Source of the DNA: Robiginitomaculum sp.
GTDB taxonomy: Bacteria; Pseudomonadota; Alphaproteobacteria; Caulobacterales; Maricaulaceae
NCBI GenBank assembly: GCA_002733495.1
Contig: NVVV01000032.1
Coordinates: 1-35,392, forward strand
Length of the DNA stretch: 35,392 bases
Reading direction: 5' to 3'
Of the stretch, positions 1 to 35,392 are shown piece by piece. Below the pieces are notes generated by a model that was given only the letters and a program-made list of their open reading frames with translations, ran no database searches and had not been told where the DNA came from. The translations under genes and the position numbers were made by a program. Numbering within the stretch: the first letter of the stretch is position 1; each line of letters starts with the position of its first letter.

Positions 1-638
1 ACCCGGCCAAGGCGGGTCATAATGGCAGTGGAGAGCATATTTAAAATGGCCTTTTGCGCCGTACCAGCTTTCATGCGGGTCGAGCCGGCAATCAGCTCGC
101 TGCCGGTTTGCGCCAAAATGGCATGATCTGCCACACCCCCTATGGGCGCGTCAGGGTTATTAATAATGCCCAGACACAGGGCTCCGCGTGCTTTTGCTTC
201 GTTAAGTGCGCCCAAAGTAAAGGGGGTGCAGCCACTGGCAGCGACACCAATCACCACATCATTCTTTTCAATATTGGCGGCGCTGATCTGGGCAACGCCA
301 TCCTCGTAAATGTCTTCCGCGCCTTCGGCACTAAGGGTCAGGGCCTCCAGCCCCCCTGCCATGCAAAACACCAGGCGATCTTCCGACCAGCCAAAGGTGG
401 GGCCAAGTTCGGCGCCGTCTTGCACCGCCAGACGTCCCGACGTCCCCGCGCCCACATAAACCAGTCGCCCGCCATGCTTTAGTCGCGCAAAGGCCGCATC
501 GGCAGCCTGGGTAAGTGCGCTTAAAGAGGCTTTCACCGCCGCCATGGCGACCAATTGCCCCTCATACATGGCTTCAACCATGTCGCGGGTCGACCATTGA
601 TCAAAATCACTGAACCGCTGGCTTGCCACTTCCGTCAT
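1..638 (-). CDS. murQ: N-acetylmuramic acid 6-phosphate etherase, C-terminus outside window
   Basis: This cytoplasmic enzyme splits the D-lactyl ether of MurNAc-6-phosphate to give GlcNAc-6-phosphate, a step of cell-wall sugar recycling. I translated the minus strand from the ATG at 638; the frame stays open to base 1, giving 212 codons of a family of about 300. The SIS domain is clear: VYVGAGTSGRLAVQDGAELG, then the two family acidic stretches QDGAELGPTFG and SAEGAEDIYEDG (the positions of the catalytic Glu and its partner in E. coli MurQ), and GSTRMKAGTAQKAILNMLST. It is divergent from the symporter gene at 882, with a 243-bp promoter region between them that holds repeated AATACCATT motifs. 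Identity is secure from motif order; the C-terminal UBA-like end is not visible. Confidence 0.96.
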   Translation of the reverse strand, partial: MTEVASQRFSDFDQWSTRDMVEAMYEGQLVAMAAVKASLSALTQAADAAFARLKHGGRLVYVGAGTSGRLAVQDGAELGPTFGWSEDRLVFCMAGGLEALTLSAEGAEDIYEDGVAQISAANIEKNDVVIGVAASGCTPFTLGALNEAKARGALCLGIINNPDAPIGGVADHAILAQTGSELIAGSTRMKAGTAQKAILNMLSTAIMTRLGR

Positions 639-662
639 GTGAAATCCTGTTTTAGAATTAAG

Positions 663-704
663 AATACCATTTGTGCATTTGTAATACCATTATTGCATAC
701 CATT
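663..704. promoter_or_regulatory. Triple AATACCATT operator between murQ and the symporter
   Basis: Exact AATACCATT occurs at 663-671 and 683-691, with a third near copy CATACCATT at 696-704. They lie 25 to 66 bp upstream of the murQ start in the divergent promoter region. The same 9-mer recurs at 7883-7891, and as its complement at 12054-12062. TGGTAT half-sites are reminiscent of GntR/FadR-family operators (NanR binds GGTATA repeats), but no regulator gene is in the window, so the family is a guess. The rest of 639-881 shows no gene. Confidence 0.6.
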
Positions 705-881
705 GATGATTGATATACATTCAAGTCTCATTTTAGGGGAATTTTTGCGCTAACTATACAGAGATTACACATCATAAGGGGTAATCCTGTGCGGGCGGCA
801 AAAACCATAATCAGCCAGCCGTGAACAGGCAAATGCGCGCCACTGTGGTAAATTTGAAAAAAATGATTCGGGGATGGAAGA

Positions 882-2435
882 ATGGCAAGCAGCTTTGCAC
901 TCTTGGACTGGCTGACAATTGGCGGTTATGTGGGCCTTCTGGTTCTGATGGGCTGGTTCTTTTCACGCAAAAAATCTGAAAATTCGCGGGATTTCTTTCT
1001 GGGTGGTAACACCATGCCCTATTGGGTGGTGGCGGTCTCTGTGCTGGCCACGTCGCAATCGGCGGCCACGTTCTTGGGCGGCCCGGATCAGGGTTATCGC
1101 GGCAATTACACGTATTTATCAACCAATATCGGCACTATTCTGGCGGCCATTTTTGTCGCCAAAGTGCTGATCCCCAAATTCTACGCGTTAAAAGTCACCA
1201 CCGTTTATGAACTTCTTGGCGATCGGTTTAACGCCAACACCATGCGCGCGGCGGGGGCGATGTATCTGGTGGGCCGGGTGTTTGCCAGCGGCTCGCGGCT
1301 GTTTCTGGCCGCCATTGCGGTGGCGATGATTCTTTTTTCCAATATTGATGCGCAGAGCATTGTCATTGCTGCCTTTTTGATGATGGCGCTTGGGTTTCTG
1401 ATCACCTTTTTAGGGGGGATCAATTCGGTGATCTGGAGCGATCTTATCCAGTTCATTATCTATGTGGTGTCGGCGGCTGCGGTGTTATTTGTCTTGTGGC
1501 AGGCCATACCGGCCCCGGCAGATGAGGTATTCAATGCCCTGCGCCACACCCCCGAGGGGCAGAACAAATTACAACTTTTCAATTTTGCCTTTGATTTTTC
1601 ACAGCCCTTTACGATGATTTCCATTGTCACCGGATTGACGCTTCTCTCCATTGGCAGCTTTGGTCTGGATCAGGACATGACCCAGCGCGTGCTAACCTGC
1701 AAGGATGAAAAAGATGGCGCGCGGGCTTTGCTGATCTCCGCCGTGGTGGCCATTCCCGTGGTTTGGCTGTTTGTCTCTATTGGCCAGCTTCTTTACGTGT
1801 TTTACGACCGTCCCGATTTGATGGGGCAGGGCGTTGCCAGCGCGGCGACGGGTTCGTTTGATGGCGAAAAAATTACCATTTTCATGAGCTATATTCTGAA
1901 TGAACTGCCGGCAGGCATGCGTGGGCTGGTCACAATTGGGGTGGTCGCCGCCGCTGTCTCCACCATCAATTCGGGACTGAACTCCATGTCGTCGGTGATT
2001 GTTGAGGATTTTTACAAACCGTGGCGGGAACGGCGCGGCGCTCCGGCCCCTGATCGTCATTATGTGCGCGCGGGCCAGATCTCGATGGGGGTGGTGGGCA
2101 TTGCGCTTTTCCTGATGGCGGTGCTCAGTTTTTACTGGCAGCGTTATACCAATATGCCGCTTTTGAACTTTGCCCTGTCCGTCATGGTATTTTCCTATTC
2201 CGGCCTGTTGGGGGTGTATTTCACCGTCATTTTCACCAAGCGCGGCTCGCACACCTCTGTCCTTTGGGCGCTGGCGGCGGGCTTTGCGGTGACCCTGATG
2301 CAACAGGATTATATTGTCGACAGCCTGCATTTGCCGGAAAGCTTCAAGGGTCTGGCCTTTACGTGGAAATTGTGCATCGGCACGGGGGTTGCGTTTCTGG
2401 TCTGTCTGGCCGGTAATGACCATAAGAAAACCTGA
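882..2435 (+). CDS. Sodium:solute symporter (SSS/SLC5 family)
   Basis: This is a 517-aa inner-membrane protein with about 13 hydrophobic segments, the usual size for SSS transporters that drive uptake with Na+. Family landmarks are the early loop SRDFFLGGNTMPYW, the TM2 stretch ATSQSAATFLGGPDQGY, the loop GLDQDMTQRVLTCKDEKDG and the late segment AAAVSTINSGLNSMSS followed by EDFY, which contains the Ser/Thr pair of the Na2 site. A GGGGA ribosome site precedes the ATG at 882. It is divergent from murQ and 14 bp ahead of an exported serine hydrolase, so the substrate is probably a cell-wall fragment such as an amino sugar, anhydro-MurNAc or a peptide. That substrate assignment is inferred from context only. 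Confidence 0.9.
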   Translation: MASSFALLDWLTIGGYVGLLVLMGWFFSRKKSENSRDFFLGGNTMPYWVVAVSVLATSQSAATFLGGPDQGYRGNYTYLSTNIGTILAAIFVAKVLIPKFYALKVTTVYELLGDRFNANTMRAAGAMYLVGRVFASGSRLFLAAIAVAMILFSNIDAQSIVIAAFLMMALGFLITFLGGINSVIWSDLIQFIIYVVSAAAVLFVLWQAIPAPADEVFNALRHTPEGQNKLQLFNFAFDFSQPFTMISIVTGLTLLSIGSFGLDQDMTQRVLTCKDEKDGARALLISAVVAIPVVWLFVSIGQLLYVFYDRPDLMGQGVASAATGSFDGEKITIFMSYILNELPAGMRGLVTIGVVAAAVSTINSGLNSMSSVIVEDFYKPWRERRGAPAPDRHYVRAGQISMGVVGIALFLMAVLSFYWQRYTNMPLLNFALSVMVFSYSGLLGVYFTVIFTKRGSHTSVLWALAAGFAVTLMQQDYIVDSLHLPESFKGLAFTWKLCIGTGVAFLVCLAGNDHKKT

Positions 2436-2449
2436 CGGGAGTTGTCATT

Positions 2450-4036
2450 GTGAACAATGTCATGAAGTCGTTTTTTATCGCTCTGCTGATTGCCTTTGTG
2501 GGCGCACCGCTGTCTCTGGCCCGCGCCCAAGAGGAACGCGTACCGACCCCGGACCAGATCAAAGCCGTGAGCGAGGCCGCCATTGCCGCCTTTGACACGC
2601 CGGGCATCGCCATTGGCATTGTGCAGGGCGGCAAGGTTTACTTTGTCGGTGGCTTTGGCCAGCGCGACCGACAAGCGGACAAGCCTGTGGACGGGGATAC
2701 GCTTTTTCGCATTGCCTCGACCACCAAGGCGTTTACCTCGGCGGCGCTGGCGGTATTGGTGGACGAGGGCACGGTGCGCTGGGATGATCGGGTGATCGAT
2801 TATCTGCCGGGCTTTCGCATGTCTGATCCGTGGGTGACACGCGAATTTACCATCCGCGATCTTCTGACCCATCGCAGCGGCCTTGGGCGCGGGGCCGGGG
2901 ATTTGATGCTTTGGCCCGAGCCATCGGGATTTTCCCGCGATGAGATCATTTTTAACCTGCGCCATTTGCAATCTGTGACCAGCTTTCGCAGCCGCTATGC
3001 CTATGACAATCTGCTTTATATTGTTGCCGGTGAAGTGGTGGCTCGTGCCAGTGGCACGTCGTATGAAAATTTTGTGCAAACCCGCATTCTGGACCCGCTG
3101 GGCATGGGATGTTTTGCTGGTCAGATAGAGAAGAAAAATTTACGCAATGTGGCCATTCCCTATGGTCTGATTGAAGATAAGATACAGCCGATACCCCGCA
3201 ACAAGATCAGCGGTGCCATTACCGCCTCGCAACCGGCAGGCGGGCTGGTGTGTAATGCGCGCGGCATGGCGACATGGATGCTGACGCAATTGGGCGGCGG
3301 CAAAGGACCGGACGGCACGCGCATTTTCAGCAAAAAACAACGCAATGAAATGTGGAAATCGCAAACCATTTTGCGGGTGTCTGCGTTAGAGAGAAAACTG
3401 GATAACACCCATTTCAAAACCTATGCGCTGGGCTGGCGCAAGGATGATGTGCATGGCTATGAGGTGATCTCGCACACCGGCACATTATCGGGCATGCAGG
3501 CCTATGTAACCCTGGTGCCGGAGCTGGATAATCTGGGTATTGTGGTCCTCAATAATGGTTCAAACTATGGCGCACGCAATGCGGTGACGCAAAGCCTGCT
3601 TGGCGCCTTTATGGGACAGCCTAAACGCGATTGGGTGGCGTTTTACCATGAGCGCCAACTGGCTGCGGCCAAGCGCAATCAGGCCAGGAAAAAGGCCGAA
3701 GGCTGGCAGGGGTCGGGCACGGTGTTGCGCCCCCTTGACGATTATAAGGGGCTATATAAAGACCCGTGGTTCGGCAAGGTGGATATTGCGAAGACGAAAA
3801 AGGGCTTACGCTTTTTGGCGCACAAGTCGGTCAATCTGAAAGGTTGGCTGGAACCTTTTGACCAGAACACCTTTATTGTGCGCTGGGATAATCGCGGCTT
3901 TGGCGCGGATGCCTATGCGCGCTTTGAAACCGATTTCAAAGGTAATATTGCGGGCTTGACCATGCGCCTTGTGGACGAGGGCGCAGACTTCAGCTTTGAC
4001 TTTCAGGATCTGAATTTCACCCGCATTTATGACTAA
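2450..4036 (+). CDS. Exported beta-lactamase-family (S12) serine hydrolase with DUF3471-like C-terminal domain
   Basis: This is a penicillin-binding-type serine hydrolase of 528 aa starting at GTG 2450, chosen because ACGGGAG lies 8-9 bp upstream. A signal peptide ends near residue 26 (SLARA-QE), placing the enzyme in the periplasm. The class C/DD-peptidase triad is complete: S90-T-T-K93, Y185-D-N187 and H342-T-G344. The last ~100 residues, from DDYKGLYKDPWFG, form the beta-rich domain (DUF3471 type) often appended to this family. The members include D-aminopeptidases, DD-carboxypeptidases, esterases and AmpC relatives, so the exact substrate is open. The position behind a symporter next to murQ favours a D-amino-acid peptide from peptidoglycan. 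The 3' end overlaps the convergent epimerase gene by 4 bp. Confidence 0.88.
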   Translation: MNNVMKSFFIALLIAFVGAPLSLARAQEERVPTPDQIKAVSEAAIAAFDTPGIAIGIVQGGKVYFVGGFGQRDRQADKPVDGDTLFRIASTTKAFTSAALAVLVDEGTVRWDDRVIDYLPGFRMSDPWVTREFTIRDLLTHRSGLGRGAGDLMLWPEPSGFSRDEIIFNLRHLQSVTSFRSRYAYDNLLYIVAGEVVARASGTSYENFVQTRILDPLGMGCFAGQIEKKNLRNVAIPYGLIEDKIQPIPRNKISGAITASQPAGGLVCNARGMATWMLTQLGGGKGPDGTRIFSKKQRNEMWKSQTILRVSALERKLDNTHFKTYALGWRKDDVHGYEVISHTGTLSGMQAYVTLVPELDNLGIVVLNNGSNYGARNAVTQSLLGAFMGQPKRDWVAFYHERQLAAAKRNQARKKAEGWQGSGTVLRPLDDYKGLYKDPWFGKVDIAKTKKGLRFLAHKSVNLKGWLEPFDQNTFIVRWDNRGFGADAYARFETDFKGNIAGLTMRLVDEGADFSFDFQDLNFTRIYD

Positions 4037-5124
4037 ATAGCCGTCAGGTTTTTCACTGCCCTGATGCCAAGGCCCGGGGCATCAGAAAGTGTAATCTTTG
4101 GTCCGTCAAAGTGTGCCCCGCCAGTGACCGGATCGAAGGCACACAGGCTTGGCCCATCCAGATCAATCAGGGTAATGGTTTCGGCCCGGGCCACGGCCAG
4201 GTGGGCGGCGGCGGCAACACTGATACTGCTTTCCAGCATACAGCCGATCATACAGGGCACTTCGTGTGCGGCGGCAATATCAATGATTTGCAGCGCGCCC
4301 GATATACCGCCGGTTTTCATCAGCTTGATATTGATAATATCGACGGCATCGCGTGCCAAAAGCGCACGCACCTGCGCGGCGTTAAAGGCGCTTTCATCGG
4401 CCATAACCGGGGTGCTGACATGACGCTTTATGGTGGCCAGACCGTCTATGTCGTCGGCCTTGACCGGCTGTTCAATGAATTCAAGCTCTACCCCTGTGCC
4501 TTCCAGCGTTTCAAGTATCTGGATGGTCTCGGCGGCGCTCCAGCCCTGATTGGCATCAAGACGCAGGCGGGCGCGGCCCTTTGCGACGGCATGGATCGCC
4601 TTAATGCGCTCTATGTCTTCTGGCCCGCCTTTGCCCACTTTTATTTTCAGGGTTTCATAGCCCTGATCTATGGCGTGCAGGCTGTCGGCAACCATTTTAT
4701 CCACCGTATCGACGCTGATGGTGAGGTCGGTGCAAAGCTGCGGCGTGCCGCCCCCCAGCACCTGATAAAGCGGCTGGTTTTTGTTTTGCGCATAAAGGTC
4801 ATAGATGGCAATTTCTGCGGCGGCTTTGGCGCTGGAATTATGGACCATACAGCGCTGAATACTCTGGGTGATGTCTTCCAGATCGGTAATATCCTTGCCG
4901 ATAAGGAGGGGCATGATATAGGCGCGCAAGGCCTCTATGATCGACCCATGGGTGTCGCCGGTAATCACTGCGGTGGGCGGGGCTTCGCCATAGCCGGTCT
5001 GGCCGGTATCAGTCTCAACGCGCAATACAATGTCTTGCACATCGGTCACGGTGCGCAAGGCGGTTTTAAACGGCGTGACCAGAGGTACATTCAGCATAAA
5101 TAGCGAAAAGCCGATGATTTTCAT
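4033..5124 (-). CDS. Dipeptide epimerase (L-Ala-D/L-Glu epimerase type, enolase superfamily)
   Basis: This 363-aa cytoplasmic enzyme of the muconate-lactonising subgroup would convert L-Ala-D-Glu from peptidoglycan to L-Ala-L-Glu. All catalytic positions are present: K160-I-K162, metal ligands D190 (in LRLDANQG), E218 (FIEQP) and D243 (MADES), the second acid-base Lys K267 (INIKLMKTGG) and D321-L-D323. These positions nearly coincide with those I remember for B. subtilis YkfB. It follows the NlpC/P60 gene by 15 bp on the same strand, the pairing seen in ykfB-ykfC type operons. An alternative is an N-acyl-amino-acid racemase of the same fold (DgcA type), but the endopeptidase next door argues for the dipeptide substrate. 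There is no signal peptide, so the substrate must be imported. Confidence 0.9.
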   Translation of the reverse strand: MKIIGFSLFMLNVPLVTPFKTALRTVTDVQDIVLRVETDTGQTGYGEAPPTAVITGDTHGSIIEALRAYIMPLLIGKDITDLEDITQSIQRCMVHNSSAKAAAEIAIYDLYAQNKNQPLYQVLGGGTPQLCTDLTISVDTVDKMVADSLHAIDQGYETLKIKVGKGGPEDIERIKAIHAVAKGRARLRLDANQGWSAAETIQILETLEGTGVELEFIEQPVKADDIDGLATIKRHVSTPVMADESAFNAAQVRALLARDAVDIINIKLMKTGGISGALQIIDIAAAHEVPCMIGCMLESSISVAAAAHLAVARAETITLIDLDGPSLCAFDPVTGGAHFDGPKITLSDAPGLGIRAVKNLTAI

Positions 5125-5139
5125 GGCAGATACGAGGCC

Positions 5140-6552
5140 CTAGGGAAGAGTTTTGATGGTGGTGGCGCTTTGCAAATAACTGCGATCAATTGATGAGCGC
5201 AAGGGCAGCATGGGGGTGATCGACACCCCGTTCAGCGTACCTTTATAGAGCGTGCCATCCGCATTCAAAAGCCCAAGCCCGTGCACATCATGAATGACAT
5301 AAGGTTTGCCCTTGTCATGGCCGACCAGCATCAGAACATGGCCCGGAATATAGATCAGATCACCGACCTTGCCTCGTTTTAGCCGGTCAATCTTGTCCGC
5401 CAGGGGGGCGTCCTTTTCATAGCGCGCATTGATGCCAATAGCGCTGCGGTCCTGATCGCCTGAATTGCGCGGCAGTTTGATGCCAAAGCTCTTATACACT
5501 TCGGAGACAAAGCCGGTGCAGTCGCGTCCGTTAAAGCGATGGCCCCAGCCATAACGCTCGCCCAGAAACTTGAAGGATTGGCGAATAATGTTTTCCCGGG
5601 TGAAGGGCAGATAGCCCACATGCACATCGGCTTTGCGCTGAATCAGTGCGTGTTTCAGCGCCAATGTGCCATCACCCTTGCGTACCGGCATCAACACCAT
5701 ATGGCTAAGATAGGGGTTTTGCCCGTAAAGATTATGCGCCAGCGCCTTGGGCCGCGATAAGGGCAGGCGCACCCCCATGTCCAATTGCACTTCGGACACT
5801 TGCGGCACTTCGGGGTTATAGACGGTGGACACCTTGTCCCCAGTCACAACAAGAAAGTTTTCGGTACTGGCATAGCCCAGAACCGCGTCCCGTGTGCCGA
5901 TGGCAATGGCCTCTACGGGTACCCAGGCGATATAATTATAAGATTGCACCAGCGCCCATTGCCCATCGGTGCTGGTGTGTAAAACTGCCATTGCATCGCC
6001 CGGAAAAAGTGTGGATTCCTGAAAGCGTTCTATATCGCGATCCTTCGCCCCTTCACTGAAAACCAGATCGGGCGTGGGGTAGCTACGCATTGATGTGCGC
6101 CGCACGGCGAGCGCAAAGCTTACCGCGTTCTGATCCGTGACGGCGTTAAGATTAAGCATAGCCTCATAGCGTGCAAAATCTGCCTCTGTGACCGGCGTGC
6201 CGTCTTCATACATGCGCGGGTTTTTGGAGATGCGGCTCACCGTGCGCATGCGTGCGATCAGATCATCACGGTCCAGCGTATCGGCCATGGCGTTAAGGTC
6301 GTAAAGCGTGGGGTCTTGGGCAGTATTTTTGGCGTTAAAGGTGGTAATACCCTCGGGCGATAACAGCACCTTGTTCATCTTGGGCTTGATCCAGAAATCC
6401 GCATTCAGATGCTTGGGTGACACCCCGATAACGTCAGAGACAAACGGGTCATCCAGGCCCATATCGGTGCCAGAGTGTTGATTGTTTTCATTGCCACAGG
6501 CGGCAAGAAGAAGCGCCAGCGCAGAGCCAAGAAGGAGAGTTTTCGTATTCAT
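5140..6552 (-). CDS. Lipoprotein NlpC/P60 endopeptidase with SH3b domains (gamma-D-Glu|DAP type)
   Basis: The 470-aa protein begins at ATG 6552; a longer frame to 6618 exists but only this start yields a lipoprotein signal, with lipobox LLAAC and C19. Domain order: N-terminal stabilising region (about 45-140), SH3b region (about 145-300, including RRTSMRSYPTPD) and a C-terminal NlpC/P60 peptidase. The likely triad is C345 (NGRDCTGFVS), H405 (PGHVLML) and H421 or H424 (IHDVHG). This architecture matches the gamma-D-glutamyl-L-diamino acid endopeptidases (YkfC and DVU_0896 type), which cut between D-Glu and DAP when L-Ala is free. The lipid anchor implies periplasmic action. It lies 13 bp after the DUF819 gene and 15 bp before the epimerase, so the three form an operon. 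Confidence 0.9.
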   Translation of the reverse strand: MNTKTLLLGSALALLLAACGNENNQHSGTDMGLDDPFVSDVIGVSPKHLNADFWIKPKMNKVLLSPEGITTFNAKNTAQDPTLYDLNAMADTLDRDDLIARMRTVSRISKNPRMYEDGTPVTEADFARYEAMLNLNAVTDQNAVSFALAVRRTSMRSYPTPDLVFSEGAKDRDIERFQESTLFPGDAMAVLHTSTDGQWALVQSYNYIAWVPVEAIAIGTRDAVLGYASTENFLVVTGDKVSTVYNPEVPQVSEVQLDMGVRLPLSRPKALAHNLYGQNPYLSHMVLMPVRKGDGTLALKHALIQRKADVHVGYLPFTRENIIRQSFKFLGERYGWGHRFNGRDCTGFVSEVYKSFGIKLPRNSGDQDRSAIGINARYEKDAPLADKIDRLKRGKVGDLIYIPGHVLMLVGHDKGKPYVIHDVHGLGLLNADGTLYKGTLNGVSITPMLPLRSSIDRSYLQSATTIKTLP

Positions 6553-6565
6553 AGCGCGCTCATCA

Positions 6566-7729
6566 TCATGAAAGAATGGAGAGGATTTTACCGACCAGCA
6601 AACCGCCCCCTGTACCAATAATATAACCCAACATGGCCATCAAAACGCCGATCGGGATCAAGGCCCGCGAATAGGCCGCCGCCAAAATGGGGGCCGAGGC
6701 CACGCCGCCAATATTGGCCAAAGAGGCCACCCCGCAGGAGAACAGGTCGAGACGGAAAACCTTGGCGGCGAGCAGCATAAACACCCCGTGCAGCATAAGG
6801 ACCATCAGGCCCGCAATGATGAACAGCGGTGCCTGCGTCAGTTCGGCAAAATTGGCCCGCGAGGCAATCAGCGCAATTATGCCGTAAAGTAAAATGGTGC
6901 CCAGCTCGCTGGACCCGGCAATGCGCCCCAGCCGCGTCATGGCCCCCAGCGCGCCCAGTATAGTGACGATCAGCACCGTCCATGTGGTTTGGGAGAAAAA
7001 GGCAGAAGTGGGCAAAAAGTTCGCGCCATATTGAGACAAGGCCGAGGCCATCAGCCCCGCCCCGATCAGAAATAACAAGGAGGCGGCGTTCATTTCGCTT
7101 TCGTCTTTTTGGGCGCGGGCCTCGATTTTTGCACTGATTTTTTCGATTAGGCTGGTATCACTTTTTGTCCAGATGTTGAATTTGGCGGCATGGGGCACCA
7201 GGGCCAGAAGGATCATCACCCACAGGGCATAATCAATAGAATCCATCAACAGGGTATAGCCCATGCTGGCATCAGGAATATTGAGCGCGCCCTGCACCGC
7301 GACCATATTGCCGGTGCCGCCCATCCAGCTACCGCTGAGCGCAGCAAAGGTCATCCATGCGCTGTCCGGCAACCAGGTTTTCAAGATCAGAAAGGTGATA
7401 ACAAAGCCCGCCCCAATGCTCAGCGAGGCGGCAATAAAGGCGGTCAGCATACGCGGGCCAAGGGCGGCGATCTGGCGAATATCGCCCTTTAGCAAGAGAA
7501 GGAAAATCATTGCAGGCAATAAATTGCCCTTCATCGCCTTATAGGTGGCGGTAATGGCGTCCGTATCACTCCACAGTTTGAAGGTGGAAAGCAGCATGAT
7601 GATAAAATAAAGGATCACAATGCCCGGCAGAATTTTGAAAAGCCGAAGCGTGCTGTTGTTTTCTGTCCAGGCGATCGCCCCGCAAACAAAAAATAAAACC
7701 GCCAGATAGGCAAAGCCGCCAGTGATCAT
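6566..7729 (-). CDS. DUF819 family membrane protein (putative permease)
   Basis: This 387-aa protein is almost entirely hydrophobic, with about 11 membrane segments, and matches the DUF819 (YjcL-like) family in size and in features such as LSGSWMGGTGNMVAVQGAL and VASLANIGGVASAPILAAAY. The repeated glycine-rich stretches in the two halves resemble inverted-repeat carriers. Function is not established for the family. As first gene of the operon DUF819, NlpC/P60, dipeptide epimerase it is a good candidate for the importer of L-Ala-D-Glu or of the tripeptide into the cytoplasm, which the cytoplasmic epimerase requires. That role is inference. AAGGG lies 7 bp before the ATG at 7729. The divergent promoter region carries TGGTATTAGA operators. 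Confidence 0.85.
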   Translation of the reverse strand: MITGGFAYLAVLFFVCGAIAWTENNSTLRLFKILPGIVILYFIIMLLSTFKLWSDTDAITATYKAMKGNLLPAMIFLLLLKGDIRQIAALGPRMLTAFIAASLSIGAGFVITFLILKTWLPDSAWMTFAALSGSWMGGTGNMVAVQGALNIPDASMGYTLLMDSIDYALWVMILLALVPHAAKFNIWTKSDTSLIEKISAKIEARAQKDESEMNAASLLFLIGAGLMASALSQYGANFLPTSAFFSQTTWTVLIVTILGALGAMTRLGRIAGSSELGTILLYGIIALIASRANFAELTQAPLFIIAGLMVLMLHGVFMLLAAKVFRLDLFSCGVASLANIGGVASAPILAAAYSRALIPIGVLMAMLGYIIGTGGGLLVGKILSILS

Positions 7730-7811
7730 GGGAAAACCCTTATGCCCGTGACAGAAGAAAACGCGCTGCGCCCGTATTCATACCATGGAAATACACCGGG
7801 GGAAGGCATTT

Positions 7812-7891
7812 TTGGTATTAGATTGGTAACAACACGTTGATTGGTTTTGCCTTCCCCTTGCGCTTATGAAAGGGTATCGTCTAATACCATT
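7812..7891. promoter_or_regulatory. Inverted TGGTATTAGA / TCTAATACCA operator pair in a divergent promoter
   Basis: TTGGTATTAGA at 7812-7822 is followed directly by TTGGTAAC (7823-7830). TCTAATACCAT at 7880-7890 is its inverse with 10 of 11 bases matching, and it includes an exact AATACCATT at 7883-7891. GGTAT at 7873-7877 extends the second site into GGTAT-N6/7-ATACC. A weaker CATACCATGG lies near 7780. The region separates the DUF819 operon (minus) from the NhaC-type gene (plus) and shares the motif with the murQ and dipeptidase promoters. Two sites about 60 bp apart could loop or serve one promoter each. Confidence 0.6.
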
Positions 7892-7945
7892 AAACGCCTG
7901 AGATTCTCAAAACAGCAGGCGCGCAAAAACTTTAGGGGAATTTCA

Positions 7946-9322
7946 ATGGGCTGGCTTACCGTTCTGCCGCCACTGGTGGCGATTATTGTTGTGGTCTGGC
8001 GCAAGGAAGTGATTCTGGCCCTGTTCCTGTCGATCTTTACCTCCGAAATTCTGATGATCGCGAACAAAACGCCGCTTTTGCCGCTGACCGGATTTATCAA
8101 CGCGCTGGAACGCATTACGGCGGTGTTTGCCGATCCGGGCAATACCCGCATTTTGATCTTCTCTTTGCTGATCGGGGCCTTGCTGGCCTTTATCCGGGTG
8201 TCTGGCGGGGTGACCGCCATGGTGGACAAGCTGGTCAATAGCGGTTTGGCCAAGGGGCCGGTCTCGGTTGGCCTGCTGACCACACTGACCGGGATTGTCA
8301 TCTTTATTGAATCCAATCTTAGCGTTCTGACCGCCGGGATTTTGTCTCGCGGCCTGTTCGACAAATACGGCATGAGCCGCGTGCGTCTGGCCTATATTAT
8401 TGATAGTACCAGTGCGCCGGTATGTATTCTGATCTTGCTAAACGGCTGGGGTGCCTATGTGCTGGCGCTGCTTAGCGGTTATGAAATGGAACAAACGCCA
8501 GCGCAGATTTTGTGGGGCACAGTGCCGCTGAACTTCTATGCGCTGGTGACGCTGGCTATTGTATTTTACACGGTAATCACCAACAAAGTGTATGGTCCGA
8601 TGAAAGAGGCCGAGATTAGAACCGAAGCCGCGCCGGTTGATTACCAGCATGAATACCCGCCGACCAATGCGCTGTTTATGGTGTTGCCGCTGGCCACCAT
8701 GGTGTTTGGCATGATCGGCTTTATGCTGTGGACCGGCCATGGGGATCTGGCCAAGGGCAGCGGGTCTAAATCCGTGCTTTACGCCACGGCTTTGGCCTGT
8801 GTTGTGGGCTATCTGATGATGTTGTACAGCCGTAAATTCAGCCATGTTCAATTGGTGGAAATTGGCTTTAAGGGCATGGGCGAAATCCTGCCCCTTGTGA
8901 CCATAGTGCTGTTTTCTCTGGCGCTGGGGGCCAGTTTAAAAACCCTAGGCACAGGCATCTTTATTGCGGGCATGGTGGGCGATTATCTGCCGCTCTTCTT
9001 GGTGGTGCCGGTGCTCTTTCTTGCGGGAGCGTTGATTTCGTTTACCACAGGCACGTCATGGGGCACGTTTGCGATTCTCATTCCGCTGGGCGTTCCTCTC
9101 ATACAGGAACTAGGCCTGCCGCCATCCTTGGTGCTGGCGGCAATTCTTGGCGGCGGGGTGTTTGGCGACCATTGCTCGCCGATCTCAGATACCACAGCGG
9201 TTTCGGCCATTGCCAGCGGCAGCGGTCTGTTGGAACACGTGCGCACCCAATTGCCCTATGCGCTCTTTGCCGGGGGCATAACGCTGGTGCTTTATGTGAT
9301 CGCCAGCCTGATCATGATTTAG
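7946..9322 (+). CDS. NhaC-family Na+/H+ antiporter-like carrier
   Basis: The start is ATG 7946, 6 bp after an AGGGGAA ribosome site; the upstream in-frame extension to 7841 runs through the operator and is rejected. The 458-aa product has about 11 membrane segments. It shows the NhaC hallmarks: IFIESNLSVLTAGILSRGL followed by YIIDSTSAPVC, and late in the protein the signature GVFGDHCSPISDTTAVSAIA. NhaC homologues exchange Na+ and H+, and several relatives carry amino or organic acids. Here it sits divergently from DUF819, under the same operator and next to lysA and a dipeptidase. It may therefore move DAP, an amino acid or a dipeptide, or simply recycle the Na+ that enters through the SSS symporter. 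Sequence alone cannot choose. Confidence 0.87.
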   Translation: MGWLTVLPPLVAIIVVVWRKEVILALFLSIFTSEILMIANKTPLLPLTGFINALERITAVFADPGNTRILIFSLLIGALLAFIRVSGGVTAMVDKLVNSGLAKGPVSVGLLTTLTGIVIFIESNLSVLTAGILSRGLFDKYGMSRVRLAYIIDSTSAPVCILILLNGWGAYVLALLSGYEMEQTPAQILWGTVPLNFYALVTLAIVFYTVITNKVYGPMKEAEIRTEAAPVDYQHEYPPTNALFMVLPLATMVFGMIGFMLWTGHGDLAKGSGSKSVLYATALACVVGYLMMLYSRKFSHVQLVEIGFKGMGEILPLVTIVLFSLALGASLKTLGTGIFIAGMVGDYLPLFLVVPVLFLAGALISFTTGTSWGTFAILIPLGVPLIQELGLPPSLVLAAILGGGVFGDHCSPISDTTAVSAIASGSGLLEHVRTQLPYALFAGGITLVLYVIASLIMI

Positions 9323-9348
9323 GTTTTTTGTGTTTAATCCGGGCCGGT

Positions 9349-9417
9349 CCATCCTTCGACAAGCTCAGGATGAGGAGAATTATATGCGGCCCTCATTCTG
9401 AGCTTGTCGAAGGATGG
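9349..9417. repeat. Long inverted repeat (REP-like) between convergent genes, probable bidirectional terminator
   Basis: Arms at 9349-9375 and 9391-9417 are 27 bp each and pair with a single mismatch; they begin CCATCCTTCGACAAGC and surround a 15-bp AT-rich loop. It sits between the 3' ends of the NhaC-type gene and lysA. A decayed relative lies at 29225-29336. This CTTCGACAAGCTCAGGATGAGG-type palindrome is a familiar dispersed element in alphaproteobacterial genomes. Confidence 0.85.
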
Positions 9418-9449
9418 AAGCGCATTTGTCTCGCAATTGGCTTCAGGCC

Positions 9450-10712
9450 TCAGATCCAGTCTGGCACGCTTTCCTGTTTGAGAATATCCTCAAGGTCCGG
9501 GCGCGTGCGGATAACGCTAAACTGGTCATCTTTAACCAGAACTTCGGGCACTAATGGGCGGGTGTTATATTGCCCGGCCTGCACGGCACCGTACGCCCCG
9601 GCAGACAGCATGGCGACCAGATCACCGCTTTGCATAACGCTAAGGCGACGATGAGTGGCAAAGGTGTCGCCGGTTTCGCAAACCGGGCCAACAATATCAT
9701 AGGTCTCGGTCTGATCGCTCATTGGTTCTTTCACTGGCATAATGGCGTGATAGGCCCCATAAAGCGCCGGGCGGACCAGATCATTCATCGCCGCATCCAG
9801 GATCAGAAAATTGCGCGCCGTGCCATGTTTTACATAGCGGACACACGAGAGCAGCACCCCGGCATTGCCAGCAATGGCGCGGCCCGGCTCGAAAATCATT
9901 TTCAGGTCCAGCCCTTTGGTGTGCCGGGAAACCATGTCCATATAATCGGCGGCGCTGGGCAGGGTGTCTTCGTCCTGATTGTAAACAATGCCCAGACCGC
10001 CGCCCATATCAAACGTGAGGATATTATGGCCATCACGTCGCAAGTCACGGACCAGATCCAGCCCCTTTAAAAGCGCCGTTTCAAACGGGGCGAGGCTGTC
10101 GATCTGGCTGCCGATATGTATGTCTACGCCGGTCACTTCAATGCCCGCCATACTGTCGGCTTGTTTGTAGACATCCCGGGCCTGATCAATATTGACGCCA
10201 AATTTGTTTTCAGCTTTGCCGGTTGAGATTTTTTCGTGCCCGCCGGCGCTGACATCGGGGTTGATGCGCAAGGCAATGGCGGCCCGTGTGTTCAGCGCGC
10301 AGGCCACATCATTTAACGCAATAAGTTCAGGCGAAGATTCGATATTAAACTGGTAAATTCCGGCCTTTAACGCCTTGTGCATTTCATCGCGGGATTTACC
10401 AACTCCGGAAAAGACGATTTTTTGCGGGGCAATACCGGCGCGCAAGGCCCGCTCCAGCTCGCCGCCACTGACCACATCGGCCCCGGCCCCAAGAGAGGCC
10501 AAAAGGGACAAAACCGCCAGATTGGAATTGGCCTTGACCGAATAGGCAATCAAAGCCCCCATACCCTCGCAGGCATTGGCGAAGGCCTGATAATTCTCGG
10601 CCAGCGCCGTGGCGCTATAGACATAAACCGGGGTGCCCACGGCTTTTGCTATGCGGCTCAAGGGCACGTTTTCGGCGCACAATTGCCCGTTGGTATAGTG
10701 AAAATTCTGCAT
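9450..10712 (-). CDS. lysA: Diaminopimelate decarboxylase
   Basis: This 420-aa PLP enzyme of fold III converts meso-diaminopimelate to L-lysine and CO2 in the cytoplasm. Visible are the PLP lysine K60 in YSVKANSNLAVL, H199 in IHIGSQI, the phosphate-binding loop MGGGLGI (236-242), E275-P-G-R278, C345-E346 from the partner subunit in VCETGDTF, and Y374 in AGAYGAVQ. Length is normal for LysA. It lies 47 bp after the M19 dipeptidase on the same strand and is not beside argH, where lysA commonly sits in proteobacteria. It is therefore either the biosynthetic gene moved into this locus or a catabolic copy that feeds wall-derived DAP into lysine. Whether a second lysA exists elsewhere cannot be seen. 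Confidence 0.94.
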   Translation of the reverse strand: MQNFHYTNGQLCAENVPLSRIAKAVGTPVYVYSATALAENYQAFANACEGMGALIAYSVKANSNLAVLSLLASLGAGADVVSGGELERALRAGIAPQKIVFSGVGKSRDEMHKALKAGIYQFNIESSPELIALNDVACALNTRAAIALRINPDVSAGGHEKISTGKAENKFGVNIDQARDVYKQADSMAGIEVTGVDIHIGSQIDSLAPFETALLKGLDLVRDLRRDGHNILTFDMGGGLGIVYNQDEDTLPSAADYMDMVSRHTKGLDLKMIFEPGRAIAGNAGVLLSCVRYVKHGTARNFLILDAAMNDLVRPALYGAYHAIMPVKEPMSDQTETYDIVGPVCETGDTFATHRRLSVMQSGDLVAMLSAGAYGAVQAGQYNTRPLVPEVLVKDDQFSVIRTRPDLEDILKQESVPDWI

Positions 10713-10759
10713 AACAAATCCCGGTCTGGCTGTGCGGTCAGGTTAAACGGTGCGCCGTT

Positions 10760-12010
10760 CTATTGATGCGCGTGGGCCTGAACCGCCGCAAGAACACGCA
10801 ACAGATTGCCGCCCCAGATTTTTTCAATATCGGCTTGGCTATAGCCACGCTTAAGCAGCGCTTTGGTGACATTGGGGGTTTCGCTGACATCCCACCAGCC
10901 TTCGATTTTACCGCCGCCATCAAAGTCAGAGGCAATGCCCACATGCTCCACTCCGACCAGCTTGGCCACATAGTCGATATGGTCAACCAGATCGGCCACA
11001 CTGGCCCCGGGCGCAAGGGATTTGGAGGCTTCCATTTTTTCGTCAAAGAGAGCTTCGGTCGCTTCGTCCATGGCCAAAAAGGCCATGTCGTCTTCCAGAT
11101 CCATTTCCTTGCGCACGGCGGCTTTGAAGGCCTGTTGTTCCGGGGTGAGGTTTTTTAAATACCCGCCATAGGCGACGATCTGAATGACACCGCCCTTGGC
11201 CGCCAGTGCCTTTAATTGTTCGTCGTCCAGATTGCGTGGATTATCGACCAGCGCCTTGACCCCGGAATGGGATGCAATCACCGGCACAGCCGATAAAGCC
11301 ACGGCCTGCATCATGGTATCCTTGCTGGTGTGCGAGACATCGACCATGATCCCGGCGTCATTTAAGGCGACCACAAGGTCTTTGCCCAGCGCAGACAGGC
11401 CACCGTACAGGGTTTTGGTTTCGCCCCGGCTGTAGCTGGGGTTAGAGCTGTCGGCAAACTGGTTGTGGCCCATATGGGTAATGCCCAGATAGCGCACGCC
11501 GCGTTTTTCCCACAAGGCCACATCATCGACGGAATTGCCCAAAGGATAAGCATTTTCCATGCCCAGAAATATGGCCTTTTTACCACTTTTATGGATCTGA
11601 TGGGCCTCGTCGGCGGTGCGCGCCAGTGTCAGTTGGTCGGCATATTTTTCGGTCAGGCGCGAAATCGCTTTATAGCGCGTTTGCGCGATTTCGCGCGCTT
11701 TGGCCACGCCCGCATCATTCATTTCGCCTTGCGGCGTATAAACAATCATGAAAGCCGCATCCAGACCACCGTCTTGCATTTTCTGGACGCTGATCTTGCC
11801 TTTTTCATTGGTCCAGGGGTCCATGTCTTCGGCAATGTAGTCCAGCTCAATATCAATATGGCTGTCCAGCGCCAGCAGGTTTTCATGCACAAGGGCAGGG
11901 TCTAACGCCTGCGCCGTCTCGGCGCTTTGCGGGGCTGTGGCCTCAGAGCAGGCAATCAGGGCGAGGGGCAGGCACAAACAGGCCAGAGAGATAGGGCGCA
12001 ACACAATCAT
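10760..12010 (-). CDS. Lipoprotein membrane dipeptidase (peptidase family M19)
   Basis: The ATG at 12010 gives a 416-aa protein with a lipoprotein signal (ALIAC, C21); the longer frame from 12094 crosses the operator and is rejected. The zinc ligands expected of renal-dipeptidase relatives are present: H51-x-D53 (DSHIDIELD), E152 (FLGMENAYP), H227 (VDVSHTSKD) and H248 (VIASHSG). The C-terminus has GIASDFDGGG and IEKIWGGNLLRVL. M19 enzymes cut dipeptides, including those with a C-terminal D-residue. Anchored on the periplasmic side, it could hydrolyse L-Ala-D-Glu or other wall dipeptides. It leads a two-gene operon with lysA and has its own AATGGTATT operator 44 bp upstream of the start. Confidence 0.93.
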   Translation of the reverse strand: MIVLRPISLACLCLPLALIACSEATAPQSAETAQALDPALVHENLLALDSHIDIELDYIAEDMDPWTNEKGKISVQKMQDGGLDAAFMIVYTPQGEMNDAGVAKAREIAQTRYKAISRLTEKYADQLTLARTADEAHQIHKSGKKAIFLGMENAYPLGNSVDDVALWEKRGVRYLGITHMGHNQFADSSNPSYSRGETKTLYGGLSALGKDLVVALNDAGIMVDVSHTSKDTMMQAVALSAVPVIASHSGVKALVDNPRNLDDEQLKALAAKGGVIQIVAYGGYLKNLTPEQQAFKAAVRKEMDLEDDMAFLAMDEATEALFDEKMEASKSLAPGASVADLVDHIDYVAKLVGVEHVGIASDFDGGGKIEGWWDVSETPNVTKALLKRGYSQADIEKIWGGNLLRVLAAVQAHAHQ

Positions 12011-12053
12011 CTTCCTTTTGATTCCAACAGCGCCGCCAGGGCGGGTGCTGTTC

Positions 12054-12081
12054 AATGGTATTATATTTTGGCATTGGTAGC
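12054..12081. promoter_or_regulatory. AATGGTATT operator upstream of the dipeptidase-lysA operon
   Basis: Exact AATGGTATT at 12054-12062 is followed by a second half-site, GCATTGGTAGC at 12071-12081. This is the same word, on the opposite strand, as the murQ and NhaC-region sites. It lies 44-71 bp upstream of the dipeptidase start, a reasonable place for a repressor. The remainder of 12011-12219 shows no gene. Confidence 0.55.
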
Positions 12082-12219
12082 ATATTTCTAACACAGGTTA
12101 CAGGCCATTTTGCCGCAAGGCCTGCACCTTTAATCGCTTTATTATCGCCCGAGCCGATCATCACTCTACGGTCATTGACCAGACCTTCCAAAAAACCATG
12201 CTGGCCCTGGGGCGCGCGC

Positions 12220-13824
12220 TCATGACTGAAACCGGCGGTGCGATCCGCCATCCTTGATAATCACATGGGCCGCATTATGCCCGGGCGCGCCGGTCACCCC
12301 GCCGCCCGGATGCGTGCCTGCGCCGCACATATAAAGCCCCTTTACCGGGCCGCGATAGCTGCCATGGCCCAGCACGGGCCGCGCTGACCAGAGCTGATCA
12401 ATGCTCATATTGCCATGCATAATGTCGCCGCCAATCAGGCCAAACTTGTCCTCCAGCCCTTTGGGCGAGAGGTGCGTCTGGCCCACAATCGAGGCGCGAA
12501 AGCCCGGCGCATGGGCCTCCACAGTATCCAGAATCACATTGGCGGCGGCGCTTTCTTCTTCGTCCCAATTTCGCCCATCCGGCAAAGTGGGTGCAAATTG
12601 CTGGCAAAACAGACTGGCCACATGGCATCCCGGCGGGGCCAGACTGTCATCCACCACCGAGGGGATCAGCATTTCCACAATGGGGTTTTTCGACCAGCCA
12701 TCGCGCTTGGCATCCAAAAAGGCACGGTCCATATAATCCAGCGTCGGGGCCAGAATAATACCGCTTTGATGATGCGGGCCGGGTTCGGGCCTGGCGGTAA
12801 AAATGGGCAATTTATCCAGCGCCACATTCATGCGAAATGTACCCGATCCGGTGACAAAGGAGCGGATGCGTTTTAGAAAATCAGCAGGCAAATCGGCGGC
12901 ATTCATCAGACGCTCATACAGCAATCGTGGTCCCACATTGGCGATAACGCGGGGTGCCATGATCTCTTCACCGCTGTGCAGGCGCACCCCGGCGGCTTTG
13001 CCCTGATCCACCATAACGCGGTCCACCGGGCTATCAAGGCTAATCTCTACCCCCAGATCAGTGCACACCTTGGCCATAATCTGCGTGATGGTGCCCATGC
13101 CGCCAATGCAGTGCCCCCACGCGCCTTTAATGCCGTTCACTTCGCCAAACACATGGTGCAGCAATACATAGGCGCTGCCCGGCGTATCCGGGCTGGCATA
13201 ATTACCCACCACCGCATCAAAGCCAAAGGCGGCCTTGACCGCCTCGCTTTCAAACCAGCCATCAAGGTAAGTGCGCGCGCTTTTGGTAAACAGGTCCATC
13301 ACGTCGCGTTTTTGCGCAATTGACAATTTGCTGACCGGCAGGCCCTGCACTGCCGCGCTAATAAGGGTGTTCAGGCCTTCGCCAAGGTTGGGCGGTGCCT
13401 TCAGGGCCAGAGCCCGCAACACATTGGCGACATTTTCAAGGGCGTCATAATAGGCCGGCAGAACGTCTGCATCATGATTGGAAAATTTGCGAAACTCTTT
13501 TTGTGTGGCTTCCAGACTGCCGCCCAGCATTAGATAGCCGCCGTCTTCTTGTGGCAAAAAATTGGAAATAGGCCGGGTGATCACCCGATAGCCATGCCTG
13601 ACCAATTCCATGTCTTCGATAACTTTGGGCTGTAACAGACTGACCGTATAGCTGGCCACCGAGTTCTTGAAACCGGGGTGAAATTCCTCGGTCACGGCGG
13701 CGCCGCCAACGACGCCCCGGCGCTCGACGATCCGTACCTTCAGGCCCGCTTTGGCCAGATAAAATGCGCACACCAGGCCATTATGGCCCGCGCCGATAAT
13801 CAGGGCATCACAGGTTTTTATCAT
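12220..13824 (-). CDS. PYROXD2/phytoene-desaturase-like FAD oxidoreductase
   Basis: This 534-aa flavoprotein has an N-terminal Rossmann dinucleotide site IIGAGHNGLVCAFYLAKAG (residues 9-27) with the acidic ribose-binding end VERRGVVGGAA. Near the C-terminus is the FAD-binding motif GLYMCGAGTHPGGGVTGAPG. The GAGHNGL variant and overall length fit the PYROXD2 group of the carotenoid-desaturase-like superfamily rather than true CrtI, and no other carotenoid gene is nearby. The substrate is unknown. Its ATG overlaps the stop of a short Rieske-oxygenase remnant (ATGA), suggesting translational coupling. Such oxidoreductases can sit beside Rieske aromatic-ring or quaternary-amine oxygenases, so the pair may once have worked together. 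Confidence 0.88.
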   Translation of the reverse strand: MIKTCDALIIGAGHNGLVCAFYLAKAGLKVRIVERRGVVGGAAVTEEFHPGFKNSVASYTVSLLQPKVIEDMELVRHGYRVITRPISNFLPQEDGGYLMLGGSLEATQKEFRKFSNHDADVLPAYYDALENVANVLRALALKAPPNLGEGLNTLISAAVQGLPVSKLSIAQKRDVMDLFTKSARTYLDGWFESEAVKAAFGFDAVVGNYASPDTPGSAYVLLHHVFGEVNGIKGAWGHCIGGMGTITQIMAKVCTDLGVEISLDSPVDRVMVDQGKAAGVRLHSGEEIMAPRVIANVGPRLLYERLMNAADLPADFLKRIRSFVTGSGTFRMNVALDKLPIFTARPEPGPHHQSGIILAPTLDYMDRAFLDAKRDGWSKNPIVEMLIPSVVDDSLAPPGCHVASLFCQQFAPTLPDGRNWDEEESAAANVILDTVEAHAPGFRASIVGQTHLSPKGLEDKFGLIGGDIMHGNMSIDQLWSARPVLGHGSYRGPVKGLYMCGAGTHPGGGVTGAPGHNAAHVIIKDGGSHRRFQS

Positions 13825-13970
13825 TCGGAATGGCCTTTATGGCTCCAGTCGGGGGCAAACACCCGTTCGCATTCACTGCGGTAAAAACCCGCATCATCAT
13901 AACACCACGCGGGCAGGGACCAGCCGTCCAGCGGGTCGGCAGGGTTTTCGGTATTTTTTGCTTTGTTCAT
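13821..13970 (-). pseudogene. N-terminal remnant of a Rieske ring-hydroxylating oxygenase alpha subunit
   Basis: Translating the minus strand from ATG 13970 gives 49 residues ending in a TGA that overlaps the next start codon. The stretch SLPAWCYDDAGFYRSECERV followed by FAPDWSHKGHSE resembles the start of Rieske oxygenase alpha subunits (LPAW-Y-D-x-F-x-x-E-x-x-x-x-F-x-x-W). The expected continuation (VCHVS..., then the Rieske C-x-H...C-x-x-H cluster) is absent. Full-length relatives run to 350-450 residues. The gene therefore looks deleted after about 45 codons with a clean fusion to the downstream oxidoreductase start. The alternative is a genuine small peptide serving as a translational leader. 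The family assignment rests on a short match. Confidence 0.5.
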
Positions 13971-13980
13971 GGCTCAGGGC

Positions 13981-15606
13981 CTATTTGCAGTTTTTCCTGC
14001 GTTTTTCAATAATGACATTGCCCGCATCAATATTGGCAATCCATTTATTGCAAATGGCAAGGCCCGGGGCCGGGTCTACGTCGATCAGGCCCCTCATGCC
14101 ATCCAGTACCGCGTATTTGGCAAATGTTGTGCAATTGCTTTTGCCTTGCTGATAGCGTTGTATGGACTGTCGTATACGACTGAAATCATTAATAAAATTT
14201 TGCGATGCCGGTCCCGAGCGTGGCTGGTCCCAATAGGCTTTATAGCGCGCCTTGAAGCGATCATTCTTACGATTAAACTCTGTGGCGGCCCGTTCGTAGG
14301 CTTGTTTTGCTGGCAAAAAGCGGGACTGGCGCGCACTGTTATATTGGTGGATGGCCGCATTCACATCATCAATGCCGACGTTATAGGACGGGTCTTTTTG
14401 ATCAGCGGGCAGGGCCGCTTGCCGACTGTTAACGTCGGAGCGCAGGCTGGCCAGTTCAGCCCGGGCGTTATCCAAATCACTTTCCAGCGCATCAAGGTCT
14501 TCGTTTTCACGCGCCAGATCGGCCTGTTCTTCATCCCACGGCGCGCGGCGCTGTTTATTGGCGGCGCTTTCGCTGACCAGCATGACGTTAAATTTATTGC
14601 GATATTGTTTGTAAACGCCATCCACATAGAGGCGAAATTCCTGTTCGATCTGTTTTCTGGGGCCGCTTAGCGCGCCATAGGCCTTATTCAACGCTTTGCA
14701 TTGCGCGGCCATTTCATTGCCGCCGCCTTCGGCTTTGGCCGCAATGGCGGTTACCGCCTGACGCATGGCATTTTTCAGGCGTTGACGTTGTTGGCGGGCT
14801 TCTTGGCGCACCATGGGGTCAAGGTAATAGTCACTGAATTTTTCCAGATATTGTCCCTTGGCATCCTTTACCAGATTATAAAGAAAATAATTGAACATTT
14901 CACGTTCCGTGGGCACTTTGCCCCGCGCCGAAACCCACCGGGACGCCCAGGGGGCTCTGCCCATCTGATCCACAGCGTCCTCATCATACATCCAGGTGTT
15001 GAACATGCGATCTTCACGGCCACGCATTTCGTCATAAACCTTGCTGATCTGTGGCCCAAACGTCTTGTTGTTGCGCATATAGGTGATCATATAACTGGGG
15101 ATATAGGGCCGGTCATAATCATCATCGGCAAACATGGCGGTAATGAAATTTTCATAGGCTTTGGTTTGTTTCAGGCCATTGATCCAGACCTGCTCCATGG
15201 ATTTTATGCCCGACGCCATGGCCTGCATCACCATGATATACTGACCCAGGCCGGGGATGTATTTGGCGATCAGAAATTCTGAACCTACCTTACCTACCGC
15301 TTCGAAATCTCCGGCGCTGGCCGCCTCGATCATTTTTAAAACGTCCAGCCCTTCGGAGGGTTTGAAAACGTCCTTGCCAAACACGGTGTCAAACGCGCTT
15401 TGAAATTGCTGATCGGCAATTTTCTTGAAATCGTTCTCGTTTTTCTCGGCGGCCTTTTTGGCCTTTTCCCATTCTGCAGCCAATGCCGGATCATCGCGGC
15501 TCATGGTCGCCAACAGGGTTTCCCAATCATCGGCGGCGTGGGTTTTGGGCGCGTTCAACGCGGCCAGCAATACAGCAATAATACCTATGATCCAGCTCAG
15601 CCGCAT
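13981..15606 (-). CDS. Unrecognised exported protein with coiled-coil segment
   Basis: I do not recognise this protein. ATG 15606 is preferred over 15624 because AAGGGGG lies just upstream and it begins directly with a signal peptide (MRLSWIIGIIAVLL..., cleavage near THA-AD), giving 541 residues. After the signal come a charged, Lys/Glu-rich helix (about 35-60), a hydrophobic glycine-containing segment EFLIAKYIPGLGQYIMVMQA (about 108-127), an aromatic-rich middle (YDRPYIPSYMITYM) and a heptad-like coiled coil around LARENEDLDALESDLDNARA. Cysteines are few (CKALNK, SNCTTF, AICNKW and the final NCK) and could form disulfides. It lies 10 bp upstream of the Rieske remnant. No enzyme motif is visible; a secreted or periplasmic structural or pore-related role is only a guess. 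Confidence 0.75.
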   Translation of the reverse strand: MRLSWIIGIIAVLLAALNAPKTHAADDWETLLATMSRDDPALAAEWEKAKKAAEKNENDFKKIADQQFQSAFDTVFGKDVFKPSEGLDVLKMIEAASAGDFEAVGKVGSEFLIAKYIPGLGQYIMVMQAMASGIKSMEQVWINGLKQTKAYENFITAMFADDDYDRPYIPSYMITYMRNNKTFGPQISKVYDEMRGREDRMFNTWMYDEDAVDQMGRAPWASRWVSARGKVPTEREMFNYFLYNLVKDAKGQYLEKFSDYYLDPMVRQEARQQRQRLKNAMRQAVTAIAAKAEGGGNEMAAQCKALNKAYGALSGPRKQIEQEFRLYVDGVYKQYRNKFNVMLVSESAANKQRRAPWDEEQADLARENEDLDALESDLDNARAELASLRSDVNSRQAALPADQKDPSYNVGIDDVNAAIHQYNSARQSRFLPAKQAYERAATEFNRKNDRFKARYKAYWDQPRSGPASQNFINDFSRIRQSIQRYQQGKSNCTTFAKYAVLDGMRGLIDVDPAPGLAICNKWIANIDAGNVIIEKRRKNCK

Positions 15607-15689
15607 GATGGCCCCCTTACGCATACTTTATGTCCCGATTGTATTAGACAGGGTTTTGGGAGGCGTGTCATTACCCGGTTTGAGGTGGG

Positions 15690-15800
15690 GTAAGTTACGC
15701 CCCTCTTGCGAGCGGTGAGGGGAGCGGGCTTTGACAGGTGTGCCCTGGCTTTTAAATCACAAGCCCCTCATCCCAACCTTCTCCCATGGGAGAAGGCGTT
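15690..15800. repeat. REP-like palindromic intergenic sequence
   Basis: The spacer 15625-15853 between two minus-strand genes holds no gene. It contains a CCCCTC...GAGGGG palindrome around 15700-15724 and a perfect 20-bp palindrome CCTTCTCCCATGGGAGAAGG at 15777-15796. The motif CCCCTCATCCCAACCTTCTC is a common dispersed repeat type in proteobacteria. It may serve as a terminator for gluQ, whose stop is at 15854. Confidence 0.6.
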
Positions 15801-15853
15801 CTGCCGAGGATAGTGCTGTGCTTTTCTTCTATCAGGGGCAGCGGATATAATAG

Positions 15854-16714
15854 CTATTTCAATTTTACCATGGCCAATACCTCTTTGGGGGTTTTGCCTG
15901 CGGCGCGCAGGCTTTGCAGGCTGGCGGCATGATTGCGGGTGGCCAGACGCTGCCCCGTCGCATCGCGGATCAGGCCATGATGGCGGTAAACCGGGGTGGG
16001 CAGGCCCAGCAAAGCCTGAAGCAGCACATGAATATGGGTGCTTTCAAATAAATCCTGACCGCGCAAAACATGGGTGATGCCCTGCGCCGCATCATCATGG
16101 GTGACGGCCAGATGATAGGACGTGCCAATGTCTTTTCGGGCCAGCACCACGTCACCCAGTTTTTCTGGCCGGGCGCGTATGGTGCCGTGCTCGCCCTTGG
16201 GGCCTTGGCCTTGTTCGGTAAAGCAAAGTGTTTCCCAGTCTTGGCCGAGCATCTCGCGGGCGGCCCGCAAAGACAACCGCCAGGCAAAGGCCTCGCCTTT
16301 AGCAATGCGCAGGGCTTGCTCATCGGTGTTCATGGGGGTGGCTGGACCAGTATAGACCTCTGTTTGCCCGTGAGGGGCACGGGCCATTTCGTCGATAAGC
16401 GCGCGCCGGGTGTGAAAACAGCGATAAACGACGCCAAGGGCACGCAGGCGCTCCAGCATGTGGGCATAGTCGTCAAAGTGTTCTGACTGGCGACGCACCG
16501 GCGCTTCCCATTTCAGGCCCAGCCAGCGCAGATCGTCCATCATGGTGTGTTCAAATTCTGCCCGGCACCGGGTGGTGTCGATGTCTTCAATGCGCAGGAT
16601 AAATCGGCCACCGGCGTTTTGGCTTGCTGAAAAGGCAAAAAGCGCACTAAAAGCATGGCCCAAATGCAACAAGCCCGAAGGGGAGGGCGCAAACCGGGTG
16701 ACAAAATCGCTCAT
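15854..16714 (-). CDS. gluQ: Glutamyl-Q tRNA(Asp) synthetase (GluQ-RS)
   Basis: GluQ-RS is a truncated glutamyl-tRNA synthetase that charges queuosine at position 34 of tRNA(Asp) with glutamate. The 286-aa product from ATG 16714 lacks an anticodon-binding domain, as expected; the TTG at 16732 adds only 6 residues. The class I signature is present: TRFAPSPSGLLHLGHAFSAL and FILRIEDIDTTRC. So are the Glu-binding region TSYHLAVTHDDAAQGITHVL and RGQDLFESTHIH. The KMSKS-equivalent loop reads GQRLATRNHAASL, where family members I recall have KLSKQ or RLAKR; the catalytic second Lys is replaced by Thr. That could lower activity. The Zn-binding cysteines of some homologues are not visible. Confidence 0.92.
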   Translation of the reverse strand: MSDFVTRFAPSPSGLLHLGHAFSALFAFSASQNAGGRFILRIEDIDTTRCRAEFEHTMMDDLRWLGLKWEAPVRRQSEHFDDYAHMLERLRALGVVYRCFHTRRALIDEMARAPHGQTEVYTGPATPMNTDEQALRIAKGEAFAWRLSLRAAREMLGQDWETLCFTEQGQGPKGEHGTIRARPEKLGDVVLARKDIGTSYHLAVTHDDAAQGITHVLRGQDLFESTHIHVLLQALLGLPTPVYRHHGLIRDATGQRLATRNHAASLQSLRAAGKTPKEVLAMVKLK

Positions 16715-16812
16715 GGGTCTGCTTTGCCGCAAAACGGGGTCTGCCGCAAGAGATTGCGGGGCGGGGCCAAACTGCTAAGCTCTGGCTTTCCCGTTTGAAC
16801 AAGGCTGATCTT

Positions 16813-17466
16813 ATGTCTCTTTCCGGTCCGCGCCGCGCCCCTCATTCTGGTGGGGCAGCAAAATCTCTGGTGATCCTCTGTCATGGGTATGGCTCAAACG
16901 GTGATGACCTGATCGGCCTTGTGCCGCACTGGGCGTCTTTACTGCCCGATACGGAATTTGTTGCGCCCAACGCGCCGCAAACTGTGCCAGGTCTAGCCGG
17001 GGCCTATCAATGGTTTGGCATTTCCAATCTGGACCCCAAAGTCATCGCGCAAGGGGCGCGCAGCGCCGGGCCAGTTTTGGATGAATTTATTGATCAGGAA
17101 CTGGAACGCACCGGCCTTTCGGCGGATCGGCTGGCGCTGGTCGGGTTTAGTCAGGGCACCATGCTGTCCCTGCATGTGGGTCTGCGCCGAAAACAGCAGA
17201 TCGCCGGCATTTTGGGCTATTCCGGGGCGCTGGCTTTGCCAGAGCTATTGGGTCAGGAAATGCAGAGCAAACCGCCAGTGCAACTGGTTCACGGCGATGC
17301 CGATGATGTCTTGCCCGTACGCTTTATGGTCGAGGCGCTGGAGACCTTGCGCGGCGAGGGGGTGGATGTGCGCTGGCATATCAGCCACCGCATTGCCCAT
17401 TCCATCGACCAGGACGGGCTGTCCCTTGGCGGGCAGTTTTTAAAAGAAGGGCTTGCGATAAAATAA
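16813..17466 (+). CDS. Phospholipase/carboxylesterase-family alpha/beta hydrolase
   Basis: This 217-aa cytoplasmic serine hydrolase belongs to the small carboxylesterase (acyl-protein thioesterase-like) family. Motifs: oxyanion-hole region VILCHGYGSNGDDL, nucleophile elbow GFSQG with S113, acid D164 in VHGDADDVLPV, and H196 in HRIAHSIDQ. ATG 16813 is preferred over the upstream TTG at 16795. The gene is divergent from gluQ with a 98-bp gap. Typical substrates are short-chain esters, lysophospholipids or acylated proteins; the sequence does not tell which. Confidence 0.9.
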   Translation: MSLSGPRRAPHSGGAAKSLVILCHGYGSNGDDLIGLVPHWASLLPDTEFVAPNAPQTVPGLAGAYQWFGISNLDPKVIAQGARSAGPVLDEFIDQELERTGLSADRLALVGFSQGTMLSLHVGLRRKQQIAGILGYSGALALPELLGQEMQSKPPVQLVHGDADDVLPVRFMVEALETLRGEGVDVRWHISHRIAHSIDQDGLSLGGQFLKEGLAIK

Positions 17467-17604
17467 CCATTGCACCGATCTGTCTTGGCAGTATCACAGT
17501 TTATGCGTTAGTGTATTTAAGAATCAGAGTTGGAGTCATTACGCTTTCAAAGGGTCTTGTACACAATTTACCATGCCGGACCGGCCAGTACGGTTGCGGC
17601 GCTC

Positions 17605-18174
17605 ATGAACGCCATGCCTGCCATAACGGCCAAGGCGCGTGGCTGGCCTTGTCTTGTCTTGAACGCCGATTACCAGCCGCTTAGCTATCACCCGTTATCG
17701 CTGTTACCCTGGAAAGAGGCCATCAAGGCGGTGTTTCTGGAGCGGGTGAACATTGTTGCGCAGTATGATCACCGCGTGCATTCGCCAACCCAGAGCATGG
17801 CCTTGCCCAGCGTTGTGGCGCTTAAGGATTATGTGGCACAAAATCGGGTGCCTGCCTTTACAAGGTTTAATGTTTTTTTGCGTGACGGGTTCGCTTGCGT
17901 CTATTGTGGGGCGGGGGAGGATCTGACCTTTGATCATCTCATTCCGCGCTCAAAAGGCGGCACAACAAAATGGGACAATATTGTCACCGCCTGTTCGCCA
18001 TGCAATTTGCGCAAAGGCGGGCGTATGCCCAAACATGCGGGCATGATGCCGGCGCATCCGCCGCGCCGCCCGTCCTCGTTTGAATTACAGGCTCAAGGGC
18101 GGCGTTTCCCGCCAGGCTTTTTACATGAAAGCTGGCTCGACTTTCTCTATTGGGATGCCGAGTTGGAGGCGTAG
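17605..18174 (+). CDS. HNH endonuclease family protein
   Basis: This small nuclease-like protein is of a type widely conserved in alphaproteobacteria. The conserved N-terminal half has VLNADYQPLSYHPLSLLPW followed by KEAIKAVFLERVN, then the HNH core FACVYCGAGEDLTFDHLIPR with two zinc-binding pairs (CVYC and CSPC) and SKGGTTKWDNIVTACSPCNL. ATG 17605 (189 aa) is preferred over TTG 17530 because homologous sequence begins only after ARGWP; ATG 17614 is also possible. Role in vivo is unknown; its housekeeping-like conservation argues against a simple restriction enzyme. Confidence 0.88.
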   Translation: MNAMPAITAKARGWPCLVLNADYQPLSYHPLSLLPWKEAIKAVFLERVNIVAQYDHRVHSPTQSMALPSVVALKDYVAQNRVPAFTRFNVFLRDGFACVYCGAGEDLTFDHLIPRSKGGTTKWDNIVTACSPCNLRKGGRMPKHAGMMPAHPPRRPSSFELQAQGRRFPPGFLHESWLDFLYWDAELEA

Positions 18175-18187
18175 GTCATTTCACCGT

Positions 18188-18274
18188 CGTCGTACCGGCG
18201 TAGGCCGGTATCCAGAATTAGATGAATCACCCCACCAATTAAAAAGCTGGACCCCGGTCTTCACCGGGGTGACA
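18188..18274. repeat. Bipartite REP doublet with divergent hairpins (copy 1)
   Basis: The left hairpin is TACCGGC-GTAG-GCCGGTA (18193-18210) followed by TCCAG. The right hairpin is CTGG then ACCCCGGT-CTTC-ACCGGGGT (18251-18270) followed by GAC. It lies between the convergent ends of the HNH gene and cysK. The layout GTC-hairpin-TCCAG, spacer, CTGGA-hairpin-TGAC is repeated at 21138-21206 and 33920-34004 with different stems. Confidence 0.8.
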
Positions 18275-18336
18275 AGGCTATGGTTGTTGTGAAGGCCTTT
18301 GTTCAAAAGCAGGGTAAAGATGAACAAGTCTGGTCT

Positions 18337-19296
18337 CTAATTTTCCTCAAAAAGCGGTGTGGAGAGATAGCGTTCAGCAAAGCTGGGAATAATCACCACA
18401 ATGCGCTTGCCGTCCATGCCGTCTTGCGATCCAAGATCAAGGGCGGCTTTTAGCGCGGCACCCGAAGAAATGCCGCACGGCAGACCTTCCAGACGAGCCG
18501 CAAGGCGCGCCATGGCAAACGCCTCATCAGAGGTCACCGGGATCACCTGATCGACCAGATCGCGGTCCAGATTGTCGGGAATAAAATTGGCCCCAATGCC
18601 CTGAATTTTGTGCGGACCTGGATCGCCGCCACCCAAAAGCGGGCTTTCGGCGGGCTCTACCGCCACCACTTTCAGATCGGGAAGGCGTGGCTTTAACGTA
18701 CGGGCAACCCCGGTAATGGTGCCGCCCGTGCCCACACCGGCGACAAAATAATCCAGCTTGCCATCGGTGTCGGCCCAGATCTCTTCGGCTGTTGTGGTCT
18801 CGTGAATGGCGGGATTGGCCGGGTTTGAAAACTGCCGCGCCAGCACCGCCCCCGGGGTTTCTTTGACGATTTCTTCGGCGCGATCCAGCGCGCCTTGCAT
18901 GCCTTTGGGGCCGGGGGTGAGGTCAATCCTTGCGCCCAGATGGGCCAGCATTTTACGCCGCTCCACCGACATGGTTTCCGGCATGGTCAGGATCAGTTTG
19001 TAGCCGCGCGCGGCGGCGACAAAGGCCAGCGCAATGCCAGTATTACCCGAGGTTGGCTCAACAATGGTGCCGCCGGGTTTTAACACCCCTTGGGCCTCCA
19101 GATCATCAATCATCGCCACGCCGATGCGATCCTTGACCGAGGCCAGCGGGTTAAAAAACTCTAATTTTGCGAGAATCTCAGCTTTCACCCCATGGGCCTT
19201 GGCAAGGCGCGTGAGGCGCACCAAAGGGGTGTTGCCCATGGTGGCGGGCATGTTGTCAAAAATCTTGCCGCGATTGGCGGTGGGGGTATCGGTCAT
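18337..19296 (-). CDS. cysK: Cysteine synthase (O-acetylserine sulfhydrylase)
   Basis: This PLP enzyme makes cysteine from O-acetylserine and sulfide in the cytoplasm. The 319-aa length is standard for CysK. Visible features are the PLP lysine K55 in [11 protein letters not shown], the substrate loop [10 protein letters not shown], the phosphate-binding loop [11 protein letters not shown] and the late serine [15 protein letters not shown] site precedes the ATG at 19296. The gene follows dut by a 75-bp gap on the same strand and could be a separate transcript. CysM is less likely given length and motif spelling. Confidence 0.94.
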
Positions 19297-19371
19297 GATG
19301 GGAACTCCGTTGCCAGCTTTATAGGGGCCAACTTTATATGGGGATAGGGAACAGGGTTGCTAGGGTCTTGC

Positions 19372-19839
19372 CTAAACGCCCGTCGAGCCATAGCCGCCGG
19401 TGCCGCGATCCGAATCCGGCAATTCCAGGCTTTCCACCCAGTTGACCTGTACCATGGGGGAGACGATCATCTGGGCGATACGCATGCCGCGTTTGATCTC
19501 AAAGGCTTCATCACCATGATTGATCAGCAGAATTTTTACTTCGCCGCGATAATCCGCATCAATGGTGCCGGGGCTGTTCAGCACCGTCAGGCCGTGTTTT
19601 AGCGCGAGGCCGGAACGGGGCCGTATCTGGGCTTCAAAGTCTTCGGGGATGGCAATGGCCAGCCCGGTGGGGATCAGCGCCCGCGCGCCGGGGGCCAGTG
19701 TGATGGGTTCATCTTGCGGCACGGCGGCGCGTAAATCGGCACCAGCGGCCAGCGCCGTACCATAAGAGGGTAATTCCAGACCCGCAAAATGGTCCAGTTT
19801 TTTAACGGCCAATGTGGGCCGTGATGGTGTGTGTGTCAT
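19372..19839 (-). CDS. dut: dUTP diphosphatase
   Basis: This 155-aa trimeric dUTPase hydrolyses dUTP to dUMP and PPi, supplying dTTP precursor and keeping uracil out of DNA. All five family motifs are seen: [46 protein letters not shown]; and the C-terminal arm [11 protein letters not shown]. Its ATG overlaps the coaBC stop by 4 bp (ATGA), the coaBC-dut coupling found in many proteobacteria. Confidence 0.97.
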
Positions 19840-21032
19840 GAAGTTTTCAGGGCTTTCGTTATGGTTTCGGCCAAGCGTTCGGCCACGTCTTTTTTGCTCA
19901 TCATAGGCCAGCTTTCTTCGCCTTTATCGCGGATCAGGGTTACTTGATTATCGGCGCCGCCCATGACATCACCAGAGACATCATTGGCCAATAGCCAGTC
20001 ACAGTTTTTGCGTTTTTTCTTGGCCCGCGCATGGTCCAGCACATGGTCTGTCTCGGCGGCAAAACCAATGACCAGGCCGGGACGTGTCGCCCCGGGCAGC
20101 GCGCTAATGCTGGCTAAAATATCCGGGTTTTCGGCAAAGGTGAAAATGGGCAACGCGCCCTTTTGTTTTTTGATTTTGGTCGCGCCTGCACCGTCCACCC
20201 GCCAGTCGGCAACGGCGGCGGAAAAAATGGCAATATCGGCGGGCAGAGCGGCGCTGACCGCGTCAAACATTTGTCTGGCGGTTTCCACGGCAATCACCTC
20301 TACCCCTTGGGGCGCAGGAATGTTCACCGGGCCGGTAATGTAGCTGACCTGCGCGCCGCGCTTTGCCAGCGCTTCGGCAATGGCCGCCCCTTGCCGCCCG
20401 GACGAGCGATTGGCGATGTAGCGCACCGGGTCAATCGGCTCGTGGGTGGGGCCGGAGGTAATCAGTACATGCTTGCCAGAAAGAGGCCCGGGCGCGCCAA
20501 GGGCGGCTTTGGCGGTGGCAAATATGGCCTCTGGTTCGGCCATGCGGCCATAGCCAAATTCGCCGCAGGCCATATCCCCCTCATCGGGACCAACCATCAT
20601 AATGCCGTCTGCTTTTAAGGTCGCCAGATTGCGCCGGGTGGCGGCATGATCCCACATGCGCACATTCATCGCGGGCGCGATCAGCACAGGGGTGTCGGTG
20701 GCCAGCAAAAGCGTGGTGGCCAGATCTCCCGCCAGCCCATGGGCCATTTTTGCCATCAGATCGGCGGTGGCAGGCGCCACAATGATCAGATCGGCGGTGC
20801 GGGACAATTGGATATGGCCCATCTGTGCTTCATCATCCAGATCAAACAGGTCCTGGTATACCGGCTCGCCGGTCAGCGCACTTAAGGATAAAGGCGTAAC
20901 AAATTCCGCCCCGGCGCGGGTCAGTACCGCACGCACGCTGGCACCTGCTTTCTTAAAAAGCCGGATCAGTTCCAGCGATTTATAGGCCGCAATGCCACCG
21001 CCAACGATGATGGTTATGGATTTCCCGTTCAT
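19836..21032 (-). CDS. coaBC: Bifunctional phosphopantothenoylcysteine decarboxylase/phosphopantothenate-cysteine ligase
   Basis: The enzyme performs two consecutive steps of coenzyme A synthesis. The N-terminal flavin-dependent CoaC domain (about 1-180) has [17 protein letters not shown], active-site H73 (MGHIQLSR), the PXMNXXMW motif as APAMNVRMW, and C156 ([13 protein letters not shown]). The C-terminal CoaB domain (about 185-398) has [20 protein letters not shown] then [16 protein letters not shown], and the lysine-rich KIKKQKG loop. Length 398 is typical. It is translationally coupled to dut. Confidence 0.97.
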
Positions 21033-21137
21033 GCGCGCACCTTACGCTGTCACTAATGAATCGCAAAGTGCGGTGGTGCAAAAGCCAAGAAAAAGGCATG
21101 GATGCGGCGGCACCCATGCCTTTTTTCTTTTTCCTTT

Positions 21138-21206
21138 CGTCACCCCGATGAAAATCGGGGTCCAGGTGTGACTCACCACTGGATTCCGTTTTACAACGGA
21201 ATGACG
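21138..21206. repeat. Bipartite REP doublet (copy 2) downstream of the fad operon
   Basis: The layout is CGTCA, stem CCCCGA/TCGGGG, TCCAG, 13-bp spacer, CTGGA, stem TTCCGT/ACGGAA, ATGACG. It lies just after the fadJ stop at 21215 on the minus strand and before the coaBC promoter, so it may act as a transcription terminator or mRNA stabiliser. Outer bases match copies 1 and 3; stem sequences do not. Confidence 0.8.
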
Positions 21207-21214
21207 GATTGGTG

Positions 21215-23416
21215 TTAAGCGGCTTTTTTGTCCTTGCCAAAGCGGCCATAAAACGTCTCGCCGCTTGCCGCCATTTCGCGCAGCAAGTCCGGCACGGCAT
21301 AGGCAGGCCCACTGGCTTTGGCCAGTTCGTCCGCGCGCTTGACAAAGGCAGCGGCACCAATGGTGTCGATGTAGGACAATACGCCGCCGGTATAGGGCGC
21401 AAAGCCCCAGCCGAGGATCGAGCCAACATCGGCTTCGCGCGGGTCCTGAACAATGCCCTCGCTCATACAGCGGGCCGCCTCGATCGCCTGTGCGTATAAA
21501 ATACGCTCTTTCAAATAGGCCGGGGTGGGCTGTTGGCCTTCGGGCAGAACACCATTTAGCGCAAACTGGTCAAGTTCAGGCCACAGGCGTTTTTTACCGT
21601 CTTCGCTGTAATCATAAAAGCCTTTGGCATTTTTACGGCCTTTGCGATCATACTTTTCAGTCATGGCGATCAGGATTTGCGCCGTTGGGCCTTTGATGGC
21701 CTCACTGCCAAGATCGGCCTCGGTTTGCTTGATGATCTTATAGCCAAGGTCAATGGCCACTTCGTCTTGCAAGCTCAGTGGACCCACCGGCATACCGGCC
21801 ATGCGCGCGCTGTTTTCAATCAATGCCGGCAATACCCCTTCGGAGAGCAGCGCCATGCCCTGTTCGATATAACGCATCACACAGCGATTGGCGTAAAAGC
21901 CGCGCGTGTCCGAAACCACAATCGGGGTTTTCTTGATTTTGGTGACAAAATCCAGCGCCCGCGAAATGGCGTAATCCGAGGTTTTGTCGCCGACGATCAG
22001 CTCGACCAGCATCATTTTGTGAACCGGCGAGAAGAAGTGAATGCCGATAAAGTTTTCCGGGCGCTTGCTTGCCTCGGCCAGACCAGAGATTGGCAGGGTT
22101 GAGGTGTTGGAGCCAAAAACGGCATTTTCCGGCATGTGCTCTTCGGCCATTTTGGTGATCTTGGCTTTCAGCTCGCGGTTTTCAAACACCGCTTCGACCA
22201 CCAGATCGGCGTCTTTCATGACGCTGTAATCGGTGGTCGGCGTGATGCGCGCTAAAATGCTGTCTGCTTTTTGTTGATCCATTTTTTTATAGCTCACTCG
22301 CTTGGCCAGCTCTTTGGCGGCAAAGGCTTTGCCTTTTTCCGCGGCGGCTTGATCAACATCGACCAGCGCCACCTCGACCCCGGCCATGGCCGAGACATAG
22401 GCCACGCCTGCGCCCATAAAGCCCGCGCCGATAACCGCGACTTTATTGATCGGAGCTTTCTCCTGACCTTCGGGACGGGCACCGGCTTTGTCCAGCGCCT
22501 GTTTGGACAGGAAGATCGAGCGGATCATATTGCGGCTTTCCGGGCGCTGCATCAATTTGGTGAAATAGCGACACTCAATGCGCAAGCCGGCATCAATATC
22601 CACCTGCAAGCCTTCATAAACGCAGGACAGGATATAGCGCTGGGCCGGATAATTACCGTAGGTGTTTTTACGGATCATCGGGGCAACGCCCATAAAGGTT
22701 TGCGCGCCTTTGGGATGGTAGGGGCCACCGCCGGGGATGCGAAAATTTTCGCCATCCCAGGGTTGTTTGGCATCGGGGTTGGCTTTTACCCAGGCTTTGG
22801 CTTTTTCCACCAGTTCTGCACCCGGTGCGGTTTCATGGATAACGCCAAGGGCCAGCGCCTTGTCTGCTGTAATCATTTTGCCTTGCATCATCAGATCAAA
22901 GGCATTCATCGCCCCGATCAGTCGAGGCAGACGCTGGGTGCCGCCGCCGCCGGGCAGCACACCGACCATGGCCTCGGGCAGGCCAAGCTTCAGTTTCGGA
23001 TTGTCCGAGGCCGCAATGCGGTAATGACAGGCCAGCGTGATTTCCAGACCCCCGCCAAGGGCCAGCGCATTGATGGCGGCAGCTACCGGCTTGCCGCAAG
23101 TTTCCAGCGCGCGGAAAATCTCGTTGATCTTGAATAATTCTTTGTAGAGCGCCGCACTGCGCTCGTCCTCGGACATTTTGGCCGCTTCGCCAAAAATGCC
23201 GCCAAGACCGGAAAGATCGGCCCCGGCACAAAAGGAATTATCCTTGCCAGAGGTAATCACCGCGCCCTTGATGGCGGCATCAGAGGTAATCGTTTTGGCC
23301 ACCTCGCCGATCTCGGCCAGCACTTCGGTAGAAAGCACATTCATGGTGGCATCGGGGCTGTTGAAGATCACCAGCGCAATGCCGTCTTTGTCTGTGTCTA
23401 TGGTAAAATGTTTCAT
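21215..23416 (-). CDS. fadJ: Multifunctional enoyl-CoA hydratase/3-hydroxyacyl-CoA dehydrogenase
   Basis: This 733-aa beta-oxidation enzyme hydrates enoyl-CoA and oxidises L-3-hydroxyacyl-CoA. The N-terminal crotonase domain has catalytic E125 (GGGLEITLACHYRIA) and E148 (KLGLPEAMVGVLPGGGGTQR). The dehydrogenase part has NAD site VAVIGAGFMGAG (327-337) and catalytic H460 in IGIHFFSPVHKM. Two C-terminal 3HCDH domains follow. AGAGGA lies 8 bp before the ATG at 23416, and this ribosome site lies inside the last codons of a DUF559 ORF that stops one base before the ATG. It is the last gene of the MerR-led operon and partner of the thiolase upstream. Confidence 0.94.
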   Translation of the reverse strand: MKHFTIDTDKDGIALVIFNSPDATMNVLSTEVLAEIGEVAKTITSDAAIKGAVITSGKDNSFCAGADLSGLGGIFGEAAKMSEDERSAALYKELFKINEIFRALETCGKPVAAAINALALGGGLEITLACHYRIAASDNPKLKLGLPEAMVGVLPGGGGTQRLPRLIGAMNAFDLMMQGKMITADKALALGVIHETAPGAELVEKAKAWVKANPDAKQPWDGENFRIPGGGPYHPKGAQTFMGVAPMIRKNTYGNYPAQRYILSCVYEGLQVDIDAGLRIECRYFTKLMQRPESRNMIRSIFLSKQALDKAGARPEGQEKAPINKVAVIGAGFMGAGVAYVSAMAGVEVALVDVDQAAAEKGKAFAAKELAKRVSYKKMDQQKADSILARITPTTDYSVMKDADLVVEAVFENRELKAKITKMAEEHMPENAVFGSNTSTLPISGLAEASKRPENFIGIHFFSPVHKMMLVELIVGDKTSDYAISRALDFVTKIKKTPIVVSDTRGFYANRCVMRYIEQGMALLSEGVLPALIENSARMAGMPVGPLSLQDEVAIDLGYKIIKQTEADLGSEAIKGPTAQILIAMTEKYDRKGRKNAKGFYDYSEDGKKRLWPELDQFALNGVLPEGQQPTPAYLKERILYAQAIEAARCMSEGIVQDPREADVGSILGWGFAPYTGGVLSYIDTIGAAAFVKRADELAKASGPAYAVPDLLREMAASGETFYGRFGKDKKAA

Positions 23417-23417
23417 T

Positions 23418-23837
23418 TTATTTGTCCTCTTTGAATATTAAGAATTCCTCCCCCGCGTGCGGGGGAGGTGGGCGCGAAGCGCTCGGAGGGGGGAGTTCAG
23501 CGGCTATGGCTTCAAGCACGCCGTCAAGGTTTTCATAAACATCGGGATTGGTGACACGTAAAATATGCCAGCCTTGATTTTCCAGAAACGCTGTACGTCG
23601 TTGGTCATGTGCAATTTCCATTTCTGTTGAATGTGTCGCCCCATCAATTTCAATAATCAGCTTTTCTGCGATACAGGCAAAATCAGCTATGAAAGGACCA
23701 ACAGGGTGCTGTCGGCGAAAACCGTACCCATTCAACTGCTTCTTGCGTAAGCGTGACCACAAGAAAACCTCTGCATTGGTCAAAGACCTGCGCAATTGCT
23801 TGGCGTATTTACGTGATCTATTTTCAGTTTCGCGCAC
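23418..23837 (-). CDS. DUF559 (VSR-like) putative endonuclease, copy 1
   Basis: This 139-aa protein starts at GTG 23837. It has the DUF559 pattern: basic N-terminal helix TNAEVFLWSRLRKKQLNGYG, RRQHPVGPFIADFACIAEK and LIIEIDGATHSTEMEIAHDQ, with Asp and Glu-x-Asp placed as in PD-(D/E)XK very-short-patch-repair nucleases. By my count it is 84/131 (about 64%) identical to the copy at 25148-25576. The C-terminus (PPPSASRPPPPHAGEE) is encoded by the GC-rich hairpin at 23447-23468, as also in copy 2. The stop lies one base from the fadJ ATG. Whether it is an active nuclease or a passenger of the repeat unit is unknown. Confidence 0.85.
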   Translation of the reverse strand: MRETENRSRKYAKQLRRSLTNAEVFLWSRLRKKQLNGYGFRRQHPVGPFIADFACIAEKLIIEIDGATHSTEMEIAHDQRRTAFLENQGWHILRVTNPDVYENLDGVLEAIAAELPPPSASRPPPPHAGEEFLIFKEDK

Positions 23838-23940
23838 TATTGCCCCCTCAGACCGCTATGCGGCCAGCTCCCCCGTATACGGGGGAGCAAAGAAAACCGC
23901 AGTTTAACTTTCCTCCCCTGTTTACGGGGGAGCTGGGGGG
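23447..23940 (-). mobile_element. Putative DUF559-REP unit 1 filling the thiolase-fadJ junction
   Basis: One side has a 22-bp near-perfect palindrome with arm CCTCCCCCGC (23447-23468), followed by GCGC-GAA-GCGC and GGAGGGGGGAG. The other side has the perfect 22-bp palindrome at 23867-23888 (arm GCTCCCCCGTA) and a related hairpin at 23913-23932. Between them is the DUF559 frame. The unit occupies nearly the whole gap between thiolase stop and fadJ start. No target-site duplication was identified. Calling it mobile is inference from the second copy at 25186-25704. Confidence 0.5.
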
Positions 23941-23949
23941 TGCAGGGCA

Positions 23950-25155
23950 TCAAACCCGCTCAATAATGGTTGCAGTGCCCATGCCGCCGCCCACACACAA
24001 GGTGGCGAGGCCGATTTGCTTGTCTGTGCGTTCCAGCTCGTCCAGCACCGTGCCCAAAATCATCGCGCCGGTAGCCCCCAAGGGGTGGCCCATGGCAATG
24101 GCACCGCCATTGACGTTCATAATGGCCGGGTCGATGTCAAAGGCTTGCATATGGCGCAAGACCACGGCAGCAAAGGCTTCGTTCAGCTCGAACAAATCAA
24201 TATCGCCAATGTTCATGCCGGCCTTTTTAAGGGCCTTTTCGGTGACCGCAATCGGGCCGGTGAGCATGATGGTCGGCTCGGAACCGATGGAGGCCATGGA
24301 ACGCAGGCGCGCGCGGGGTTTTAAGCCGGCTTTTTCTCCGGCTTCCTTTGAGCCGATCAGGACGGCGGATGCGCCATCAACAATTCCCGATGAATTGCCG
24401 CCGGTGTGAACGAAATTGATATATTCCACTTCGGGGTATTTCTGGATGGCGACATTATCCAGGCCAATAAATTCAGACAAAGCCTGAAAGGCGGAATTCA
24501 AACCGCCAAGGCTTTGCATGTCGGTGCCCGGGCGCATGTGTTCGTCATGATCCAGAATGCACAGGCCAAGCTGGTCCTTGACCGGAACAACCGAGTTTTT
24601 AAACCGGCCTTCGCTCCAGGCGTGCGCGGCGCGTCTTTGACTTTCCACCGCATAGGCATCCACATCGTCGCGGGAAAAGCCGTACTTTGTGGCGATCAGA
24701 TCAGCGGAAACCCCTTGGGGGACGATATTATGATCAAAAGCAATTTCAGGGTCGACGCCCATGGCGCCGCCATCTGATCCCATGGGGACGCGGCTCATGG
24801 ACTCGACACCGCCTGCAACAACGAAATCGGCCTCGCCGCACATGACTTTTGCCGCGCCAATATTGCACGCTTCCAGCGCGCTGGCGCAAAAGCGATTGAC
24901 CTGAAACCCGGCTGTGGTTTCGGCGTAATTGGCGTTGATCACCGCCGAGCGGGCAATGTCTGCGCCTTCTTCACCAACCGGGGTCACACAGCCCAAAATC
25001 ACATCATCGACCAGCGAGGTATCAAGACCATTGCGATCCCGTACGGCCTCTAATTGCTGGGTGGCCAGTTGCAGGGCAGTAATTTCGTGCAAAGAGCCGT
25101 TTTTCTTCTTTCCACGCGGTGTGCGAATGGCATCGTAAATATAGGCTTCAGTCAT
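23950..25155 (-). CDS. fadA: Acetyl-CoA C-acyltransferase (3-ketoacyl-CoA thiolase)
   Basis: This enzyme cleaves 3-ketoacyl-CoA with CoA in the last step of beta-oxidation. From ATG 25155 it is 401 aa; the longer frame to 25245 runs through the upstream REP hairpin and is rejected, while AGGAGAA stands 7 bp before this ATG. The nucleophile is C90 ([12 protein letters not shown]); the family motifs [25 protein letters not shown] with H357, and LCVGGGMG with C387 are intact. The start overlaps the DUF559 copy 2 stop by 8 bp. It could also work as a biosynthetic-type thiolase, but the acyl-CoA dehydrogenases and fadJ beside it favour degradation. Confidence 0.92.
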
Positions 25156-25576
25156 TGGGGAGTTCTCCTGATTTGGAATTTCTTTCCCCCCCCGCTTGCG
25201 GGGGAGGCGGCGGCGAAGCCGACGGAGGGGGGAGTTTGGAAGCAATTGCTTCTAAAACGCCATTGAGGCTTTCATAAATGTCTAAATTGCTGACGCGCAA
25301 AACCTGCCATCCTTTATCTTCCAGGAATGCGGTTCGTCGCAGATCGTGTTTAACTTCCATGTCAGTGGAATGTGTTGCCCCATCCACCTCAATAACCAGC
25401 CTTCTGGTCTTGCAGGCGAAATCAACGATATAGGGGCCAATAGGGCGCTGACGATGAAACCGATACCCATGCAGGTTGCGTCCTTTTAACCGGGTCCAGA
25501 GAATAGTCTCTGCTCTGGTCATTTCAGCACGCAGGTGTTTGGCTTGTTTTCGGGACTTTGTTTCAGCTTCACGCAT
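25148..25576 (-). CDS. DUF559 (VSR-like) putative endonuclease, copy 2
   Basis: This 142-aa protein starts at ATG 25576, one change from the GTG start of copy 1. It has the same pattern: [59 protein letters not shown] and [16 protein letters not shown]. The C-terminal [16 protein letters not shown] is again written by a CCCCCCGC/GCGGGGGAG hairpin (25186-25207). The frame runs on to overlap the thiolase ATG by 8 bp, so the thiolase ribosome site lies inside this ORF. The two proteins align without gaps through the shared region, so they are recent paralogues or independent insertions of one family. Confidence 0.85.
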
Positions 25577-25704
25577 AATCCCCCCTCCCCCCCGCTAAAG
25601 GTTTTGGCGGGGTACCTCCCCCGTAAACGGAGGAGGATAAAAAGACATCTACCTTTCCTCCCTCGCAGCTAAGGGAGGTGGCGACAAAGCCGACTGATGG
25701 GGGA
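25186..25704 (-). mobile_element. Putative DUF559-REP unit 2 filling the acyl-CoA dehydrogenase-thiolase junction
   Basis: Hairpins at 25186-25207, 25615-25636 (CCTCCCCCGTAAACGGAGGA and GG) and 25657-25678 (CCTCCCTCGCAGCTAAGGGA and GG) flank the DUF559 frame. The GTGGCGACAAAGCCGACTGA tail at 25679-25698 is the well-known REP-type spelling. Length (about 519 bp), order and orientation match unit 1. It fills the gap between the dehydrogenase stop at 25712 and the thiolase start at 25155. Confidence 0.5.
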
Positions 25705-25711
25705 CGCGACT

Positions 25712-26887
25712 TCACAGCGACCGCGCGATCAGCAGTTTCATGATCTCATTGGTGCCGCCATAAATGCGTTGCACCCGGGCATCGGTGAACATGCGCGCAA
25801 TGGGATATTCTTCCATATAGCCATAGCCGCCAAAAAGCTGCAGGCATTCGTCCATCACCTTGCCCTCAACATCGGTGACCCAGTATTTGGCCATGCTTGC
25901 GGTAGTCGCGTCCAGCTCGCCTTTAAGCAGGCGTTCGGCGCAATGATAGGTAAACGTCTTGGCCACGGTCGCCAATGTCTTGCATTCGGCCAGTTTGAAC
26001 TGGGTGTTTTGAAAGGCAATGATTGGCTTTTTAAAGGCGGTGCGGTCTTTAACATAGGCTATGGTTTCGCGTAAGGCATGCTCCATGGCGGCCACGGCCT
26101 GCACGGCAATATTCAGGCGCTCTTGCGGCAATTGATCCATAAGCTGGTAAAAGCCCTGACCCTCTTCGGTGCCCAAAAGCGCGTCCGCTGGCAGTTCCAC
26201 ATCGTCAAAGAACAGCTCACTGGTGTCCTGGGCATGATTGCCGATTTTATCAAGATTACGCCCACGCTTGAAACCTTCCGCATTGTCGGTTTCAACCACC
26301 ATCAGCGAAACGCCCCTGGCACCTTCGCCGCCATTTTTGGCATCACCAGTTTTGGCCACCACAATCACCAGATTGGCGGTGCCGCCATTGGTGATAAAGG
26401 TTTTCGAGCCATTTAGCACATAGCCATTGCCGGTCTTTTTGGCGGTAGAGCGAATGCCCTGCAGGTCTGAGCCTGCGCCTGGCTCGGTCATGGCAATGGC
26501 GCCGACCATCTCGCCAGAGGCCATTTTGGGCAACCATTTGCGTTTTTGCTCTTCGGTGCCATAGTGCAATATGTAAGGGGCAACGATAGCGTTGTGCAAT
26601 GAGATGCCAAAGCCGTCGACACCGGCGCGGTGCAGCTCTTCCATAATGATCATTTCATGGCGGTAATCACCGCCTGCGCCGCCATATTCTTCGGGCATGG
26701 AGGCACACAAAAGGCCCATGGCCCCTGCCTTGGTCCAGGCATTGCGATCGACAATGCCGGCTTTGCGCCATTTCTCGGATAACGGTGCGCATTCGCGCTC
26801 GTAAAAGCCAAAGGTGGCATCACGGAAGATGTTGATATCTTCCTCGGTGTACCAGGCGGGAAGCGGGTAATCTAAGGCTTCATCCAT
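25712..26887 (-). CDS. Acyl-CoA dehydrogenase (long-chain LCAD-like)
   Basis: This 391-aa FAD enzyme introduces the trans-2 double bond into acyl-CoA. It has [52 protein letters not shown] and the C-terminal [20 protein letters not shown] with [12 protein letters not shown]. The usual medium-chain catalytic Glu (YEGT) is Gly here, and E269 in AVAAMEHAL occupies the alternative catalytic position known in LCAD and isovaleryl-CoA dehydrogenase. The ATG is 2 bp after the stop of the preceding dehydrogenase gene, so the two are tightly coupled. Chain-length preference cannot be fixed from sequence. Confidence 0.92.
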
Positions 26888-26889
26888 GA

Positions 26890-28671
26890 TCAGAACTCGC
26901 TCGCGTCCATAGCCATAAGGTTTTGCGCACCAGCCTCAACCCGTGCCAGATGCATGGCCGATGCTGGTAGAATATGGCTGAGGAAAAACGCTCCGGTTTT
27001 CAGCTTGGTGGCGTAAAACGGCTCGTCATCTTTTTTGGCAATCGCCACTTTGGCCATTTTCGCCCACATATAAGAGAGCGCGGTCAGGGCAAAGAGATGC
27101 AGGAAGTCATGGCTGCCCGCCCCGGCATTATCAAAATTAGAAAGCGAGTTTTCCATCAGCCAGGTAGTGCCCGCGTTTAAGCGTTCGCGCGCTGTGCGTA
27201 AGCCCTCAACAAAAGGCTTCAGTTCTGCATCACCATCGTTTTCTGCGATAAAGGCATCCAGCTCACCCAAGAACGTCATGATCGGGCGACCCCCATGCAT
27301 GGCCAGTTTGCGGCCCACAAGGTCTAGCGCCTGAACGCCATTGGCCCCTTCATAAATCATGCCGATACGGGCATCACGGACAAATTGGGACATGCCCCAT
27401 TCCTCGATATAGCCGTGGCCGCCATAAATCTGCTGGGCGTTGGTGGCGTTGTGATAACCGCGATCGGTGAGGTACGCTTTGATCACCGGGGTCATCAGCG
27501 CCATATAATCGCCAGCTTTTTCACGCACCTTCTCATCGGGGCTGAGATCTTCCAGATCACCATGCAGCGCGGTCCAGTACAAAAATGCGCGGCAACCCTC
27601 GGTGACGGATTTATGCTCCAGCAGCATGCGGCGCACATCGGGGTGGACAATGATCGGGTCCGCCGGACCGTCGGGGTTTTTCGGACCCGTCAAGGATCGC
27701 CCCTGAAGGCGGTCATTGGCGTAGATCACGGCGTTTTGATAGGAGGCCTCGGCCTGACACAACCCTTGCATGCCGGTGCCAAGGCGGGCGGCATTCATCA
27801 TCACAAACATCAGGCGCAGGCCCTTGTTTTCTTCGCCGATCAAAAAGCCCGTGGCCTCATCAAAATTCATGGTGCAGGTGGAATTGCCGTGAATGCCCAT
27901 TTTGTGCTCGATAGAACCACACGTGACGCCATTGCGTTCCCCAAGCGAGCCATCGTCATTCACCATGACTTTGGGCACGATGAACAGTGAAATGCCCTTG
28001 GTGCCTGCCGGTGCGCCTTCGATGCGGGCAATCACCATGTGGATAATATTGTCGGTCAAATCATGCTCGCCAGACGAGATAAAGATTTTCTGGCCGGTAA
28101 TTTTATAGCTGCCGTCGGCTTGCGGTACGGCTTTGGTTTTCAACAGGCCCAGATCCGTGCCGCAATGGGGCTCGGTCAAATTCATTGTGCCGCCCCACGT
28201 ACAGGCGGTCATTTTGGGCAGGTATTTTTGTTTTTGCTCAGGTGTGCCGCCGGCCAGAATGGCCTCAACCGCACCGCGAGTCAGGCCCGGATACATGGCA
28301 AAGGCGGTGTTGGCGGTGCTCATCATTTCAGAGACCGCAATGCCCAATACGCTTGGCAGGCCTTGTCCGCCAAATTCAGGATCGGCCCCCAAAAGTGGCC
28401 AGCCATTCTCTACAAACTGATCAAACGCGTCCTTGAACCCCGGCGGGGTTGTGACCGAACCATCGTCATTACGGATACAGCCTTTTTGATCACCGATCTG
28501 GTTCAAGGGTTGCAGAACCCCTTCGGCAAATTTGGCTGCTTCGTCCAAAATGGCATCGGCCAGATCACGCGGGGCCTCAGAGAATTTTGGCAGATCGGCA
28601 TACTGCTCAATTTCCAGCATTTCATGGAGCAGGAATTGCATGTCGCGAACGGGGGGCGTGTAACTTGGCAT
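26890..28671 (-). CDS. Acyl-CoA dehydrogenase with extended N- and C-terminal domains (DmdC/FadE-like)
   Basis: This 593-aa flavoprotein belongs to the group carrying an N-terminal extension (MPSYTPPVRDMQFLLHEML) and a C-terminal ACDH_C domain; family size is close to 595. The core has GGTMNLTEPHCGTDLGLLKT, KIFISSGEHDL and the catalytic Glu E441 in MIYEGANGVQALDLVGRKLA. Relatives act on medium- or long-chain acyl-CoAs, and DmdC on 3-methylmercaptopropionyl-CoA; with fadJ and thiolase in the same operon, general fatty-acid oxidation is the simpler reading. It follows the merR gene by 19 bp. Confidence 0.93.
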   Translation of the reverse strand: MPSYTPPVRDMQFLLHEMLEIEQYADLPKFSEAPRDLADAILDEAAKFAEGVLQPLNQIGDQKGCIRNDDGSVTTPPGFKDAFDQFVENGWPLLGADPEFGGQGLPSVLGIAVSEMMSTANTAFAMYPGLTRGAVEAILAGGTPEQKQKYLPKMTACTWGGTMNLTEPHCGTDLGLLKTKAVPQADGSYKITGQKIFISSGEHDLTDNIIHMVIARIEGAPAGTKGISLFIVPKVMVNDDGSLGERNGVTCGSIEHKMGIHGNSTCTMNFDEATGFLIGEENKGLRLMFVMMNAARLGTGMQGLCQAEASYQNAVIYANDRLQGRSLTGPKNPDGPADPIIVHPDVRRMLLEHKSVTEGCRAFLYWTALHGDLEDLSPDEKVREKAGDYMALMTPVIKAYLTDRGYHNATNAQQIYGGHGYIEEWGMSQFVRDARIGMIYEGANGVQALDLVGRKLAMHGGRPIMTFLGELDAFIAENDGDAELKPFVEGLRTARERLNAGTTWLMENSLSNFDNAGAGSHDFLHLFALTALSYMWAKMAKVAIAKKDDEPFYATKLKTGAFFLSHILPASAMHLARVEAGAQNLMAMDASEF

Positions 28672-28690
28672 GGGGTTCTCCTAAAGGGTG

Positions 28691-29146
28691 CTAATGTTCC
28701 AGCCGGGCGCGGGCCAAAGCCTCAAACGCACGGGCGCGTGATTTTAATTCTTCCGAGGGTTCCAGATCGGCCTGGCGGGCTTCCATCCAGGCGCATCCGG
28801 TTTCCAGTTCTTCAATGGCACCGTCAATATCGCGGCGTTGTTGTTTCAACACCTCAATACGGGCGCGAAAACGGGTAAGCCAGACACCCAAATGCTGGGG
28901 ATTGCCCGATGTAATGGATTCCAGATCCAGCATTTCGCGGATTTCTTCGAGGCTGAACCCCACTCGTTTGCCCCGCAAAATCAGGCGCAGACGTGCCCGG
29001 TCAGTGGCAGAAAACACACGGGTCTGGCCGTGACGGGTCGGTGTCAGCAGGCCTTTGTCCTCATAAAAGCGTAAAGCGCGCGCGGTGACAGAAAATTCCT
29101 CTGCCAGCTCGGATATGGAATAGGTCCTGGATGCGCTTTTAGGCAT
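28691..29146 (-). CDS. MerR-family transcriptional regulator of the fad operon
   Basis: This 151-aa regulator has an N-terminal winged helix (YSISELAEEFSVTARALRFY then EDKGLLTPTRHGQTRVFS) and a long dimerisation coiled coil (about 95-125). It lacks the metal-binding cysteines of MerR or CueR; a single Cys lies in ETGCAWMEAR. That fits the LiuR-like MerR group which controls branched-chain or fatty acid degradation. It heads the beta-oxidation operon, and its own promoter contains a perfect palindrome at 29163-29178, suggesting autoregulation. The ligand, probably an acyl-CoA, is inferred. Confidence 0.9.
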   Translation of the reverse strand: MPKSASRTYSISELAEEFSVTARALRFYEDKGLLTPTRHGQTRVFSATDRARLRLILRGKRVGFSLEEIREMLDLESITSGNPQHLGVWLTRFRARIEVLKQQRRDIDGAIEELETGCAWMEARQADLEPSEELKSRARAFEALARARLEH

Positions 29147-29162
29147 GAAAGGCTTTTATATA

Positions 29163-29181
29163 ACGTTGACGTCAACGTCAA
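29163..29181. promoter_or_regulatory. Palindromic operator of the merR-fad operon
   Basis: ACGTTGACGTCAACGT at 29163-29178 is a perfect 16-bp palindrome. The overlapping TTGACGT-CA-ACGTCAA at 29166-29181 is a 7-2-7 inverted repeat. It lies 17 bp upstream of the merR ATG, where a regulator would bind its own promoter. The TTGACGTNNACGTCAA form is like the LiuR-type MerR sites I remember. Confidence 0.7.
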
Positions 29182-29224
29182 GCACAGAGTCGTCTGAGCT
29201 GTGTTCTTGTCTTCTTTTCCTCGT

Positions 29225-29336
29225 CTTTCGACAGACTCAAGATGAGGAAAAAGGTGCCTGGCCGGGTCATGACATGTGGTTTTTTATCCTTTTTATCTGG
29301 CGTACGCCCACAGCCTCATCCTGAGCTTGTCATCCT
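29225..29336. repeat. Degenerate copy of the CTTCGACAAGCTCAGGATGAGG inverted repeat
   Basis: Arms at 29225-29247 (CTTTCGACAGACTCAAGATG...) and 29314-29336 (CCTCATCCTGAGCTTGTCAT...) are imperfect inverses separated by 66 bp. They belong to the same element family as 9349-9417 but have decayed. Nothing else gene-like is visible in 29182-29540. Confidence 0.6.
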
Positions 29337-29540
29337 CGCCTCCCCATAGGGCCTATTGCCTCATTTAATAGAGTAGCGGAACGCTTTGCATCATCTCTGG
29401 TGTTGCATTTCTTGCGTCAGCTATCGCGTCGATGCTGTCAACGCCATGATTTACGCTACCATTGAAGTGTCGCGCGATGGTTGCTATGCTTTATAGCAAG
29501 GGTATCTAATTTAATTGATAAATATGACAATATAGAAATC

Positions 29541-30416
29541 ATGAATAGAACAGAAGAAAACGGAAAATGTAAGATCTGCGGTAGTTCATTGCTGACGATT
29601 TATGCGCATACGGCAAAATGCAACGAATGTGGCGTGTTACTATATTACCCATACCCAGAAGATGATTGTACACTAGTATCTAATGGCGAAGGAAAGAGAT
29701 GGCCCAGAGATGAGGTTTTAAGCTGGTATTCTAAATCGTCCTTTTTTAACCATGAAAATTTTACGGATATGGTTAAATTTACAATGGACGAGGAATGCAA
29801 AGGCAAAAAACTTGACATCCTTGACTACGGAGGTGGCGGCGGTCAATTTGCGCTCGTGTGCAAGTCGCTTTTTCCAGAAAGTAACATACATATTACCGAC
29901 ATTAGTGACGAAGCATTACTCGAAGAGTGGAGTTCATTGAATGTGCAAATTCCTTTTATAGATTTCAATAACGATGACAGGAAATTCGATTATATTTTTC
30001 TGAACGATGTCTTTGAGCACGTCAGTGATCCTGTGTTTGTGATTAAGCAGTTATCAGAAAAACTGAAAAAAAATGGAAAGATATTTATTGATACGCCTAA
30101 ACAGTTTTGGATATACCCAGTAACAAAATTAATATCAAAACCTCTATATACAAAAGTTCTTAGAGGAACAGTATCGACCGCGCACTTGCAAATCTGGTCC
30201 CAAAAATCATTTGAGTTAGTGGTGGGAGAGGGCAATTTAAAAATAGATAAATATGAAGAGTTAAGCGAATATACGATGCCGTCAGATTTTTACATGAAGA
30301 ACATGGGTATTAGTAATCCTATAGTAAAACTGGCTGGTCGAATATTTTATAGAAATGCAAAGTGGTTAGCGAATAATAAAATTATGTGTATATTATCAAG
30401 GCGCAACAACGGATAA
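29541..30416 (+). CDS. SAM-dependent methyltransferase with N-terminal zinc ribbon, AT-rich and probably acquired
   Basis: The 291-aa protein from ATG 29541 (an in-frame ATG at 29481 has no ribosome site) starts with a four-cysteine zinc ribbon: CKICGSS and CNECGVLLYYPYP. A class I methyltransferase domain follows, with motif I LDILDYGGGGGQFALVCKSL, a later acidic IHITDIS, and the DVFEHVSDPVFVIKQLSEKL/GKIFIDTPKQ region typical of Methyltransf_23. The C-terminus is rich in Asn, Lys and Tyr. The gene is much more AT-rich than its neighbours and stands alone, a sign of recent transfer. Related zinc-ribbon methyltransferases occur in sugar and surface-polysaccharide loci, but no partner gene is visible here, so the substrate is unknown. 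Confidence 0.85.
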   Translation: MNRTEENGKCKICGSSLLTIYAHTAKCNECGVLLYYPYPEDDCTLVSNGEGKRWPRDEVLSWYSKSSFFNHENFTDMVKFTMDEECKGKKLDILDYGGGGGQFALVCKSLFPESNIHITDISDEALLEEWSSLNVQIPFIDFNNDDRKFDYIFLNDVFEHVSDPVFVIKQLSEKLKKNGKIFIDTPKQFWIYPVTKLISKPLYTKVLRGTVSTAHLQIWSQKSFELVVGEGNLKIDKYEELSEYTMPSDFYMKNMGISNPIVKLAGRIFYRNAKWLANNKIMCILSRRNNG

Positions 30417-30853
30417 AATGACTCGGCTTTAGCTACTATATAGCCGTACCGCTTTAGGTCATCGACTCATTAAATTGGAGTTAGATGCGCAATGATGCGA
30501 GGTAATTGTCGTCTCGTTTATTGTATCGGTCGGCTATATACCCATGCGCGCCTGGGATGAGATCACCAGCACCGGCGTGGCCGTGCTTTTGGTGTTGATA
30601 GGGAAGGGAGTGTGAGGCCATCGTTTCGACGTCACTATGGACCCCGGCCTGCGCCGTTGTCGGCACAGACTCCCACCATCGTCGTGCTCCGGCTTGACCG
30701 GAGCATCCATAGGGCAAATCTGCATGCGTCGATCCTCACTATGGGCCCTCTGGTCAAGCCAGAGGGCGACACGCAAGGGGGGGCGGGGTGATACTTTGTT
30801 TTATGTGTCATGACCCGGCATGTCACGGTAATCCAGTTCTGTATTTAGGCGCT

Positions 30854-31042
30854 CTGGATTGCCGGGACGCGCCCGGCAATGACGGGGAACGGGGCTCCCG
30901 GCCTCTTGAGCCGGGATCCATGCGTTATGACGAGGTGGACCCCGGCTCGAGAGGCCGGGGACCCTGCACTTATAGTTTGCCCTTCGTCCTTCGAGACGGC
31001 CCATGGGCCTCCTCAGGATGAGGAAGCTCAGGGTGAGGCGCA
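30854..31042. repeat. Direct repeat A (about 190 bp) made of stacked hairpins
   Basis: This copy begins CTGGATTGCCGGGACG and includes GCCGGG/CCCGGC, CCCGGC/GCCGGG and CCCCGGC/GCCGGGG stems. It ends with a CCTTCGTCCTTCGAGACGGC then CTCAGGATGAGG block. The second copy is at 31433-31632. Stretches such as the one around GGCAATGACGGGGAACGGGG are identical in both. Confidence 0.85.
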
Positions 31043-31088
31043 TAACATTAATTTATCCCACACACCGCCCGGCGCCCCATAATGGCGA

Positions 31089-31260
31089 GGCTTCAACCCG
31101 GGGAAGGCGTTTCCGGAGCGGCCTGAAATGTGGTTGAAGCCGGTTACCTATCCCCCCGTGTGATAACGCAGCGCGGGGAAACTGAGGCGTGACGGCTCCT
31201 CGTGCGGACGAATTGCCGTGGAGTGCATGAAAGTACCGCTGCGGGGCGATGATTAATCGC
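31089..31260. other. Foldable intergenic segment of unknown nature
   Basis: GGCTTCAACC (31089-31098) pairs perfectly with GGTTGAAGCC (31132-31141). CCCCGTGT (31154-31161) pairs with GCGCGGGG (31171-31178) with two G-U pairs. GCGAT/ATCGC (31246-31260) makes a small final hairpin followed by TCAAAAAAAG. This is unlike the surrounding REP repeats. It does not match tRNA, tmRNA, RNase P or SRP RNA as I know them. Confidence 0.35.
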
Positions 31261-31432
31261 TCAAAAAAAGAAACATACGCGGTTATTCAATGTCCCGCAT
31301 CTTCCCCATTTTATCTTATCCGGTCGCAGGTCTGGCGCTCCGGTCAAAACGCCTGCGTGAAAAGAATATTTTGTGTCCAGAGTTGTCATCACCCGACTGG
31401 TTCGGGTGATCCAGCCGGGTTTTAACATTGCG

Positions 31433-31632
31433 CTGGATTGCCCGAACCCGCCCGGCAATGACGGGGAACGGGGCTCCCGGCCTCTTGAGCCGGGACCGAT
31501 GAGTCATGATTAGGTGGACCCCGGGTCTGCCGCCCGGGGACCCTGTATTTACTAGTTTGCCCTTCGTCCTTCGAGACGGCCCCTTGGGCCTCCTTAAGGG
31601 GAGGGCGTTCAGGGGAGGGCGTTCAGGGTTGG
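31433..31632. repeat. Direct repeat B, diverged copy of 30854-31042
   Basis: It starts CTGGATTGCCCGAACC and keeps the same order of blocks as copy A. The third stem is CCCCGGG/CCCGGGG instead of CCCCGGC/GCCGGGG, so both arms changed together. The end block has decayed to GGAGGGCGTTCAGG, itself tandemly duplicated at about 31600-31628. Confidence 0.85.
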
Positions 31633-31717
31633 TCCTGAGCCCAAGTGCCCACGCGGGCCAAAATTCCCGCGCTTATCCCTTGACTCTTAGGCCACTCTTT
31701 CCTACCTCCCTGATGCA

Positions 31718-31744
31718 TTAGCAGCCGGGCCATGAGAGTGCTAA
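31718..31744. promoter_or_regulatory. CIRCE-like operator upstream of groESL
   Basis: TTAGCAGCC-N9-GAGTGCTAA matches the HrcA-bound CIRCE consensus TTAGCACTC-N9-GAGTGCTAA. The right half is perfect, the spacer is exactly 9 bp and the left half has two mismatches. It lies 67 bp upstream of the groES ATG, the usual place. HrcA-type heat-shock repression is therefore likely, perhaps weakened by the left half. Confidence 0.85.
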
Positions 31745-31810
31745 CAGGCACATGGTTTGGGACTGCTGATCTGGTTTTAATTATGGAAAAGCAATTCGGA
31801 GACGAACAAT

Positions 31811-32098
31811 ATGACATTCCGTCCTTTGCATGACCGCGTGCTCGTTAAGCGGATCGAAGAAGAAGAAAAGACGGCTGGCGGGATTATTATCCCTGATACA
31901 GCCAAGGAAAAGCCACAAGAAGGCGAAGTTGTTGCCGTTGGTGCTGGCACCAAAGACGACAATGGCAAGGTAACAGCGCTGGACGTCAAGGCCGGCGATC
32001 GCATCTTGTTTGGCAAATGGTCTGGCTCAGAAGTGACGCTTGACGGCGACGAGCTGTTGATCATGAAAGAATCAGACATTTTGGGTATTTTGGGCTAA
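31811..32098 (+). CDS. groES: Co-chaperonin GroES
   Basis: This 95-aa Hsp10 subunit forms the heptameric lid of the GroEL folding chamber. [20 protein letters not shown] is the classic N-terminus, followed by [20 protein letters not shown] with the mobile loop, and the C-terminal YSG-like region [22 protein letters not shown] site is 7 bp from the ATG. It is 56 bp ahead of groEL, forming the usual operon. Confidence 0.98.
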
Positions 32099-32154
32099 GC
32101 GCGTCTTGCGCATTCCCAAACCCTCCACACTTAGATTACGAATAGGAAATTCCA

Positions 32155-33801
32155 ATGGCTGCTAAAGAAGTACTCTTTGAAGCTGCGGCGCGCGATCGTT
32201 TGATGCGCGGCGTCGATATTCTTGCCAATGCGGTAAGAGTTACCCTTGGCCCCAAAGGCCGCAATGTTGTTCTGGATAAATCTTTTGGCGCCCCGCGCAC
32301 TACCAAAGACGGTGTCACCGTTGCCAAAGAGATCGAGCTGGAAGACAAGTTCGAAAACATGGGCGCACAAATGCTGCGCGAAGTGGCGTCCAAGGCCAAT
32401 GATGTTGCCGGTGACGGCACCACCACCGCCACGGTGCTGGCCCAGTCCATCGTCTCCGAAGGCATGAAGCGGGTTGCCGCCGGCATGAACCCGATGGATT
32501 TGAAACGCGGTGTTGATGCTGCGGTTGTCGAAGTCGTCAAAGACATTGTCAAAAAGGCCAAAAAGGTCAAAACCAACGAAGAAATTGCACAAGTCGGCTC
32601 CATCTCTGCCAATGGCGAAAAAGAAATTGGTGCCATGATTGCCAAAGCCATGGAAAAGGTTGGTAATGAAGGCGTGATCACGGTTGAAGAAGCCAAATCG
32701 CTGGAAACCGAACTGGACGTTGTTGAAGGCATGCAGTTTGACCGTGGGTATCTGTCCCCTTACTTCATCACCGATCCAGACAAAATGATCTCTGTCATGG
32801 AAGATCCGCTGATCCTGCTGCACGAGAAAAAACTCTCTAACCTGCAAGCCATGCTGCCAATTCTCGAAGCTGTGGTTCAGGCTTCTCGTCCGCTGATCAT
32901 CATTGCCGAAGACATTGAAGGCGAAGCCCTGGCGACCCTGGTGGTCAACAAGCTGCGCGGCGGTCTGAAAATTGCTGCGGTCAAGGCCCCGGGTTTTGGC
33001 GATCGTCGCAAAGCCATGCTGGAAGACATTGCCGTTCTGACCGGCGGTCAGGTGATCTCCGAAGATCTGGGCATCAAGCTGGAAAATGTCACCATGGATA
33101 TGCTTGGCTCTGCCAAGAAAGTGTCGATCACCAAAGACGACACCACCATTGTTGATGGGGCGGGTGAAAAGGCTGGCATTGAAGGCCGCATCGCGCAAAT
33201 CCGTCGTCAGATCGAAGACTCAACGTCTGATTACGATAAAGAAAAACTGCAAGAACGTCTGGCCAAGCTGGCTGGCGGCGTTGCGGTTATCAAGGTTGGC
33301 GGGGCCACCGAGATGGAAGTGAAAGAACGCAAAGACCGCGTCGAAGATGCCCTGAACGCCACCCGCGCTGCGGTTGAAGAAGGCATTGTCCCTGGCGGTG
33401 GTTCTGCCCTTTTGCGCGCTTCAAAGCTGATCGACGTTGAAACGGCCAATGACGACCAGAAAGCGGGCGTTGAAATTGTCCGCCGTGCCTTGCAGGAGCC
33501 GGTTCGTCAGATCGCCCAAAACGCCGGCGCTGAAGGCTCCATTGTTGTGGGCAAAATCCTCGACTCCAAAAATGCCAATTTTGGCTATGATGCGCAAAAC
33601 GATGTCTATGTTGACATGGTCGACGCTGGCATTATCGACCCGGTCAAGGTTGTGCGTTCTGCTTTGCAAAACGCTGCCTCCGTTGCCGGCCTGATCATCA
33701 CCACCGAAGCGGCCGTTGCCGAAGCACCGAAAAAAGATGGTGCAGCCGGCGGCGGCATGCCTGACATGGGCGGAATGGGTGGCATGGGCGGCATGATGTA
33801 A
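32155..33801 (+). CDS. groEL: Chaperonin GroEL
   Basis: This 548-aa Hsp60 subunit folds proteins in a tetradecameric ATP-driven ring. It has [20 protein letters not shown], the nucleotide site [14 protein letters not shown], the apical-domain stretch [18 protein letters not shown], the equatorial [14 protein letters not shown] and a GGM-repeat tail ([17 protein letters not shown]). An AGGAAA site precedes the ATG at 32155. It is full length, with no missing key residues that I can see. A strong terminator follows. Confidence 0.99.
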
Positions 33802-33839
33802 TCATGATGCTCTGACCAATCGGTCCAGACATTTTAAGG

Positions 33840-33871
33840 GGGCGGTGCCAGCAATGGTGCCGCCCTTTTTT
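33840..33871 (+). terminator. Rho-independent terminator of groESL
   Basis: Stem GGGCGGTGCC pairs with GGTGCCGCCC (10 bp including two G-U pairs) around the loop AGCAAT, followed at once by six Ts. It lies 39 bp after the groEL stop. Confidence 0.92.
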
Positions 33872-33919
33872 ATGTAATACAAAAGTGATCATCGAGACCA
33901 GAAAAACTAAAACTATATT

Positions 33920-34004
33920 CGTCACTCCGGCGGAAGCCGGAGTCCAGTTCTTTTCCGCCGTGCCTAATTTTAAGGGCTGGATACCGACTTTCGTCGGTAT
34001 GACG
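33920..34004. repeat. Bipartite REP doublet (copy 3) downstream of groESL
   Basis: CGTCA, stem CTCCGGC/GCCGGAG, TCCAG, about 29-bp spacer, CTGGA, stem TACCGAC/GTCGGTA, TGACG. It has the same frame as copies at 18188 and 21138 with different stem sequences. The rest of 33872-34101 shows no gene. Confidence 0.82.
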
Positions 34005-34101
34005 ACGCGTGTTTTTTCGTACGTTGAGTAAAAACGATGCATTAAAATATGATACTTAGAAAACCAATGAGTTCTTGCACTAGAAGAATATGGAGCCTGA
34101 A

Positions 34102-35392
34102 ATGCGCTTATTTCCTGCAGAATTAGAAATTGAAGACAATGAAGGTTTTTCTGAAGAAAAAGATATTTTTCAACGTGAGAAAATCGGCAATGGCCTTACC
34201 AATATTTTGACATCTGTATCTGATCCCTGCGTGGTTGCTGTCGATGGATCTTGGGGAAGCGGGAAAAGCGTTTTTCTCAAAATGTGGGCAGGAGAATTAA
34301 GGAATGATGGCATTCCGGTTATCTATTTTGACGCTTTCAAGAACGATTATTTTGATGACGCATTCATTGCGATCGTTGGGGAGATCATCAATCTAGCGAT
34401 TAAACAATCGGGCGAAAAATCCTCTGCGGATGAATTTAAAAGCAAGGCCTTGGCAGTTTTTAAAATTTTCGCTTTGGCAGGATCAAAAAAGCTGATTGAG
34501 CATGCAACGTTTGGAGTAATTGGCGATGAGGAAGTGAAAGACATTACAGATGCCATCACTGAAACAAAAGGATTGGAAAAACAGTTTGATGAAATTCTCA
34601 AATCCTATGGAAATAGTCATGATGTTTTAGAGGCTTTCAAGAAAACCCTTTCTGACTTGCCCGAGGTTTTGGGTGAAGGTGAAGAAGGTGAGGAAGCTTC
34701 AGATAAAAATAAAAAGCCATTGATCATCATCATTGATGAACTTGATCGGTGCAGGCCAGATTTTGCACTTCAAATCCTTGAGCGAATAAAACACCTGTTT
34801 TCAGTGCCAAATGTTCATTTCGTGCTTGGTGTGCATTTGGAACAGCTAGAGAATTCTGTCAAATATGCCTATGGCGGCGGAATTGATGCTCATACATATT
34901 TGCAAAAATTCATCCACTTTACGGTTGCTCTGACGACAAATAATTTTCGTTATAGGGAAATGGAATACGCTACCTATATGGAGCATATTATTGGACAATT
35001 TGATTTTAATACAGCGGATAAGGAATTCATAAATATAGCAAAGGAAATGATTCTTAAGGCGTCTGAAAGAGAAAGTTTAAGTTTCAGGACAATAGAGCGG
35101 CTGCTAACAAAAATTTGTATTTTAACCCGCTACTCTAGGGTCCGTAACCACCAAAACCATTTGGTTTCTGGGCTATGTATATTAAATGTTACGAACCCAG
35201 GGCTGTTCAAAAAAGCGAAGGCTGGAGGTTTGCAATTTAGTGAAGTCGAAAAAGCTCTTGGCTTATCTCTGATAGAAGATTCTCAATGGGGGGAAATAAC
35301 AGAGCTTTGGCGTTATTATACCGATTATTCATTCAGCCAAGAAGATGCAGAAAAAATTATTTCGTTTCAGTTGCCCCCTATGGAGCAAAGGA
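34102..35392 (+). CDS. KAP-family P-loop NTPase, truncated by window end
   Basis: The frame runs from ATG 34102 to the window end, 430 codons without a stop. GGAG lies 6 bp before this ATG, so it is preferred over the in-frame ATG at 34090. Features are Walker A GSWGSGKS (49-56) right at the N-terminus, an acidic insert GEGEEGEEAS (191-200) and Walker B with the KAP signature PLIIIIDELDRCRPD (206-220). VHFVLGVHLEQLENSVKYAYG follows, as in KAP NTPases. The family often has membrane segments inserted between Walker A and B; here only a short hydrophobic stretch (KALAVFKIFALAG) is present. KAP proteins are frequent in defence islands and some block phage, but the activity of this one is unknown. 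AT-rich composition suggests acquisition. Confidence 0.88.
   Translation, partial: MRLFPAELEIEDNEGFSEEKDIFQREKIGNGLTNILTSVSDPCVVAVDGSWGSGKSVFLKMWAGELRNDGIPVIYFDAFKNDYFDDAFIAIVGEIINLAIKQSGEKSSADEFKSKALAVFKIFALAGSKKLIEHATFGVIGDEEVKDITDAITETKGLEKQFDEILKSYGNSHDVLEAFKKTLSDLPEVLGEGEEGEEASDKNKKPLIIIIDELDRCRPDFALQILERIKHLFSVPNVHFVLGVHLEQLENSVKYAYGGGIDAHTYLQKFIHFTVALTTNNFRYREMEYATYMEHIIGQFDFNTADKEFINIAKEMILKASERESLSFRTIERLLTKICILTRYSRVRNHQNHLVSGLCILNVTNPGLFKKAKAGGLQFSEVEKALGLSLIEDSQWGEITELWRYYTDYSFSQEDAEKIISFQLPPMEQR

Follow-up and report, generated by a model that had tools for sequence, protein, structure and literature searches.

The enzyme families that make up the locus described here are each known, as are partial loci that bring some of them together (ykf, murTKQ and nag clusters). 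In Bacillus subtilis, the murQRP-namZ-nagZ-amiE region groups MurQ, NamZ and an amidase, as here, but its peptide branch resides in a separate ykf operon and import proceeds through a PTS rather than an SSF symporter. That operon, ykfABCD, encodes the YkfB epimerase and the YkfC endopeptidase (PMC2954226), and resembles our locus in that an epimerase gene adjoins one for an SH3b-NlpC/P60 protein; unlike ykfABCD, our locus also carries DUF819, NhaC and SSF carriers, and has LysA, an M19 dipeptidase and a sugar branch linked to it. The murTKQ/ampG operon of Tannerella forsythia scavenges external MurNAc, using an importer of the sodium-symporter superfamily, a kinase and MurQ, each with its counterpart here; the available sections of the two reports name no peptide-branch gene or LysA for this operon (PMC5790795, PMC5388701), from which our locus further differs in its BadF-family NagK and TonB-type receptor. 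The GlcNAc clusters of Caulobacter crescentus share with it a TonB receptor, NagA, NagB and a GntR regulator, but C. crescentus is without MurQ and the accessible parts of that report describe no peptide branch for these clusters (PMC13046382). As far as our searches show, what is new is that one accessory locus combines TonB-type import, NamZ, an amidase, a full sugar branch, a peptide branch, a LysA of its own and a common promoter element; a search of the full-text literature, covering little of the subscription literature, returned no description of this combination.

The window, by which we mean the whole 35,392-nucleotide stretch of DNA that was analysed, is contig C52 in full, from a Robiginitomaculum genome of 3.19 Mb in 82 contigs (87.9% complete, 5.15% contaminated); the closest named relatives of its NlpC gene likewise come from Robiginitomaculum MAGs. 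Reading from the first base, it opens with murQ (3–638, minus strand), encoding the N-terminal 212 residues of a MurNAc-6-phosphate etherase truncated by the contig edge. There follow genes for an SSF sodium:solute symporter (882–2435, plus; PF00474), a candidate MurNAc/amino-sugar importer; an S12 serine hydrolase (2450–4036, plus), a candidate periplasmic D-Ala-releasing peptidase; a predicted cytoplasmic L-Ala-D/L-Glu (dipeptide) epimerase (4033–5124, minus); a predicted SH3b-NlpC/P60 lipoprotein (5140–6552, minus; PF12913 and PF00877); a DUF819 membrane carrier (6566–7729, minus); an NhaC-type antiporter-family carrier (7946–9322, plus); lysA, a standalone DAP decarboxylase (9450–10712, minus); and, in tandem with the latter, an M19 dipeptidase (10760–12010, minus), also a predicted lipoprotein. 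All nine reading frames (3–12010) are open, Pfam concurs with the preliminary description on all nine families, and the gene order given there was confirmed. Their strands imply several transcription units: murQ (minus), symporter–S12 (plus), DUF819–NlpC–epimerase (minus), NhaC (plus) and M19–lysA (minus). A 10-base element recurs in three promoter gaps of the locus and at no other place in the window: as AATACCATT, two copies 20 bp apart, between murQ and the symporter (663–691, plus); as TAATACCATT between DUF819 and NhaC (7882–7891, plus); and as TAATACCATT again ahead of M19–lysA (12054–12063, minus).

The claim that the window holds a complete catabolic locus had to be given up: it contains one half, the peptide one, of something larger, along with a truncated murQ. 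A second contig of the same genome, C32, terminates in a full 294-residue murQ together with the symporter's initial 24 residues, its last 955 bases aligning end to end with window positions 1–955 (89% identity, 849 of 956 columns) and matching perfectly over a stretch at either end. As the overlap resembles two alleles at an assembly break, we infer that the two contigs adjoin; this join is our own rather than one made by the assembly, whose 5.15% contamination counts against the locus reading. C32 supplies a NamZ muramidase, an Amidase_2 lipoprotein with a PG-binding domain, a large receptor, a BadF-type NagK, a TPR-sulfotransferase protein, NagB-II, NagA and a GntR-UTRA regulator. In the relative G002 the same gene order, minus the epimerase, is contiguous over 24 kb of a single contig (G002:C66:401-24169), so that a single conserved cluster provides for import and depolymerisation as well as for both the sugar and the peptide branch, with a gene for a GlcD-type FAD oxidase overlapping murQ; in G012 the set is divided between two contigs. 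Judged by protein family and gene context, this is likely to be an accessory locus for peptidoglycan utilisation.

The route that we envisage would begin with muropeptides crossing the outer membrane through the TonB-type receptor, MurNAc entering by way of the SSF symporter, and DUF819 and NhaC carrying L-Ala-D-Glu, DAP or free amino acids inwards. In the cytoplasm, NagK would phosphorylate the sugars, MurQ would remove D-lactate from MurNAc-6-phosphate, and NagA and NagB-II would lead on to fructose-6-phosphate; in some relatives the GlcD-type oxidase would consume the D-lactate. The epimerase, where present, would convert L-Ala-D-Glu to L-Ala-L-Glu, and the dedicated LysA would make lysine from salvaged meso-DAP without recourse to the fused biosynthetic enzyme found in other members of the genus. 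The set would stand under one regulator, probably the GntR protein of the locus, acting via AATACCAWT elements. In its fullest form—a self-contained, singly regulated ‘wall-eating’ programme, with DUF819 as a permease for murein dipeptides or DAP and the locus's own LysA bypassing the fused aspartokinase–DAP decarboxylase—the proposal is tentative, and we hold it to be possible rather than probable. Growth on wall debris, as suggested in the preliminary description, is likewise something that we infer from gene content. Were the proposal true, some marine Robiginitomaculum-type bacteria would have an accessory means of feeding on other bacteria's walls, its sugar and peptide branches under single control, and a catabolic DAP decarboxylase held separate from biosynthesis; it would also furnish a substrate prediction for DUF819 carriers and, in murQ plus SH3b-NlpC/P60 plus DUF819, a marker set for peptidoglycan feeders in metagenomes.

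In the sugar branch, the window MurQ carries MurQ-type SIS domains (Pfam). Against NF003915 the window fragment scores 267 bits and the full-length protein of C32 scores 341, both above the cut-off of 168, whilst both fall below that of 302 for the equivalog TIGR00274 (210 and 274.9 bits, respectively). The MurQ reaction yields D-lactate, so that a GlcD-type enzyme adjoining murQ makes sense, lactate being its putative substrate. The top solved relative of the symporter is 5nv9, a putative sodium:solute symporter that we take to be the sialic-acid transporter SiaT; a member of the same superfamily serves as MurNAc importer in the murTKQ operon of T. forsythia (PMC5790795). For the C32 receptor, searches found no match among solved structures and, in Pfam, CarboxypepD_reg alone; we call it TonB-type because a homologue in Kordiimonas (26% identity) has TonB barrel and plug domains.

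Turning to the peptide branch, the S12 hydrolase combines the Pfam families Beta-lactamase and DUF3471 (PF00144, PF11954), has AmpH as its top NCBIfam match, under cut-off, and contains the motifs STTK, YAY and HTG; a hydrophobic, signal-like stretch at its N-terminus is evident by eye, and lacks a lipobox. The epimerase (Pfam MR_MLE) has as its nearest solved relative the L-Ala-D/L-Glu epimerase 1JPM (304 bits), and the catalytic residues claimed for it are indeed in place: KxK, DANQGW, EQPV, ADES and KLMK were all found, providing the KxK lysine motif, Asp/Glu/Asp metal ligands and the second Lys. Its best NCBIfam equivalog score is under cut-off (245.8 of 500). On these grounds the protein is an L-Ala-D/L-Glu epimerase by family, with that activity predicted. 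A search for lipoboxes, called by motif and eye rather than by a trained predictor, marks NlpC/P60 and M19 as predicted lipoproteins, with the epimerase and LysA showing neither lipobox nor hydrophobic N-terminus. The start of M19 (PF01244, 330 bits; top solved relatives 3b40 and 2rag, NCBIfam having no family for M19) is probably the ATG at 12010 rather than that at 12094, since the lipobox follows the former and the promoter element common to the locus falls in the interval separating them.

The NlpC/P60 protein had been read as a gamma-D-Glu/DAP enzyme, an assignment that stands in part. The catalytic Cys and His residues (Cys346, His406 and His422) are invariant in the 11 sequences aligned (of 12 known, the partial G064 copy being omitted), as is Tyr208 of the SH3b domain, which occupies the 3h41 position of YkfC Tyr118 under a residue numbering of the 3h41 chain worked out by hand. 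Of the features singled out for YkfC, the Asp-Cys motif, the Arg and the tyrosine of SH3b are retained, but Asp256 of that enzyme, which contacts the free L-Ala amine and defines YkfC-like gamma-D-Glu-DAP endopeptidases (PMC2954226), is replaced by Asn364 in all 11. The motif accordingly reads PRNS, as in 3m1u, where 3h41 has PRDS, and 3m1u, likewise with Asn, is also the top solved match. We presume 3m1u to be a lysin that cuts peptidoglycan itself; with Asn at this position the locus enzyme is not a textbook YkfC, and, sharing that residue with 3m1u, it may accept muropeptides still attached to sugar. A PRK09061-like amidohydrolase adjoins NlpC in three epimerase-less loci and the epimerase in another, and is perhaps another route for D-Glu derivatives; the family was assigned from NCBIfam scans of the L032 copy and Pfam scans of the L032 and L038 copies, and extended to the others by 68% identity.

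Both of the remaining window carriers belong to recognised Pfam families, DUF819 (PF05684, 325 bits; without an NCBIfam family) and the NhaC-type Na_H_antiporter (PF03553), the latter a candidate carrier of amino acids or DAP. We propose that DUF819, a candidate murein dipeptide/DAP permease, transports dipeptides or DAP, since it neighbours NlpC in all 12 loci compared. The M15 family includes peptidoglycan peptidases. In 75 genomes of Neisseria meningitidis a DUF819 gene comes after one for an M15 peptidase (PMC12671195); DUF819 itself is a member of the CPA/AT transporter clan (PMC8396727), and in the accessible parts of the literature consulted we found no substrate stated for the family.

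The preliminary description had staked its reading on conserved co-occurrence in relatives, and the prediction survives. We compared the 12 genomes with the NlpC/P60 gene over stretches of 8.6–55 kb, lengths at which absences may be artefacts, excluding matches below 45% identity other than those of NagB-II; under this floor remote homologues, the Kordiimonas receptor among them, score as absent, and the NamZ matches of 45–48% retained in G018, G034, G062, G063 and G064 may be paralogues. NlpC and DUF819 are present in all 12 loci; murQ and S12 in 11; the SSF symporter, receptor, amidase, NamZ and TPR-sulfotransferase in 10; M19 in nine; NagK, NagB-II and NhaC in eight; NagA, GntR and lysA in seven; GlcD in six; and the amidohydrolase in four. 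The epimerase, which the preliminary description had named with NlpC and DUF819 for a comparison of gene neighbourhoods, is the least conserved member, occurring in three. In the cultured Robiginitomaculum antarcticum DSM 21748 (G034, locus L041) neither it nor a lysA forms part of the locus. Absences of lysA from five loci, M19 from three and the epimerase from nine count against the reading, some of the stretches being short. At E ≤ 1e-40 the epimerase is found in one of 61 relatives, namely the window's own genome; among the six genomes behind loci L037–L043, two carry it within the locus, and one more has a homologue (38% identity) at another site. Five of these six have murQ, the exception being Kordiimonas (G066), whose genome has the peptide part and no murQ, a point against the reading; its peptide part is accompanied by a MurR/RpiR-type regulator.

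A search of the 61 relatives with NlpC gave some match in 25 and a full-length one in six, and within the family (37 genomes) murQ scores above cut-off in precisely those six; were the genomes independent, so exact a coincidence would have a probability of 4e-7, but independent they are not, four of the six belonging to one genus. Five genomes of the order outside the family have murQ without full-length NlpC, a point against the association. These distributions bear on the possibility that the locus serves to recycle the wall of the growing cell itself instead of feeding on peptidoglycan from outside, a reading that would accord with the AnmK of the window's genome and with the use of the same enzyme families for recycling elsewhere. 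We consider it unlikely: AnmK occurs in 35 of the 37 family genomes as against six for full-length NlpC, so that core recycling is separate from the locus, and the latter includes, besides lipoprotein enzymes predicted to be periplasmic, a receptor of TonB type. C. crescentus, moreover, which lacks MurQ, recycles through the MurU route according to the available part of its report (PMC13046382). Utilisation of external peptidoglycan thus remains our preferred reading. Across the class, an alignment search with NlpC (E ≤ 1e-60) returned three of 385 genomes, these being the window's own and two small ones whose 20-kb stretches contain none of the other locus query genes save for one distant amidase match.

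The proposed DAP-to-lysine sink fared well. The window LysA scores 467.6 bits against TIGR01048 (cut-off 297.9), and a standalone lysA occurs in exactly four of the 18 genomes of the genus, which are those carrying the locus. All 17 genomes besides the window's own give a weaker LysA match (E 9e-35 to 4e-44) lying in open frames of 868–904 residues in 16 and 465 residues in one (one stop in six matches); the three such frames scanned are all bifunctional aspartate kinase/DAP decarboxylases, over cut-off. G002, G006 and G012 therefore have both the standalone LysA and the fused enzyme, whilst in the window's own genome (G000, 88% complete) the standalone gene was found and no fused enzyme down to E 1e-12, which counts against the reading. 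Further afield, G064 and G066 each carry another standalone lysA away from the locus, G061 has the locus copy alone, and G018, G034, G062, G063 and G065 have one outside the locus and none inside. In a tree of 19 LysA sequences, the six locus copies from Robiginitomaculum-like genomes form one clade (support 93/93, just below the program's star) to which three non-locus copies are sister (95/95 for all nine); the copy from the Kordiimonas locus lies by itself at the end of a long branch, such that its recruitment looks independent, though its placement is unsure. That lysA and M19 are housekeeping bystanders beside the locus would fit with lysA being the sole copy found in G000 and G061 and missing from five of the 12 loci, but is distinctly improbable given the second DAP decarboxylase match elsewhere in G002, G006, G012, G064 and G066, the separate clade of the six locus copies, and the presence of the promoter element ahead of M19–lysA in all four genus genomes searched. 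A plain biosynthetic role for the locus gene, which we had first favoured on account of its single copy in G000, was dropped in view of the distribution in the genus, the tree and the fused enzyme of relatives. By profile and phylogeny, the standalone lysA of this genus is an extra, locus-borne copy.

The shorter form of the promoter element, AATACCAWT, has four sites in the 35-kb window (663, 683, 7883 and 12054), every one in a promoter of the locus. It emerged from a wider scan of promoter gaps and is non-palindromic; the palindromic GntR-type operator TGGT-N-ACCA is absent from all three of the window's promoter gaps, and GntR as the regulator acting via the element is a guess. AATACCA is present in five of seven promoter gaps of the window's genome, a count reached by one of 200 shuffles, and TAATACCA in four of seven, reached by none of 200; we regard the shuffles as the fair test, since the motif was discovered on the same data, and the M19 gap was entered manually because the listed start of its reading frame covers it. 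When the window is pooled with 11 related stretches, 35 of the 43 AATACCAWT matches fall in the promoter gaps examined, which comprise some 14 of 261 kb, with none in the Kordiimonas stretch. Five of the 21 TAATACCAWT sites in the G002 genome lie in the five promoter gaps of its locus (C66: 2786, 8546, 14056, 20167 and 24220). That we are instead dealing with a chitin/GlcNAc utilisation locus (TonB receptor, NagK, NagA, NagB-II, GntR) beside unrelated peptide genes, as the comparable gene set of the Caulobacter GlcNAc clusters (TonB receptor, NagA, NagB; PMC13046382) and the top models for the C32 NagK and NagB-II (named after SO3507 and SO3506, respectively, both under cut-off) might suggest, is highly improbable, for NamZ, Amidase_2, MurQ and NlpC/P60 target peptidoglycan, the element and the conserved linkage are common to both halves, and the locus genes that were scanned include no recognisable chitinase.

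TAATACCAWT is not rare genome-wide, with 20 sites in G000 against 13 for a reversed control, and we make no claim to a genome-wide regulon. A scan of positions 1–12400 for the sigma-70 consensus gave five sites against a shuffle mean of 10.1 and is therefore uninformative. In the C32 allele, one copy of the element is altered; a recurrent site near glmS probably lies, by coordinates only, within coding sequence.

An amidohydrolase gene is carried by four of the related loci; it adjoins the gene for the SH3b-NlpC/P60 lipoprotein in L032 (11136–12689), L038 (11438–13009) and L039 (11442–13010), and the dipeptide epimerase gene in L037 (12532–14091). Three of the four lack the epimerase, and the amidohydrolase is a possible alternative route for D-Glu peptides. 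A gene for a TPR-sulfotransferase protein is found in 10 of the 12 loci of the co-occurrence matrix, among them L034 (13847–15409; contig C32 of the window's own genome); the protein has no evident part in peptidoglycan use.

Where C32 and the window appear to abut, the end of the former aligns with window positions 1–955, and murQ is present there as two alleles that are 89% identical in nucleotide sequence, which suggests a strain mixture in the assembly. Upstream of the minus-strand M19 dipeptidase–lysA unit lies a CrtO/phytoene-desaturase-like FAD oxidoreductase (window 12220–13824); a search of 16 other stretches found no counterpart to it.

Further along the window, two DUF559-type ORFs (23418–23837, the one of the pair covered by a domain scan, and 25148–25576) share 64% identity over 131 residues in pairwise comparison. 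Immediately downstream of each we see, by eye, a beta-oxidation-like gene, of fadJ type and a thiolase respectively. The domain scan also places a KAP-family P-loop NTPase, cut by the contig end, at 34090–35391; the surrounding stretch has a G+C content of only 39% and may represent a mobile or defence-like insertion. A groEL-like gene, again recognised by eye, lies nearby.
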